Shown here one piece after another: positions 1 to 54,255 of a stretch of DNA of 54,255 nt. Position 1 is the stretch's first letter, and each line of letters starts with the position of its first letter. Origin of the DNA: Acidimicrobiia bacterium (GTDB lineage: Bacteria > Actinomycetota > Acidimicrobiia > Spongiisociales > Spongiisociaceae); NCBI GenBank assembly GCA_021296345.1, contig JAGWAN010000025.1:10250-64504 (forward strand), written 5' to 3'. A program made the translations under genes and the position numbers. The notes under the pieces are model-generated. The model made no database searches, was not told the origin of the DNA, and worked only from the letters and a program-made list of their open reading frames with translations.

Positions 1-2
1 CC

Positions 3-314
3 GGAGTGGAATCGGTGGCCCTTGTGGTCAGAGGCAACACGGTGAAGCTCCGCCACTGGCGCCACACCCCGAAGGCCACCATCGTGTTCCGCTCGGGTTG
101 GTCATGGATCGGCGTGGAGGGCGCCACCACCGTCATCGGCCCCGACGACTCCTTCGACGGCTTCGACCCGGCGGAGGTACCCCAGCTGCTCAGGAACGTG
201 TTCATATCCGCCGGTGGCACCCACGAGGACTGGGACGAGTATGACCAAGTGATGGCCGCCCAACGCCGGACGGCCGTCTTCATCGAACCCGCCCGGACAA
301 CCGGGTCAGGCTGA
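3..314 (+). CDS. PPOX-class (pyridoxamine 5'-phosphate oxidase-like, probably F420-dependent) protein, 5'-truncated
   Basis: The reading frame is open to the left edge of the window, so this is the C-terminal part of a gene that begins outside. The visible residues end a split-barrel flavin/F420-binding fold. The strand RSGWSWIGVEG followed by a IGPDD turn, and the helix pair with GGTHEDWDEYD, resemble the end of TIGR03618-type F420-dependent PPOX oxidoreductases of actinobacteria. The substrate cannot be told. The GTG at position 6 is not a convincing start because the domain would lack its N-terminal half. The next gene begins 46 bp downstream on the same strand with its own strong ribosome binding site. 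The family call rests on recalled resemblance. Confidence 0.7.
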   Translation, partial: GVESVALVVRGNTVKLRHWRHTPKATIVFRSGWSWIGVEGATTVIGPDDSFDGFDPAEVPQLLRNVFISAGGTHEDWDEYDQVMAAQRRTAVFIEPARTTGSG

Positions 315-360
315 GTATCATCGACCAGCCCCGCATCCCCCATACCAAGGAGTTCGAACG

Positions 361-1410
361 ATGAACCTGCTGCCGGGTGTGGAAGCCCATTCGATCACCA
401 CCAGCCGGCTCCGGACCCACTACTACCGGTCCGGCCCGCCCGACGGCATCCCGGTGGTGATGATCCACGGGAACCTGTCGACTGGGCGTTTCTACGAGCA
501 CCTATGGGGCGACGCACCCGGCCGGTACCTTTTCATCGCCCCCGACATGCGCTCTTTCGGACGGTCCGATCCGGCCCCCATCGACGCCACCCGTGGGCTT
601 GACGACTGGGCCGACGACACCTGGGCGCTGGTCGAAGCCCTCGGGATCGACACCCCTCCCCACCTGGTGGGATGGTCGACCGGCGGAGCCGCCATCGCCT
701 CCTACGCGATGCGCCACCCGGCCGCATCTCTGACCTTCATCGACCCGGTATCCCCCTTCGGGTACGGAGGCACGCACCGGGACGGCACTCCCTGCCAGCC
801 GGACTGGGCCGGCACGGGCGGCGGAACCGCCAATCCCGACTACTCCCAGCGGCTGGCTTCGGGAGATCGTTCCTCCGAGGCGCCGGTATCGCCCCGCAGC
901 GTGATGAACTCCGCCTACTGGTCTCCGGAGTTCCGGCTTCCGGAAGAGCGGGAGGAGATCTTGCTGGACGAGGTGCTGCTGACCGTCGCCGGAGACGACG
1001 GTTATCCCGGAGACTTGGTGCCCTCCGACAACTGGCCGATGATCGCCCCGGGCACCCGTGGGATCCTCAACGCCCTGTCCGGCAAGTACTGCAACTGGGC
1101 TGACCTGGCCAACCTGGAGCACAAGCCACCGGTGCTCTGGACCCACGGCTCCAACGACATCGTGGTGGCCGACGGTTCCATGTGGGAGATGGGGACCCTG
1201 GGCCAGATGGAGTTCATCCCCGGTTGGCCTGGTGAAGACGTCTTCCCGCCCCAGCCCATGGTCACCCAGATCAGAGACGTGCTGGAACGCTACGCCGCCA
1301 ACGGAGGACGGGTGGAGATGGAGATGCTGGAAGGCTCCGGCCACGGACCCCACTTCGACGCCTCCGACCGCTGGGCGAAGATCTTCTTCGCCTTCCTGGG
1401 ATCCATCTAG
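361..1410 (+). CDS. alpha/beta hydrolase
   Basis: A 349-residue alpha/beta-hydrolase-fold enzyme without a signal peptide, so cytoplasmic. The oxyanion-hole HG is at residues 36-37, the nucleophile elbow GWSTGG places Ser106, THGSND gives the probable acid Asp266, and SGHGPHF gives catalytic His328. The triad therefore looks complete. About 150 residues lie between the nucleophile and the acid, which is a large cap region and explains the above-average length. The ATG is preceded by AAGGAG with an 8-nt spacer, a clear ribosome binding site. The gene converges with the carbonic anhydrase gene only 5 bp downstream. The substrate is unknown; esterase, haloalkane-dehalogenase-like or epoxide-hydrolase-like activity are all possible. 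Confidence 0.85.
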   Translation: MNLLPGVEAHSITTSRLRTHYYRSGPPDGIPVVMIHGNLSTGRFYEHLWGDAPGRYLFIAPDMRSFGRSDPAPIDATRGLDDWADDTWALVEALGIDTPPHLVGWSTGGAAIASYAMRHPAASLTFIDPVSPFGYGGTHRDGTPCQPDWAGTGGGTANPDYSQRLASGDRSSEAPVSPRSVMNSAYWSPEFRLPEEREEILLDEVLLTVAGDDGYPGDLVPSDNWPMIAPGTRGILNALSGKYCNWADLANLEHKPPVLWTHGSNDIVVADGSMWEMGTLGQMEFIPGWPGEDVFPPQPMVTQIRDVLERYAANGGRVEMEMLEGSGHGPHFDASDRWAKIFFAFLGSI

Positions 1411-1415
1411 CGACC

Positions 1416-2111
1416 TCAGTTCACACGCCTGACAGTCCGTCCGTTTATCGGCTGGACCGCACGATTGTTGGGTCCGTGGCTGGCTGCCTGTAGAGCCAAC
1501 ACCTGGTCTTGGGAGAGGTTGGCAGTCTCTGCCATGACGAACCACTCGACGCGCTCTATACATGGGGGCGTCGTGGTGCATCCGACATAGTGGAAGTGTC
1601 CCCTATTGCTCGTTATGAGGAAGCATCTGTGTAATGAGGGATGGACTTCGTACGGGTCCTTTGCCGAGCCAGCATTTGCTAGAAGACCTTCTATCACTGG
1701 ATTGGTATCCCCGAGCTCGAGCAGCACAGCGACGACGGCCAATTCGCCCTCGTCGTTCTCATGGACGAGATGCATCTCCGCAGAGAACCTTCTTCCGTCA
1801 ATCAGGTGTTCCGAAGGTGCATGGCAATGAGCTGTCGTCAGACGAAACATACCGCCGTTGGCCGCGATCGAACTCCCCGGTTCATACCAAACAGAGATAG
1901 CTCTACCGTTGTTAATCACAGCTATCGGCACGCTGTGGTAGAAGAACGCAATACGCTCTCCGGCAATACTCTCGTAGCCTGTGATGTCGATAGGAGACTG
2001 CCGTAGGCCTTCTTCACATGTCTTGAAGAAGTCGGATAGACAAGACCAATTCTCAGGACCGGTCGCTCCCCTGTAGGACCATGCCGGACTATCAGTACCC
2101 ATCTCTGTCAT
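1416..2111 (-). CDS. alpha-class carbonic anhydrase
   Basis: A 231-residue alpha carbonic anhydrase (CO2 + H2O to bicarbonate). Visible motifs are RQSPIDI near residue 40, the zinc ligands His95 and His97 in TAHCHAPSEH, the third ligand His114 in AEMHLVHEN, and the substrate-pocket CTTTPPC. Cys24 or Cys32 and the CTTTPPC cysteine could form the disulfide typical of bacterial members. The start was placed at 2111 because AAAGGGA lies 6 nt upstream and the protein begins just before the family's first conserved tryptophan. The open frame runs about 140 codons further upstream in unlikely sequence. No signal peptide is visible, although most bacterial alpha enzymes are exported. Base composition is clearly more AT-rich than the neighbours, which suggests horizontal acquisition. 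Confidence 0.9.
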   Translation of the reverse strand: MTEMGTDSPAWSYRGATGPENWSCLSDFFKTCEEGLRQSPIDITGYESIAGERIAFFYHSVPIAVINNGRAISVWYEPGSSIAANGGMFRLTTAHCHAPSEHLIDGRRFSAEMHLVHENDEGELAVVAVLLELGDTNPVIEGLLANAGSAKDPYEVHPSLHRCFLITSNRGHFHYVGCTTTPPCIERVEWFVMAETANLSQDQVLALQAASHGPNNRAVQPINGRTVRRVN

Positions 2112-2277
2112 CGATGTCCCTTTGCAGTATCGGTCCGGTGCCCGGCTGGTGGCTGGTGTGTCGCGGACGTTCACCCGCCGGCTCCGACTCTGAGTCGAGC
2201 AGCGTAACGAGCCGGATCGGTCATACCCAACCGAGATCTTCTGCCATCGCGGCAAGACGCGACCCCGCGAGTAGTCG

Positions 2278-2796
2278 GTGACACAGGTCAGTTCCGAACC
2301 GGTGGGCGCCGCTCCTGACCGTGGTGGCCCACGAACCTCTCGCCGAGGCATCCGGCTACGAGATGGGCCAGTGGTACTCGGAAGAGCCCAGGTGGGTCCG
2401 GACACGATCGATCTCATCCTCTGCCAGGGCCGTATCGAGAACATCACCGTGGCAGGACAGAGACTGACCGTCCACCGCAGCACCTCCGGAATACGACCTG
2501 CTCTCCGCCGGGCAGTCCTAGCCCGCGACGATGAGTGCACCATCGCGGGATGCCGCTCAACCTACGGGCTCGAGGTCCACCACATCGTCGAACGCTCGAT
2601 TGGCGAGGACGACTCTCCCGAGAACCTGACCACCCTCTGCTGGTGGCACCACGTGGCCATCCACCGCCAAGCCATGCGCATCGACCCCAACTCCCCACCC
2701 CACCGACGGCGCCTGCTCCGCGCGTTGCCGAGACCGCTCGTCATCTGCGGCTTCCGATGCCGGCTAGGAAGAAGCCCACCCCGGCCAGCCAGGTGA
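2278..2796 (+). pseudogene. remnant of a DUF222/HNH endonuclease (13E12-repeat family)
   Basis: The C-terminal HNH nuclease domain is intact in one frame: LRRAVLARDDECTIAGC, LEVHHIVERS, ENLTTLCWWHH and then AIHRQAMRIDPNSPP, the usual end of actinobacterial DUF222 proteins. The preceding family sequence appears in another frame. TVVAHEPLAEASGYE (about 2320-2365) is the expected upstream strand, and the frame changes near 2385-2400 before GPDTIDLILCQ. The roughly 250-residue DUF222 domain is absent and a stop lies in the short stretch between this and the carbonic anhydrase. I read it as a decayed copy of a multicopy family. The genuine similarity ends near 2745; the last codons overlap a small membrane-protein gene on the other strand. 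Confidence 0.7.
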
Positions 2797-2908
2797 TGGA
2801 ACCCCACAGCAGGAGGGCGTCACCGGCCCGCAGGGCGGCGACCAGGAACAGGACCCCCGAGCCGGTGAACAGGACCCAACCGGCCAGTTCGAACCTGTTG
2901 CCCGACAT
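2741..2908 (-). CDS. small two-helix membrane protein
   Basis: A 55-residue protein with two hydrophobic stretches, about residues 7-24 (ELAGWVLFTGSGVLFLVAAL) and 29-50 (LLLWGSITWLAGVGFFLAG), joined by a short charged loop. Its ATG shares one base with the TGA of the PALP enzyme gene (TGATG), so it is probably translated by coupling and belongs to the same operon. I do not recognise a family. The 3' end overlaps the tail of the broken HNH frame on the opposite strand. The hydrophobic pattern, the coupled start and the proper stop support a real gene. Confidence 0.65.
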   Translation of the reverse strand: MSGNRFELAGWVLFTGSGVLFLVAALRAGDALLLWGSITWLAGVGFFLAGIGSRR

Positions 2909-4368
2909 CAGCCCAGGCCGGTGAGCGAGTTGAACTCCGCAATCAGTCGGTCGATGGGGTCCGCGAGGGCCTGGATGCCGGTCCAGTAGTCGTCGTCGTA
3001 CCACTGGGCCTGGATCTCCTCGTAGGTCTTGCCCTGCTGTTCCACCCAGGTGTAGTACTTGAGGTTGTGGATCCGCTTGCGGTCGTAGTAGCCGAGTTCG
3101 TGGACGTGCTCGGTGGACGCTCCCAGCAGGTGCCGATGGAACGCAGCCACCGCATCGTGGGTCGTGAACGTACCCCGGTCCTCGCTCAATTCGTGGAGCC
3201 GGCTGCGATACATGTCCATCGAGTCGGTGGCGATGGTCACCACTATGTCCCGGTCGCCCATCTCGTAGTACTTGGCGAGCTTGATGGCGGACAGCAGGTT
3301 GGCGGCACCGGAGATGCCGAGCAGAGGGAGTCCTTCGATTACGTCGGGGTCGACTCCTCGGGACACCAGGTACTCCTGTCCGGCCGCCTCATTGAACAGG
3401 CGGGTCAGTGACATTGCGGCCTCGTCATCCAATCCGATGGCGATGTCGGTGTTCTTGACGTTGTGGACCCAGGGGATGTGCTTGTCGCCGATGCCCTCGA
3501 TACGGTGCTCCCCGAAGCCGTTGAGCAGCATGGTGGGACACTGGATGGCCTCGCCGCCGGCGATCACGGAGCCCGGGAAGCGTTGCTTTAGGTAGTCGCC
3601 GGCGGCGATGGTCCCCGCCGAACCGGTGGTCACCGCGAAGCCCCGGTACCGATCCCTCGCCCCCATCACCTCGGCCAGTACCTCCTCCACGGCGGGACCG
3701 GTCACCGACACGTGCCACAGGTAGTTGCCGAACTCGTCGAACTGGTTGAAGATCACCAGGTCCTCCCCGGACGCGGCCAGCTCGTTGCACTTGTCGAAGA
3801 TCTCCTTGACGTTGGACTCCGAACCGGGGGTCTTGATGATCTCCCCCGCCACCGTCTGCAGCCACTCGAAGCGCTCCCGGCTCATGCCCTCGGGGAGGAT
3901 GGCGATCGACTCGCAGCCCAGGAGGTTGGAGTCGTAGGCGCCTCCCCGGCAGTAGTTACCGGTTGACGGCCAGACCGCCTTCTGCGATCCGGGATCGAAC
4001 TGCCCGGTGACCAGGCGCGGTACGAGACACCCGAAGGCGGCGCCCACCTTGTGCGCGCCGGTGGGGAACCACTTGCCGATCAGCGAGATGATCCGGGCAT
4101 CGGTTCCGGTGAGTTCCGATGGCCACTCCACGTAGTTCACGCCGCCGAAGCCTCCCCCGCGGGTAACGGGTTGGTTGTGCCAGGTGATCCGGTACAGGTT
4201 GAGCGGGTGCAGGTCCCACAGGCCGATCTCCGTGAGCCCTTGCCGAACATCGGACGGAATCAGCGCCGGATCCCGCATCTGGGCCAGGGTGGGGATGCGC
4301 ACTTGGCGCTCCCGGGTGTGGGCCGCTACCCCGTCGAGGGTGGCCGCGTCAACTGTCAGATCGATCAT
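2908..4368 (-). CDS. PLP-dependent enzyme of the tryptophan-synthase-beta/cysteine-synthase (PALP) superfamily
   Basis: A 486-residue cytoplasmic fold-type II PLP enzyme. The cofactor lysine is Lys107 in PTGAHKVGAAFG, WPSTGNYCRGGA is the substrate-carboxylate loop, and VTTGSAGTIAAG is the phosphate-binding loop. It is longer than TrpB (about 400) and lacks the TrpB COMM-domain motifs, so I do not call it tryptophan synthase. It matches proteins usually annotated only as 'PLP-dependent protein subunit beta'. It lies 99 bp downstream of a threonine-synthase-like gene and beyond that a D-carbamoylase, all on the minus strand, which suggests a shared amino-acid pathway. The reaction is likely a beta- or gamma-elimination or replacement, with unknown substrate. 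Its stop overlaps the start of a small membrane-protein gene. Confidence 0.8.
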   Translation of the reverse strand: MIDLTVDAATLDGVAAHTRERQVRIPTLAQMRDPALIPSDVRQGLTEIGLWDLHPLNLYRITWHNQPVTRGGGFGGVNYVEWPSELTGTDARIISLIGKWFPTGAHKVGAAFGCLVPRLVTGQFDPGSQKAVWPSTGNYCRGGAYDSNLLGCESIAILPEGMSRERFEWLQTVAGEIIKTPGSESNVKEIFDKCNELAASGEDLVIFNQFDEFGNYLWHVSVTGPAVEEVLAEVMGARDRYRGFAVTTGSAGTIAAGDYLKQRFPGSVIAGGEAIQCPTMLLNGFGEHRIEGIGDKHIPWVHNVKNTDIAIGLDDEAAMSLTRLFNEAAGQEYLVSRGVDPDVIEGLPLLGISGAANLLSAIKLAKYYEMGDRDIVVTIATDSMDMYRSRLHELSEDRGTFTTHDAVAAFHRHLLGASTEHVHELGYYDRKRIHNLKYYTWVEQQGKTYEEIQAQWYDDDYWTGIQALADPIDRLIAEFNSLTGLG

Positions 4369-4467
4369 TTTCAGGCGTCCTTCGGCCCTGGTAGGCCTGG
4401 TAGCGGTTCCTCACGGTCAAGCCCCCCTGCACTCTACGGGAAATCTGGTCTCCACAGTTCAGATCGA

Positions 4468-5775
4468 TCATGCCTGCTTCCTTAGGTTCTCGAGCCACTG
4501 GTCCATTCTGGTGGATATCTGGTCCGGGTCCAGCCCGTCCGGACCGGGCCGGACGGGCAGCGGTACGGCGCCGATCCGGTCGATCCCCCGCATAACCCCG
4601 CGAATGTCCTTCAACCCCGACCCGGTGGATATGACCACCACCCGGTCGGAGGCCCCCACCGCAGGCACGCCCTCCTGGGTTCCGGCCACCACCTCCGCCA
4701 GCCCGGCGAAGGAGGCGGCAGCGGCCGGCTCCGGAAAGATGCCGGAATCTGCCGACACCGTCGGGATCATTTCCAGGATGGCATCGTCGTCGACCGATAC
4801 CCAGCCACCACCTGTATCGCTGACCGCAGCCATCGCCTTGACCCGATCGCGGGGCAGGTCGGCGCTGATCGAGTCAGCGGCGGTGCGGGCGCTGATTGGC
4901 GGTTTCTTGACCACGTCCTCTCCCCTCCGCCAGGCGTCGACCAGGTAGGAACTGCCGGCGGCCTGCACGCCGTAGATACGGGGCATGCGGTCGATCCAAC
5001 CCAGCTCCAGAGCATCACGGAAGCCCTTATGCACCCCTCCGATGATCGACCCGTCCCCCACGCTCACGAAGACCGCATCGGGCGCCTCCCAGCCCAACTG
5101 CTCGGCGATCTCCAGGGCGACCGTCTTCTTGCCCTCCCCCACGTAGGGATTGATCCCGGTGTTGCGGTTGTACCAGCCGAAGCGGTCAACCGCCTCCTGG
5201 CATAGCCGGACGGCGTCGTCGTAGGTGCCTTCCACCAGCATCACGAAGGCCCCGTAGGCCAGCAGTTGGGCCACCTTCGCCTCCGGGGCCGTATCCGGAA
5301 CGAAGATGACCGCGGTCTGGCCGGTTCCGGCCGCCAGACCCGCCAGAGCGGCTGCGGCGTTGCCCGTGGATGCGGTGGTCACCGTCCCGGCCCCCTCCTC
5401 GGCTGCCCGTGCCAGCGCCACCGCCGAGGCCCGATCCTTGAGGGAGCCGGTTGGCTGGCGGCCCTCGTCCTTGATCCACAGCCGACCCACTCCCCAGCGC
5501 CGGGCCAGCCTCTCCGCCTCGACGAGCGGGGTCCATCCCACTCCCAGGGCGGAGACAGCCGTGCCGGACCCGACCGGAAGTAGAGGCCGGTAGCGCCAGA
5601 TGGATCGCTCCGGGTCAGCAGCCAGGATGTCGGGGGTCAGCACCTCGCCGATGGCCGCGTAGTCGTACCGGGCGTCGAGCGTGCCCGCCTCTCCGCAGCG
5701 GTCGCATACGTACAGACCCGGCGCCGGCCGGTAGGTCTCGGAACAGACGGTGCAACGCAGACCGGTCAGGAACAT
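4468..5775 (-). CDS. threonine-synthase-like PLP enzyme
   Basis: A 435-residue PALP-superfamily enzyme close to threonine synthase. An N-terminal zinc-ribbon-like knuckle (Cys8, Cys11, Cys24, Cys27) precedes WTPLVEAERLA, then Lys113 in PTGSLKDRAS binds PLP, and STGNAAAALAG and VGDGSIIGG are the substrate and phosphate loops. Threonine synthase converts O-phospho-homoserine to threonine. However, no homoserine-pathway genes are adjacent; the neighbours are a second PLP enzyme and a D-carbamoylase. A specialised paralogue, such as an amino-acid ammonia-lyase or diaminopropionate-type enzyme, is therefore possible, and I give no gene symbol. A TATAAT -10 lies about 60 bp upstream of the ATG. Confidence 0.82.
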   Translation of the reverse strand: MFLTGLRCTVCSETYRPAPGLYVCDRCGEAGTLDARYDYAAIGEVLTPDILAADPERSIWRYRPLLPVGSGTAVSALGVGWTPLVEAERLARRWGVGRLWIKDEGRQPTGSLKDRASAVALARAAEEGAGTVTTASTGNAAAALAGLAAGTGQTAVIFVPDTAPEAKVAQLLAYGAFVMLVEGTYDDAVRLCQEAVDRFGWYNRNTGINPYVGEGKKTVALEIAEQLGWEAPDAVFVSVGDGSIIGGVHKGFRDALELGWIDRMPRIYGVQAAGSSYLVDAWRRGEDVVKKPPISARTAADSISADLPRDRVKAMAAVSDTGGGWVSVDDDAILEMIPTVSADSGIFPEPAAAASFAGLAEVVAGTQEGVPAVGASDRVVVISTGSGLKDIRGVMRGIDRIGAVPLPVRPGPDGLDPDQISTRMDQWLENLRKQA

Positions 5776-5834
5776 TTCAAACGGCTCCGGTACCGGCGAG
5801 GGTCACCAGGCGACCGCCAAGGCAGGAACGCGAA

Positions 5835-5840
5835 ATTATA
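5835..5840 (-). promoter_or_regulatory. -10 element (TATAAT) of the threonine-synthase-like operon
   Basis: A perfect TATAAT on the minus strand about 60 bp before the ATG at 5775. No good -35 is visible at 16-18 bp, so an activator or an alternative -35 would be needed. The inverted repeat at 5867-5880 lies about 26 bp upstream of it. Confidence 0.4.
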
Positions 5841-5866
5841 GGGTTGACTTTGCTGTCGAGTATCGG

Positions 5867-5880
5867 CATATTCCAATATG
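5867..5880. promoter_or_regulatory. inverted repeat CATATT-CC-AATATG, candidate operator
   Basis: Two perfect 6-bp arms with a 2-bp centre, AT-rich inside GC-rich DNA. It sits upstream of the minus-strand TATAAT. Its left arm also coincides with a plus-strand -10 that lies 17 bp after TTGACT (5844-5849), so a bound protein could act on both directions. Confidence 0.4.
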
Positions 5881-5891
5881 TCTCAACAAAC

Positions 5892-5915
5892 ATCACCGGG
5901 TCCGGACCTGGTGAT
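5892..5915. promoter_or_regulatory. 24-bp near-perfect palindrome
   Basis: ATCACCGGGTCC is followed directly by GGACCTGGTGAT, the reverse complement with a single mismatch that would still pair as G-U in RNA. It could be a dimeric regulator site or an RNA hairpin at the start of a transcript from the plus-strand promoter-like sequence just upstream. There is no T-run, so it is unlikely to be a simple terminator. Confidence 0.45.
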
Positions 5916-6167
5916 CATCCGGACTGCGCCGGACGGGTGAACACTCCATACGGATTAGCAACATGGGTCTCCGTGGGAGCAACGGACCACTACCGACTCT
6001 GAGAGAGTTCCGTACCGAACACCCGTCGGCGCGTCCGGACCTGGATCGGTGGTGACGGGGGTGGGCAGCCCGGAAGGGCTGGCGGCGTGCCCGGAGCGGT
6101 TTTCGCGTTCTCCGGCGCCGGCGCGGACCGGGCGAACCGCTCGGAAGCTGGCCATCCGGGGTAGGCA

Positions 6168-6185
6168 GGCTTGATCGATCAAGCC
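6168..6185. promoter_or_regulatory. 18-bp perfect palindrome GGCTTGATCGATCAAGCC
   Basis: A gap-free perfect palindrome 17 bp past the stop codon of the D-carbamoylase gene. With no loop-forming centre and no T-tract it resembles a protein-binding site more than a terminator. The half-site GATCGATC contains overlapping GATC and ATCGAT sites. Confidence 0.4.
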
Positions 6186-6202
6186 CCCGAGCAGGTGCTC
6201 CA

Positions 6203-7150
6203 TCAGTCGTTGGCCGGGGGCGCCACCGCGCCTCGCTGCTCGGTTACCAGGCCGTAGTGCTCGGGCATCCGGTAGTAGTCGAAGTTGAACAGGGTGCCCT
6301 TGTAGGTCTCACAGAAATCAAGATCGATGGTGGCCGTGATCAACTCGTCCTCCAGCGTGATGGCCTGGGCGATGATCTGGCCTGACGGGGCGATGATCAC
6401 GCTCTGGGACAGGCTCTCCACCCCCTCCTCGAATCCCCCCTTGGCCACCCCGACCACATAGGCACCGTTCTGGTAGGCGCCGGCCTGCATGACCAGATGG
6501 TTGTGGAACCCCGACAGGGCGTTCTGGGTGGGATCGGGCGAGTAGTACAGGGGCGTGTTGTATCCGATGAGGATCAGCTCCGCCCCCTGCAAACCCAACA
6601 CCCGGTAGGTCTCCGGCCAGCGGCGATCGTTGCAGATGGCCATCCCCACGATGCCTCCGAAGGCCTGCCACGCACCGAATCCGTGGGGGCCGGGCTCAAA
6701 GTAGTGGCGCTCGGCGTGCTGGAATGGGCGTGACGGCTCGTAGTCGGCATGACCCGGAATGTGGATCTTGCGGAACTTGGACACCACCGAGCCGTCCCGC
6801 TCCACCAGGATGTACGTGTTGTAACGGTGCTCCTCGCCCTCCTCGTCGGTATGGAGTTCGGCGTAGCCGAGGGCGAAACCGATGCCGAGGCGCCGGGCCT
6901 CGTCAAACAGCGGCTTGGTGTGCCGGTCGGGCATCTCCCGGTGGTAGTAGTGGTCGAACTCGGCGGGGTCCTCCACGAACCATCTGGGAAAGAAGGTGGT
7001 CATGGCCAACTCCGGATAGACCAGCAGGTCCACCCCCTGCTCCCCCGCCTCGTGGAGCAGCACCATCAGGCGATCGACAACCTCGTCCTTCGACTCGTCG
7101 CGGGCTATCGCGCCCAACTGACCTGCACCGACCGTAATCCGTCTTGGCAT
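6203..7150 (-). CDS. N-carbamoyl-D-amino-acid hydrolase (nitrilase superfamily)
   Basis: A 315-residue cytoplasmic carbon-nitrogen hydrolase that closely resembles the Agrobacterium D-carbamoylase. It shares GQLGAIARDES, PELAMTTFFPRW, FRKIHIPGH, ICNDRRWPETYRVLGL and GYNTP, with a C-terminal EHYGL. The catalytic triad is Glu47, Lys128 and Cys173. The reaction removes CO2 and ammonia from N-carbamoyl-D-amino acids to release the D-amino acid. The start at 7150 has AGAGGAG 6 nt upstream and matches the family's N-terminus and length (about 304). No hydantoinase is visible in the window. A divergent beta-ureidopropionase-type gene begins 98 bp away, so the locus may serve hydantoin or pyrimidine degradation. 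Confidence 0.88.
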   Translation of the reverse strand: MPRRITVGAGQLGAIARDESKDEVVDRLMVLLHEAGEQGVDLLVYPELAMTTFFPRWFVEDPAEFDHYYHREMPDRHTKPLFDEARRLGIGFALGYAELHTDEEGEEHRYNTYILVERDGSVVSKFRKIHIPGHADYEPSRPFQHAERHYFEPGPHGFGAWQAFGGIVGMAICNDRRWPETYRVLGLQGAELILIGYNTPLYYSPDPTQNALSGFHNHLVMQAGAYQNGAYVVGVAKGGFEEGVESLSQSVIIAPSGQIIAQAITLEDELITATIDLDFCETYKGTLFNFDYYRMPEHYGLVTEQRGAVAPPAND

Positions 7151-7178
7151 CCGTTGCTCCTCTGTTTGGCCCTCCCAT

Positions 7179-7193
7179 TTTACAGTTTGTAAA
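7179..7193. promoter_or_regulatory. inverted repeat TTTACA-GTT-TGTAAA in a divergent promoter region
   Basis: Perfect 6-bp arms with a 3-bp spacer, in the 98-bp gap between the two divergent nitrilase-superfamily genes. A minus-strand TAAAAT (7177-7182), a possible -10 for the D-carbamoylase gene, overlaps it. This placement suits a shared local repressor site. Confidence 0.45.
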
Positions 7194-7248
7194 CTCGCAT
7201 GACACTCCCCCTCGTGGGGATGCCCGGGGTGGCAAGGGAGGCCAAGCA

Positions 7249-8066
7249 ATGTCGAACGTAGTAAGGGCTGCTCTCGTCCAGAGCGAGTGGACCGGCGACA
7301 AGGAATCGATGGTCGCCAAGAACATCGAGTACGCCCGCAAGGCCGCCGCCCAGGGCGCCCGGATCCTCTGCTTCCAGGAGATCTTCAGCGGTCCCTACTT
7401 CTGTACCGAGCAGCGCAACTAGCACTTCGACACCGCGGCACCAAGATGATCGATCTCGCCCGGGAGACCGGGATGGTGCTGGTCGTGCCCATCTTCGAGG
7501 TCGAGGACACCGGCCACTATTACAACACCGCAGCGGTCATCGACTCCGACGGCACCTTCCTGGGCAAGTACCGCAAGACCCACATCCCGCAGGTGGCGGG
7601 GTTCTGGGAGAAGTTCTACTTCCGTCCCGGCAACCTCGGGTTCCCCGTGTTCGACACCGCGGTGGGCCGGATAGGCGTGTACATCTGTTACGACCGCCAC
7701 TTCCCGGAAGGATGGCGGGAGTTGGGGCTGGCCGGCGCCAAGATCGTCTTCAACCCCTCCGCCACCACCCGTGGGCACTCCAAGTACCTGTGGGAACTGG
7801 AGCAGCCGGCGGCAGCCGTCGCCAACGAGTACTTCGTCGGCGCCATCAACCGGGTCGGGAGTGAGGACCTGGAGGACACCGACTACTACGGAAGCTCCTA
7901 CTTCGCATCGCCCCGCGGCGAGATCATCGGCGGCACGGGCTCCGACACCGCGGACGACGTGGTCGTCCGCGACCTGGACCTCGACCTGATCGAGGAGGTG
8001 CGCCATCACTGGGCCTTCTACCGGGACCGCCGCCCGGAGACATACGACCAGATCTCGTCTCCTTGA
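7249..8066 (+). pseudogene. broken beta-ureidopropionase-type carbon-nitrogen hydrolase
   Basis: The 5' part starts at ATG 7249 behind AAGGGAGG and encodes about 57 residues, including CFQEIFSGPYFCTEQ with the catalytic Glu, then hits an in-frame TAG at 7420-7422. The rest is in another frame from about 7440: MIDLARETGMVLVVPIFE, YRKTHIP (Lys), GFWEKFYFRPGNLG, GVYICYDRHFPE (Cys) and FYRDRRPETYD. All three catalytic residues survive but on two frames. Compared with the family, about eight residues (usually an EPxPxGPT-type segment) are missing at the junction, so a small non-triplet deletion plus a stop has occurred. The family hydrolyses N-carbamoyl-beta-alanine in pyrimidine breakdown. Programmed decoding seems unlikely with two lesions; assembly error is possible. 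Confidence 0.82.
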
Positions 8067-9850
8067 TCCGGGCGGTCCGGTCCTTGTCACCGTCCCCCGA
8101 CATCCCCGGCAGAAGGCGCCTCTCCGGTCGGACGTCGTGGCTGATCGCCGTGGTCACGGTGGTTGCCGCGCTGGTCGGCGTCCCGCCGGCGTTCGGGGAC
8201 GGAGGAGTGCAGTATCCGGGCCCGAGCGGGACGTTCACGGACGACGACGGCAGCATCCACGAGGAGAACATCGAGGCCATAGTCGTTGCCGGAATCACGA
8301 AGGGCTGCGGCAAGAACCTCTACTGCCCGGGTGACGAGATCACCCGCGCCCAGGTCGCCTCATTCCTCGACCGGGCGCTACAACTGCCGGCCACCGGGAC
8401 GGACTTCTTCTCGGACGACGACGGCAGCATTCACGAGGCTGCCATCAACCGCATCGCCGCGGCCGGCATCACCCAGGGTTGCGACACCGATCTGTACTGC
8501 CCTGCCGAGAAGCTCAACAGGGGCCAGATGGCGGCGCTGCTTGCCCGCGCACTCCCCGGCCTCTCACCAGCGACGAAGGACTACTTCACCGATGATGACG
8601 GCAGCACCCACGAGGCGAACATCAACGTGCTGGCCGAGAACGGCATCACCGAGGGTTGCGACACCGGCCTTTACTGCCCCAAGAAACGGGTCCGCAGGTC
8701 TGCCATGGCATCCTTCCTCGCCCGTGCGCTCGACCTGGCGCCGGACCGGCCTCCGGCCGTGTCTCCGTGGCGTCTGGAACTGGTGCTGGGTCGCATCCAG
8801 GGCGGCACCACCGACCTCCAGGCGCCGGCCGGTGACGACAGGTTGTTCCTGGTCACCAAGGATGGGCTCATCCGCATCATCAGCGACGGCGCCTTCCTGC
8901 CCGAACCGTTCCTCGACCTCAGCGAGACCGTGCTTGACGGGGGACCCGAAGAGGGCTTGCTGGGTCTGGCCTTCCACCCGGATTTCGACACCAATCGTAA
9001 GTTCTACGTCTTCTACACGGACGCCAACGGGCCGGATGGGCACAGCCGGGTATACGAGTACCTGGCCGACGCCGCCGACCCGGACCGGGCAGATCCCTCC
9101 ACAGCACGCCACATCATCACGTTCGAGCAGAGGCCCACCTCCGCCACGCATAAGGGGGGCCAGCTGCAGTTCGGAGACGACGGACTTCTTTACATCGCGG
9201 TAGGAGATGGTGGCGGATCCCGGGATCCGTTCGAGCACGGCGAGAACCCGCAGACCGAGCTGGGAACCATCGTGAGAATCGATGTGGACGTCGATCCCGG
9301 CGCGGATCCTGCCTACGGGATCCCGCCCGGCAATCCCTTCGCGGATGGTCGGGAGGGGTTGCCGGAGGTCTGGGCGTACGGGCTGCGGAATCCCTGGCGG
9401 TTCAGTTTCGACGGCGAGCACATTTACATTGGCGACGTAGGCCACTTGGCTGCGGAGGAGGTGAACGTAGCCGACGCCTCCCTCGCCGGGATCAACTACG
9501 GGTGGGACACCATGGAAGGGACAGCCTGCTACGAGCCTCCCGTGGACTGCGATAGGGACCAGCTCTTCATCCCCCAGATCGCATACTCCCATGACGTGGG
9601 CGTAGCCGTCATCGGCGGATACGTCTACCGGGGAACCGCGATCCCGGAGATGGTCGGGCGTTACTTCTACGCGGACTTCGTCGGCGGGTGGATACGGACC
9701 TTCCTGTATGAGGACGGTCGGGTGACCGAACACTACGATTGGTCCCGTAGCGTGGAGCTATCCAGGTTCGTCTGGTCGTTCGGCGTCGACGGGCACGGCG
9801 AGATGTACGTGCTGGCCCGCTACGACGTGTGGAAGGTCGTCCCGAACTAG
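8063..9850 (+). CDS. exported SLH-like / PQQ-dependent sugar dehydrogenase-like beta-propeller protein
   Basis: A 595-residue exported protein. A membrane-spanning signal segment lies at about residues 24-45. Three acidic S-layer-homology-like repeats of about 60 residues follow (FTDDDGSIHEENI..., FSDDDGSIHEAAI..., FTDDDGSTHEANI...), each with a GITxGCxxxLYCP core. The C-terminal 360 residues form a glucose/sorbosone dehydrogenase-like six-bladed propeller: GLLGLAFHPDF, HKGGQLQFGDDGLLYIAVGDGGG, YGLRNPWRFSFD, GINYGWD and GGYVYRG. The first repeats probably anchor it to the cell wall. Family members are soluble PQQ quinoproteins or binding-only HHIP-like proteins; activity is not provable here. 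The TTG start overlaps the TGA of the broken upstream gene, and the exact start is uncertain. Confidence 0.85.
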   Translation: MIRAVRSLSPSPDIPGRRRLSGRTSWLIAVVTVVAALVGVPPAFGDGGVQYPGPSGTFTDDDGSIHEENIEAIVVAGITKGCGKNLYCPGDEITRAQVASFLDRALQLPATGTDFFSDDDGSIHEAAINRIAAAGITQGCDTDLYCPAEKLNRGQMAALLARALPGLSPATKDYFTDDDGSTHEANINVLAENGITEGCDTGLYCPKKRVRRSAMASFLARALDLAPDRPPAVSPWRLELVLGRIQGGTTDLQAPAGDDRLFLVTKDGLIRIISDGAFLPEPFLDLSETVLDGGPEEGLLGLAFHPDFDTNRKFYVFYTDANGPDGHSRVYEYLADAADPDRADPSTARHIITFEQRPTSATHKGGQLQFGDDGLLYIAVGDGGGSRDPFEHGENPQTELGTIVRIDVDVDPGADPAYGIPPGNPFADGREGLPEVWAYGLRNPWRFSFDGEHIYIGDVGHLAAEEVNVADASLAGINYGWDTMEGTACYEPPVDCDRDQLFIPQIAYSHDVGVAVIGGYVYRGTAIPEMVGRYFYADFVGGWIRTFLYEDGRVTEHYDWSRSVELSRFVWSFGVDGHGEMYVLARYDVWKVVPN

Positions 9851-9891
9851 GTGATTAGTTTCTAGTCCGTCGTTGGTAGTTGCTAGGTGTA

Positions 9892-9941
9892 CTGGTGTGT
9901 CTGCGAGCCAACTCGGTATTCCACAGACAGACCGCTGGTCT
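9892..9941. repeat. intergenic palindromic repeat, copy A
   Basis: It contains a plus-orientation unit, TGGTGTGTCTGCG (9893-9905), and an opposed unit, CCACAGACAGACC (9921-9933), followed by GCTGGTCT. The 14-mer CAGACCGCTGGTCT at 9928-9941 is identical to one at 39728-39741. It lies between two convergent genes and touches the stop codon of the DUF4242 gene. See also the copies at 39722-39797, 39903-39918 and 52143-52158. Confidence 0.6.
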
Positions 9942-10224
9942 AGCCCTTCTCGGTGGTCGGGTCGATGATCTTGCCGACCTCCGTGACCACCGTCGCCGGA
10001 AACCCGCTGCGCTCGGCGTGCTCGTCGATCAGCTCCGGGCTGTCGCAGACGTAGACGCAGAAGGTCTTCTCACCGGCAACGTAGCTGTGCTCCCACTGGA
10101 TGTGCTTGCCCTCGGACTGCATCGCTCGCAGGACCGAGTTGGACTGTCCGGCTGCGGCGCGCAACTGCTCGCGCTCGGCAGATCCGATGTCAGGAATATC
10201 CCGTTCGATGACGAAGCGTCGCAT
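9940..10224 (-). CDS. DUF4242 domain-containing protein
   Basis: A 94-residue single-domain protein of the DUF4242 family (ferredoxin-like fold; a Streptomyces member, SCO4226, was described as nickel-binding). Typical stretches are FVIERDIPDIG at the N-terminus, QWEHSYVAGEKTFCVYVC in the centre and the end GFPATVVTEVGKIIDPTT. GGGAGG lies a few bases before the ATG, fixing the start at 10224. It is monocistronic, convergent with the SLH/PQQ gene upstream in the window and 49 bp from the cytochrome gene's end. The function is unknown; a small stress or metal-binding role is the usual guess for this family. Confidence 0.9.
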   Translation of the reverse strand: MRRFVIERDIPDIGSAEREQLRAAAGQSNSVLRAMQSEGKHIQWEHSYVAGEKTFCVYVCDSPELIDEHAERSGFPATVVTEVGKIIDPTTEKG

Positions 10225-10273
10225 AGTCCTCCCTGGTGTTCCTCACCCCGACTCTAGCCCTGATTGCTCGGGT

Positions 10274-10999
10274 CTAGCCCTCCTGGAGGGACTTGACATA
10301 GCGAGCCACGGCTTCGATCTCGGCCGCCGTGAGTATCTCGCCCCAGGGGGGCATCAGATTTCCTCGTCCGTTGACGATGACCGACGTTATCTCAGCCAGC
10401 GCGAGGCTCGACCGCTGGAGGTCGGCGCCGGTACCGCCTTCCCCTGAGTCGTTGTGGCACACGACGCAGTTGAGCACGTACACAGCGGAGCCATCGACGG
10501 CCGGTTGGGTGGTGGTCGGCGCCGCAGTCGTGGTGGGCGCTCGCGTAGTCGTGGTGGTAGGCGGCTCCGTGGTGGTGGTTGTCGACTCCACAGTTACGGG
10601 TGGCGTCTCCGTCGTGGTGGTCCCGCCTCCGTCCACTGCGGGCGGCGCCGTTGTGGTCGATGGCGCGGTGCCACCGGTGGTCGTGTCCTCGGTGGTAGTG
10701 GTGGCGGTGGGTGCCTGCGTGGTCGTAGCCGCCGACGACGATTCGGTCTTCGGCGGCGCCGAGCTAGACCCGGTCTCCGACGTGGTGGCCGGTTGCGTCC
10801 CGAGCGTGGTTTCCTGGGCAGGAGTGGTGATCACGCGGGTAGTCGTCGTGGTTGCTCCGGTAGTCGGGCTTACCGCGGCCGCCGTCGGCGGAGGAGCCGA
10901 CGGTCCCGCGCTGCAGCCGCCGGAGGCGGCCAGGACGAGGATGAGCAACGCCGTCGCTGACCGTCGCCCGAAGCGTGAGCTCGCGGACTCCGCCTTCAT
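10274..10999 (-). CDS. c-type cytochrome lipoprotein with Thr-rich linker
   Basis: A 241-residue exported protein. The signal sequence ends in the lipobox LAASGGC, so Cys29 would be lipidated. Residues of about 35-165 form a low-complexity Thr/Ser/Pro linker that spans the cell wall, and the last 75 residues are a small class I cytochrome c. The haem-binding CVVCH is at Cys178-His182 and the distal ligand Met216 lies in NLMPPWG. The start at 10999 is chosen because ATG overlaps the upstream TGA (ATGA), GGAGGAG lies upstream and it gives a correct lipoprotein signal. It is the last gene of a run with ychF, DUF368 and the RCC1-deacetylase. Likely role: electron transfer outside the membrane; its redox partner is unknown. 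Confidence 0.88.
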   Translation of the reverse strand: MKAESASSRFGRRSATALLILVLAASGGCSAGPSAPPPTAAAVSPTTGATTTTTRVITTPAQETTLGTQPATTSETGSSSAPPKTESSSAATTTQAPTATTTTEDTTTGGTAPSTTTAPPAVDGGGTTTTETPPVTVESTTTTTEPPTTTTTRAPTTTAAPTTTQPAVDGSAVYVLNCVVCHNDSGEGGTGADLQRSSLALAEITSVIVNGRGNLMPPWGEILTAAEIEAVARYVKSLQEG

Positions 11000-12648
11000 C
11001 GGAGGTCTCCTCCCGTCCGGGACGCGGGGGTACTTAGCCGGGTGGAACCGGGGTGGAGCGTTGGCTCGGGGGCCGGGCATACGGGTTCGTACCGTATCCC
11101 CCGTCCGGAGAGCCGATCAAGGACGATTTCGACGGCCTGGACCGTCTCGGCATTCGGGTGCATCAGGACTATGGACCCGTCCTTGATTCCTTCCATCAGC
11201 CGGCCGGCCACGGTGGGAGCCTCCAGCCCGGCCCAGGCATTGGCGCTTGCCGTCCAGAGCACCACTCTCAGTCCGTGGGCCGCAGCCCACTCCTCGGTGA
11301 ACTCGTTGGTGGAACCGAAGGGAGGACGCATGCACGGCGTGGCGTGATCACCGAGAAGTTCCTGCGTCCGCCCTATCGTCTCGTCGAACTCCTCCCGGGA
11401 AAGGGTTGCCAGATCTTCGTGATTCCAGGTGTGGTTCGCCAGCGAGTGTCCCTCCGAAACGATCCGCCGGATCACCTCGGGATAACGTTCCGCCCGTGCG
11501 CCGATGACGAAGAAGGTGGCTCGGACTCCGTAACGACCCAGGACATCCAGGAGAAGCGGGGTGTACACGGGGTGCGGGCCGTCGTCGAACGTCAGGTATA
11601 CGACCGGGCCGGATCTATCGACCCGCGCGGAAGGGACGCTTGCCGGCGTGTTGTCCAATCCCCAGCAACTGACGGTCCGATCCACCCTGATCCCGCAAGA
11701 GAACCTGTGCCCGGCCGTTACTGCCAAGAAAACGCCTGCCGGAGCGTCAGTCTGGCCATAAAGATCAGAACCCCAGCAAACAACCGACCCATCAACCCTC
11801 ACCCCACACGAATGAAGCAAACCGGCCGAAATCGAAGCAAACATCCCCTCCGGCGCGCTCGCCTGGCCGTAGTAGTTCCTTCCCCAGCAGGCGGCTGTCC
11901 TGTCATCCTTGATCCCGCACGAGAACCTGTAGCCGGCGCTTACGGCAAGAAACGGCTCCGGCGGAGGTTCCAACCAGCGGCCTCTGTTCCCCCAGCAGAT
12001 GGTGCTCCTGTCGGTCTTGACCGCGCACGTATGCTCCCATCCGGCGGAGACAGATACGAAACTGCCCTCCGGAGGCGACGCCTGACCCGAACCATCACTC
12101 CCCCAACAGACGAGACTCCCCTCAGTCCCTACCCCGCACGAATGCCCCCAACCAGCAGAAACCGACACGAAATCACCCGCCGGAGCCTCCACCTGACCGT
12201 ACGAATCACTCCCCCAGCAGACGACCGAGCCACCCATCTCCACCCCACAAGTGTGGGAGAAGCCGGCGGCTATCGCTCGGAAGGCGCCGCTCGGAGCATC
12301 AAGTTTGCGATGATGGTCATCTCCCCAGCAGACGACCGAGCCGTCCGATCCGATACCGCACGTGTGCAGGGAGCCGGACGAAACGCTCTTCCACTGCTCT
12401 GGCTCAGCTTCAATGAGAACATCTTGTGATGTACGTAGCTCTTCAGCAGTGACGCCGGGGGAAGCCTCCTGGTTCCCTTGCCCGGCAGCGCTCGTATCGG
12501 ACTCCGGCAATTGATGAGCATGGGTGATCTGGTTGAAGGACAGTATGAAGAGCAGAGGTATTCCCACCAGCATGGCCAGCAAAGGTAAGGAAGGTGATTG
12601 TTGAGATGCCCCGCAGTCCGAACCGACTTGCATTATCCAGGCTCCCAA
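10996..12648 (-). CDS. RCC1-repeat beta-propeller fused to a polysaccharide deacetylase (NodB) domain
   Basis: A 550-residue protein with an N-terminal membrane segment (about residues 22-40), then seven RCC1-like repeats of about 37 residues (pattern F-x-SVSAG-x-x-HTCG-x-x-x-x-GSVVCWG), enough for one seven-bladed propeller at about residues 82-340. A NodB deacetylase domain follows at about 345-530. Its motif 1 is TFDDGP (about 351), the metal-binding His pair is in NHTWNH, and motif 3 is RPPFGS. Motif 4, normally ending in DW, reads WTASANAW, and motif 5 is VLMHPN, so catalysis is probable but not assured. The fold removes acetyl groups from cell-wall or surface glycans; the propeller may bind glycan or partners. 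It lies 33 bp after DUF368 and overlaps the cytochrome gene by 4 bp. Confidence 0.88.
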   Translation of the reverse strand: MGAWIMQVGSDCGASQQSPSLPLLAMLVGIPLLFILSFNQITHAHQLPESDTSAAGQGNQEASPGVTAEELRTSQDVLIEAEPEQWKSVSSGSLHTCGIGSDGSVVCWGDDHHRKLDAPSGAFRAIAAGFSHTCGVEMGGSVVCWGSDSYGQVEAPAGDFVSVSAGWGHSCGVGTEGSLVCWGSDGSGQASPPEGSFVSVSAGWEHTCAVKTDRSTICWGNRGRWLEPPPEPFLAVSAGYRFSCGIKDDRTAACWGRNYYGQASAPEGMFASISAGLLHSCGVRVDGSVVCWGSDLYGQTDAPAGVFLAVTAGHRFSCGIRVDRTVSCWGLDNTPASVPSARVDRSGPVVYLTFDDGPHPVYTPLLLDVLGRYGVRATFFVIGARAERYPEVIRRIVSEGHSLANHTWNHEDLATLSREEFDETIGRTQELLGDHATPCMRPPFGSTNEFTEEWAAAHGLRVVLWTASANAWAGLEAPTVAGRLMEGIKDGSIVLMHPNAETVQAVEIVLDRLSGRGIRYEPVCPAPEPTLHPGSTRLSTPASRTGGDLR

Positions 12649-12681
12649 CCGGAATCCAGTACTTCGATGGACACCTGGCGG

Positions 12682-13620
12682 TCAGGCGCGGCGCCGGACC
12701 CAGGCACTGAAACCCACAACCACGAAGGCAGCCGCGGCAGCCAATCCTACCGGCACGGCAAAGTCCGGACCAGGCGCTCCGAGGGCGGTGGCGCCGCTCC
12801 CGGTTTCGTCTCCGAGTCCGGCAGGCCAGGGCCAGAGGATGCGGAACGAGCCGAGCATCAGGCCGATCATGACGGCCACCACCCGATCGTGGTGACGATC
12901 CATTGACCGGTGGAGGAAACGGGCGAATAGGCCCAGCCCGACGGCCGCTCCGATGGCGAAGCCGACCAGCTGGACGAGGCGAGCGTCGTTGATGGTCGCC
13001 AGCACGTGCTGGTACATGCCTATCGCCAACAACATGAACGATCCACTCACGCCAGGCAGGATGAACGCGCAGATGGCCAGGGCGCCGGCGCCCACGAAGA
13101 CATACCAGCCCGGGTCGGTGATGACTGACGATCGCAACCCGAACAGGATGAACGATCCGATGCCGACCAGCCCCGCCACCGCGCCGTGAAGAGCACCGGG
13201 CTCGCGGATGATCCGCCACGCCACCCAGACCGACCCGGCGATCAGACCGAAGAAGACGGCGGCTGTCCGGACGGGATGGTCCGCCAGCAGGTCCTCCACC
13301 ACCCGGGCCAGCGAGAGCACCGCGAGAGCCGCTCCCGCCACGACCGGGGTCAGGAACCACCGGTCGACCCGCCCGGCGGCCCGTAGGGCGCCCCTGAAGT
13401 CGCCCTTGAATACCCTTCCCGCTGATCGGGCGCCGGCATCGACGGCGGACACCAGGCGTGGGTAGATGCCGGAGACCAGCGCCACCGTCCCCCCCGAGAC
13501 TCCGGGGACCAGATCAGCCGACCCGATCGCGAAACCCCTGAGGGCCAGCAGCAACAGGCTGGCAGCGGACGGGCGGACGGGACGGCTCACGGACGCCGGT
13601 CCGGCATGATGGCAAGCCAC
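12682..13620 (-). CDS. DUF368 family membrane protein (PopT-type undecaprenyl-phosphate translocase candidate)
   Basis: A 312-residue polytopic membrane protein with about eight to nine hydrophobic segments. The DUF368 signature occurs twice as an internal repeat: GFAIGSADLVPGVSGGTVAL near residue 30 and CAFILPGVSGSFMLLAIG near 190. DUF368 proteins (PopT) have been reported to recycle undecaprenyl phosphate across the membrane for envelope synthesis. The next gene encodes a putative glycan deacetylase, which fits an envelope role. The GTG at 13620 has a weak GAGG 8 nt upstream; a GTG at 13590 is also possible. It lies 10 bp after ychF. Confidence 0.87.
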   Translation of the reverse strand: MACHHAGPASVSRPVRPSAASLLLLALRGFAIGSADLVPGVSGGTVALVSGIYPRLVSAVDAGARSAGRVFKGDFRGALRAAGRVDRWFLTPVVAGAALAVLSLARVVEDLLADHPVRTAAVFFGLIAGSVWVAWRIIREPGALHGAVAGLVGIGSFILFGLRSSVITDPGWYVFVGAGALAICAFILPGVSGSFMLLAIGMYQHVLATINDARLVQLVGFAIGAAVGLGLFARFLHRSMDRHHDRVVAVMIGLMLGSFRILWPWPAGLGDETGSGATALGAPGPDFAVPVGLAAAAAFVVVGFSAWVRRRA

Positions 13621-13630
13621 GGGACCGGCC

Positions 13631-14692
13631 TCATACCGAGAATCGCACCATCATCACGTCCCCGTCCCGGACCTCGTAGTCCCTGCCTTCGACCCGCACG
13701 GCGCCGTCCGATCTGGCGTTCGCCCAACCACCCAGCCTGATCACCTCCTGGATCGGGGCCACCTCGGCCCGGATGAAGCCTCGCTCCATGTCCGAGTGGA
13801 TCCGGCCGGCCGCCTCCCGTGCCCCGGTCCCGGCGGGAACCGTCCATGCCCTGGCGTCTCTACGGTTGACCGTGTAGAAGGTGACCAGCCCGAGTGCCTC
13901 GTAGACGGTCCGCACCACCCTGGCAGGCGCGCCCTCCCCCAGGCCGAGCCCCTCGTAGACCTCAGCCCGCTCCGATGCCTCCAGGCCGGCGACCTCCTCC
14001 TCGATAAGCGCCGACACCGCCAGCACCGGATCCGTGGTGGGTACGGCCTCGCGAACCTGTCCGACCACTTTGTCGTTCCCGCCATCGTCCTCGGCGACGT
14101 TGGCCACCCACACGCAGGGCAGCAGGCTGAGCGGGGCCATGTCGCGAAAGGCCCGGGTCTCGATATCCGACCAGGTCAACTGCCGGAGCGGGATCCCCTC
14201 CCCCAACCGCTCGGCCGCCCTGGCAACCGCCTCGGCGACCGGGCGCAGGTGCGGGTCGGCGGCGGCTTCCTTGGTGAGGCGCTCGTTGCGACGCTCGAAC
14301 ATCTCGAAGTCCGACAAGGCCACTTCCACCAGCAGGTCGTCGGCCTGGCCGACCGGATCGGTTCCGTGCTCACCGACCGGCACCGCCTCCGAGTCGTGAG
14401 CCCTGAGCACCGCCAGGAGCAGGTCCGGCTCCCGTCCGGCGCCGAGGCCCCTTAAAGAACCGGACCGGACCGCAGGGAGGTCGACCAGGTCCAGACCGGC
14501 ATGGGTGACCTTGCGGGACTTCTCCAGAGCCGCCAGCCGGTCGAGGACCCGGTCCGGCACCTTCGCCGTACCGATCTTCGGCTGGGTGGTGGTGTAGGGG
14601 TGGGGCGCGGTGAACGCCTCCAAACCGGTCAGCGCGTTGAACAGCGTGGTCTTGCCGACGTTGGGAAAGCCGAGGAGGCCGGCGCTTGTCAT
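13631..14692 (-). CDS. ychF: YchF/Obg-like P-loop ATPase, divergent
   Basis: A 353-residue homologue of YchF, the translation-associated Obg-family ATPase (usually about 363 residues). The P-loop is GFPNVGKTT (residues 8-16), FTAPHPYTTTQPKIG matches the switch I region, NVAED stands in for the altered G4 motif (NxxE) that gives ATP preference, and the C-terminal TGS domain ends in RDYEVRDGDVMMVRF. The normally invariant DIAG of G3 reads DLPA, and the following GEGLGNxFL is degenerate. This may therefore be a paralogue with changed nucleotide handling. The start was placed at 14692 because the family begins there; upstream codons overlap the divergent gpsA promoter. No clear Shine-Dalgarno is present. 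Confidence 0.82.
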   Translation of the reverse strand: MTSAGLLGFPNVGKTTLFNALTGLEAFTAPHPYTTTQPKIGTAKVPDRVLDRLAALEKSRKVTHAGLDLVDLPAVRSGSLRGLGAGREPDLLLAVLRAHDSEAVPVGEHGTDPVGQADDLLVEVALSDFEMFERRNERLTKEAAADPHLRPVAEAVARAAERLGEGIPLRQLTWSDIETRAFRDMAPLSLLPCVWVANVAEDDGGNDKVVGQVREAVPTTDPVLAVSALIEEEVAGLEASERAEVYEGLGLGEGAPARVVRTVYEALGLVTFYTVNRRDARAWTVPAGTGAREAAGRIHSDMERGFIRAEVAPIQEVIRLGGWANARSDGAVRVEGRDYEVRDGDVMMVRFSV

Positions 14693-14761
14693 GAACCGCT
14701 GAGGGTACCTACAAAACGCTCGGGGTCGGACGGGATGGCACCGCCGGGTTGGAGAACCATC

Positions 14762-14767
14762 TACGCT
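14762..14767 (+). promoter_or_regulatory. -10-like TACGCT before gpsA (leaderless)
   Basis: TACGCT fits the actinobacterial TANNNT and lies 7 nt before the ATG of gpsA, so transcription would begin at or next to the start codon. No Shine-Dalgarno is present before this gene, which agrees. Confidence 0.35.
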
Positions 14768-14774
14768 TGCCGTC

Positions 14775-15782
14775 ATGCGCTTAGCGGTAATCGGGGCAGG
14801 ATCTTGGGGAACGGCCATAGCGCGACTCGCCTCCGCCAACGCCTCGGTGGGGTTATGGACCCGGCGCGCCGAATTGGCCGAGGCCATCAACGCCGACGGG
14901 GAGAACGCCGAATACCTGCCAGGGGTACGCCTATCCGACCACATCACCGCCACCACCGAATTCACCCGGGCTGTAAACGGAGCGGTCGCGGTGCTGGTCG
15001 CGGTTCCGTCCCACGGCTACCGGGACGTCCTGGAGAAGGCGAGTGGCATCATCCCGACGTCCATACCGGTGGTCAGCCTCGCCAAGGGCATCGAGGTGTC
15101 GACCTGCCTTCGCATGTCGGAAGTCACCCTGGACGTACTCGACGGTCATGATCCGAGCCGGGTGGGCGCGCTGTCCGGCCCGAACCTGTCCGAAGAGATC
15201 ATGGACGGCCAGCCCGCCGCCACGGTCCTATCCATGGCCGATCGGACGGTTGGCCGCGAGATCCAATCCATCCTCGGCACGCCCCGTTTCCGGGTGTACA
15301 CCAACCCGGACCTGATCGGGGTGGAGGTGGCCGGCGCCACCAAGAACGTCATCGCCCTGGCGGCGGGGATGTCGCGGGGCCTGGGATTCGGCATGAACAC
15401 GATGGCCGGCCTGGCGACTCGCGGTCTGGCGGAGATGACCCGCCTCGGCGTCGTTCTGGGTGCCGAGGCTCTCACCTTCGGAGGTCTCGCCGGCGTGGGC
15501 GATCTCATGGCGACCTGCGGGAGCCCGAGCAGCCGCAACTACCGGGTGGGGTACCAACTGGGTAAGGGACGCAAGATCGATGAGATCACCTCGCGGATGA
15601 AGACGATCGCCGAGGCGGTACGTACCACCGAGGCCGTTCTCCAGCTCGCGTCTCGACACGGCGTGGAAATGCCCATCGCCGAGGCGGTGGGAAGGATCCT
15701 CTACCAGGGCGAGACCGTCCAGGAGGCGATGAAGCGTCTCCTGGATCGGGAACCCCGGCAGGAAGGTGACGGCATCGCCTGA
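14775..15782 (+). CDS. gpsA: NAD(P)H-dependent glycerol-3-phosphate dehydrogenase
   Basis: A 335-residue cytoplasmic enzyme that reduces dihydroxyacetone phosphate to sn-glycerol 3-phosphate for phospholipid synthesis. The Rossmann motif GAGSWGTA is at residues 8-15, SLAKGIE and LSGPNLSEEI are the substrate-binding segments, and GATKNVIALAAG contains the catalytic lysine. GLAGVGDLMATC, SRNYRVG and the final helical domain are family-typical. The length is normal. The start has no ribosome binding site but a -10-like hexamer just upstream. It is divergent from ychF and followed 69 bp later by a small NIPSNAP-like gene. Confidence 0.95.
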   Translation: MRLAVIGAGSWGTAIARLASANASVGLWTRRAELAEAINADGENAEYLPGVRLSDHITATTEFTRAVNGAVAVLVAVPSHGYRDVLEKASGIIPTSIPVVSLAKGIEVSTCLRMSEVTLDVLDGHDPSRVGALSGPNLSEEIMDGQPAATVLSMADRTVGREIQSILGTPRFRVYTNPDLIGVEVAGATKNVIALAAGMSRGLGFGMNTMAGLATRGLAEMTRLGVVLGAEALTFGGLAGVGDLMATCGSPSSRNYRVGYQLGKGRKIDEITSRMKTIAEAVRTTEAVLQLASRHGVEMPIAEAVGRILYQGETVQEAMKRLLDREPRQEGDGIA

Positions 15783-15851
15783 GGACCGCTCCACCAGCCC
15801 GCGATCAGGAACCACGCGGAGCGGAGCGGAGCACTGCAGTAGGATGGGAGC

Positions 15852-16142
15852 ATGAACGCCCAACTCCGCATCTATGACATCAAGCCGGGAACGATGGAAG
15901 AGTTCGCGGCCAAGGTCGACGAAGAGCTACTGCCGATACGCATGGACCACGGGTTCCGACGTAGAGGCCCATGGATCATCGAAGAGTCGTACCAGTACGT
16001 ATGGATCGTCCACTACGACGGCGAGGAGCCCTTCGAGGAGATCGACAGGCGCTACTACGCCGACCCTCGACGTGATGAGATGTCGTTCAACCCCATGGAC
16101 TACATCACCAGGGTCGACGCCAGGATGCTGACCCCCATCTAG
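15852..16142 (+). CDS. small NIPSNAP/dimeric alpha-beta-barrel-like protein
   Basis: A 96-residue soluble protein. The pattern LRIYDIKPGTMEEFAAKVDEELLPIRMDHGF is typical of NIPSNAP-like dimeric alpha/beta barrels: a first strand, then a helix carrying the alternating charged face. The central aromatic YQYVWIVHYDGEEPFEEIDRRYY also fits. Such proteins are often small enzymes or oligomerisation domains with unassigned substrate. The ATG has a purine-rich GGATGGGAG immediately upstream. It ends 13 bp before the convergent purN gene. The fold call is moderate; a specific role cannot be given. Confidence 0.7.
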   Translation: MNAQLRIYDIKPGTMEEFAAKVDEELLPIRMDHGFRRRGPWIIEESYQYVWIVHYDGEEPFEEIDRRYYADPRRDEMSFNPMDYITRVDARMLTPI

Positions 16143-16155
16143 GGTTGCCGCGTGG

Positions 16156-16773
16156 TCAGCGCCCTTCCAGCAGGGTGGCCACCGTGTCGACCAGCAGCTG
16201 GTGTTCCACGCGATGGATCCGTTCGGTGAGGGTGTGGATCGAGTCACCGTGGAGGATCGGCACCTCCGCGCTGGCGATGACCGGACCGTCGTCCACCCCC
16301 TCATCCACCACGTAGTGGACCATCACCCCCGCCGAGGCCACCTCTCCGGCCCGGTACGCCGTCCAGGTGTCCTGGATGGCGTTGGCGCCGGGGAACGTAC
16401 CGGGTAGCGCCGGATGGAGGTTGACCACCCGCTCCGGGAATCGGTCGAAGAACGCCGTGGACAGCAGATGCATCCATCCGGCCAACACGACCAGGTCGGG
16501 CTGCTCGGCCGCCACCGCGCCGGCCAGGTCGGCGTCGTAGCGATGGCGGGCCGCCACGCGATCGGGGGCGCCTTGGAGATACGGCTCGAGCAGGCGGCAT
16601 TCCTCGGGGATACCGGCCCGGCGAGCCCGTTGGCGAGCCGCTGCTCCACGGCGGTTGACGATCACCCTGGTCACCTCGGCTCGAAGCCGGCCCGCCTCCA
16701 CGGCATCGATCAGCGCTTGAAGGTTGGTGCCCGATCCGGATGCCAAGACCACGAGGCGCGCGGTCACCGCCAC
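16156..16773 (-). CDS. purN: phosphoribosylglycinamide formyltransferase (GART)
   Basis: A 205-residue enzyme that transfers the formyl group of 10-formyl-tetrahydrofolate to GAR, the third step of IMP synthesis. SGSGTNLQALIDA binds the phosphate, NLHPALPGTFPG includes the catalytic His, and GVDDGPVIA has the essential Asp. It is the last gene of the purine operon. The GTG at 16773 overlaps purM by 10 bp. A second in-frame GTG at 16767 would give a GTGA 4-bp overlap and may be the real start. It converges with the NIPSNAP-like gene. Confidence 0.93.
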   Translation of the reverse strand: MAVTARLVVLASGSGTNLQALIDAVEAGRLRAEVTRVIVNRRGAAARQRARRAGIPEECRLLEPYLQGAPDRVAARHRYDADLAGAVAAEQPDLVVLAGWMHLLSTAFFDRFPERVVNLHPALPGTFPGANAIQDTWTAYRAGEVASAGVMVHYVVDEGVDDGPVIASAEVPILHGDSIHTLTERIHRVEHQLLVDTVATLLEGR

Positions 16774-17765
16774 GACCCGGTGAACACCACCCGTTCATCC
16801 TCGCCAGCGACGGGTATCACCGACCCTATCTCAAGGCAGCCCAACTCGGCGGCTCGCGAACCCAGGCCGCTGTCGATCACCACCGCCATGCCGACACCCA
16901 TGTTCCAGGTCCTGAACGCCTCGCCGTCGTCGATCCCGCTCCAGGCCACCAGGGTGACGAAGGGTTCCGGCACATCCCACGATCCCAGCTCGACCATCGC
17001 GCCCAGACCGGTGGGCAGTACCCGGGGGAGGTTGTCGGCCAGCCCGCCACCGGTTATGTGCGCCAGCGCCTTCGGGGCTACGCCCCCGGCTTGCAAGGAG
17101 CGCACCGTCGGCAGGTAGCTGCGGTGGGGCGCCAGCAGGCTGTCGAGCAGGTCCGGCGCCGACGACCGGCCGTCGAGCAGCCGGCGGATCAGCGAGTATC
17201 CATTGGTGTGGGGTCCGCTGCTTGGCAGGCCGACCACCAGGTCCCCCTCCTCGATCTCGTCGAGGCGGGGCCAGAGGTTGTCCCGGTCTGCCATCCCGAC
17301 GATCATTCCGGCAACGTCCACCGCGCCCGGCTGGTAGACGCCCGGCATCTCCGCGGTCTCGCCTCCCAGCAGGGCACAACCTGCCTCGCGGCAAGCCTCG
17401 GCGATGCCGCCCACGATGTCCGCCGCCACTTCGGGGACCAGCCGCGAGGTGGCGATGTAGTCGAGGAAGAACAACGGCTCGGCGCCAACCACCAGGATGT
17501 CGTTGACGCAATGGTTCACCACATCGATCCCCACGCCGTGCCAGCGCCCGTAGCGCCCGGCCAGCTCGGCCTTCGTCCCGACCCCGTCGGTGGAGGCCAC
17601 CAGCACCTTGCCGGGTCCGAGCCGGTCGGCCGCGTAGATCCCGCCGAATCCGCCCCCGCCGGCCAGCACTTCTTCGGTGGCGGTGGAGGCGACCGACGAG
17701 GCCAGCAGGTCGACGGTCCGGTTACCGGCGTCTATGTCGACCCCGGATTCGCGATAGGTGATCAT
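16764..17765 (-). CDS. purM: phosphoribosylformylglycinamidine cyclo-ligase (AIR synthetase)
   Basis: A 333-residue ATP-dependent cyclase that converts FGAM to AIR. It starts at [15 protein letters not shown] and shows GGFGGIYAADR, STDGVGTKAELA, GIDVVNHCVNDILVVGAEPLFFLDY and LLGGETAEMPGVY, all standard for the family, with the GPHTNGYSLIR loop. The ATG overlaps the purD stop (ATGA), so translation is coupled. Length and motifs are complete. The normal GIGVAP-type C-terminal segment reads MGVGMAVV. Confidence 0.96.
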   Translation of the reverse strand: MITYRESGVDIDAGNRTVDLLASSVASTATEEVLAGGGGFGGIYAADRLGPGKVLVASTDGVGTKAELAGRYGRWHGVGIDVVNHCVNDILVVGAEPLFFLDYIATSRLVPEVAADIVGGIAEACREAGCALLGGETAEMPGVYQPGAVDVAGMIVGMADRDNLWPRLDEIEEGDLVVGLPSSGPHTNGYSLIRRLLDGRSSAPDLLDSLLAPHRSYLPTVRSLQAGGVAPKALAHITGGGLADNLPRVLPTGLGAMVELGSWDVPEPFVTLVAWSGIDDGEAFRTWNMGVGMAVVIDSGLGSRAAELGCLEIGSVIPVAGEDERVVFTGSWR

Positions 17766-19078
17766 CCGCCGGCCATCTCCCTCAACGGCGGCGCTCCGGT
17801 CACGGCAGCGGATGCGCGGCGGCCGATGTCCCGGCGGTATTGGGCCCCCTCGAAGGAGATGGCCCCCACCCCTGCGTAGGCGCGCTCGGTCGCTTTTTCA
17901 AGGGTGCTTCCCAGAGCGGTGACGGCCAGCACCCGGCCGCCGGTGGCGTGGGTCACACCGCTGATGCGGTCGGTGCCGGCGTGGAATACCACGCATCCCT
18001 CCGCCTCCGCCCGGTCGAGGCCGGTGATAGGCGCGGGTCGGGCCGCGGCGGTCGGGTAGCCGGCGGACGCCATCACCACGGTGGTGCACGCTGACTGCGA
18101 CCACTCTACGGTGAGGCCGCCCAGCGAACCGGTTGCGCAGGCGAGCATGATCTCGAAGAGGTCCGTCTCCAGGAGCGGCAGGACGGCCTGGGTCTCGGGA
18201 TCGCCTAGGCGGCAGTTGATCTCGAGTACCTTCGGGCCTGCGCCGGTGAGCATCAACCCGAAGTAGATGACCCCACGGTAGGGCGTGCCGGCCTCGCCCA
18301 GCGCTTCGAGGGTGGGGCGGATGAACCGGTCGCCGACCCGGGCCAGCAGTTCGCCGGTGGCAACCGGCGACGGGACGAAGGCACCCATCCCGCCGGTGTT
18401 CGGTCCGGCATCCCCGTCGAGCAGCCTCTTGTGGTCCTGGGCCGCCGGCATGACAGCGAAGCCGGCGCCGTCGCAGAACGCGAGCACGGACACCTCTACG
18501 CCCCGCAGGCGTTCCTCAACCACGACCTCGCGGCCCGCTTCCCCGAACCGCCCGTCCACGAGCATGGCGCGGATGGCGGCAGCCGCCTCTCCACGTGTCT
18601 CGGCCACCACCACGCCCTTGCCTGCTGCCAGCCCGCTCGCCTTGATGACGGGGACCGAGGGAAGCTGGTCGAGATATGCCAGGGCCGGAGTGGCATCGCG
18701 GAAGGTGGCCGACGCGCCGGTCGGTATCGACAGCGCGTCGAGGTACGCCTTGCAGTAGGCCTTGGAGGCCTCGAGCCGGGCGCCGGCCGCGCCGGGTCCG
18801 AAGGCGGGAATGCCGGCCGCCTCGAGCGCATCGGCCAGACCTGCGGCCAGCGGAGCCTCGGGACCCACCGCCACCAGATCGACCGACTCGCGCTCGGCCA
18901 GAGCCACGAGGCCCGCCACGTCGCCGGCGCCGACCGCCACGTTCTCGCAACGTTCCTCCTGGCCGGTCCCGGCGTTGCCGGGCGCCACGAGGATCCGGTC
19001 CACCCGGGCGGAACGGGCGAGGCAACGGGAGATCGCATGCTCGCGGCCGCCACCGCCCACCACGAGCACCGCGGTCAT
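17762..19078 (-). CDS. purD: phosphoribosylamine-glycine ligase (GAR synthetase)
   Basis: A 438-residue ATP-grasp enzyme that joins phosphoribosylamine and glycine. It begins with [13 protein letters not shown], and the family motifs [73 protein letters not shown] and [17 protein letters not shown] are all present. The start at 19078 leaves 4 bp after purF. The open frame extends 38 codons further into purF but those residues are not family-like. It acts in the cytoplasm as the second step of the pathway. Confidence 0.96.
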
Positions 19079-19082
19079 GAGC

Positions 19083-20516
19083 TCACTCTCCCCACACGGA
19101 GGAGAACCGGCCCTTGCGACCGAACTGCAGCTGGACGAAGCGCTCCGGCTGGAACGGGTACCGGCCGGTGAAGCAGGCGTTGCAGAAGCCATCCTCGGCG
19201 TCGAGCGCCCGCATGAGGCCTTCGAGCGAGAGGAAAGCGAGCGAGTCGGCGCCGATCTCCTCGCATATCTCGGTCTCCGACAGGCGGGAGGCGATCAGCT
19301 CGTCCGGAGAAGCCATGTCTATTCCCATGTAGCAAGGATGGGTGATCGCCGGACACGCCACCCGGACGTGTACCTCCGAGGCCCCGGCCTCGCGCAGCAT
19401 GCGGACCAACTGCCCCCCGGTCGTTCCCCGCACGATCGAGTCGTCGACCATCACGATCCGCCGGCCTGCGAGGTTGTCGGCGAGCGGATTGAACTTCATG
19501 GCCACCCCTGCGTCGCGCAGATCCTGGGTCGGCTCGATAAAGGTCCTGCCCACGTAGCGATTCTTGATCAGCCCCTCGGTGTATGGCAGGTTCGCTTCCT
19601 GGGCGAACCCGACCGCGTGGGGTGTCCCCGAGTCGGGTACCGACAGGACCAGGTCGGCGTCCACCGGGGCCTCGCGGGCCAGCTGGCGGCCCAGACGCTG
19701 GCGGACGCTGTGCACCAGCTTCCCGTCATGCACGGTGTCGGGCCGGGAGAAGTAGATGTGCTCGAAGGTGCAGAAGGCGCGCGGGGGTGGCGGCGGGCCG
19801 CCCGGGATGATGCGGAGACCGCGGGCGTCGATCCGGGCTATCTCCCCCGGTTGCAGCTCTGCCACGAAGTCGGCCCTCGTTGTGGAGAAGGCGCAGGTCT
19901 CCGAAGCCAGGATGTAGCCGCCGTCGATCTCCCCGATAACCAGCGGACGGAACCCCCACGGGTCCCGCACTCCGTAGACGGCGTCGCGGGTGAGGATCGT
20001 GAGCGAGTAGGCCCCTTCGGCTCTCTGCATGAGCGAGCGGATCCGGTCCAGCCGGCTACCTTGTGCCGCCGCGAGAAGGTGCACCATCAACTCGGTGTCG
20101 GAGGAGGTCTGGAGGCCGATGCCCTTCTCCAGGAGCTCACGGCGGAGCCGGGGCGCGTTCACGAGGTTGCCGTTGTGCGCCACCGCCAGCGGGCCGTCGA
20201 TGGTCTCGATGACCTGTGGCTGGGCATTGCGCAGGGTCGATCCACCGGTGGTGCTGTAGCGGGTGTGGCCGATGGCGGCACCACCTCCCAGACCGGAGAG
20301 GATGTCCTCGTTGAAGACCGAGCCGACCAGCCCCTCGCCCTTGTGCACATGGGCGAAACGGCCGTCGTAGCTGACGATCCCGGCGGCTTCCTGACCACGA
20401 TGTTGCAGGGCGAAGAGCCCGAAGAAGGCGATCCGGGCCGCCTCCCGATCCGTCGCGTAGACGCCGATCACCCCGCACTGCTCGCGGGGACTGTCCCGGT
20501 CCGCGCCGGGAATCAT
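19083..20516 (-). CDS. purF: amidophosphoribosyltransferase
   Basis: A 477-residue enzyme that commits PRPP and glutamine to purine synthesis. The N-terminal glutaminase nucleophile is Cys14 in [10 protein letters not shown], which would be exposed by removal of a 13-residue propeptide as in the Bacillus type. [22 protein letters not shown] and AHNGNLVNA belong to the glutaminase domain. [12 protein letters not shown] and the PRPP loop [12 protein letters not shown] belong to the phosphoribosyltransferase domain. Cysteines in [13 protein letters not shown] and GFCNACFTG fit the Fe-S cluster of this type. The start at 20516 is the ATGA overlap with purK. Confidence 0.96.
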
Positions 20517-21676
20517 GACCGGCGCCCGAGTCTGCGCCGTGCCGCCAGCGCCCGCTCGAGGGCGCGCTCGGCCGACGCGTCCGTACACGTGATGTGGCCC
20601 ATCTTGCGGCCGGGCCGCACCTCCTCCTTGCCGTAGAGGTGGAGGTGCACGCCGGGGTCGGCCAGCACATCCGACCAGTCGAGAGGCCGGGCGGGTCCGT
20701 CGCCCCAGATGTCCCCGAGAAGCTGCACCATGGCCGCCGGGCGGCAGTCCCCGTCACCGAGGGGCAAGCCGCATATGGCGCGCAGCTGGCGGGCGAACTG
20801 GCTGGTCGGAGCAGCCTCGATGGTGCAGTGTCCGCTGTTGTGGGGCCGAGGAGCGATCTCGTTGACGACCAGATCGTCGCCCGTCACGAACATCTCCACA
20901 CAAAGGACTCCCACCAAGCGGAGGTGCCGGGCGATCGTGGTGGCGAGGTCCAGGGCCGCAGCGGTCACGCCGGGAGGAACCGATAAGGGCGGAGTGACGG
21001 TCGTGTCGAGGATGCGGTTGACGTGGACGTTCTCCATGACGCCGTGATGGGCCACCTCGCCGTCGATCCCGCGAGCCACGATGACCGAGATCTCAGCATC
21101 GAAGGGCACCACCTCCTCCACCACCAGGCGTTCGCCGTCGAGCGCGCCGACCACCTGGCGCGCCGTGGCGTCATCTACGGTAGTGAGCCGTACCTGGCCG
21201 CGGCCGTCGTACCCGAACCTGGCTCGCTTGGCGATTACCGGCGGCCCGAGATCCTCTACGGCCCGGACCAGTTCGGTCGCCGTGCGGACCTCTCGAAAGG
21301 CCGCCACCGGTGCCCCGGCGGCCATCAGGGCGCGCCGTTCGCGACCGCGGTCCTGGGCGGCCTCGATGACCCGGCCGGCAGGCCGCACGGGCACGCCCGA
21401 GCGAGTGGCCAACTCCCCCAGCAGACCTACCTCGACGTTCTCGAACTCCCAGGTGATGACATCGCAGAGATCCACGAAGCGTTGCACGCCCAGGTCGTCG
21501 TTATAGCCGGACGCCACCTCGACTTCGGCTACCCGCCCGCCCGGCGTGTCCTTGGCGCCTCCGGTCAGCACGGCCACGCGGTACCCGAGCCGGTGTGCCT
21601 CGAAGGACAGCATCCTTCCGAGCTGTCCACCACCCACGATGCCGATGGTGGCGCCCGGCGCCAATACGCGTTCCAT
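20513..21676 (-). CDS. purK: N5-carboxyaminoimidazole ribonucleotide synthase
   Basis: A 387-residue ATP-grasp enzyme that carboxylates AIR to N5-CAIR using ATP and bicarbonate. It shows [58 protein letters not shown] and [12 protein letters not shown]. The ATG at 21676 shares one base with the purE stop (TGATG); a GTG lies one codon earlier. The gene is followed by purF with a 4-bp overlap. PurK and PurE act in sequence, in keeping with their adjacency. Confidence 0.96.
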
Positions 21677-22167
21677 CACAGCTCGAGCTCGATCGCGGTC
21701 ACCTCCGCGGCTCGCCCGGCGCGGTAGGCGGTGAGTCGCTCTGCCAGCCGCGGATCGTTGCGGGCCAGCATGGCCACCGCGTAGAGACCGGCGTTGGCCG
21801 CCCCCGCCTCCCCGATCGCCATGGTGGCTACCGGCACCCCCGCGGGCATCTGGACGATCGACAGGAGTGAGTCCACACCCTTCAGAGCCCTACTCATGAT
21901 CGGGACGCCGATGACCGGGACGATGGTGTGCCCGGCCACCATCCCCGGGAGGTGGGCGGCACCGCCGGCGCCGGCGATGATGACCTGGAGCCCCCGACCC
22001 GAAGCCGATCCGGCATAGTTCACCATCAGGTCCGGCGTGCGGTGCGCCGAGACGACCCGGCACTCGTGTGGAACGCCGAAGTCCTCGAGCACCTCGGCGG
22101 CGCGGCGCATGGTGGGCCAGTCGGACTCGCTGCCCATGATGACCCCGATGAGCGGCCGATCGGTCAC
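21676..22167 (-). CDS. purE: N5-carboxyaminoimidazole ribonucleotide mutase
   Basis: A 163-residue class I PurE that converts N5-CAIR to CAIR. It carries [23 protein letters not shown] with the catalytic His, and [19 protein letters not shown]. The start is the GTG at 22167, with GGGGAGGAG about 7 nt upstream; the longer open frame reaching into purC is not family-like. The length is normal for the octameric class I enzyme. Confidence 0.95.
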
Positions 22168-22222
22168 GCTGTTGCTCCTCCCCCTCTCGCTCGCCAGGCG
22201 GCGCGGCCGTCCGGGGCCGCGG

Positions 22223-23173
22223 TCATGGACGATGGTAGGCGCACACCGCCGCGACGACTCGCGGTGCTGCCGGGTACGGAGCCGGCGCGAGCGGCCGGCG
22301 GGTGAGGGCCTCGAACACCTCCAGATAGGCTCGGGCCGCCCTGGCGGCAAGATCGCTGCCGAGCGGTGGCGGGTCGCCGTCGCCGGTGAAACCCTGCGCG
22401 GCATAGGCGAGGCGCACCAGTTCCTTGTCCAGGTTCTCGGGCTCGGCACCGGCGGCGCGGCGCTTTTCAACGGTGGCGCTCCGCCAGAAACGCGACGAGT
22501 CCGGCGTGTGCACCTCGTCGATGATGACCACGCCGCCGTCCGGGTCGAGCCCGAACTCGTACTTGGTGTCGACCAGCGCCAGCCCGGCTTCCCCGGCCGC
22601 CTGCCGACCCCGTTCGAACACGGCGAGAGCGACGCTCCGCACCTCCTCCCAGGTCCCGTCCGCCACCAGGCCACCCTCGACGATGTCGCTCTCTGTGATC
22701 GGCCGGTCGTGGGCGCCCGAAGCTCCCTTGGTGGTGGGGGTGATGATCGGCTGTGGCAGCGGGTCGTTCTTCCGCAACCCGTCCGGGAAACGGATGCCGT
22801 AGACGTGGCGGGCGCCGGCCGCGTAGAGGGTCCACAGGGAAGTGCCGGTGCTGCCGGTGAGCCGGCTCCGGACCACCACCTCCACCGGCAGCGGCCGGCA
22901 CCTGCGGGCGATCATCACGTTGGGGTCCGGCGTCACAACCATGTGGGTGGGAACCAGATCGGCGATGCGGTCGAACCACCAGGCCGACAGCTGGTTGAGA
23001 ACCTGGCCCCGGTACGGGACCGTTCCCAGCACCCGGTCGAACGCAGACAGGCGGTCGGTGGCGATCAGCGCCAGGTGATCACCCAGATCCACCACGTCGC
23101 GCACCTTGCCCCGAACCACGGGACCGATGTCCTCCACGGAGGCGGGGTCGATCCCGGTGAACGGGCTGGCCAT
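22223..23173 (-). CDS. purC: phosphoribosylaminoimidazole-succinocarboxamide (SAICAR) synthase
   Basis: A 316-residue enzyme that ligates aspartate to CAIR. Motifs are [61 protein letters not shown] and [14 protein letters not shown]. It is of the longer, yeast/actinobacterial-like type (about 300) rather than the 237-residue E. coli form. The ATG at 23173 suits the family; an upstream ATG at 23215 would overlap purQ. A 55-bp gap separates it from purE. Confidence 0.94.
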
Positions 23174-23201
23174 CGCCCGGCCGAGGTCGAGACCGGGCGC
23201 C

Positions 23202-24010
23202 TTACCGGGCGGCATCGACGAGCGCCTCGAAAAGAGCCAGACCTTGGCCGCCGGGCGGGCCGTCCGGTCGTTGCCAGTCGACCACGTGGTCCTCCGGATG
23301 CGGCATGAGCCCGACCGCCGTCCCGGTCGGGTCGCAGAGACCGGCAATGTCGGCCACCGAGCCGTTGGGGTTGGCCGGGTAGCGCCCGCCCGCCACCCGC
23401 TCCGTTTCTGCGTGGCTGTCCTCCGACAGGTAGCGGAAGGCGACCAGCCCCTCGTCCTCCAGGTTTCTGACCACCTCGGGGTCGGTCACGGCCACCCGGC
23501 CCTCGCCATGGGCCACCGGGCAACGGATAAGCGCACCCTCGATGGCACTCAGCCAGCCGGACCGGCAACCGGGCTCGACGCGCAGGTTCACCCAGCGACA
23601 TTCGAAACGCCCGTTGGCGTTGTCCGTGAGCGTCACCCGCCGCGGCGCCCCTGGGCTCCCGAGGAGGCCTGACTTGAGTAGCGCCTGGAAGCCGTTGCAG
23701 ATTCCCAATACGGGCCGCCCCGACCGCACAGCCCCGGCCAGTTCTTTGTAGAGCCACGTCCGGAGCTCGAGAGCCAGGCGGGCTCCGGCACCCAGAGCGT
23801 CGCCGTAGGAGAAGCCGCCCGGAAGCACCAGAGCGGCGAAGCCGGATACCGACACAGCTCCCGCACGGAGGTCGTTCATAGAAACGATGCTCGGGTCTCC
23901 TCCCGCCAGCTTCACAGCCAGCGCGGCCTCGGCATCGCGATTGGTCCCCGGGGAATGAAGAATGAGGATCGGCGGTGTGGTTACGGCATTCTCCCTCGGG
24001 CTGTATTCAC
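23202..24010 (-). CDS. purQ: FGAM synthase glutaminase subunit, 5' end possibly frameshifted
   Basis: The class I glutamine amidotransferase partner of PurL; it supplies ammonia for FGAR to FGAM. PGGFSYGDALGAGA, VLGICNGFQALLKSGLL with the nucleophile Cys, and PHPEDHVVDW give a complete catalytic set. The family N-terminus corresponds to PILILHSPGTNRD, but no ATG, GTG or TTG exists in that frame near it; the first in-frame ATG is at 24080, inside purL. A strong AGGAGGG (24019-24025) and a GTG at 24010 (spacing 8) open in another frame that reads nine codons to a TAA at 23983. One extra base near 23987 would join the two. I therefore end the feature at 24010 and suspect a one-base loss, biological or from assembly. 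Confidence 0.85.
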
Positions 24011-24048
24011 AAGGTCTTCCCTCCTGACGGGCGTCCGTCCGGAGCTGG

Positions 24049-26868
24049 TCATCGTCCGGTGAAGGCTCGCACCGCCGCATCGAGGTCGATCGTAACCGGC
24101 TCCCGATGCCCGTCCACACCTATACGGATCGAGGAGCCTGTGGTCACCGCACCGATACGCCGCCCGAGCGGACCGAGTTGGGCCTCTATACGGTCGCGCC
24201 GGGCCCGGGGCGACTCCAGCAGCAACCGGCCAGGTGCTTCGTTGGTCAGCGCCACCACGACACTCTCGACCTGAGCCGGGACGGTCACCTCGACCCCGAG
24301 CCTCCCACCGACGGCCATCTCTGCGACCGCCGCGGCGACACCGCCGTCGCTCACATCGTGGGCGGCGGTCACGTCTCCCTCGGCGATCAGCCGGTGCACC
24401 GCCAGGTAGCGCCGCAGGGGATCCTCCACCGCCGGCGGGACCAGCCGGTGGCCGATGTCCAGCAGCTCATCCACGAGCGAGCCCCCGAGTCGCTCCGATG
24501 GCTCCCCCACCAACCAGAGATCGTGACCGGCACGGGTCAGGGCGCTGCCGAGTGTCCGGTGCAGGTCGGGAACCAGTCCCAGGGCCGAGATGAGCAGCGT
24601 GCCAGGGATCGCCTCCCCGGCGAACTCGTTGAACAGGCTGTCCTTGCCCGAGATGAAGGGCATGCGGTAGCGGCGCGCCCCCTCCAGGCATCCCTCCACC
24701 GCCCTTACCAGCGATCCGAGCCGGTCCGGCTTGGTGGGGTCGCCCCAGCAGAAGTTGTCGAGCAGGGCGACCCGTCCCGGATCGGCCCCCACCGCGACGA
24801 GATTGCGTACTGCCTCGTCGATGGCGTGCAGCGCCATCGACCAGGGATCGAGCCGCCCGATACGCGGGTTGATACCCACCGCCCGCGCCGCCGCCTTGTC
24901 ATGGTGCCAGGTGCCCAGGGGTTTGAGCACTGCGCCGTCTCCCGGGCCGTCGGCCCGGACGCCTACGAACGGCCGGCCAACGGTTCCACCCCGAACTTCG
25001 TGGTCGTAGGTGCGGACGATGGCCTCCTTCGAGGCGACGGTCGGATGGGACAGGAGGTCAAGAACGAGCCCGGCCGGGTCGGCATCGGGCACCCGCACGG
25101 GCTCAGGCACCGGGTCGGCCCAGCGCCCGACTATCTCCCTTCGCGGCGCTCCCCGATGGAGGAAATCCATGGGGAGATCTACCACCGGCGTCTCGCCGTG
25201 ACGTACCGCCAGGCGTCCGGTACCGGTGAACGACCCGAGATCGGTCATCTCGACGTCGTGACGGTCGCACATGTGGCGGAGGGTCTCTACCTCGCCCGGC
25301 GGCACCGCCAGAACCATGCGCTCCTGGGCCTCGGACAGCCAGATCTCCCACGGTTCCAGGCCCTCGTACTTCAAGGGTGCTCCCGCCAGGTCGACTTCGG
25401 CGCCGAGGCGCTCCCCCATCTCCCCCACCGCCGAGGAGAACCCGCCCGCTCCGCAGTCGGTGATGGCGTGATAGAGACGCCGGTCGCGAGCCTCCTCGAC
25501 CACCTCGATGCAGCCCTTCTCGGTTATCGGATCGCCGATCTGCACCACCGTCCCGGCCTGTTCGGCGGTCGCCTCGTCCATCCCGGCGGAGGAGAAGGTG
25601 GCGCCGTGGATGCCGTCCCGTCCGGTCCGGCCTCCGATGGCGATGATCCGGTCACCGACCTTCGGCTCGGTGGGATGCGATCCCGACGGCAGCAGGCCCA
25701 ATGCCCCGCAGTACACGAGCGGGTTGGCAACGTATCCCTCGTCGTAGAGCACCGCGCCGTTGACGGTTGGAAGGCCCAGCTTGTTGCCGTAGTCGCCTAT
25801 TCCGGCCACCACTCCGTCGCGGACTCTCCGGGGATGGAGGACACCGGGCGGCAGGTCCCGGTCGGGCAGATCGGGAGGCCCGAAGCAGAGGACGTTGGTG
25901 CAAGCGATGGGCCGCGCCGACACGCCCATCACGTCTCGGACCACCCCGCCCACGCCCGTGTTGGCGCCCCCGAAAGGTTCGAGCGCCGATGGATGGTTAT
26001 GGGTCTCGACCTTGAAGGCGAGGTCGAAGTCGCTGTCGAAGGCAACAATGCCGGCGTTGTCGTCGAACGCCGATCGGAGCCAGGGTGGATCGAGCTCCTC
26101 GGTGACCGTCCTGAGCGCAGCCAGCAGACCGTCGTAGTAAGCGACCGTGACGGAGCCGTCCGCCCCGGTGTGCTCCAGACGGATCCGAGCCCGGAACGTC
26201 TTGTGCATGCAGTGCTCCGACCAGGTCTGGGCCAGCGTCTCCAACTCGGCATCGGTCGGATCCCTTCCCTCGCGCGCGAAGTGTTCCTGGATGGCCCGCA
26301 TCTCGGCCAGATCTAGCGATAGGAGGCGGTCTTGGCTGAGAGCCTCGAGATCGGCGTCCTCCAGGCCGGACAGCCTGACGGAATCTACGCGGGCGCCCGC
26401 CGTGGCCGGCGTGTCGAAGGAGGGCGGTATGGGACCGAGCGAATGCTGCTCGATCGTGTCGTTGGCCAGCAACCGCCTGCTTATGGCCACAACGGCGGCC
26501 CTGTCGAGGTCACCGATGAGTTCGTACCGGCGGGCGGTGGAAGCACTCACCGGGGGAAGTCCCAGGGCGGCCGCGGCCCGCTCGAGCTCCCGCGCCTCGG
26601 TATCCGTTACGCCCGGCCGCGGCGCAACCTCCACCGCTGGATAGGGGGTGGTCGCCGGGGAACCCACCACCAGTTCGTCCACCACCGGGTCGACCAGGAC
26701 CTCACGGCAGAGCCGGTCTACGTCGGCCGCGGAGACATCTCCTTGCAGGTAGTGGACCCTGCTGACCCGGCAGGCCACCAGGCCGGCTACGCCCAGGAGG
26801 CGCGCGCCGTCCACGATCCGGCCCGCTCTCGGGTCATCGGAGGATGTCACCTGGATGCGTACGGGCAT
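24049..26868 (-). CDS. purL: FGAM synthase, PurS-PurL fusion
   Basis: A 939-residue protein, about 190 longer than stand-alone small PurL. Residues 1 to about 150 resemble two PurS-like halves (VRIQVTSSDDPRAGRIVDGARLLG..., then RRYELIGDLDRAAVVAISRRLL), so the PurS subunit appears fused to the front. The ATP-binding synthase body shows LAQTWSEHCMHKTF, FKVETHNHPSALEPFGGANTG, GVVAGIGDYGNKLGLP, RTGRDGIHGATFSS, DCGAGGFSSAVGEMG, FISGKDSLFNEF and AHDVSDGGVAAAVAEMA. It makes FGAM from FGAR with ammonia delivered by PurQ. It is the first gene of the purine operon. Confidence 0.95.
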   Translation of the reverse strand: MPVRIQVTSSDDPRAGRIVDGARLLGVAGLVACRVSRVHYLQGDVSAADVDRLCREVLVDPVVDELVVGSPATTPYPAVEVAPRPGVTDTEARELERAAAALGLPPVSASTARRYELIGDLDRAAVVAISRRLLANDTIEQHSLGPIPPSFDTPATAGARVDSVRLSGLEDADLEALSQDRLLSLDLAEMRAIQEHFAREGRDPTDAELETLAQTWSEHCMHKTFRARIRLEHTGADGSVTVAYYDGLLAALRTVTEELDPPWLRSAFDDNAGIVAFDSDFDLAFKVETHNHPSALEPFGGANTGVGGVVRDVMGVSARPIACTNVLCFGPPDLPDRDLPPGVLHPRRVRDGVVAGIGDYGNKLGLPTVNGAVLYDEGYVANPLVYCGALGLLPSGSHPTEPKVGDRIIAIGGRTGRDGIHGATFSSAGMDEATAEQAGTVVQIGDPITEKGCIEVVEEARDRRLYHAITDCGAGGFSSAVGEMGERLGAEVDLAGAPLKYEGLEPWEIWLSEAQERMVLAVPPGEVETLRHMCDRHDVEMTDLGSFTGTGRLAVRHGETPVVDLPMDFLHRGAPRREIVGRWADPVPEPVRVPDADPAGLVLDLLSHPTVASKEAIVRTYDHEVRGGTVGRPFVGVRADGPGDGAVLKPLGTWHHDKAAARAVGINPRIGRLDPWSMALHAIDEAVRNLVAVGADPGRVALLDNFCWGDPTKPDRLGSLVRAVEGCLEGARRYRMPFISGKDSLFNEFAGEAIPGTLLISALGLVPDLHRTLGSALTRAGHDLWLVGEPSERLGGSLVDELLDIGHRLVPPAVEDPLRRYLAVHRLIAEGDVTAAHDVSDGGVAAAVAEMAVGGRLGVEVTVPAQVESVVVALTNEAPGRLLLESPRARRDRIEAQLGPLGRRIGAVTTGSSIRIGVDGHREPVTIDLDAAVRAFTGR

Positions 26869-26895
26869 GCCGCTGCCTCTCCCCGGACCGCCTGC

Positions 26896-26994
26896 CTAGG
26901 CGGCCGTCCAGGCGAAGGTATTCGTTCCCGAAGCCGTCGCGAAAGCCTCCGGCTCGGAACCGCCGAGCCTCCGTCGCGGGACAGTGGGCACCAT
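26896..26994 (-). pseudogene. truncated copy of the aldo/keto reductase 5' end
   Basis: A minus-strand frame of 32 codons reads RRRLGGSEPEAFATASG, then TNTFAWTA and a TAG. The intact reductase gene 1 kb away begins RMRLGGSELETFPLALG, then TNTFGWTA. The DNA similarity continues into the upstream leader, including an identical 16-mer (GTATTCAAGCAACGGC at 27016-27031 and 28086-28101). It is a remnant of a partial tandem duplication and is unlikely to be functional. It fills most of the gap upstream of purL. Confidence 0.75.
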
Positions 26995-27031
26995 GACATT
27001 CGCTCCTACTGGGCAGTATTCAAGCAACGGC
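26904..27031. repeat. diverged direct repeat, copy 1 (partner 27971-28101)
   Basis: This segment aligns with 27971-28101 over about 130 bp, covering the first codons of the aldo/keto reductase and its leader. By eye about two thirds of positions match, with an exact 16-bp block at the upstream end. The shared leader may carry the reductase promoter, so purL could have inherited a second promoter. Confidence 0.6.
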
Positions 27032-27107
27032 GCTTGCTATCCCCACAACAGTCCTCCCCCGACAGAGACGGTTCACAACCCATGTCAACGCCAAGCGGCC
27101 TTCTGGC

Positions 27108-28055
27108 TCACGGCAGTCGGGAGACCTCGTCCAGCGCGGCCAACTGGTCCTCGGCCAGCGTCAGGGTCGTGTACTCGAGCAGCGCTTCCAGTTGCTCCGA
27201 GGTGCGGGCACCCGCCAGCGGCGTCCCAACCCCCGGTTGCGCAGCCACCCATGCCAGCGCGACGGCGGCCAGCTTCACCCCGTGTGACTCCGATATCTCC
27301 TCCATCACGGCAAGGATGCGCCTTCCCTTGTCGTTCAGGTAGGCGGAGGCGGTTCCGGCCCGGGGGCTGTCGACCGGCTGCCCCGACGTGTACTTACCGG
27401 TCAGGAAACCTACGGCAAGCGCGTAGTAGGGCAGGAAGGCCCATTCCTCTCGCCGGGCGATGGGGAGGGTGGTCCGTTCCACGCCCCGCTCCACCAGGCT
27501 GTACATCTGCTGCAGGGCGACAGGACGGTGAAACCCTCCCGCGCGGGTGATCCGCGCCCACTCCTCCAGACGTTCGGCCGAGTAGTTGGAGAGGCCCAGG
27601 TACCGCACCTTGCCCTCGTCCACCAGCTCCGAAAGGGTTCCGATGCTCTCCTCGAGGGGCGTGTCGGGGTCGTCGTAGTGGGCGTAGTAGAGGTCGATGA
27701 CATCTATGCCGAGACGCCCGAGCGAGGCCTCCGCGGCGGCCCTGATCGTGGCCGGGGCCAGACCCTTGTACTCGGGATGGTGGCTGACCTTGGTGGCGAT
27801 CACCAGGTCCTCGCGGTTGCCCCGCTTCTTCATCCACCGGCCGATGATGGTCTCGGACTCCCCTCCCTCGTTGCCCGGGGCCCAGGCCGAGTAGGAGTCA
27901 GCGGTGTCGAGAAAGTTGCCACCGACTGCGACGTATGCATCGAGGATCGCCCAGGTGCTGGGCTCGTCAGCCGTCCAGCCGAAGGTATTCGTCCCCAAGG
28001 CCAGCGGGAATGTCTCCAGCTCGGAGCCGCCGAGCCTCATTCGTGGTGGAGTCAT
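27108..28055 (-). CDS. aldo/keto reductase
   Basis: A 315-residue NADPH-dependent oxidoreductase of the aldo/keto reductase superfamily (TIM barrel). Catalytic residues are Asp50 and Tyr55 in FLDTADSYSAW, the Lys in VIATKV and the His in YYAHYDDPDTP. LGLSNYSAERLEEW and the C-terminal GARTSEQLEALLE bind the cofactor. It resembles the YajO/Tas-like group. Start at 28055: GAGGAGG lies 11 nt upstream and the family starts there. The physiological substrate is unknown. It is divergent from herA, and a truncated copy of its 5' end lies just beyond its 3' end, before purL. Confidence 0.9.
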   Translation of the reverse strand: MTPPRMRLGGSELETFPLALGTNTFGWTADEPSTWAILDAYVAVGGNFLDTADSYSAWAPGNEGGESETIIGRWMKKRGNREDLVIATKVSHHPEYKGLAPATIRAAAEASLGRLGIDVIDLYYAHYDDPDTPLEESIGTLSELVDEGKVRYLGLSNYSAERLEEWARITRAGGFHRPVALQQMYSLVERGVERTTLPIARREEWAFLPYYALAVGFLTGKYTSGQPVDSPRAGTASAYLNDKGRRILAVMEEISESHGVKLAAVALAWVAAQPGVGTPLAGARTSEQLEALLEYTTLTLAEDQLAALDEVSRLP

Positions 28056-28215
28056 GGCGAGAGCAACCTCCTCGGGTGGTGTCCGGTATTCAAGCAACGG
28101 CCTGCACGATACGGCATCGGTCGGAGGGTCGTTCCGGATCGGAACTCCTGGCTTCGATGGCAATCGTGCTAGGGAGCGACCCGGTGGGACGTCGATCCGA
28201 GTCACAGGCGCATGT

Positions 28216-28221
28216 CATAAT
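28216..28221 (+). promoter_or_regulatory. -10-like CATAAT before herA (leaderless)
   Basis: CATAAT ends 6 nt before the GTG at 28228. This predicts that transcription of the herA-sbcD-sbcC-nurA operon starts at the start codon. No Shine-Dalgarno is visible, which agrees. The -35 region is not convincing. Confidence 0.4.
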
Positions 28222-28227
28222 CGGCTA

Positions 28228-29943
28228 GTGGAGAATCAGACAGTAGGCAGGGTGCTCGGCACCGATGATTCGACCCCGCTTGAGTTCTGGGTAGCGGTCG
28301 CGAACGGTCAGCATCTACAACTTGACGACATCATCGCGCTCGACCGGGTCCTGCCGACCGGGGATACCGTCTCGATATACGGAATCGTCGGACAGGTACG
28401 GGCGCGCCATGAAGGGGCCCGGTTCGACTCCGACGTTTTCCTGATCGCCGATGGTGTCCTGCCCGCGGACGTGTCGGAGGCGGCCCAGATCCAGGTCACC
28501 CGGGTCGTACCGGAAACGTTCGTTCCCCCGCTGCCGGGCGCCGAGGTACGGAAGGCCGTCGGCCCTGAACGTGACGAGGCGCTCGACATGGCCGAGGTCG
28601 AACATAGGTTGCCCGCCGGCCTCACGCGGGACGGCCAACCGGTGATGCTCGACCTCGAGTTCATCGACGGCACCAAGGGCGCCCACGTCAACATCTCGGG
28701 AATCTCCGGTGTCGCCACCAAGACCAGCTACGCGACGTTCCTGCTCTACTCGCTGTTCAACTCCGGTGTCCTCGGTGCGGCAGCAGCGAACACCAAGGGG
28801 CTTATCTTCAATGTGAAGGGGGAGGACCTGCTCTTCCTCGACCATGCCAACACCCGCATAGACGAGACGGAGCGAGCCCGCTACGCCGAGCTCGGGCTCG
28901 CAGCCGGACCCTTCCGTTCCATGAGGGCGCTAGCCCCTCCGCGCAAGGGTGATCCCAACGGAACGCCGGCCACCGGGGCGCGCACCACCGGCGTCCGCCC
29001 GCTGTACTGGACGGTCGCCCAGTTCTGCGAGCAGGGACTCCTACCGTTCCTGTTCGCAGATGCCGAGGACGAGCGCCAGCAGTACACGATCGTGGTGCAG
29101 TCGGTCACGGCCCAGCTGCAGCGATGTGCCAAGCAGTCCTATACCGCCGACGGCGCCGTCCGGATCGACGGGAGGACGGCTCGTACCTTCTCCCAGCTCG
29201 TCAGCATTGTTTGCGACAAGCTGCTCCCGCAGGACCCGGACGAGGAGGCCGATCCGCAGTGGACCGGGCGGTCGATCTACACCGGGACTATCAACGCCTT
29301 CGTACGCCGCCTCTCGTCAGCAGAGCGCCACGTCGCGCACCTTGTTCGGGCCGACATCGACGACGCCGAAACGCACGCCATCGACCTCGACTCCCAGCAG
29401 GTGACGGTGGTCGATCTGCACATGCTCCATGACCGAGCGAAGCGCTTCGTAGTGGGCGTCGTGCTCCGGCAGGCGTTCGAGGCGAAGGAAGCCGCCGGCA
29501 CCGCCGAGCCCTTGCAGTTCGTGGTCCTGGACGAATTGAACAAGTACGCGCCGCGTGACTCGTCGAGTCCGATCAAGGAGATCCTGCTCGACGTGGCGGA
29601 ACGCGGCCGCAGCCTCGGGATGATCCTCATCGGCGCCCAGCAGACGGCCAGCGAGGTAGAGCGGCGGGTCGTCTCGAACTCCGCCGTACGGGTGGTCGGT
29701 CGGCTCGACGCCGCCGAGGCCGGGCGCGAGCAGTACGGGTTCCTGCCCGCGGTCCAGCGGCAGCGGGCCACGATCCTCAAGCCCGGCTCCATGTTTGTCT
29801 CCCAACCGCGACTGCCCGTGCCGGTGCTGCTCGAGTTCCCGTTCCCGGCCTGGGCCACCCGGGTCGCCGAGGCCGACTTGAGCGGTGGCGCCGGCGATGG
29901 ACCGGCGGACCGGCCTGCCGACCCCTTCGACGGGCTCGTCTGA
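28228..29943 (+). CDS. herA: HerA-like DNA translocase (HAS-barrel + FtsK/HerA ATPase)
   Basis: A 571-residue protein. An N-terminal beta-rich HAS-barrel (residues 1 to about 100, VGRVLGTDDSTPLEFWVAV...) is followed by a HerA/DUF87-type ATPase. The P-loop is residues 158-167, GISGVATKTS, with Thr164 where the usual Gly precedes Lys165. Walker B is VVLDELNKYAP with Asp435-Glu436, and IGAQQTASEVERRVVSNSAVRVVGRLD is the sensor/arginine-finger region. HerA forms a hexameric ring that pumps DNA and works with the nuclease NurA in resection of DNA ends. Here sbcD, sbcC and a nurA-like gene follow within one operon, which strongly supports the role. The GTG start at 28228 matches the domain start and a -10 just upstream; the long frame before it overlaps the aldo/keto reductase gene. 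Confidence 0.88.
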   Translation: MENQTVGRVLGTDDSTPLEFWVAVANGQHLQLDDIIALDRVLPTGDTVSIYGIVGQVRARHEGARFDSDVFLIADGVLPADVSEAAQIQVTRVVPETFVPPLPGAEVRKAVGPERDEALDMAEVEHRLPAGLTRDGQPVMLDLEFIDGTKGAHVNISGISGVATKTSYATFLLYSLFNSGVLGAAAANTKGLIFNVKGEDLLFLDHANTRIDETERARYAELGLAAGPFRSMRALAPPRKGDPNGTPATGARTTGVRPLYWTVAQFCEQGLLPFLFADAEDERQQYTIVVQSVTAQLQRCAKQSYTADGAVRIDGRTARTFSQLVSIVCDKLLPQDPDEEADPQWTGRSIYTGTINAFVRRLSSAERHVAHLVRADIDDAETHAIDLDSQQVTVVDLHMLHDRAKRFVVGVVLRQAFEAKEAAGTAEPLQFVVLDELNKYAPRDSSSPIKEILLDVAERGRSLGMILIGAQQTASEVERRVVSNSAVRVVGRLDAAEAGREQYGFLPAVQRQRATILKPGSMFVSQPRLPVPVLLEFPFPAWATRVAEADLSGGAGDGPADRPADPFDGLV

Positions 29944-29951
29944 GACCGGCC

Positions 29952-31109
29952 TTGAAGCTCCTCCACACGTCTGACTGGCACGTAGGAAAGACGATCCGGG
30001 GAGCATCCCGGGCCGATGAGCACATCGCCGTCCTGGCCGAGATCGCGCAGATCGCGGCCCGCGAGGAGGTCGATCTGGTCATCGTGGCCGGCGATCTGTT
30101 CGACTCGGCCGCTCCGTCCGCAGAGGCGGAGGGAATCGTATACGGGGCTCTTCTCGACCTGGCGGACACCGGGGCTCAGGTGGCTGTGATCGCCGGCAAT
30201 CACGACAACCCCCGCCGGCTGCGGGCGGTCGCTCCCCTGCTGCGGCTCGGGCGGGTGCATGTGGTTGCCGAGCCGTCCCGGCCCGACGATGGGGGCGTGA
30301 TCAGGTTGCGTAGCCGTGACGGTGCCGACGCACGGCTGGCGATGCTTCCGTTCGTGTCCAAGCGCGGCATCGTGCGAGCCAGGCACCTCATCTCCAAGCA
30401 AGCCTTCGAGAACGTCCAGGACTACGGGGATCGGCTGCGCCGGCTGATTCGGCGCATGTGCGAGCCGTTCCACTCGGACACCGTGAACGTGTTGACGACC
30501 CATGCCTTCGTGCTCGGCGCCCATGCCGGCGGCGGCGAGCGGCCGGCTCACCTGGTCGAGGAGTACGCCGTGACAGCACAGTCCTTCCCGGTGTCCATCG
30601 GCTACGGGGCACTCGGCCACCTCCACCGCCCCCAACGGGTCTTGGCGCAACTCCACTACTGCGGTTCGCCGCTGCAGCTCGACTTCGGCGAGGCGGAACA
30701 GGCCAAGCAGGTGAACGTCGTCTCCGTGGAACCGGGGATTCCTGCCGACGTCAGAGCGGTGCAGCTGACCGCCGGGCACCCGCTGCGGGCGCTTGCGGGC
30801 ACGCTCGACGAACTGAGTTCGGTGAGCGTCGATGACGACGCCTGGCTGAGGGTGGTCGTCCAGGGACCCAGCCGGGCCGGGCTCGCCCAGACCGTGCGGG
30901 AACTCCTCGGACCCCGCGTGGTCGACGTCCGGGTCGAATCACCGGTATCGGCTGCCGGCGAGCGGAGAATCGATCATCGCAGCCGATCGCCGCAGGAGGT
31001 CTTCGACGAATACCTCAAGCACGAGAGCATCGAGGACACCCGCGTCCTCGACCTGTTCGGCGAACTACTCGATGAGCAGAGCGACGCGTCGGTGGCGGTC
31101 GGCTCATGA
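29952..31109 (+). CDS. sbcD: Mre11/SbcD-type exonuclease
   Basis: A 385-residue calcineurin-like phosphoesterase of the Mre11/SbcD family, the nuclease partner of Rad50/SbcC. Metal-binding motifs in order: SDWHVGK (Asp8, His10), VIVAGDLFDS, VIAGNHDNPRRL, TTHAFVLGAHAGG and GALGHLHRPQ. A capping domain and a C-terminal helical segment (SPQEVFDEYLKHESI), the probable Rad50-binding region, follow. It has a TTG start 8 bp after herA and no strong ribosome binding site, so it may depend on readthrough of herA. Its TGA overlaps the sbcC ATG by 4 bp. Confidence 0.92.
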   Translation: MKLLHTSDWHVGKTIRGASRADEHIAVLAEIAQIAAREEVDLVIVAGDLFDSAAPSAEAEGIVYGALLDLADTGAQVAVIAGNHDNPRRLRAVAPLLRLGRVHVVAEPSRPDDGGVIRLRSRDGADARLAMLPFVSKRGIVRARHLISKQAFENVQDYGDRLRRLIRRMCEPFHSDTVNVLTTHAFVLGAHAGGGERPAHLVEEYAVTAQSFPVSIGYGALGHLHRPQRVLAQLHYCGSPLQLDFGEAEQAKQVNVVSVEPGIPADVRAVQLTAGHPLRALAGTLDELSSVSVDDDAWLRVVVQGPSRAGLAQTVRELLGPRVVDVRVESPVSAAGERRIDHRSRSPQEVFDEYLKHESIEDTRVLDLFGELLDEQSDASVAVGS

Positions 31110-33970
31110 GACCGTTGCGGCTTTCGATGAAGGGGTTCGGAGCGTTCCGAGAGGCGACCAACATCGATCTTGCCGACGACGACCTCGTGGCGCTCGTGGG
31201 GCCGACCGGGTCGGGTAAGTCTACGATCATCGACGCCATCACCTTCGCCCTCTACGGCGCGGTCGCCCGCTACGAGGACAACCGGCTGGTGGCTCCGATC
31301 ATCAACCAGACCAGCAACGAGGCTCGGGTGGCGCTCGACTTTGAGCTCGGCGGGCTGGTCTTCACCGCGGCCCGCATCGTGCGCCGGACCAAGGCCGGCG
31401 GGGCGAACACGAGGGAAGCACGCCTCGAGCGGGGCGACGAGATCCTCGCCGGCGACGCCCGGTCCATGTCACAAGAAGTCGAGAAACTTCTCGGGCTCGA
31501 TGTGGACCAGTTCAACCGGACGGTTGTGCTGCCGCAGGGCAAGTTCGCCACCTTCCTCCACGACAAGCCCGGCGACCGCCAAACCACCCTCGTCCGGCTA
31601 CTCGGGATGGATCTGTACCGGCGGATCGGCCGCGCCGCCCGCCAACGAGCCGCGCTGGCCAGGAACCAGATCGACGCCTTGCGGCCGGACCTGGAGAAAG
31701 AGGCCGGACAGCTGACCGGCGAACGACGGGCCGCGCTGGTGAACCGCATCGAGGAACTCGAGGCCCTGCTTTCGCGGTTCAGGGCCGACCGTGAGGCGAT
31801 CACCGCCCTCGACGCCGAACTCCGCGACCTCGATGGTGATATCGAACAACTCGATCACCGGCTCGACCGGATGGACGGGGTAACAGCACCGCCCGGCCTT
31901 GCCGAATTGGCCGCTCGGATCACCGCGGCAACCAGGGAACGGATGGAGGCGGAGGAGCACCGCAAGGAGACGAGCGCGAAGAGACGGCTTGCCAGAGAGG
32001 CCCTCGATAACGGCCCCAATATCGCCACCGTTCGCCTCGCATTGAAAGCACACACCGAGCTTGCCCAGCGAGAACGGGAACACGATGCCGTAGTCAACCG
32101 GCTCTACGAAGCAGCGCAAGCGCACGAGTCGGCCAAGCGCGCCGCCGACCAGGTCCGGGGGAGACAGGAGGAACTGAACCGGCGCGTTGACGAAGCCCGG
32201 CGAGCCGAGACCGGCACGCGCGCCGCGCGCGACTCAGCCGTCACGGTCGCCCAGGTAGCCGCTTGGTCGGCGGCACACGCCCGCTATGAAGCCGCCTCCG
32301 GAGAGGCCGGCGCCACCGCCGCGGCCGCTCAGTTGGCCGAGACAGCGATCAGACCGCTGCAGGAGGCACTCCAGGACGCCGAATTCGGGGCGGCGGAGAG
32401 CTCGGTACGGGTTACGGAGCTTCGGCGCCGCGCCGGTGTCCTCGGTCATGTCGACCTGCTTGAAGTGGGATCGGACTGCCCATTGTGCTTGCAGGAGGTC
32501 CACGAACTACCCGCTCATGACCTCGACGCCGACCTCCGGCAAGCCGCGGCGGACCACGAGACCGCCCTCGCCGTCCGCGCCGACGCCAGGCAGGCATACG
32601 AAGACGCCGAGAAGGCACGGATCAAGCGGCGCGCCGAGCACGAGGCGGCGTTGAAGACCCTGGCCGGCTACGAATCCGACATCGCCTCCATCCCGCCATC
32701 CGACCAGCTCGAAGCGCTGGCGGCGAAGGCCGCCGAGTTGGCCGAGGCCGTCCGCACCGCAGAGATAGCGACCCGGCAGGCCGAAACCGCAGCCGAGCAG
32801 CACCTGGCGACCCGGTCCAACACCGGAATGCTCGAAGCCGAGCAGGCGGCGGACAGGAGCGTGACCCGGCTCACCGAGTCGGCGAACATCCTGCGGGGAC
32901 AGCTGGCAGATCTCCGGGCCACGGTCACCGACCTGCCCGGCGAGGACGAGCTACGCGCTCAACTCGCCGAATGCGGGCGTCTGCAAACGGAAATGGAGAC
33001 GGCGGATTCCGCTTTCAACCACGCCGAAGCACGCTACGAGCGGGCGACCGCCGACCTTGAGGCCGTGAACGAACGGCACGCACACGCTACCAAGCACCTG
33101 CTGGCCGGGCGCGACCGGGTCGCCGCCTTCGGCCCGCCCGTCATCGACACGACCGACCTGGCGGCGGCCTGGGTCGTCCTCACCAGCTGGATCCAGAACC
33201 AGATCGAGGCAGCTACGACCCGGCGTAAAGCTGCCATCGAGCAGCGGTCCGCCAAGGTGAACAGCCGAGCCTCGGCCGTCTCCGCCCTGAGAGACCTATG
33301 CGCCAATACCATCGGCGGCGTCGATGGGGACGCATCGGTGACGGAACTCGGCGAGCTACTCACGACGCAACACGCGGCTTCCACCACGAACCTCGAGCAC
33401 TTCGACTGCCGCCGCGTCGCTCTCGAGAAACTGCGGGAACGCGTCAGCGCCCTAACCGAGCACCGCCAGGTAGCCAGCCACCTCGGGCGGCTGCTGCGCA
33501 CAGACGGCTTCGAGAGCTGGCTCATGGAAGCGGCGCTCGATCAGCTGGCCGAACGGGCAACCAGGCGCCTCTTCGAGTTGTCCGAGGGCCAGTACTCGCT
33601 GGCAGTCGAGAATCGTGACTTCGTCGTCCGTGATCACACCAACGCCGACGAGTTGCGCAGCGCCCGGACCCTCTCGGGGGGTGAGACGTTTCTGGCGTCC
33701 CTCTCCCTCGCCCTGGCCGTGGCCGATGCCACCGCGGAGATGGCTTCAGAGGACGCACCGAGAATGGAGTCGGTCTTCTTGGACGAAGGATTCGGAACGC
33801 TCGACCCGCACACTCTCGACACTGTCGCTACCGCGGTCGAGGAACTCGGGGCCACCGGGCGCTTCGTGGGGATCGTCACCCATATCCGGGAACTCGCCGA
33901 CCGCATGCCGGTACGGCTGGACGTCACCAAGACGGGGGGAGCCGCCACCGTCGAACGGATCGAGGCCTGA
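31106..33970 (+). CDS. sbcC: Rad50/SbcC-type SMC ATPase
   Basis: A 954-residue SMC-like ATPase. N-terminal Walker A GPTGSGKST is at residues 32-40, with QGKFATFL (Q-loop region) after it. Long Ala/Glu/Arg-rich coiled coils run to a zinc hook Cys458-Pro-Leu-Cys461 and back. The C-terminal lobe has the ABC signature LSGGETFLASLSLALA, Walker B SVFLDEGFGTLD and GIVTHI. Rad50 opens and tethers DNA ends for Mre11. The ATG overlaps the sbcD stop (ATGA), and the stop shares a base with the next ATG, so the complex is made from one coupled transcript. The coiled coils are short relative to many SbcC proteins (about 1000-1050 residues). Confidence 0.94.
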   Translation: MRPLRLSMKGFGAFREATNIDLADDDLVALVGPTGSGKSTIIDAITFALYGAVARYEDNRLVAPIINQTSNEARVALDFELGGLVFTAARIVRRTKAGGANTREARLERGDEILAGDARSMSQEVEKLLGLDVDQFNRTVVLPQGKFATFLHDKPGDRQTTLVRLLGMDLYRRIGRAARQRAALARNQIDALRPDLEKEAGQLTGERRAALVNRIEELEALLSRFRADREAITALDAELRDLDGDIEQLDHRLDRMDGVTAPPGLAELAARITAATRERMEAEEHRKETSAKRRLAREALDNGPNIATVRLALKAHTELAQREREHDAVVNRLYEAAQAHESAKRAADQVRGRQEELNRRVDEARRAETGTRAARDSAVTVAQVAAWSAAHARYEAASGEAGATAAAAQLAETAIRPLQEALQDAEFGAAESSVRVTELRRRAGVLGHVDLLEVGSDCPLCLQEVHELPAHDLDADLRQAAADHETALAVRADARQAYEDAEKARIKRRAEHEAALKTLAGYESDIASIPPSDQLEALAAKAAELAEAVRTAEIATRQAETAAEQHLATRSNTGMLEAEQAADRSVTRLTESANILRGQLADLRATVTDLPGEDELRAQLAECGRLQTEMETADSAFNHAEARYERATADLEAVNERHAHATKHLLAGRDRVAAFGPPVIDTTDLAAAWVVLTSWIQNQIEAATTRRKAAIEQRSAKVNSRASAVSALRDLCANTIGGVDGDASVTELGELLTTQHAASTTNLEHFDCRRVALEKLRERVSALTEHRQVASHLGRLLRTDGFESWLMEAALDQLAERATRRLFELSEGQYSLAVENRDFVVRDHTNADELRSARTLSGGETFLASLSLALAVADATAEMASEDAPRMESVFLDEGFGTLDPHTLDTVATAVEELGATGRFVGIVTHIRELADRMPVRLDVTKTGGAATVERIEA

Positions 33971-34896
33971 TGGACTTCAGCGTCGAGTCGTGGGCGCCCG
34001 AATACGGATCCTCCATCAACCTGCCTTCTGCGGAGGACGCCGACGACCAGGCCGACGCCACCGTCGAGCGGCCACTCGATGCGTGGACCCCGATCGACCC
34101 GGCGCCCACTGCCGCGCCTGACGAGATCGCGTTCATCGACGGCATCCAGCGCATCGACGCCAGGATCTGGATCCACGAGAACGGCATCTCCACGCCCGCC
34201 GTCTGCGTGTCGCTGGCCGCCGGCGCAACGGTATGCGCGCCGGGGACAGCCACCACCCACGGCGTCCTGGTCGTCCGCTCACTCATCGCTCCCGCCTCGT
34301 CCACCGCAGGTCCGATCGTCACCCGCCACGCCACCTACGAGTTCGTGCCGGCCCAAGACACGACACCCGAAGCCACCTACCTCGCCATTCACGGGCGTCG
34401 TACCGAACTCGAAATCGGTGTCGCCCGGTCCGTTACCAGCAGCCTCATCGTGTTCGACGGCCCGCTACGGGGGCAAAGCGACCGGCAGAGCGTCGGTTAC
34501 ATCAAGACCCATCACAAGATCTACCTCCCGGACGAAGTCCAGGCGATACTTGGCATCCTCGATGACGGGCAGCGGACTCCCCTCCTATTCCTCAGCGGTG
34601 GTCCGGGTGCGGGTCGCTGGTCCTGGTACCTGCGCCTGCCTGGCCGGCGGGTTCACCCGATGTCGGGGATCGTGCGACTCGAACTCCCGGGAACAGGCAC
34701 GGTGGGCGAGGCTGTCTGCCGAGCCGAAACCGTCAGCGCCTGCCTGCCGCGCTTCGCCAGCGAATCCCATAAGGAGGCCCGTGCGCCGCAGAACCTGTAC
34801 CCGATAAGCGGCATCGAACGAGAACTTCGTAGACGGCTCGGGGATGCCCTCCTGCTCGAACGCGCCCTGCGCGTCGCGGCGCGACCCCTGGTCTGA
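33970..34896 (+). CDS. nurA: NurA-like nuclease
   Basis: A 308-residue protein whose layout fits the NurA nuclease fold. The first metal-binding acidic site is Asp57 in EIAFIDGIQRIDARI, and the second is Asp163 in SLIVFDGPL, the usual strand-DG pattern. A C-terminal segment with RLELPGTG and ISGIERELRRRLGD follows. NurA is a 5'-3' nuclease that is stimulated by HerA; length is normal (300-340). Its ATG shares one base with the sbcC stop (TGATG). The assignment comes partly from context, because overall similarity to archaeal NurA is low by eye. It completes the herA-mre11-rad50-nurA set. Confidence 0.78.
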   Translation: MDFSVESWAPEYGSSINLPSAEDADDQADATVERPLDAWTPIDPAPTAAPDEIAFIDGIQRIDARIWIHENGISTPAVCVSLAAGATVCAPGTATTHGVLVVRSLIAPASSTAGPIVTRHATYEFVPAQDTTPEATYLAIHGRRTELEIGVARSVTSSLIVFDGPLRGQSDRQSVGYIKTHHKIYLPDEVQAILGILDDGQRTPLLFLSGGPGAGRWSWYLRLPGRRVHPMSGIVRLELPGTGTVGEAVCRAETVSACLPRFASESHKEARAPQNLYPISGIERELRRRLGDALLLERALRVAARPLV

Positions 34897-34952
34897 GGGA
34901 AAGCTCAGCAACCAGGCACGCCGTGTGGCATGCCGGGCGGTATGGTTGTTGT

Positions 34953-35519
34953 TCAGGACAGGCGATGCGTCAGCCTATCCAACACGGCGGGTAGGTTCTG
35001 GGAGAAGGCGTCATCTGTCTGTGCGGCTCTGCATCGTGTTTCGATCAGTGTCCAGTCGATTCGATCCCGCGCCGCAATTGCGAGCGCGAGCGCCTCGTCC
35101 CAGGTGACGGTCGATCCATCGGTTGCCTGTATGAGGCGATCCAACATGAGGTCGTTGACCGCGATGATCCTCACCACACGGCCCTCTACGCTCACCAACT
35201 CCGGTGGATCCTCGCCGAGCAGCGTGCTTCCCGGCACCTCGATTGCGATCTCGTGGGCACCCGAACCCCATACCCAATGACGTCCGTCGCGAACGAACCC
35301 CTCGCGGGCCAGCGCGGTCCTGTCCCGGGAGTCGACCGGACCGACCATGTCGATGTCCGTTGAACGTTCGAGACCGGTGTGGATCATCTGGGCCGCGCCA
35401 CCGACCAGCACCAAGGGCGCCCGCACGACGGCAGCAAAGGCGGCAGCCGCCAGGAGAATCCGGTCAAGGCTGTTGGGCGGCGCCCTACGGGCCAGGGCCA
35501 GAAGTTCGGTGGGTTTCAC
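34953..35519 (-). CDS. nucleotidyltransferase-fold protein, probable toxin-like partner of the XRE gene
   Basis: A 188-residue protein with the minimal nucleotidyltransferase signature VLVGGAAQMIHTG (Gly40-Gly41) followed by RSTDIDMVG, whose Asp55 and Asp57 would bind metal. The pattern is that of AbiEii/DUF6036-type proteins; the third acidic residue may be in EIAIEVPG. The start is the GTG at 35519, which overlaps the stop of the preceding HTH gene as GTGA. An upstream ATG at 35570 would lie deep inside that gene. XRE + nucleotidyltransferase pairs are often toxin-antitoxin or abortive-infection modules. That role is inferred from the pairing only. It converges with nurA, 56 bp apart. Confidence 0.78.
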   Translation of the reverse strand: MKPTELLALARRAPPNSLDRILLAAAAFAAVVRAPLVLVGGAAQMIHTGLERSTDIDMVGPVDSRDRTALAREGFVRDGRHWVWGSGAHEIAIEVPGSTLLGEDPPELVSVEGRVVRIIAVNDLMLDRLIQATDGSTVTWDEALALAIAARDRIDWTLIETRCRAAQTDDAFSQNLPAVLDRLTHRLS

Positions 35520-35854
35520 CCCAGGAGGCGCCGCTCGATAGTCGTATCGATCCCGCGCGACTGCTTCCACGCCAGCCTCTGCTCGGTATCACGGACACGA
35601 ATGCCGTGTTCGGAGAGGCGTATCCGCCCCTCGTCCATCCGGCCCCTGACCTCCGACATAGTCATAACGGCCGGTGCACACAGCACAGGCTTCACTCCCA
35701 ACGCACGAGCGATGCGCGCCAGCGTGGAGTATCTGGCATCCACCCTCCCTGCTTCGAACCGCGACAAGTTGGGCTGGGCGATACCCGTCATCGCCGACAG
35801 CTGCGAAAGCGTGATCCCCATTTCCGACCTAATCTTCCTCAACTCCCGATGCAT
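35516..35854 (-). CDS. XRE-family HTH regulator / antitoxin candidate
   Basis: A 112-residue protein with an N-terminal Cro/C1 helix-turn-helix: RKIRSEMGITLSQLSAMTGI, then AQPNLSRFEAGRVD and ARIARALGVKP. The C-terminal 50 residues are charged and unassigned. The start at 35854 is preferred because TATAAT sits about 10 nt upstream, so the transcript would begin only a few bases before ATG. An in-frame ATG further upstream lies within that promoter. The stop overlaps the start of the nucleotidyltransferase gene by 4 bp, the usual order for an antitoxin followed by its toxin. It probably autoregulates. Confidence 0.82.
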   Translation of the reverse strand: MHRELRKIRSEMGITLSQLSAMTGIAQPNLSRFEAGRVDARYSTLARIARALGVKPVLCAPAVMTMSEVRGRMDEGRIRLSEHGIRVRDTEQRLAWKQSRGIDTTIERRLLG

Positions 35855-35864
35855 AGCAATCCGG

Positions 35865-35870
35865 ATTATA
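35865..35870 (-). promoter_or_regulatory. -10 element TATAAT of the XRE-nucleotidyltransferase pair
   Basis: A perfect minus-strand TATAAT in a locally AT-rich stretch (about 35860-35890). It implies a transcript start about 4 nt before the ATG at 35854. No good -35 is visible. Confidence 0.45.
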
Positions 35871-35939
35871 GCGAATGTGATATAGAAGTTCATCGCAGTC
35901 GAGGAGCCGGAGCCGGCACTCACGCGATGAACATGGCGG

Positions 35940-37262
35940 TCATCCGCGCTCGGCTACCAGGCGGAGTACCGAACCGGATGCGGTGAGCACGTACACCTCG
36001 CCGGCGTGATCCGTGCCGAAGGCGACCACCTGCCCGGCGTTGCCCACGTCCTCGGTCCAGTCCCGCGGCTCGTCGAACGGTCCCTCGACCGGGAAGCTGC
36101 GCAGGTAGCCGCCGCAGTAGTCGGAGAACAGGTAGTGCCCGGCCAGTTCGGGAATCGCCGCCCCCCGGTAGACCACGCCACCCGTGATCGAACATGTTCC
36201 CGAGTCGGTGTGAGGAACCTCGAGCACGGGCAGGGTCAGGCCCGAGGCGTCACAATCCGAGGGGGGATCGAAGCAGTGGAGCCCTTCGGTGATCGGCCAG
36301 CCGTAGTTCAGGCCGGCATCCTCAAGCGGCGCGACCGAGACCTCTTCGAAGAGGTTCTGCCCCACATCGGCGATGACGATCAGCCCGGATGGCTCGTCGA
36401 CGGTGAACCGCCAGGGATTGCGCAGTCCTATCGACCATACCTCGGCAGCCGGGAACGGGTTGCCGGTCGCAGGGATCGCCATGCCCGGCTCAGACACATC
36501 GAACCTCAGCAGCGCTCCCAGCGGAGAGCGGTCGTTCTGCCCGTGGCCGAAGCGGTCGCCGGCTCCCCCGCCGTCACCCAAACCCATGTAGAGATAGCCT
36601 TCGGGGCCGAACAGGATCGTCCCACCGTTGTGGTTGGCGGCCGGTTGCGCGGTCCGCCAGAGCACCGTCTCGCTCCCGGGTTCCGCCCGACCGTTCTCCT
36701 CCACGTACTCGGCCAGGACCGTATCGCCGTTGCCGGCCGTGTAGTGCACGAAGATGCGCCCGGACTCCGGGTAGTCGGGAGCGAACGCCAGCCCCAGCAA
36801 TCCCTGCTCACCACGGTCAAGCACCCGATCGGTGATATCCAGGAGGGGAACGGGATCGACGCCAGCCTCATCCCAGAGCCAGACGATCCCTTCCTTGGAG
36901 ACGATCGCCATCCGGTCGGTACCCGGATGGGGCTCGGCGTGAATCGGATACTGGACGGTCGCCACCTCCTCGTAGCGAAGGCGTTCCAAGTGGGGAAGCG
37001 TGGTGTCGGCTGCGGTCGGGATCGGTTCGGCGGTCGTATCCGCCGCCTGCCCGGTGGTGGCGACCACCGTTGTGGACGGATCGGCTGCCACGACACTGGT
37101 TGACGGGAGAACGGTCGTGCTGGTGACAGGGTCGGGACCGGTGGTGGTCGTGGAGGACGTTGACGCCCCAGAGTCCGGAGCGGTGACCGGCATGGGATCC
37201 GGAACTCCGCTGCAGGCCCCCGCCACCAGAACCAACCCGACCAGAAAACTCCTGCGAACCAC
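35940..37262 (-). CDS. PQQ-dependent sugar dehydrogenase-like lipoprotein
   Basis: A 440-residue exported protein. Signal sequence with lipobox LVAGAC (Cys17), a Thr/Ser-rich linker to about residue 80, then a glucose/sorbosone dehydrogenase-type propeller: GLLGLAFAPDYPES, NHNGGTILFGPEGYLYMGLGDGGG, IGLRNPWRFTVD, GLNYGWPITEG and GGVVYRGAAIPE. It is a paralogue of the propeller in the SLH protein at 8-9.8 kb but is anchored by lipid instead of SLH repeats. The GTG at 37262 gives a proper lipoprotein signal; the open frame continues about 150 codons upstream antisense to the MFS gene, which is not credible. Catalytic activity versus a binding role is unresolved. Confidence 0.85.
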   Translation of the reverse strand: MVRRSFLVGLVLVAGACSGVPDPMPVTAPDSGASTSSTTTTGPDPVTSTTVLPSTSVVAADPSTTVVATTGQAADTTAEPIPTAADTTLPHLERLRYEEVATVQYPIHAEPHPGTDRMAIVSKEGIVWLWDEAGVDPVPLLDITDRVLDRGEQGLLGLAFAPDYPESGRIFVHYTAGNGDTVLAEYVEENGRAEPGSETVLWRTAQPAANHNGGTILFGPEGYLYMGLGDGGGAGDRFGHGQNDRSPLGALLRFDVSEPGMAIPATGNPFPAAEVWSIGLRNPWRFTVDEPSGLIVIADVGQNLFEEVSVAPLEDAGLNYGWPITEGLHCFDPPSDCDASGLTLPVLEVPHTDSGTCSITGGVVYRGAAIPELAGHYLFSDYCGGYLRSFPVEGPFDEPRDWTEDVGNAGQVVAFGTDHAGEVYVLTASGSVLRLVAERG

Positions 37263-37335
37263 GATCGGACACGATACCGCCGCCCGGACGCTTCGGCTCG
37301 CGGGGCTAGAGTCCTCCCGCGGCCGGAGGAGGCGC

Positions 37336-38655
37336 GTGGCCGAGTTGGTGCGAAACGATAGGAAGACCATCTTCGGTTGGGCCATGTACGACTGGGCCAA
37401 CTCCGCCTTCATCGTCACGCTCGGAGCGGTCATGGCTCCATTCTTCGCCGAGGTGATCGTGCCGGAAGGAGGATGGAACGGCTGGTCGGCGGAGACCATC
37501 TGGGCGGCGGTGGTATCCATCGGCTCCACGATCCTCTTCCTGAGCATGCCTATCCTCGGGGCGATCGCCGATTTCAACTCGGCCAAGCGCAGGTTCCTCC
37601 GCAACTGCGCCGTGGCGGGTGGAGTTTTGGCACTGGCGCTGCCCTTCGTACCCGATGGAGCGGTTCCATTATTCCTCGTGGTAGCCGTCACCGCCCACAT
37701 AGGGTTCGTGGCGGCCAACGTGTTCTACGACGCTTTCCTGCCGGGCCTGACTACGGACGACACCATCGACCGGGTGTCCTCGAAGGGTTTCGCCTTCGGC
37801 TACGTGGGCGGTGGCCTGTATCTGACGCTGGGCCTGGCCATGCTTCTGTCCAGCGGCGACGACGGCCTCACGGGGCTGTCCACAAGCGGGGCGGCCCGCG
37901 TCGTGATCTTCGGCTCCGGAGTGTGGTGGATGGGGTTCGCGGCCTACGCCCTGCGCCACCTGCCCGAGACCGGCGATGCCTCCCCCATGCCCTCCCGCTA
38001 CTGGGAGATGCGACCCTGGCGCGCATACGCGGCCATCGGCTTTGGCAGGACCATCAGCACCGCGAGGAAGCTGGCCGGGTACCCGCAACTGCTGCTCTTC
38101 GTGCTCGCCTTCCTCTTCTACAACGACGGGACCGCGACCGTCATCAACATCTCCGGGTCGTACGCATCCGAAACCTTGGATCTCGAACTCGCGGAGATTT
38201 CGACGGCGTTTCTCATCGTCCAGTTCGTGGCGTTCGGGGGGGCGCTCTTCTTCGGGATGTTGGCGGACCGGATCGGAGCGAAGACGGCCATACTCTGGTC
38301 GCTGGTCGGGTGGTCCCTCATCGCGGTGGTGGCCTACTTCCTGCCCGCTGGGGAGGCCATTCCCTTCTACATCATCGCGGTGGTAGTCGGATGGGTGCTC
38401 GGTGGTGTGCAGGCCCTCAGCCGTAGCCTCTATGCGACGATGATTCCGGAGCAGGCCGCCGCTGTGTTCTTCGGCTTCTACAGCGTCTTCTCGAAGTTGT
38501 CGGCGATCTGGGGGCCCCTCGTGTTCAGCGTCGTGAGCCACAGGACCGGCTCGGGCCGGCCGGCGGTTCTCTCGATCGTGGTCTTCTTCGTCATCGGAGG
38601 CTTCCTGCTGGCTAGGGTCAATGTGGACGAGGCAAGATCCGCCCGAAGTCGATAG
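37336..38655 (+). CDS. UMF1/Atg22-like MFS transporter
   Basis: A 439-residue membrane protein with about twelve hydrophobic segments. It opens with GWAMYDWANSAF, the signature of the UMF1 family (related to yeast Atg22), and has the loop FYDAFLPGLTTDDTIDRVSSKGFAFGY, also typical. LSRSLYATMIPEQAAAVFFGFYSVFSK near the end is characteristic. Substrates of bacterial members are unknown; amino acids are a guess from Atg22. The GTG at 37336 has GGAGGAGG just upstream. It is divergent from the PQQ lipoprotein gene. Confidence 0.88.
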   Translation: MAELVRNDRKTIFGWAMYDWANSAFIVTLGAVMAPFFAEVIVPEGGWNGWSAETIWAAVVSIGSTILFLSMPILGAIADFNSAKRRFLRNCAVAGGVLALALPFVPDGAVPLFLVVAVTAHIGFVAANVFYDAFLPGLTTDDTIDRVSSKGFAFGYVGGGLYLTLGLAMLLSSGDDGLTGLSTSGAARVVIFGSGVWWMGFAAYALRHLPETGDASPMPSRYWEMRPWRAYAAIGFGRTISTARKLAGYPQLLLFVLAFLFYNDGTATVINISGSYASETLDLELAEISTAFLIVQFVAFGGALFFGMLADRIGAKTAILWSLVGWSLIAVVAYFLPAGEAIPFYIIAVVVGWVLGGVQALSRSLYATMIPEQAAAVFFGFYSVFSKLSAIWGPLVFSVVSHRTGSGRPAVLSIVVFFVIGGFLLARVNVDEARSARSR

Positions 38656-38668
38656 AAGGACTAGGGGT

Positions 38669-39043
38669 ATGACCGAGGAGTCGAGCAAGCCTCCCGGCAA
38701 TGGCCGGAGCCCTGCCCCGGCTCCGACCACCCTGATGCCTGCGCCAGCGCCTACTCCGACCACCGAAACCCCTGAACGGTTGCGATCCCGTGTCAGGTGG
38801 GGTCTCGTAGCTCTTGGCGTCCTCGCTGTGACCGTAGGCGTGCTCGCGTACCAGAACATCGGGGATGTGCCGGTCCGGGCGTTCTGGTGGGAGTTCAGCT
38901 TCCCACTGGTGGGCGTGATAGTGGCCGCCTCGATAGTCACGCTGGTGATCCAGCGATTGGTGGGGCTGGTTGTCAGGTGGCGGAGACGCCGGCGGCGCCA
39001 CGACTTCGAGCGCGAAGTGCTGAAGCGGCGGCGAAAAGGATAA
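38669..39043 (+). CDS. LapA-domain-like small membrane protein
   Basis: A 124-residue protein. The first 38 residues are Pro/Ala/Thr-rich and probably disordered. Two membrane helices follow (RVRWGLVALGVLAVTVGVLA and FPLVGVIVAASIVTLVIQRL), separated by QNIGDVPVRAFWWEF, which is the LapA/DUF1049 pattern. An Arg-rich tail (RWRRRRRRHDFE) will be cytoplasmic. It starts 13 bp after the MFS gene and may be cotranscribed. The role in actinobacteria is unknown; the LPS-assembly name does not apply to a Gram-positive lineage. Confidence 0.72.
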   Translation: MTEESSKPPGNGRSPAPAPTTLMPAPAPTPTTETPERLRSRVRWGLVALGVLAVTVGVLAYQNIGDVPVRAFWWEFSFPLVGVIVAASIVTLVIQRLVGLVVRWRRRRRRHDFEREVLKRRRKG

Positions 39044-39149
39044 GACGGACATTCGACCGAGTGGGCACCGAACGGACAGCAGCAGTTTTCCCGGCAGGAT
39101 GTAGACGGGGAGACCGCCACTACGATGCTGGGCGCATCGGGAGGTAGAG

Positions 39150-39713
39150 ATGAAGATCACGCAAGAGTTCCAAGTGGCCGGCGCCCCCACCAATGTGTTC
39201 GGCTTCTTCCAGGACGTGGCATCGGTGGCCCAATGCATGCCGGGCGCCGAGCTCACCGACGACCACGGCGACGGCAGCTACACCGGTTCGGTCTCGGTCC
39301 GGCTCGGCCCCATGACGGCTCGGTTCGAGGGCCGGGCCATGATCACCGCCGACCCGGAGGCCATGGCCGGCAACATCGTCGGCAAGGGTGTGGACCGGCG
39401 GGGAGGTTCGCGAGGCAACGTGACGGTGGACTACGCGCTGGCGGCCTCGGATGGAGGCACCATGGTGACCGTCGATGCCGACATCACCATTTCCGGCACG
39501 GCGGCGCAGTTCGGCCGTACCGGGCTCCTCAACCAGATCACGCAGCGCCTGATCCAGCAGTTCGTGGATTGCCTGGAGGCGAAGCTCGCGGCCGACGACC
39601 CCGAGGATGCCGCCGCGATCGAGGCCGATGACGTGAAGGGTGTTTCCCTGGTGGTGTCCACGGTGGGCTCCAACTTGGCCAAGGGCGCCAAGAAGCTGCT
39701 GGGACGGGACTGA
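39150..39713 (+). CDS. CoxG-like SRPBCC family protein
   Basis: A 187-residue soluble protein of the carbon monoxide dehydrogenase subunit G (CoxG) family, SRPBCC fold. FQVAGAPTNVFGFFQDVASVAQCMPGAEL and YTGSVSVRLGPMTARFEG are characteristic, as is GTAAQFGRTGLLNQITQRLIQQF. CoxG helps to recruit or assemble CoxMSL-type molybdenum hydroxylases. Such an operon lies 6 kb downstream in the window, so a functional link is possible though not proven by adjacency. GGGAGG stands 5 nt before the ATG. Confidence 0.88.
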   Translation: MKITQEFQVAGAPTNVFGFFQDVASVAQCMPGAELTDDHGDGSYTGSVSVRLGPMTARFEGRAMITADPEAMAGNIVGKGVDRRGGSRGNVTVDYALAASDGGTMVTVDADITISGTAAQFGRTGLLNQITQRLIQQFVDCLEAKLAADDPEDAAAIEADDVKGVSLVVSTVGSNLAKGAKKLLGRD

Positions 39714-39721
39714 TCCCCCGG

Positions 39722-39797
39722 TGCAGGCAGACCGCTGGTCTGTCTGCGGAACGGCGGCGTGGACTAGCTGTGGTCTGTCTGTGGAATGGCGGTGTGG
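39722..39797. repeat. intergenic palindromic repeat, copy B (tandem)
   Basis: Two 27-bp units, 39736-39762 and 39771-39797, differ at three positions, all C/T (TGGTCTGTCTG-C/T-GGAA-C/T-GGCGG-C/T-GTGG), with a 35-bp period. An opposed half, GCAGGCAGACC (39724-39734), precedes the first unit to form a near-perfect hairpin around GCT. It lies between two convergent genes. Confidence 0.65.
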
Positions 39798-39902
39798 TAT
39801 GGCGTCGGCAGCGGTGTTCCTCGCAAGGCCCGCTGACGAAGGCGTGCCCGCAGCGGCCGCAGCGACGGGGCACCGATGGCCACCAGACCACGTCAGGCTA
39901 TT

Positions 39903-39918
39903 TCACAGGCAGGCCACT
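39903..39918. repeat. intergenic repeat, opposed half-unit
   Basis: TCACAGGCAGGCCACT is a degenerate reverse complement of the TGGTCTGTCTGTGG unit. It borders the serC stop codon, so the gap between the convergent coxG-like and serC genes is flanked by opposed units, as in the gap at 9.9 kb. Confidence 0.4.
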
Positions 39919-41038
39919 AACTCAGACTCGCTTCGATCACGTAGTCCAGGCAGGCGATGAACGCCTCAATGTCCGAGCGGGGTATGGAGGGCCACGTCCC
40001 GATGCGGAGATGGTTGCCGTTCTTGTGATAGGGCTCTGTGTCCACAATCCCGTTGGCCCGCAGAGTGGCCGCCAGATCTGCCCAGGACAGTGGCCGGCGG
40101 AAGTCGATTGTGGCGCCGACCGGCGAGCGCATGCTCGGATCCGACACGAACGGCTGCGCCATCGGGTGTTGCTCGGCCCATCCATAGAGCATCTCGGCGC
40201 TGGCGGCACACCGCTCGGAGGACCAGGCCAGACCGCCCTTAGCGTTCATCCATTCCACGCTGTCCGCCAGCATGAAGATTGTGGCTAGAGCGGGGGTGTT
40301 GTAGGTCTGGTCCTTGACCGAGTTGGACACCGCGGACGACAGCGACAGGAACGGCGGAATCCACCGGTCCGATCCGGCAATCCTCTCGATTCTCTCCAAC
40401 GCCCTTGGAGAACATAGGGCTACGTACAGCCCACCATCGGCCCCGAAAGCCTTCTGCGGCGAGAAGAAGTAGACGTCGAACTGGCGGGGATCGACCATTA
40501 TCGCCCCGGCCGCGGACGTGGCATCCACCACGGTAAGGCCCTCCGCCTCCACCCGCCTGAGGGGCATGGTGACCCCTGTAGAGGTCTCGTTGTGGGTTAG
40601 GGCGTAGAGATCAATGCGGTCTGATGGAGACGGCATAGGATGCGTGCCACGCGGTGACTCGATCACTTCGGGCGCTTCCAGGTGCGGGGCGCCGGCCACC
40701 ACTCCGACGAACTTCGAGGAGAACGCTCCGAACTTGAGGTGCTGGCTTGCCCGCTCGATCAGGCCGAAAGCGGCCGCGTCCCAGAAACCGGAAGCACCGC
40801 CGTTACCGAGCACCACCTCGTAGCCGTCGGGCAGGTCGAACAACTCGGTGAGCCCGGACCTGACCCGTCCGACCATCCGACGCACGGTCGGTCGGCGGTG
40901 TGAAGTGCCCATATAGGACGAGCCCGACTCCGCGAGGCGGTCCAAGGCGCTCTGGCGAACCCTGGTCGGGCCGCACCCGAAACGACCGTCCTCCGGCAAC
41001 AGATTGGTAGGGATCCGGATGGAAGCACCTTCCGCCAT
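39917..41038 (-). CDS. serC: phosphoserine aminotransferase (actinobacterial type)
   Basis: A 373-residue fold-type I PLP enzyme that makes phosphoserine from 3-phosphohydroxypyruvate and glutamate. The opening [20 protein letters not shown] and [18 protein letters not shown] are typical of the actinobacterial SerC branch. Lys196 in [12 protein letters not shown] binds PLP, and [11 protein letters not shown] contacts the cofactor. The start at 41038 matches the family length; the gene is divergent from the aminotransferase that begins 43 bp away, so the two share a control region. Confidence 0.92.
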
Positions 41039-41081
41039 GTCTATCGTTCCGCTCCATGTATCGGCTACGGGGAATCGAGTG

Positions 41082-42278
41082 ATGGCGGGATTATCGCAGC
41101 GAATCCAGTCAATGTCGGAATCGGCCACGATGGCGATAACAGCCAAGGCAAGAGCCTTGCGGGCCGCCGGTCACGACGTGATCGGCTACGGCGCGGGTGA
41201 GCCCGACTTCCCCACCCCCGAACCGATCGTGGCGGCCGCTATCGCGGCGGCCGCCGACCCGGCGATGCACAAGTACACCCCGGCGCCCGGCCTCCCCGCG
41301 CTGCGGGAGGCGGTAGCCGCCAAGACCCTCCGGGATTCAGGCTACGAGGTGGCGCCGTCACAGGTGATCGTCACCAACGGGGGTAAGCAAGGGGTCTACA
41401 CCGGGATCCACTGCCTGGTCGATCCCGGGGACGAGGTGCTGCTACCGGCGCCCTTCTGGGTCACCTACCCGGCGGTGGTGGAGTTGGCCGGCGGGGTGAC
41501 CATATCCATCGACACCGATGAACGCAGCGGATTCAAGGTGACGGTGGATCAGTTGGAGGCCGCATACACGCCCCGGACCAAGCTGTTGATCTTCGTCTCC
41601 CCCTCGAATCCGACGGGCGCGGTGTACAGCGCGGCCGAAATAGCGGAGATCGGCCGATGGGCCGTGGATCGCGGTGTCTGGGTCCTGACCGACGAGATCT
41701 ATGAGCACCTCGTCTATGGGAACGTTTCATTCGCATCGTTGCCGGTGGAGGTACCGGAACTGGCCGAACGGTGCGTGATCGTCAACGGAGTTGCGAAGAC
41801 CTACGCCATGACCGGTTGGCGGGTCGGCTGGATGATCGCACCGGACCATGTCATAAAGGGAGCGACCAAGCTACAGGGCCACCTGACGTCCAACGTGTCC
41901 AACGTGGCGCAGGCCGGGGCCATCGCGGCTGTATCGGGTCCCCTCGACGACGTCCACATGATGCGGCAGGCATTCGACCGGCGGAGAATGATCATGCACC
42001 GGATGCTCAACGAGACCAGAGGCATCGACTGTATAGAACCGCAAGGGGCCTTCTACTGCTTCGCCTCCGTGCGCGGGGCGCTCGGCCGCCGCATCGGCGA
42101 AGCCCAGCCCTCCACCGCCCTGGAACTCGCCGACGTCTGCATCGATCAGGCCGGGGTGGCCTTCGTCCCCGGCGAGGCCTTCGGCGCCCCCGGCTACGCC
42201 CGCTTCTCCTACGCCCTAGGCGACGAGGATCTCGTTACCGGTTTGACCAGACTCCAGGACCTTCTGAATGCCCGGTAG
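41082..42278 (+). CDS. aspB: class I aspartate-type aminotransferase
   Basis: A 398-residue PLP aminotransferase. [15 protein letters not shown] and [13 protein letters not shown] are the substrate-entry segments, [11 protein letters not shown] and [11 protein letters not shown] bind PLP, and the Schiff-base lysine is Lys239 in [20 protein letters not shown] carries the substrate-carboxylate Arg. The best match is the Thermus/Bacillus-type aspartate aminotransferase (subgroup I-beta). An alternative substrate range, such as prephenate or alanine, is possible. The ATG at 41082 fits the family start; it is divergent from serC. Confidence 0.92.
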
Positions 42279-42345
42279 TCAGGGCTCCTCCTTCGTTCCG
42301 GCCAGTCTACTCAGTCGTAAAGTCCCTGGCTAGAGGTCGATTCCG

Positions 42346-44016
42346 GTGGTTCTCCGCAGCACCGCAGCTATTCGGACTGCCTCATTGCCGGTAGACGTCA
42401 CGAAGGAAAAACGCCGCCCGCTCCGGGGACGCCGGCACTTGGTTCTCCTGGTGTTCGCTACGGTGGCCCTCGCAAGTTGCGGCGGCAGCAGTGAGAGCAC
42501 TTCCCCGCCGGTGCGCGTGACTGCCCAAGCGGTGGGCGCTGACCGAGAACCAGCTTCGGTCCTCGCCACCTCTACGACCGGTTCCACTACCTCTGCGGTC
42601 GTCACCTCGCAACCGGGTGGAGCTTCCGATTCGAGTTCACGACCTACGGCCGCCACGGGTTCGGCGACGGTGACGACGGCCGTCACCGCGCCCACCAACT
42701 CTGCCACGGTACCCGATCGGCAACCTCTCATGAACGGCATGTTCATCTCAGTCGTGGAGTCGGCCTCGTCACGGGATGACGCGGAAGCGGCAAGCGCCGA
42801 GTTGGAAGGGACCATCTGGCCCGAACTCGGGATCCTGCATGGCGATGAATTCGAGAGCCTCGACCCAGGCTCTTGGACTGTCTATGCCGGACCGTTCAAC
42901 ACGGCTTCTGAAGCACAGGACGCGTGCCGGTTCATCCTGAACAGGGAGGCAGGCACGAAATGTGTGGGACGGCGCATCTCCCAGGACCCTGCTGATCGGG
43001 ACCTCAACTTTCCCCCCACTCCCACGAGCAGCGCCACGAGTACCACCTCCACCGGCCCAACTCGCGACCGAGATCTTTCCGCCGAAGAAATCTACCGGCT
43101 GATCGCTCCTTCTGTCGCATACATAGTGAACGGCACCGGAACGGGAGCAGGCAGCGGGATATTGATCGATGGCGGCTATGTAGTCACGAACTACCACGTC
43201 GTAGAGCCGTATCAGGATGTTCTACGGATCGTGTTCCCTGATGGCACGGAGTTCTGGAACATACCGGTCGCCGGGTCAGCCCCCTGGGCCGACCTGGCTG
43301 TTCTGGGTCCGATCGACGTAGCGGCTCCTCCTGTGGGTCTCAATGACCGGGGGCAGATCGTTCCGGGCAACAACCTTTACTTGGTGGGTTACCCCGCCGA
43401 GGTGGCAGAGTTCCCACAACCCTCCATCACCCAGGGTGTGCTGTCGAGAACCTATCAGGAGACGGAGACCGGCCTCACCGTACTTCGGACGGACGCGTCT
43501 GCCGTCGGAGGACAGAGCGGCGGAGCCATGGTCGACGCCCGCGGTAACGTGATCGGAGTGACGATGCGAGGCTTTGCCGACCGAGGTATCTCAGGTATTA
43601 CCGAGGCCTACTCGGCCGCTGACTATGCGGCACTGGTAGATGCGATCACTCTGGACCCCGTGCTGCCGGGGGCCCGGAGCGACGGTGAATCAGTACCTAG
43701 GCTCTTGGAAGGTACGTTCATTTCGGTGGTGGTCTCGGCAAGCTCGCCGACTGCGGCAGAAGAAGCGCGCGGCGACTTAGAAGCGCGTTTCTGGTGGCTC
43801 CCGTTCGGCATCCTGGTTAGTGATGATTATGCGAGTCTCAACCCCGGTTACTGGGTTGTGTACGTCGGGCCCTTTCCCCGCCCCGAAGACGCCCAGAACG
43901 TGTGCTGGTACGAGTTGGACATGCGCACCGGAGCACTCTGCTACGGGCGATTCCTATCGCAGGACCCAACCGATCGGGAGGTGGTCTATCCCCCATCACC
44001 GGTTGGACGCGAATAG
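42346..44016 (+). CDS. trypsin-like serine protease lipoprotein flanked by two SPOR-like domains
   Basis: A 556-residue exported protein. A basic region and hydrophobic helix end in lipobox ALASC (Cys45), followed by a Thr/Ser-rich linker. Residues of about 126-215 form a SPOR-like domain (FISVVESASSRDDAEAA, SWTVYAGPFNTASEAQDAC). A trypsin-fold protease follows with His284 (VVTNYHVV), Asp316 (WADLAVLG) and Ser391 (GGQSGGAM). A second, similar SPOR-like domain closes the protein (FISVVVSASSPTAAEEA, YWVVYVGPFPRPEDAQNVC). SPOR domains bind denuded peptidoglycan at division sites, so the protease may be targeted to septal wall. The GTG start is uncertain; a TTG lies 13 codons downstream. Confidence 0.85.
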   Translation: MVLRSTAAIRTASLPVDVTKEKRRPLRGRRHLVLLVFATVALASCGGSSESTSPPVRVTAQAVGADREPASVLATSTTGSTTSAVVTSQPGGASDSSSRPTAATGSATVTTAVTAPTNSATVPDRQPLMNGMFISVVESASSRDDAEAASAELEGTIWPELGILHGDEFESLDPGSWTVYAGPFNTASEAQDACRFILNREAGTKCVGRRISQDPADRDLNFPPTPTSSATSTTSTGPTRDRDLSAEEIYRLIAPSVAYIVNGTGTGAGSGILIDGGYVVTNYHVVEPYQDVLRIVFPDGTEFWNIPVAGSAPWADLAVLGPIDVAAPPVGLNDRGQIVPGNNLYLVGYPAEVAEFPQPSITQGVLSRTYQETETGLTVLRTDASAVGGQSGGAMVDARGNVIGVTMRGFADRGISGITEAYSAADYAALVDAITLDPVLPGARSDGESVPRLLEGTFISVVVSASSPTAAEEARGDLEARFWWLPFGILVSDDYASLNPGYWVVYVGPFPRPEDAQNVCWYELDMRTGALCYGRFLSQDPTDREVVYPPSPVGRE

Positions 44017-44073
44017 CACTACACACACCCGCCGACCTGATCTCTTGCGGCAGCGTCCTCCCTGTCGCACTCC

Positions 44074-45300
44074 TCACGGATCCGGTAGATGGGCCTTGTT
44101 TGTCCCTTTGAACCGCCGGTACAACAACTCGGCACCCACGCCAGCGGCACAAATCCCTACACCAACAAAACCCAGAACCCTCGCGGACTCGCGGCCTGCA
44201 GGCGCTGGCTCCTGGGTCCTGGACACAGGTGTCAATCCAACAGAACCAGCGCTCGTTTCGGGCAGGGAAGTCTCGCGTCCTGCGCGATCCGGATCCGAGC
44301 CCTCGGTCGCAACGGGAACTTGGGCTGAAACGGTCGCGGCCGGAGCAATCGGGGTGTCGCGCGGGACATCCGCTACCGCCTGCTGTGTCGTGGCCGTTGT
44401 GGTTGACGCCGGCTGCGACGCGGCCTGCGTCGTTGATACCGATGGCGCTGTTGAAGCGACTGAGGCCACCTCACTGACAGTGGTTACGGAGAAAGCCGCA
44501 GAGAGCGTCGCCGTGACCTGTTGCGGAATGGAATTCTCCACGAGATCGAATGCCCTATCGCCCGGGCACGTGGTCCTCGACATGGTGCGGTGGCCGGTAA
44601 TGGTCGGTGTGGTTACGAGCTTGCCTTCGGGGTGAAGATTGGATCCCCGGGACACGAACTCAGCAGTCGCGCCGGGCTTGGTATCGATCTGGTACGTACC
44701 GCCAAGCCAGGCTAGGAGAGCCACCATGGCGGCCTGGGCCTCCTGTGTGGGTGTGACGTCGCTGTGGTCACCAATAAAGCAGGTCAGCAGGGCAAAGCCC
44801 TGGCTCCCACCGGTGGCATCACCTCGCACCGGAGAGTCGATGCTGCCCTGCCTTCCTTCGAATATCTGGCCGTGGCGATCGACGAGAAAGTTGTAGGCAA
44901 TGTCGGGCCAGCCCTTCTCGGAGGACGTGTGGTATCGATAGAAGCTACGCAGGTATCCAATCGACTCGTCCGCCGAGTACTCATTGGGCGAGGCGCTGTG
45001 GTGCACCAGCAAGAAACGCACATCTTCCCGCGCTTCCGCCAACACGTCCCCCTTCGGCGGTAGGTCGGCACCCCAGACGTCCCGAGGCAAGATCAAGTGC
45101 TCTGGTCCTAGACGGATGCCGTTGGTCTGAGCGCGAGCTCGAACCAGGGAGCTTGGTAGCAACACTCCGGCCGCCGTGCCCGCCGCGGCGAGCGCCAAGA
45201 AGCGGCGGCGACTAACCGAACCCGAAAATGGCGCATTGGTCACCAACGAAGAATCCCCCTCCGCTGAGCGCGTCCTCCCGCCGCCGCGCTGGACCGTCAT
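44074..45300 (-). CDS. Tat-exported peptidoglycan-recognition (PGRP/amidase) protein with C-terminal membrane anchor
   Basis: A 408-residue protein. The Tat motif SRRRFLAL (Arg31-Arg32-Arg33) precedes a hydrophobic segment. A PGRP/N-acetylmuramoyl-L-alanine amidase domain spans about residues 75-260: FLLVHHSASPNEY with zinc ligand His100 or His101, YNFLVDRHGQIFEGRQG, and TGHRTMSRTTCPGD with the other ligands. A 120-residue Thr/Ser/Ala linker and a membrane helix (GFVGVGICAAGVGAELLY) with a positively charged tail follow. It would cleave or bind peptidoglycan outside the membrane. Two TGTCA-N6-TNACA sites lie 150-200 bp upstream. It converges with the SPOR-protease gene. Confidence 0.88.
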   Translation of the reverse strand: MTVQRGGGRTRSAEGDSSLVTNAPFSGSVSRRRFLALAAAGTAAGVLLPSSLVRARAQTNGIRLGPEHLILPRDVWGADLPPKGDVLAEAREDVRFLLVHHSASPNEYSADESIGYLRSFYRYHTSSEKGWPDIAYNFLVDRHGQIFEGRQGSIDSPVRGDATGGSQGFALLTCFIGDHSDVTPTQEAQAAMVALLAWLGGTYQIDTKPGATAEFVSRGSNLHPEGKLVTTPTITGHRTMSRTTCPGDRAFDLVENSIPQQVTATLSAAFSVTTVSEVASVASTAPSVSTTQAASQPASTTTATTQQAVADVPRDTPIAPAATVSAQVPVATEGSDPDRAGRETSLPETSAGSVGLTPVSRTQEPAPAGRESARVLGFVGVGICAAGVGAELLYRRFKGTNKAHLPDP

Positions 45301-45451
45301 CGTCTTGTCATACCTGCTACCGAAACGCTGTAACTATGCACACACTTTGGACTCTCTGGACGGGCAACATCTACCGATACAAGCCCTCCCAAGCTCGACA
45401 ACTCACGATCCGAGGGAGAAACGCCTGTACAGACAGCCATAGACGACATTG

Positions 45452-45467
45452 TGTCAATCTTGTTACA
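45452..45467. promoter_or_regulatory. candidate operator, TGTCA-N6-TTACA
   Basis: A dyad site with CRP/FNR-like geometry (5-bp arms, 6-bp spacer), one mismatch between arms, in the AT-richer stretch upstream of the amidase gene. With flanking bases it reads GTGT...ACAC. Confidence 0.4.
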
Positions 45468-45490
45468 CGGGGAAAGGGCGCGAAACATTA

Positions 45491-45506
45491 TGTCATAACT
45501 GTGACA
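45491..45506. promoter_or_regulatory. candidate operator, TGTCA-N6-TGACA
   Basis: A perfect dyad of the same form as the site 39 bp away, so the pair could bind one regulator cooperatively. The spacing of 39 bp is close to four helical turns. The regulator is unknown; CRP proper prefers TGTGA-N6-TCACA. Confidence 0.45.
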
Positions 45507-45577
45507 CAACCCGGTGCCAGCACTTCTACGGGCGGCGATCTCAGGTCGGAGTTAGGTCGATCGTCGGCGGCCAGTGG

Positions 45578-47806
45578 TCAGCGGGTCGTCAGGGCCACGT
45601 GTTCGGGACGCACGGGGGTGCGGTTCAGTTCTAATCCGGTGGCGTCGCGGATGGCGGCCACCACCGCAGCCGTTGATGAGACGGTGGGCGGCTCCCCCAC
45701 TCCCTTGGCGCCGAACGGACCGAAGGAACTTGGTTCCTCGATCACCTCGATCGCCATCGGCGGGGCGTCCAGGAAGGTGGGCAGCAGGTAGTCGGTGAAG
45801 GTGGGGTTCTTGATCACGCCCTCCTCGACCACGATCTCCTCGAGGGTGGCAAGACCGATCCCCTGCATCGTCCCGCCCTCTATCTGGCCCACCACCGACC
45901 GGGGGTTGATCATGAACCCGACATCCTGGACCGTGTCGACCTGCACCACCCGGAAGAGTCCCAGTTCCTGGTCCACGTCGACCACGGCCCGATGCGCAGC
46001 GAAGGCGAAGTCCACATGGAGGTTGCCCTGGCCGTTGTGGTCCGGCTCCTCCGTCTGCGGATGGTGGAACCGGATGTGGTACTCGATGTTCTCCCCGCCG
46101 ACCAGGTCTTCCATCGGGGTCACGAGGACGCCGTCCTTCCAGACCCCCTCTGCGTTCAGTTCGTCGCCCCCGCCGCGTTCCAGGGCGATCTCGCGCGCCA
46201 TCCGGGCCGCTTCCAGAACGGCTCCCCCGGTCATCTGGGTCTGGCGAGAGGCCGACGTGGAGCCGGCAGATCCGATCTTGGAGGTGTCGTCGTAGTAGAC
46301 GACCACGTCCTCTATGCCAAGGACGGTCCGGGCGATCTGCTCGCACGACATCCCGAGACCCTGGCCCACCTCGACCGCCGCGGTGTGGACCTCCACACCG
46401 AACGGCGTGATCACGACCCGCGCCTCCGAGTAGTCGTCGAAACCGGCCGAGAAGCACAGGTTCTTGAGCCCGACGCCATACCCGATCCCCCGTCTCACCA
46501 TCGAGCGGGAGGTGGTCAGCCCGGTACCGCCCGGGAGCAGGCGTGGATCGTCACTGCGGTCGTCCGCCGGCAATGGCATGCTGCGGAGCTTCTCGAGTAT
46601 CTCGACCACCGGCGCCGACGTGTCGATCACCTGTCCGGAGGTGGCCAACGGGTCCCCGCGGCGCAGGGCGTTCTTGATCCTCAACTCGACCCGGTCCATA
46701 CCGAGAGCATCCGCCAGCTTGTCCATCTGCGCCTCGTGACCGAAGCAGGCCTGGACCGCCCCGAAGCCCCGCATCGCTCCGCATGGCGGATTGTTGGTCC
46801 GCACGGCCACCCCTTCCACCGACACGGAGTCGCACCGGTAAGGACCGGCGGCGTGGTAGACGGCGTTGCCGACCACCGAGTCGCTGGTCGAACGGTAGGC
46901 CCCCCCGTCGATGATGATCCTCGCCTCGATGCGGCGGAGAATTCCGTCAGGGTCGGCTTCGTGGCGCATCCAGAGTTGGGCCGGATGCCGGTGGACATGG
47001 CCCACGAAGCTCTCGGCCCGGCTGTATTCCATCTTCACCGGCCGCCCCGTGTAGAGGGCGAGCAGGCAGAGATGGATCTGGAGGCTGACATCCTCCCGCG
47101 CTCCGAAGGCGCCTCCAACCCCGGCATGGTGGACTCGCACCGTGTCCTCGTCCACCCCTAGACCGGCCACGATCTGATCGCGGTCGACGTGGGTCCACTG
47201 GGTGGCGATGTGGAGATCGACACCACCCTGCCCGTCAGGAATCGCCAGGCCGGACTCGGTGCCTAGCGGGGCCTGATCCTGCATCCCCACCTCGTAGTAG
47301 CCCTCCACGACCACGGCGCCGGACAGGTCCTGCGGGCCTCGGAGGCATCTAGCCCTGTGGAACACGGAGTCCCGGGCGTCGGCATCCTCCGGGTCGGTGA
47401 GCGGCTCCAGCACCTCGTATTCGACCTCGATGGCCCCCACCGCCCGGCGGGCTGTCTCCGGGTCGTCGGCGGCGACCACTGCGACCGCTTGACCCCAGTA
47501 CTCGACCAGGTCCGCGACCAGGATCGGCTGGTCTGCGGACTCCAGACCGAAGGCGTTGCTGCCCGGAACGTCGTCGCTGGTGAGAACGGCGTGGACACCG
47601 GTCATCGCCACGGCGGGGCCGATGTCCAGCTTGGTGATCCTCGCCTTGGGATGGGGGCTCCGGAGGGTGGCGCCGAAGAGCATGCGGTCCATGTACAGGT
47701 CCGACGAATAGGTGTAGGTGCCGTCGGTCTTGGGGATGCCGTCCGCGCGGGAGGTCGACTCTCCCACCCCACCCCGGACCTCCCCGGTCCTTACCCGGGT
47801 GGTCAT
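45578..47806 (-). CDS. xanthine dehydrogenase family molybdopterin-binding subunit
   Basis: A 742-residue large subunit of a molybdenum hydroxylase. RADGIPKTDGTYTYSSDLY and LRSPHPKARI start the first domain. HHAGVGGAFGAREDVSLQIH is the first cofactor loop, PPCGAMRGFGAVQ the second, and GAKGVGEPPTV supplies the conserved active-site Glu. The CODH-specific AYxCSFR loop is absent, so it is not an aerobic CO dehydrogenase; purine or other N-heterocycle or aldehyde substrates are likelier. The ATG at 47806 overlaps the stop of the iron-sulfur subunit (ATGA). It is the last gene of a FAD-FeS-Mo operon. Confidence 0.9.
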   Translation of the reverse strand: MTTRVRTGEVRGGVGESTSRADGIPKTDGTYTYSSDLYMDRMLFGATLRSPHPKARITKLDIGPAVAMTGVHAVLTSDDVPGSNAFGLESADQPILVADLVEYWGQAVAVVAADDPETARRAVGAIEVEYEVLEPLTDPEDADARDSVFHRARCLRGPQDLSGAVVVEGYYEVGMQDQAPLGTESGLAIPDGQGGVDLHIATQWTHVDRDQIVAGLGVDEDTVRVHHAGVGGAFGAREDVSLQIHLCLLALYTGRPVKMEYSRAESFVGHVHRHPAQLWMRHEADPDGILRRIEARIIIDGGAYRSTSDSVVGNAVYHAAGPYRCDSVSVEGVAVRTNNPPCGAMRGFGAVQACFGHEAQMDKLADALGMDRVELRIKNALRRGDPLATSGQVIDTSAPVVEILEKLRSMPLPADDRSDDPRLLPGGTGLTTSRSMVRRGIGYGVGLKNLCFSAGFDDYSEARVVITPFGVEVHTAAVEVGQGLGMSCEQIARTVLGIEDVVVYYDDTSKIGSAGSTSASRQTQMTGGAVLEAARMAREIALERGGGDELNAEGVWKDGVLVTPMEDLVGGENIEYHIRFHHPQTEEPDHNGQGNLHVDFAFAAHRAVVDVDQELGLFRVVQVDTVQDVGFMINPRSVVGQIEGGTMQGIGLATLEEIVVEEGVIKNPTFTDYLLPTFLDAPPMAIEVIEEPSSFGPFGAKGVGEPPTVSSTAAVVAAIRDATGLELNRTPVRPEHVALTTR

Positions 47807-48258
47807 CGTCCCTCCACCAGCGTCTCGAGGCCCCGGAGAATGGCGCCGTAACCGGTGCACCGGCAGATGTTGCCGGCCAGCGCCTCTCGCATCTCGTCGG
47901 AGGAGGGAGCGGGGTTCTCATCGAGTAGTGCGGCGGCGGCCACGACGAAACCGGGCGTGCAGAACCCGCACTGGACCCCGCCGGCATCGATCAGCGCCTT
48001 CTGAACCGGGTGGAGTTCGGGTCCGCCCAGCCCCTCCACGGTCACGACCTCCGACCCGTGGGCATCCACCGCCATGACCAGGCAGGCACACACCAGCTCG
48101 CCGTCCAGCAACACCGAGCACGACCCGCACTCCCCCTGCTCGCAGGCCCCCTTGGAACCGGTCAGGTGGAGGTAGTCGCGGAGGGCGAACAGCAGACTCT
48201 CGGAGCCCTTCGTGTCGCACGCCCGCGCCTCACCGTTCACGGTCAACTGCACCCTCAT
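47803..48258 (-). CDS. [2Fe-2S] subunit of molybdenum hydroxylase
   Basis: A 151-residue CoxS-type electron-transfer subunit. The plant-ferredoxin cluster is held by GACEQGECGSCSVLLDG and a later Cys (LVCACLV), and the second cluster by QCGFCTPGF and NICRCTGYG. It passes electrons from the Mo site to FAD. The start at 48258 is the ATGA overlap with the FAD subunit gene, and the stop overlaps the Mo subunit start. The length is normal. Confidence 0.95.
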   Translation of the reverse strand: MRVQLTVNGEARACDTKGSESLLFALRDYLHLTGSKGACEQGECGSCSVLLDGELVCACLVMAVDAHGSEVVTVEGLGGPELHPVQKALIDAGGVQCGFCTPGFVVAAAALLDENPAPSSDEMREALAGNICRCTGYGAILRGLETLVEGR

Positions 48259-49058
48259 GACGACAAGCACCTTTCGAGTAGGCGGCGGGCCAGCACGCCG
48301 GAGGCGTGACGCCGGTATTCGCCGGTTCCCCGGTGATCCGTGATGGGACTCACCTCCTGCGAAACCAACCGGGCGAACTCCTCGAGCGCCGCCGGGCCGG
48401 GATCGGTCTCGTCCGAGACCATCGCCTCGGCCCGTCGAGCCCGGATCGGGGTGGGTCCTACGGAGCCGAGCGCAACCCGGGTCCGGCCGTCACGCCATCT
48501 GAGGACGCACGCCGAGACGATGGAGATGACCATGGCGCTTCGCTGGCCGATCTTGGCGAACTCCTGGAAGTCAGGGAGGTCCTCGGGCAGTACCGCTGCG
48601 GTGATCAGCTCGTCGGGCCGTCTGGCCGTCCGTTTGACACCGGTGAAGAAGTCGTCCCAGCGCACCCGGCGGGTTCCGGAGGTGGAGTGAAGCTCGATCT
48701 CGGCGTCCAAGGCAGCCAGGAATGGCAGCGAGTCTCCCGCCGGGCTGGCGGTCCCGATGTTCCCGCCGATGGTCCCCGCCGCCCTGATCTGGGGAGAACC
48801 GATGGTGCGGGCCAGTTGGGCGAGGGCGTTGTGGTCACCCGACTCGAGACGCCGGAAGGTCACGCCCGCACCGATCCGCCTCCGGGAGACGTCCTGGATG
48901 TCATCCAGCCTTCGCAGCGCTACCACCACGTCTGGACGGATCAGGTCGAAGTTGACCTCCACCATCAGGTCGGTCCCCCCGGCCAGCAACGTGGCTTCGG
49001 GATAAGCGGCAAGCGCACCGACGGCCTCATCGAGGTCGACCGGGTGTATTACTTCCAT
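48255..49058 (-). CDS. FAD-binding subunit of molybdenum hydroxylase
   Basis: A 267-residue CoxM-type subunit (VAO-fold FAD domain and CO-dehydrogenase flavoprotein C-terminal domain). FAD is held by TLLAGGTDLMVEVN and by AAGTIGGNIGTASPAGDSLPFLAALDA, the family signature. It is first in the operon, so the order is FAD, FeS, Mo subunit. The ATG at 49058 agrees with the family N-terminus (MEVIHPVDLDEA). The operon is divergent from the lipid-kinase gene 124 bp away. Confidence 0.93.
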   Translation of the reverse strand: MEVIHPVDLDEAVGALAAYPEATLLAGGTDLMVEVNFDLIRPDVVVALRRLDDIQDVSRRRIGAGVTFRRLESGDHNALAQLARTIGSPQIRAAGTIGGNIGTASPAGDSLPFLAALDAEIELHSTSGTRRVRWDDFFTGVKRTARRPDELITAAVLPEDLPDFQEFAKIGQRSAMVISIVSACVLRWRDGRTRVALGSVGPTPIRARRAEAMVSDETDPGPAALEEFARLVSQEVSPITDHRGTGEYRRHASGVLARRLLERCLSS

Positions 49059-49182
49059 GGGCGCGCGGTCCGTTTCTGGGGATCGGGCTGTCCACCAGAC
49101 TACCAACCGGACGGTGTGATGGGCGGAAACGAGACGCCCCGACGAAACCGGTAAGCAGGCGATGCGCTCCTAACCTGGACGG

Positions 49183-50127
49183 ATGGCCAGGATCCTGCTT
49201 TGCGCCAATCCCTCCGCTTCCGGGTTCACGGGCGGACTCCACCGATCGGTAGTGGCCCGGCTCCGCGAGAGCTACGAGGTCGAGACCGAGTGGCCCAGGA
49301 GCACCGCCGAGGCCCGATCGATCAGCGCGGCCGCCGCAGCCGACCGGTTGAACCTGGTGGTCGCGATGGGCGGGGATGGCGTGGTCCACCACATCGCCAA
49401 CGGCCTGGCCGGGACCAGCACCGCACTAGGGATCATTCCGGCGGGCACCACCAACGTGCTCGCCCGGATACTGGGCCTCCCCCGCAAGCCTCGGGCCGCC
49501 ACCGAATTCATCTGCGGGAGCCCGCCGGTAGCGACCGTACCGACCGCCATGCTCACCCTCGACCATGGAGAATCGGGCGTGGAGAGCAGGCTGGCCACGT
49601 TCTCGTGCGGAGCCGGGTTCGACGCCGCCGTCGTGGAGCGGGCCGAGCAGGAGCCTCATCGCAAGTATCGCCTCTCCGGGCTGCACTACGCCCGCTCGGC
49701 CGCCTCGGTAGCCTGGTCCGGATTCTCCAAGCAGTTTCCCGATCTGACGGTTAGGACACGGGACCGGTCGGCCGAGGCGGTAGCGGTGTTCGTCAGCCTC
49801 TATGACCGCTACACCTACTTCGGACGACTTCCAGTCCGTTTCGGACCGCACCAGTCCAACACGCTGTCGGTGCTCGTGGCCCGTGAGCTGCCAAGGCGAC
49901 GCATGGTCTCGATCCTGCGACGGGTAGTTACCGGCGCTCAACTGTCCGGAGCGGATGGTTTCGAGGTCTGGACCGGTGTCACCTCCGTGGAGGTGTCGGC
50001 ATCCGGCGGGTTCCCTGCGCAGGCCGACGGCGAGTTGCTGAGGTCCCCGGTGAAGTTCTCGGTCGCCTCTCGGCCCGACCACCTCCGGGTGCTGAAACCC
50101 GGATCCCGGCAGCAGCTCGGGCCTTGA
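49183..50127 (+). CDS. diacylglycerol kinase-family lipid kinase
   Basis: A 314-residue soluble kinase of the DAGK/YegS/sphingosine-kinase superfamily. The nucleotide motif is VVAMGGDGVVHHIANGLAG (GGDG at 63-66), followed by GIIPAGTTNVLARILGLP. The C-terminal beta-sandwich is regular and ends in AQADGELL. It phosphorylates a membrane lipid such as diacylglycerol; the exact substrate is unknown. A TAACCT hexamer 6 nt before the ATG suggests a leaderless transcript. Family identity is firm. Confidence 0.92.
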   Translation: MARILLCANPSASGFTGGLHRSVVARLRESYEVETEWPRSTAEARSISAAAAADRLNLVVAMGGDGVVHHIANGLAGTSTALGIIPAGTTNVLARILGLPRKPRAATEFICGSPPVATVPTAMLTLDHGESGVESRLATFSCGAGFDAAVVERAEQEPHRKYRLSGLHYARSAASVAWSGFSKQFPDLTVRTRDRSAEAVAVFVSLYDRYTYFGRLPVRFGPHQSNTLSVLVARELPRRRMVSILRRVVTGAQLSGADGFEVWTGVTSVEVSASGGFPAQADGELLRSPVKFSVASRPDHLRVLKPGSRQQLGP

Positions 50128-50192
50128 CCCGATACCCGAAAAAGTCCCTGGCGCCGGGTAACATCCGGCGCGGTGGTTGTGAATGAGCCCGC

Positions 50193-52109
50193 ATGTCCGG
50201 TTCGCGTCGTCTAGTCCTTCTCCTGGGAGTGCCGATCCTCGCTTTGGGGATCATCGCCGTGGTGCTCATGAACCAGGACGGCACCACCCCTACTCCGGGT
50301 AGCAGTGGCGGAACCGGAACCGCAACCACCCGCCTCGACCCCTCCCGCCTGGAAGCGATATCGGCGCTGACCGACCTGGAGAACAGTCTGGCGCTCACCC
50401 CGATCCGGATCGAGGTGAGCGAGTCCAGCTTCAGCCTTCTCCCTGCAGCCATCGGCTTCGACCTGGACGAGCAGGCCACGCTCGACGCAGCGCTGGCAGA
50501 CCGCTCGCTGGACGCGATACTCGAAGAACTCGAACGCCGGGGCGACGATGCCGGGGGCGGCCTGCCCTGGTCGATCTCGGGAACCATCGACGAGGCCGCT
50601 CTTGACGGACTGCTCGACCTGTACGAATCGGCTCTGGTCGGACCGGACGAGGGGGGTATCGATATTCGCGGTGCGGCGCCCGTGGCCCGCTATCCCCGGG
50701 CCGGCTTCGTGATCGATCGGGCTGCAGCCCGCAACCAGATCGTCGAAGCCCTGCTCAACCAGCCCCGTGCCGACACCGTGCGGGTGCCAACGGTCGAGGT
50801 GCAACCTGTCCTGCCCATGGCCGCTGTGGACGCGGCTCTGGAAGAAGCCTCCGTGCTGCTGGCCGGACCGATCATTCTGACCCGCACCGATCCCGACGCC
50901 ACCCTCAACCTCAGCGTCGCCCAGTTGGCCCGCGCTCTCACCACGGAGGTGGTCACGGACCCGGGCCCGGGTCTCCGGGTCGACCTCGATCGGGCTGTGA
51001 TCGACGAGTATCTGGAACCTCTACGGGGAGGGTTCGAAGCACCGCCTACGAACGCCTACATCCTGATCGACGACCAGGAGACGATTACGTACGTTCCCGG
51101 ATTCTCGGGTGCTCTCCTGGATGTGGAGCTGGTGATCAGGGCGATCGAGCAGGCGACTCGTCGGGACTCGCGCCTGTCCACCCTGCCTCTCCAGACCGGC
51201 GTGGAGCCCGAGATAACCGCCACGGACCTGGCCGCCATGGGGCCCCTCAGCATGATCAGCGAGTTCACCACCCAGCACAACTGCTGCCAGCCCAGAGTCC
51301 AGAACATCCATCTGTTCGCCGATGTCATGGACAACGTCAACCTGTTGCCCGGGGAAACCCTGTCACTCAACGAGACTGTGGGTGAGCGAACCCTTGAACG
51401 GGGCTTCCTACCCGCCCCCACCATCATCCGGGGGGAGATAGAAGACCAGGTGGGGGGCGGAGTCAGCCAGTTCGCCAGCACCTTCTACAACGCGGTGTTC
51501 TGGGCCGGGCTGGAGGTCATCGACCACAAGCCCCATAGCTACTACTTCTCGCGCTACCCGATGGGCATCGAGGCTACGGTCAGCTGGCCCGTGCCCGACC
51601 TGGTGTTCCGCAACGACACCGATGCGCCCCTCGTCATCAAGACGTCATATACCAGGACCTCGATCACCGTCCGGTTCTACGGTAACAACTCGGGTCGGGA
51701 GGTAACGGCCACCGTGTCGCCGCCCTACGACCCGGTCCCATATCCCACCGAGTACGTCCCGAACCCCGAAGTCATGCCCTGGGACCCACCGGTGGAGGTC
51801 CAGCAAGGCGCTGACGGATGGAGCGTCAAGGTCACGAGAGACATCGCCTTCACCGATGGCACCACCTCCCATGAGGAGTGGACGGTCCGCTACCGGCCGT
51901 GGGCGCTCCGGTTCGAGGTCCATCCGTGCCAGCTGCCGGAGGATGCGGAGGACTACACCGGGGAGCCCTGCCCAGCCCATCCCGACTTCCCGGACGGCTA
52001 CCCCACCACGCTTCCTATCGATCCGGACGCCGAAGTGCCTGAGGGGGAAGGCGAGACCGGTGGCGAAGGCGAGACCGGCGAGCAGGCGCCCGAGACCACC
52101 GATCCCTGA
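50193..52109 (+). CDS. VanW family protein with N-terminal membrane anchor
   Basis: A 638-residue protein. One membrane helix at residues 6-25 places the rest outside. About 300 residues of tandem YoaR/PG_binding_4-like domains come next (VARYPRAGFVIDRAAARNQIVEALL and AYILIDDQETITYVPGFSG). The VanW domain is at about 355-510: FTTQHNCCQPRVQNI, GETLSLNETVGERTLERGFLPAPTI, QVGGGVSQFASTFYNAVFWAGLEVIDHKPHS (VSQ and H-x-H core) and RNDTDAPLVIKTSY. The tail is Glu/Gly-rich. VanW proteins are cell-wall associated and of unclear reaction. It lies alone, 65 bp after the lipid kinase. Confidence 0.9.
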   Translation: MSGSRRLVLLLGVPILALGIIAVVLMNQDGTTPTPGSSGGTGTATTRLDPSRLEAISALTDLENSLALTPIRIEVSESSFSLLPAAIGFDLDEQATLDAALADRSLDAILEELERRGDDAGGGLPWSISGTIDEAALDGLLDLYESALVGPDEGGIDIRGAAPVARYPRAGFVIDRAAARNQIVEALLNQPRADTVRVPTVEVQPVLPMAAVDAALEEASVLLAGPIILTRTDPDATLNLSVAQLARALTTEVVTDPGPGLRVDLDRAVIDEYLEPLRGGFEAPPTNAYILIDDQETITYVPGFSGALLDVELVIRAIEQATRRDSRLSTLPLQTGVEPEITATDLAAMGPLSMISEFTTQHNCCQPRVQNIHLFADVMDNVNLLPGETLSLNETVGERTLERGFLPAPTIIRGEIEDQVGGGVSQFASTFYNAVFWAGLEVIDHKPHSYYFSRYPMGIEATVSWPVPDLVFRNDTDAPLVIKTSYTRTSITVRFYGNNSGREVTATVSPPYDPVPYPTEYVPNPEVMPWDPPVEVQQGADGWSVKVTRDIAFTDGTTSHEEWTVRYRPWALRFEVHPCQLPEDAEDYTGEPCPAHPDFPDGYPTTLPIDPDAEVPEGEGETGGEGETGEQAPETTDP

Positions 52110-52142
52110 CCGCTACACGCGGATTGTTCGAAGGACGGCTAG

Positions 52143-52158
52143 TGGTCTGTCTGCGAAC
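52143..52158. repeat. intergenic palindromic repeat, copy C
   Basis: TGGTCTGTCTGCG followed by AAC matches the core of the units at 39736 (13 of 13, then one-base gap). It is again between convergent genes, the VanW gene and the small unknown gene. Confidence 0.5.
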
Positions 52159-52164
52159 AGGGGT

Positions 52165-52467
52165 CTAGGAGACGTCCCCGTAGAAGGCAAGCGAGTGGCG
52201 GATGGTGTCGGATATCGCGGTCAGGAGATCATCGGTCCAACCTCCGAAGCGGCGGACCGAGACGGTGTTGGAGAACACGTAGACCGAGGTGAGCGAGGGC
52301 GTCACCTCGAACAGGGCAACTGCCAGCCGAGCGGGGAAGGTATCGGCCTGCCCGGCCGCTTCGGCGCTCCGGTAAGTCTCACCATCCTGACCCGAGAGGC
52401 TGCGGTCGGTGTCGAAGACCGCCACATCCCCCAGCAATAGGTGATCGACCTCGATCAGCTGGCCCAA
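52165..52467 (-). CDS. hypothetical protein
   Basis: A 100-residue soluble protein that I do not recognise. It reads as a plausible mixed alpha/beta domain: LIEVDHLLLGDVAVFDTDRSLSGQDG, RLAVALFEVTPSLTSVYVFSNTVSVRR and a final amphipathic helix DDLLTAISDTIRHSLAFYG. Start at TTG 52467 has AGAGGAG immediately upstream, slightly too close for an ideal ribosome binding site. It lies between a convergent VanW gene and pyruvate kinase. Amino-acid composition and codon pattern look coding; no membrane segment or signal peptide is visible. Confidence 0.6.
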   Translation of the reverse strand: MGQLIEVDHLLLGDVAVFDTDRSLSGQDGETYRSAEAAGQADTFPARLAVALFEVTPSLTSVYVFSNTVSVRRFGGWTDDLLTAISDTIRHSLAFYGDVS

Positions 52468-52600
52468 CTCTCTCCTCTCGCATCAAACCCCGGAACGATT
52501 GAGGCTGCTGGGAGTCCCTGTACCGAGGCGTTCGCATGGTAGCCGACCCCGGCATCAGGTAGTGCGTTACGACCTCGCCGGTGGGGCTCGCCTTCGCGCC

Positions 52601-54061
52601 TCATTGACGCCTGGCGTTGCCGGCTCTCCATCGAGTTCTCAGGCGCTCCCCGATCACGTGCAGCTTTACCAGATTGGTGTAGGCCTGGGTGTTGGGGGGC
52701 GTGCCGGCGATCATCACCACCCCCTCGCCGCGCTCGCAGACCCCCTCCTTCTCGAGGTACTTCTCGGCAGCAGCAAACATCAGGTCGGTGGACGACCTGG
52801 GCTCGAACCGTATGGGGGTGACTCCCCAGAAGAGGGCCATGCGGCGCCGGATCCTCCCGCTCGGAGCGAACACCATGATGTCCGCCGACGGCCGGTACTT
52901 TGACAGCAACCGGGCGGTGCCACCCGACTCGGTGAACGCCACGATGGTCTTGAACCCGAGGTTGCGGGCCGCCTCGGTGGCTGCCTTGGCGGTGGCCGAG
53001 GCGAAGGTCATCGTGCTCTCCAGGAACTCTATGGCGTCGCCACCGGTCATCTGCTGATCCCGGTAACGCTCGGCCTCCAGACAGATGGACGACATGGCCT
53101 CGACCACCCGCGCCGGATGGCGTCCCACCGCCGTCTCTGCGGAGAGCATGACGGCATCAGTACCCGAGGCGACCGCGTTGGCCACGTCGGTCACCTCCGC
53201 CCGGCTGGGTCGCAATGCAGTGACCATCGACTCCAGCATCTCGGTGGCGGTGATAGAGACGAGCCCGGCCTGGTTGGTCCGATGCAGGATGTCGGCCTGC
53301 ACGTTGGGGATCGTCTCCAGCGGTAACTGCACGCCCAGATCACCCCGAGCGACCATCACGCCGTCGGCCGCAGCCAGTATCGAGTCGAGATTCTGGTAGG
53401 CCCTGGCCAGCTCCACCTTGGCGATGATCGGGGTGCCGCCACCGGCCAACTCGCGCACGTGCGTGATGTCCTCGCCCCGCTTGACGAACGAGGCGGCCAC
53501 GTAGTCCACGCCCATCTGCCGGCCCATTTCGAGATCCACGCGATCCTTCTCGGTGACCGGCCCGATCTCGAGATCGCTGTCGGGGAACGCTATCCCCTTG
53601 CGGTCGAGCAGTTCCCCGCCCCGGTCGATACGAACCGTCAACCCCGCGCTGTCCGAGCCGGTGACCTGGCCTTCGATCAGGCCGTCGGACAACACCACCC
53701 GCGCCCCTGCGCTCACGTCGTCGAGGAGCCGTAGATAGTCGACCGGGATCAGGTCCGGGCGGCCCTCGTCCTCGGTCACCACAACGCGAACCGTTGCCCC
53801 CCGCGGCAACTCGACCGAGCCTCCGCTGAAATGGCCTACCCGCGTCTTCGGTCCCTGGATGTCCTGGAGGATGGCAATGGAACGGCCCACCTCGGCGGAG
53901 GCCTGGCGTATCCACTTGATGAACCGGATGTGGGAGTCGTGGTCGCCGTGGCTGAAGTTGAGCCGGGCAACGTCCATCCCGGCCTCCACCAGCCCCCGGA
54001 CCGACTCCAGGTCGGCCACCGCCGGGCCCATCGTGGCCACGATCTTCGTCCTGCGCCGCAC
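52601..54061 (-). CDS. pyk: pyruvate kinase
   Basis: A 486-residue glycolytic enzyme (PEP + ADP to pyruvate + ATP). The N-terminal KIVATMGPA, VARLNFSHGD and LQDIQGPKTRVG belong to the barrel and B domain. PIIAKVELARAYQNLDSILAAADGVMVARGDLGVQLPLE contains the catalytic lysine and metal-binding Glu/Asp. The usual TATQMLDSM loop reads TATEMLESM. The C-terminal effector domain follows. The GTG at 54061 is preceded by CATAAC about 8 nt upstream and by no Shine-Dalgarno, so it is probably leaderless. Confidence 0.95.
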   Translation of the reverse strand: MRRRTKIVATMGPAVADLESVRGLVEAGMDVARLNFSHGDHDSHIRFIKWIRQASAEVGRSIAILQDIQGPKTRVGHFSGGSVELPRGATVRVVVTEDEGRPDLIPVDYLRLLDDVSAGARVVLSDGLIEGQVTGSDSAGLTVRIDRGGELLDRKGIAFPDSDLEIGPVTEKDRVDLEMGRQMGVDYVAASFVKRGEDITHVRELAGGGTPIIAKVELARAYQNLDSILAAADGVMVARGDLGVQLPLETIPNVQADILHRTNQAGLVSITATEMLESMVTALRPSRAEVTDVANAVASGTDAVMLSAETAVGRHPARVVEAMSSICLEAERYRDQQMTGGDAIEFLESTMTFASATAKAATEAARNLGFKTIVAFTESGGTARLLSKYRPSADIMVFAPSGRIRRRMALFWGVTPIRFEPRSSTDLMFAAAEKYLEKEGVCERGEGVVMIAGTPPNTQAYTNLVKLHVIGERLRTRWRAGNARRQ

Positions 54062-54195
54062 GGCCCCACGTTATGAAGCTGGCAGCAGGTATCAAAGCAC
54101 CAACCGCTCGTGGGGGAATTCGGGCACAGCCGGGCCGGCGAGGTCCGGCGCAATAGGGCAAGTCCGAGTCTCCGACGCTTTCTAAAGGGGCTTAT

Positions 54196-54255
54196 ATGCC
54201 TGAGTTGATGCTACAGGTGATACTGTTGTGTAGCGTCTGCCTGCGTCGCACCCAT
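54196..54255 (+). CDS. possible start of a gene cut by the window edge
   Basis: ATG at 54196 has AAAGGGG 5 nt upstream and opens a frame that stays open to the edge (20 codons, beginning MPELMLQVILLC). This is too short to judge and the peptide is Cys-rich with no recognisable motif. It may be spurious; sequence beyond the edge decides. Confidence 0.2.
   Translation, partial: MPELMLQVILLCSVCLRRTH

Follow-up and report, generated by a model that had tools for sequence, protein, structure and literature searches.

The HerA-Mre11-Rad50-NurA operon of Sulfolobus brings four functions together in one operon, and none of the four genes is dispensable in Sulfolobus islandicus (PMC4351679, PMC2288612; these and the other papers given by PMC number are cited from excerpts). 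The Deinococcus radiodurans NurA-HerA pair (7f6d, 7wrw) performs translocation-dependent 5' resection (PMC9960219), and its genes are not clustered with those of SbcCD according to the excerpted part of a 2021 review, which also places HerA/NurA in Actinobacteria and Cyanobacteria (PMC8708640). In Oceanithermus profundus, a bacterial HerA gene is followed by the genes for SbcD and SbcC in the order nurA-herA-sbcD-sbcC, an arrangement that its authors called similar to the archaeal one and attributed to local recruitment of the SbcCD genes; nurA also precedes herA in Thermus (PMC5448004). A 2023 paper described bacterial NurA-HerA as confined to a few bacteria (PMC9960219), and a 2026 paper treated D. 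radiodurans as a minimal machine and invoked archaeal transfer (PMC12977600).

We analyzed a stretch of 54,255 nucleotides (hereafter, the window) from the draft genome (2.83 Mb, 95% complete) of an Acidimicrobiia bacterium. The nearest named relatives of this genome are Acidimicrobiia metagenome bins, which are presumably sponge-derived. The window carries the same four functions as the Sulfolobus operon, yet all four proteins belong to other sequence types. Its HerA and NurA are instead of the D. radiodurans types and share their catalytic residues. Unlike the D. radiodurans pair, they are encoded in a cluster with SbcCD and, in contrast to Thermus and Oceanithermus, nurA comes last. Chance assembly can be excluded, because the same four-gene set recurs in dozens of genomes.

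Organization of the four-gene locus

The four genes are consecutive on the forward strand. The first, herA (28228-29943), has a GTG start and encodes a DNA-translocase ATPase of 571 aa that is bacterial (D. radiodurans) in type. It is followed by sbcD (mre11; 29952-31109; TTG start), which encodes a metallophosphoesterase nuclease subunit of 385 aa, and by sbcC (rad50; 31106-33970), whose 954-aa product is an ABC/SMC-type ATPase with a coiled coil and a CPLC zinc-hook motif. The last gene, nurA (33970-34896), encodes an RNase H-like nuclease of 308 aa, the partner of HerA. A gap of 8 bp separates herA from sbcD, whereas sbcD and sbcC overlap by 4 bp (ATGA) and sbcC and nurA by 1 bp (TGATG). 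These coordinates and junctions confirmed those of the first-pass annotation, and the common strand and tight junctions support its view of the genes as one coupled unit. The spacing suggests that the genes form a single transcript.

A scan of positions 27900-35000 for sigma-70-type promoters returned no sites. Alignment of 7 upstream regions did identify a conserved stretch immediately before the herA start (28195-28227, forward strand; GTCA...ATGTCATAAT). The sequence ATGTCA is invariant ahead of the start codon in all 7 regions, while the rest of the intergenic region drifts. The stretch may represent the -10 box of a leaderless promoter. We also considered the perfect palindrome GTTCCGGATCGGAAC (28131-28145) as an operator and rejected it: the stretch containing it is missing from the 6 aligned relatives, and 25 of 100 shuffled windows contained a comparable match.

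Sequence types and catalytic residues of the four proteins

HerA matched D. radiodurans HerA (PDB 7f6d_B) with an E value of 3e-153, the match covering residues 5-555 as two segments. When a broad bacterial HerA profile was compared with the PDB, D. radiodurans HerA scored 651 bits and every other chain 36 bits or less; one of them, a "DNA helicase" chain, scored 25 bits, and no chain was fit for rooting a tree. The Pfam DUF87 model scored 11.8 bits on the window HerA (E 0.26), below its cut-off of 23.2, and archaeal HerA models also reached at most 11.8 bits (NF040819, 11.8 bits for a cut-off of 970). The catalytic residues are nonetheless in place. The P-loop reads GISGVATKT (K165, T166), the Walker B motif ends in D435-E436, and R443 is also present. 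T164, K165 and D435-E436 are kept in 37 of 37 aligned rows and T166 in 36, with Ser in the remaining one. The P-loop takes the form GxxGxATKT, with a threonine preceding the lysine in every row. The aligned counterparts in D. radiodurans HerA are K175/T176, D487/E488 and R495, of which K175, D487/E488 and R495 are essential residues. From the work on D. radiodurans, the window HerA is predicted to be a hexameric DNA translocase.

SbcD scored 180.9 bits with TIGR00619 (cut-off 77.65), and both Pfam Metallophos and SbcD_C were above their cut-offs. Residues D8, H10, D48, N83, H84, H184, H223 and H225 are kept in 22 of 22 rows. In SbcC, the best model was TIGR00618 at 260.6 bits, which is below its cut-off of 478.5, while Pfam AAA_23 and SbcC_Walker_B exceeded theirs. 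The translation contains Walker A (GPTGSGKST), LSGGE and Walker B (VFLDEGFGTLD) motifs and a CxxC hook (CPLC); loose patterns recovered these motifs in 107, 96, 98 and 110 of 110 rows, respectively.

The identity of the fourth gene was the least apparent from Pfam, as PF09376 scored 20.6 bits on the single NurA sequence, 0.4 short of the 21.0 cut-off. However, a NurA profile built with 49 relatives matched D. radiodurans NurA (7f6d_H, 1.4e-45) and Thermotoga TM1739 (1zup, 1.5e-16). The AlphaFold model (mean pLDDT of 90.0) had as its best fold matches in the PDB 7f6d_G (E 1e-16), 1zup and Sulfolobus NurA (2ygk). Hence, profile matches and structure prediction with PDB comparison agree that this gene has the NurA fold, as had been proposed. 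D57 is present in all but one of 32 rows, the exception being a gap, and E148, D163, K179 and R271 in all 32. If the PDB chain is numbered with an offset of 20 residues, as it seems to be, D57, K179 and R271 align with D53, K201 and R309 of D. radiodurans NurA, where mutation abolishes nuclease activity. The retention of catalytic residues makes a working DNA-end-resection machine likely. The suggestion that the operon encodes a complete bacterial machine of this kind is, by gene identities and intact active sites, probably correct.

The cluster had also been described as being of archaeal type. It has the one-strand linkage of a Mre11-Rad50-HerA-NurA operon without archaeal-type sequences, and each protein is nearest to bacterial relatives, so the label is not supported. 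The related idea, a recent transfer of an archaeal operon into this bacterium, would account for a gene content equal to that of archaeal four-gene operons. A 2026 paper considers the bacterial herA-nurA pair as likely of archaeal origin (PMC12977600, excerpts). The scores point away from such a transfer, however. The SbcD profile scored 218 bits with E. coli SbcD and 164-168 bits with the best Thermotoga Mre11 chains but 89 or less with archaeal Mre11; SbcC reached 260.6 bits with the bacterial model, whereas no archaeal Rad50 model scored above 100.9; and the archaeal HerA models stayed at or below the 11.8 bits reported above. Further, the GC content of the operon equals that of its surroundings. 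Together with the gene-order evidence presented below, these results make a recent archaeal transfer exceedingly improbable.

Distribution, gene order and shared history

A scan with HerA of one genome per species recovered 396 places encoding a relative, and we analyzed the best 80. All four genes were present in the window's order at 58 of these 80 loci, with every gap at or below 200 bp in 47 of the 58. The other 22 lacked one or more genes, many being at contig ends and some split; at one locus (L060), nurA was not found even though the contig continues. Some loci had genes inserted inside the operon. By eye these inserts were of various kinds; the one in L006 looks like a DNA methyltransferase.

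At E <= 1e-20, the window HerA type was present in 99 of 296 genomes of the window's class. Further afield, we detected HerA in 66 of 246 genomes of its phylum, in 101 of 150 genomes of a Gemmatimonadota draw around a Longimicrobiales genome (9 at >=56% identity, the rest at ~30-47%) and in 14 of 151 Chloroflexota genomes. A draw around a metagenome-assembled genome titled Gammaproteobacteria (G301) fell in the same group as the Gemmatimonadota draw. Blind to genomic context, we chose by hand 50 stretches surrounding HerA genes from the window's phylum, Gemmatimonadota and Chloroflexota, so that they covered a range of identities and had room on their contigs; one on a 4-kb contig (L168) was dropped. 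The four genes were on one strand in 47 of the 49 usable stretches, with extra genes intervening in some of them. The expectation that either sbcCD or herA-nurA normally stands alone in bacteria thus fails for the examined contexts of this HerA. The outcome that the first-pass annotation had set against an archaeal-type cluster, namely an order ubiquitous in the phylum with no archaeal link, was largely what we observed, except for the ubiquity: at 66 of 246 genomes, the distribution is patchy. Two orders occurred: 40 of the 47 complete stretches read nurA-herA-sbcD-sbcC, and the remaining 7 share the nurA-last arrangement of the window.

Mobile elements also carry the genes. We examined 4 of the 6 plasmid-collection records and 1 of the 2 phage records with a match. 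In the former, nurA was last on a Streptomyces plasmid and in a Nonomuraea record, which at 11.9 Mb is probably a chromosome, and first on a cyanobacterial conjugative plasmid and a Chloroflexota plasmid. The phage, Marinitoga camini virus 1, has nurA-herA alone.

We reconstructed a HerA tree of 71 rows, leaving out L112 and L113 for their very long branches (the software flagged long branches that meet). The nurA-last loci formed one clade, requiring one change of order, with support of 91/97 and recovery in 90% of 200 bootstrap trees. A mixture-model tree with 46 rows contained the same clade (support of 87). Under midpoint rooting, in which the true root is not inferred, the nurA-last clade lies inside deep bacterial nurA-first lineages. 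As the nurA-first order spans deep lineages, the simplest reading is a single relocation of nurA in the window's clade, from first position in the operon to last. This nesting also argues against the archaeal transfer considered above.

In both Sulfolobus and Pyrococcus, the operon order is herA-mre11-rad50-nurA. The identity of this order with the window's would favor a transfer at first sight. If nurA indeed relocated once within bacteria, the likeness would instead be convergent.

Are the four genes a unit or simply neighbors? Four housekeeping genes could be merely adjacent, with SbcCD acting as an ordinary hairpin nuclease and no joint work with HerA-NurA. Consistent with this, sbcD is apart from herA in the genomes of L022, L030, L032 and L048, two Chloroflexota stretches have nurA-herA without sbcCD, and nurA-herA is separate from sbcCD in Thermus, going by the excerpted literature. 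Co-occurrence, shared history and linkage kept across three phyla all weigh against it. Among 40 chosen relatives, sbcD (E <= 1e-10) was present in all 27 genomes with a strong herA match and in one of the 13 others (Fisher p of 2e-9, not corrected for kinship). The distances of the four proteins were also correlated across 100 loci (Mantel r of 0.898-0.943, leaving out L155, L168, L173 and L113), and none of 999 permutations reached any of these values. Mere adjacency is, therefore, very unlikely. Two genomes of the window's own genus speak against simple descent: the HerA of one (G137), 47% identical, belongs to a nurA-first operon, which suggests transfer, and the other (G272, 84% complete) had no HerA match.

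Repair, defense and known systems

The genome also encodes an AdnAB-like pair: two neighboring proteins of 1040 and 1006 aa, each combining UvrD with PDDEXK_1. Irrespective of herA, every one of the 40 relatives had a PDDEXK_1 match. The Pfam check covered the pair in the window's genome, and the single match of one relative (G109) was in a 282-aa frame. We therefore rejected the operon as a replacement of AdnAB/RecBCD; with an AdnAB-like pair in the same genome and PDDEXK_1 retained regardless of herA, it is an addition rather than a substitute. Collectively, the evidence makes it likely that the locus is a wide but patchy bacterial operon for DNA-end processing that works beside an AdnAB-like enzyme and in which nurA moved once. 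In the mechanism we propose, SbcC-SbcD (Rad50-Mre11 type) would capture broken or blocked double-strand ends and nick or clear them, opening those that are blocked or form hairpins. The HerA ring and the NurA dimer would then draw in the duplex and degrade it, leaving a 3' tail for RecA, alongside the activity of the AdnAB-like enzyme.

For these bacteria, we infer both the hand-over of DNA between SbcCD and HerA-NurA and the primacy of repair. Repair is an insecure assignment even where it has been tested: deletion of nurA-herA in D. radiodurans increased resistance to UV and mitomycin C approximately 10-fold, and Thermus mutants have mixed phenotypes. In Thermococcus kodakarensis, HerA-NurA degrades both strands, and an antiviral role has been proposed by the authors of that work.

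A defense role had been suggested for the window's locus on account of a convergent toxin-antitoxin-like pair. Of 6 close relatives, one had the downstream HTH gene in its flanks and none had the nucleotidyltransferase-like gene, and we rejected the link to the operon. The operon is surrounded in the window by purine, aldo/keto reductase and sugar dehydrogenase genes; the same purine genes are on its left in 4 of the 6 close relatives, the others having different neighbors (L010) or being at a contig end (L005). More generally, the operon could be a defense module that destroys phage or plasmid DNA in the manner of HerA-Sir2 and HerA-DUF4297, which use other nucleases. Like the operon, the HerA defense complexes (8xau and others) combine a HerA-type ring ATPase with a nuclease. 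The patchy distribution, the plasmid copies and the nurA-herA pair in a phage are in keeping with such a role, as is the resemblance of the predicted NurA to TdpAB (8wfd_G, E 7e-5), which we take to be a defense complex. Defense genes also adjoin some copies: on the Streptomyces plasmid, Wadjet-like genes and one for ImmA/IrrE; in Chloroflexota, a Wadjet JetA gene that begins 48 bp past the sbcC match (L164), a JetB gene (L165) and a PD-Lambda-2_B match (L163); and IrrE-type genes flanking the operon in L110, L113 and L164. Yet the HerA of defense complexes is distant from the window's (36 bits or less) and its partner enzymes differ, none of the four window proteins matches Sir2 or DUF4297 in Pfam, and the window's neighbors are metabolic. 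PADLOC matches were found in about 7-8 of 146 sampled flanking proteins, compared with about 3 of 141 around AdnAB (p of 0.2-0.3). The former sample was drawn from 391 flanking proteins across three phyla, with frames >1200 aa dropped and the number of matching proteins estimated from the counts for 25 of 39 families; the AdnAB control came from the window's class only and excluded frames >=850 aa. We consider the defense module unlikely as a general explanation, and a defense role is not supported for the window's copy. The defense genes next to deeper copies keep it a live rival in those lineages.

A broader reading deserves mention as possible, if doubtful: Mre11-Rad50 and HerA-NurA could form an old bacterial unit, present in at least three phyla and not an archaeal loan, that is gained and lost whole and serves both repair and defense. 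Such a unit would be inherited and also moved between lineages, AdnAB would stay, and IrrE-type damage sensing and Wadjet-type immunity would be coupled to it in some Chloroflexota and plasmids. The cyanobacterial plasmid copy represents a fourth phylum.

The HerA counts (66/246, 101/150 and 14/151) contrast with the statement, in the excerpted text, that NurA-HerA is confined to a few bacteria (PMC9960219). Our literature search returned no report of a widespread bacterial four-gene operon, although one may exist in older comparative papers. What we add is the breadth of the operon, its unit-like presence and absence and the single relocation of nurA, with one bacterial case (Oceanithermus) already published. 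Against the local-recruitment reading of that case, our survey suggests that the four-gene state is common in bacteria. If SbcCD and HerA-NurA are one machine, relatives that grow readily, Catellatospora for example, would allow it to be tested, and one half of a split system may underlie the puzzling phenotypes of D. radiodurans and Thermus.

Surroundings of the operon and gene order in the genus

A perfect palindrome, GTTCCGGATCGGAAC (window 28131-28145), lies about 80 bp upstream of herA, and the stretch that holds it is missing from six aligned relatives. The minus-strand gene pair at window 34953-35923 encodes an HTH_3 protein and a second protein, whose match to a nucleotidyltransferase (DUF6036) is weak and sub-threshold. 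Within the window's genus, genome G137 carries a nurA-first operon (locus L128, 2646-9551) in place of the window's nurA-last type.

Mobile copies and a taxonomic label

The herA-sbcD-sbcC-nurA order is also present on a plasmid of Streptomyces sp. BB1-1-1 (L110, 1-18830), where it is adjoined by a divergent ImmA/IrrE gene and by Wadjet-like genes (TIGR02680, TIGR02678 and DUF2397). Phage Marinitoga camini virus 1 (L112, 3663-6371) carries a nurA-herA pair without sbcCD. The metagenome-assembled genome of locus L076 is titled Gammaproteobacteria, probably wrongly, because it shares its phylum draw with the genome of L062, a member of the Longimicrobiales.

A Chloroflexota gene series

In a Chloroflexota locus (L164, about 6365-15552), a single strand carries, in series, IrrE-like, nurA, herA, sbcD, sbcC and Wadjet JetA (DUF3375) genes, the last starting 48 bp 3' of the sbcC match. 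The series could represent a cluster joining damage sensing, resection and SMC immunity.
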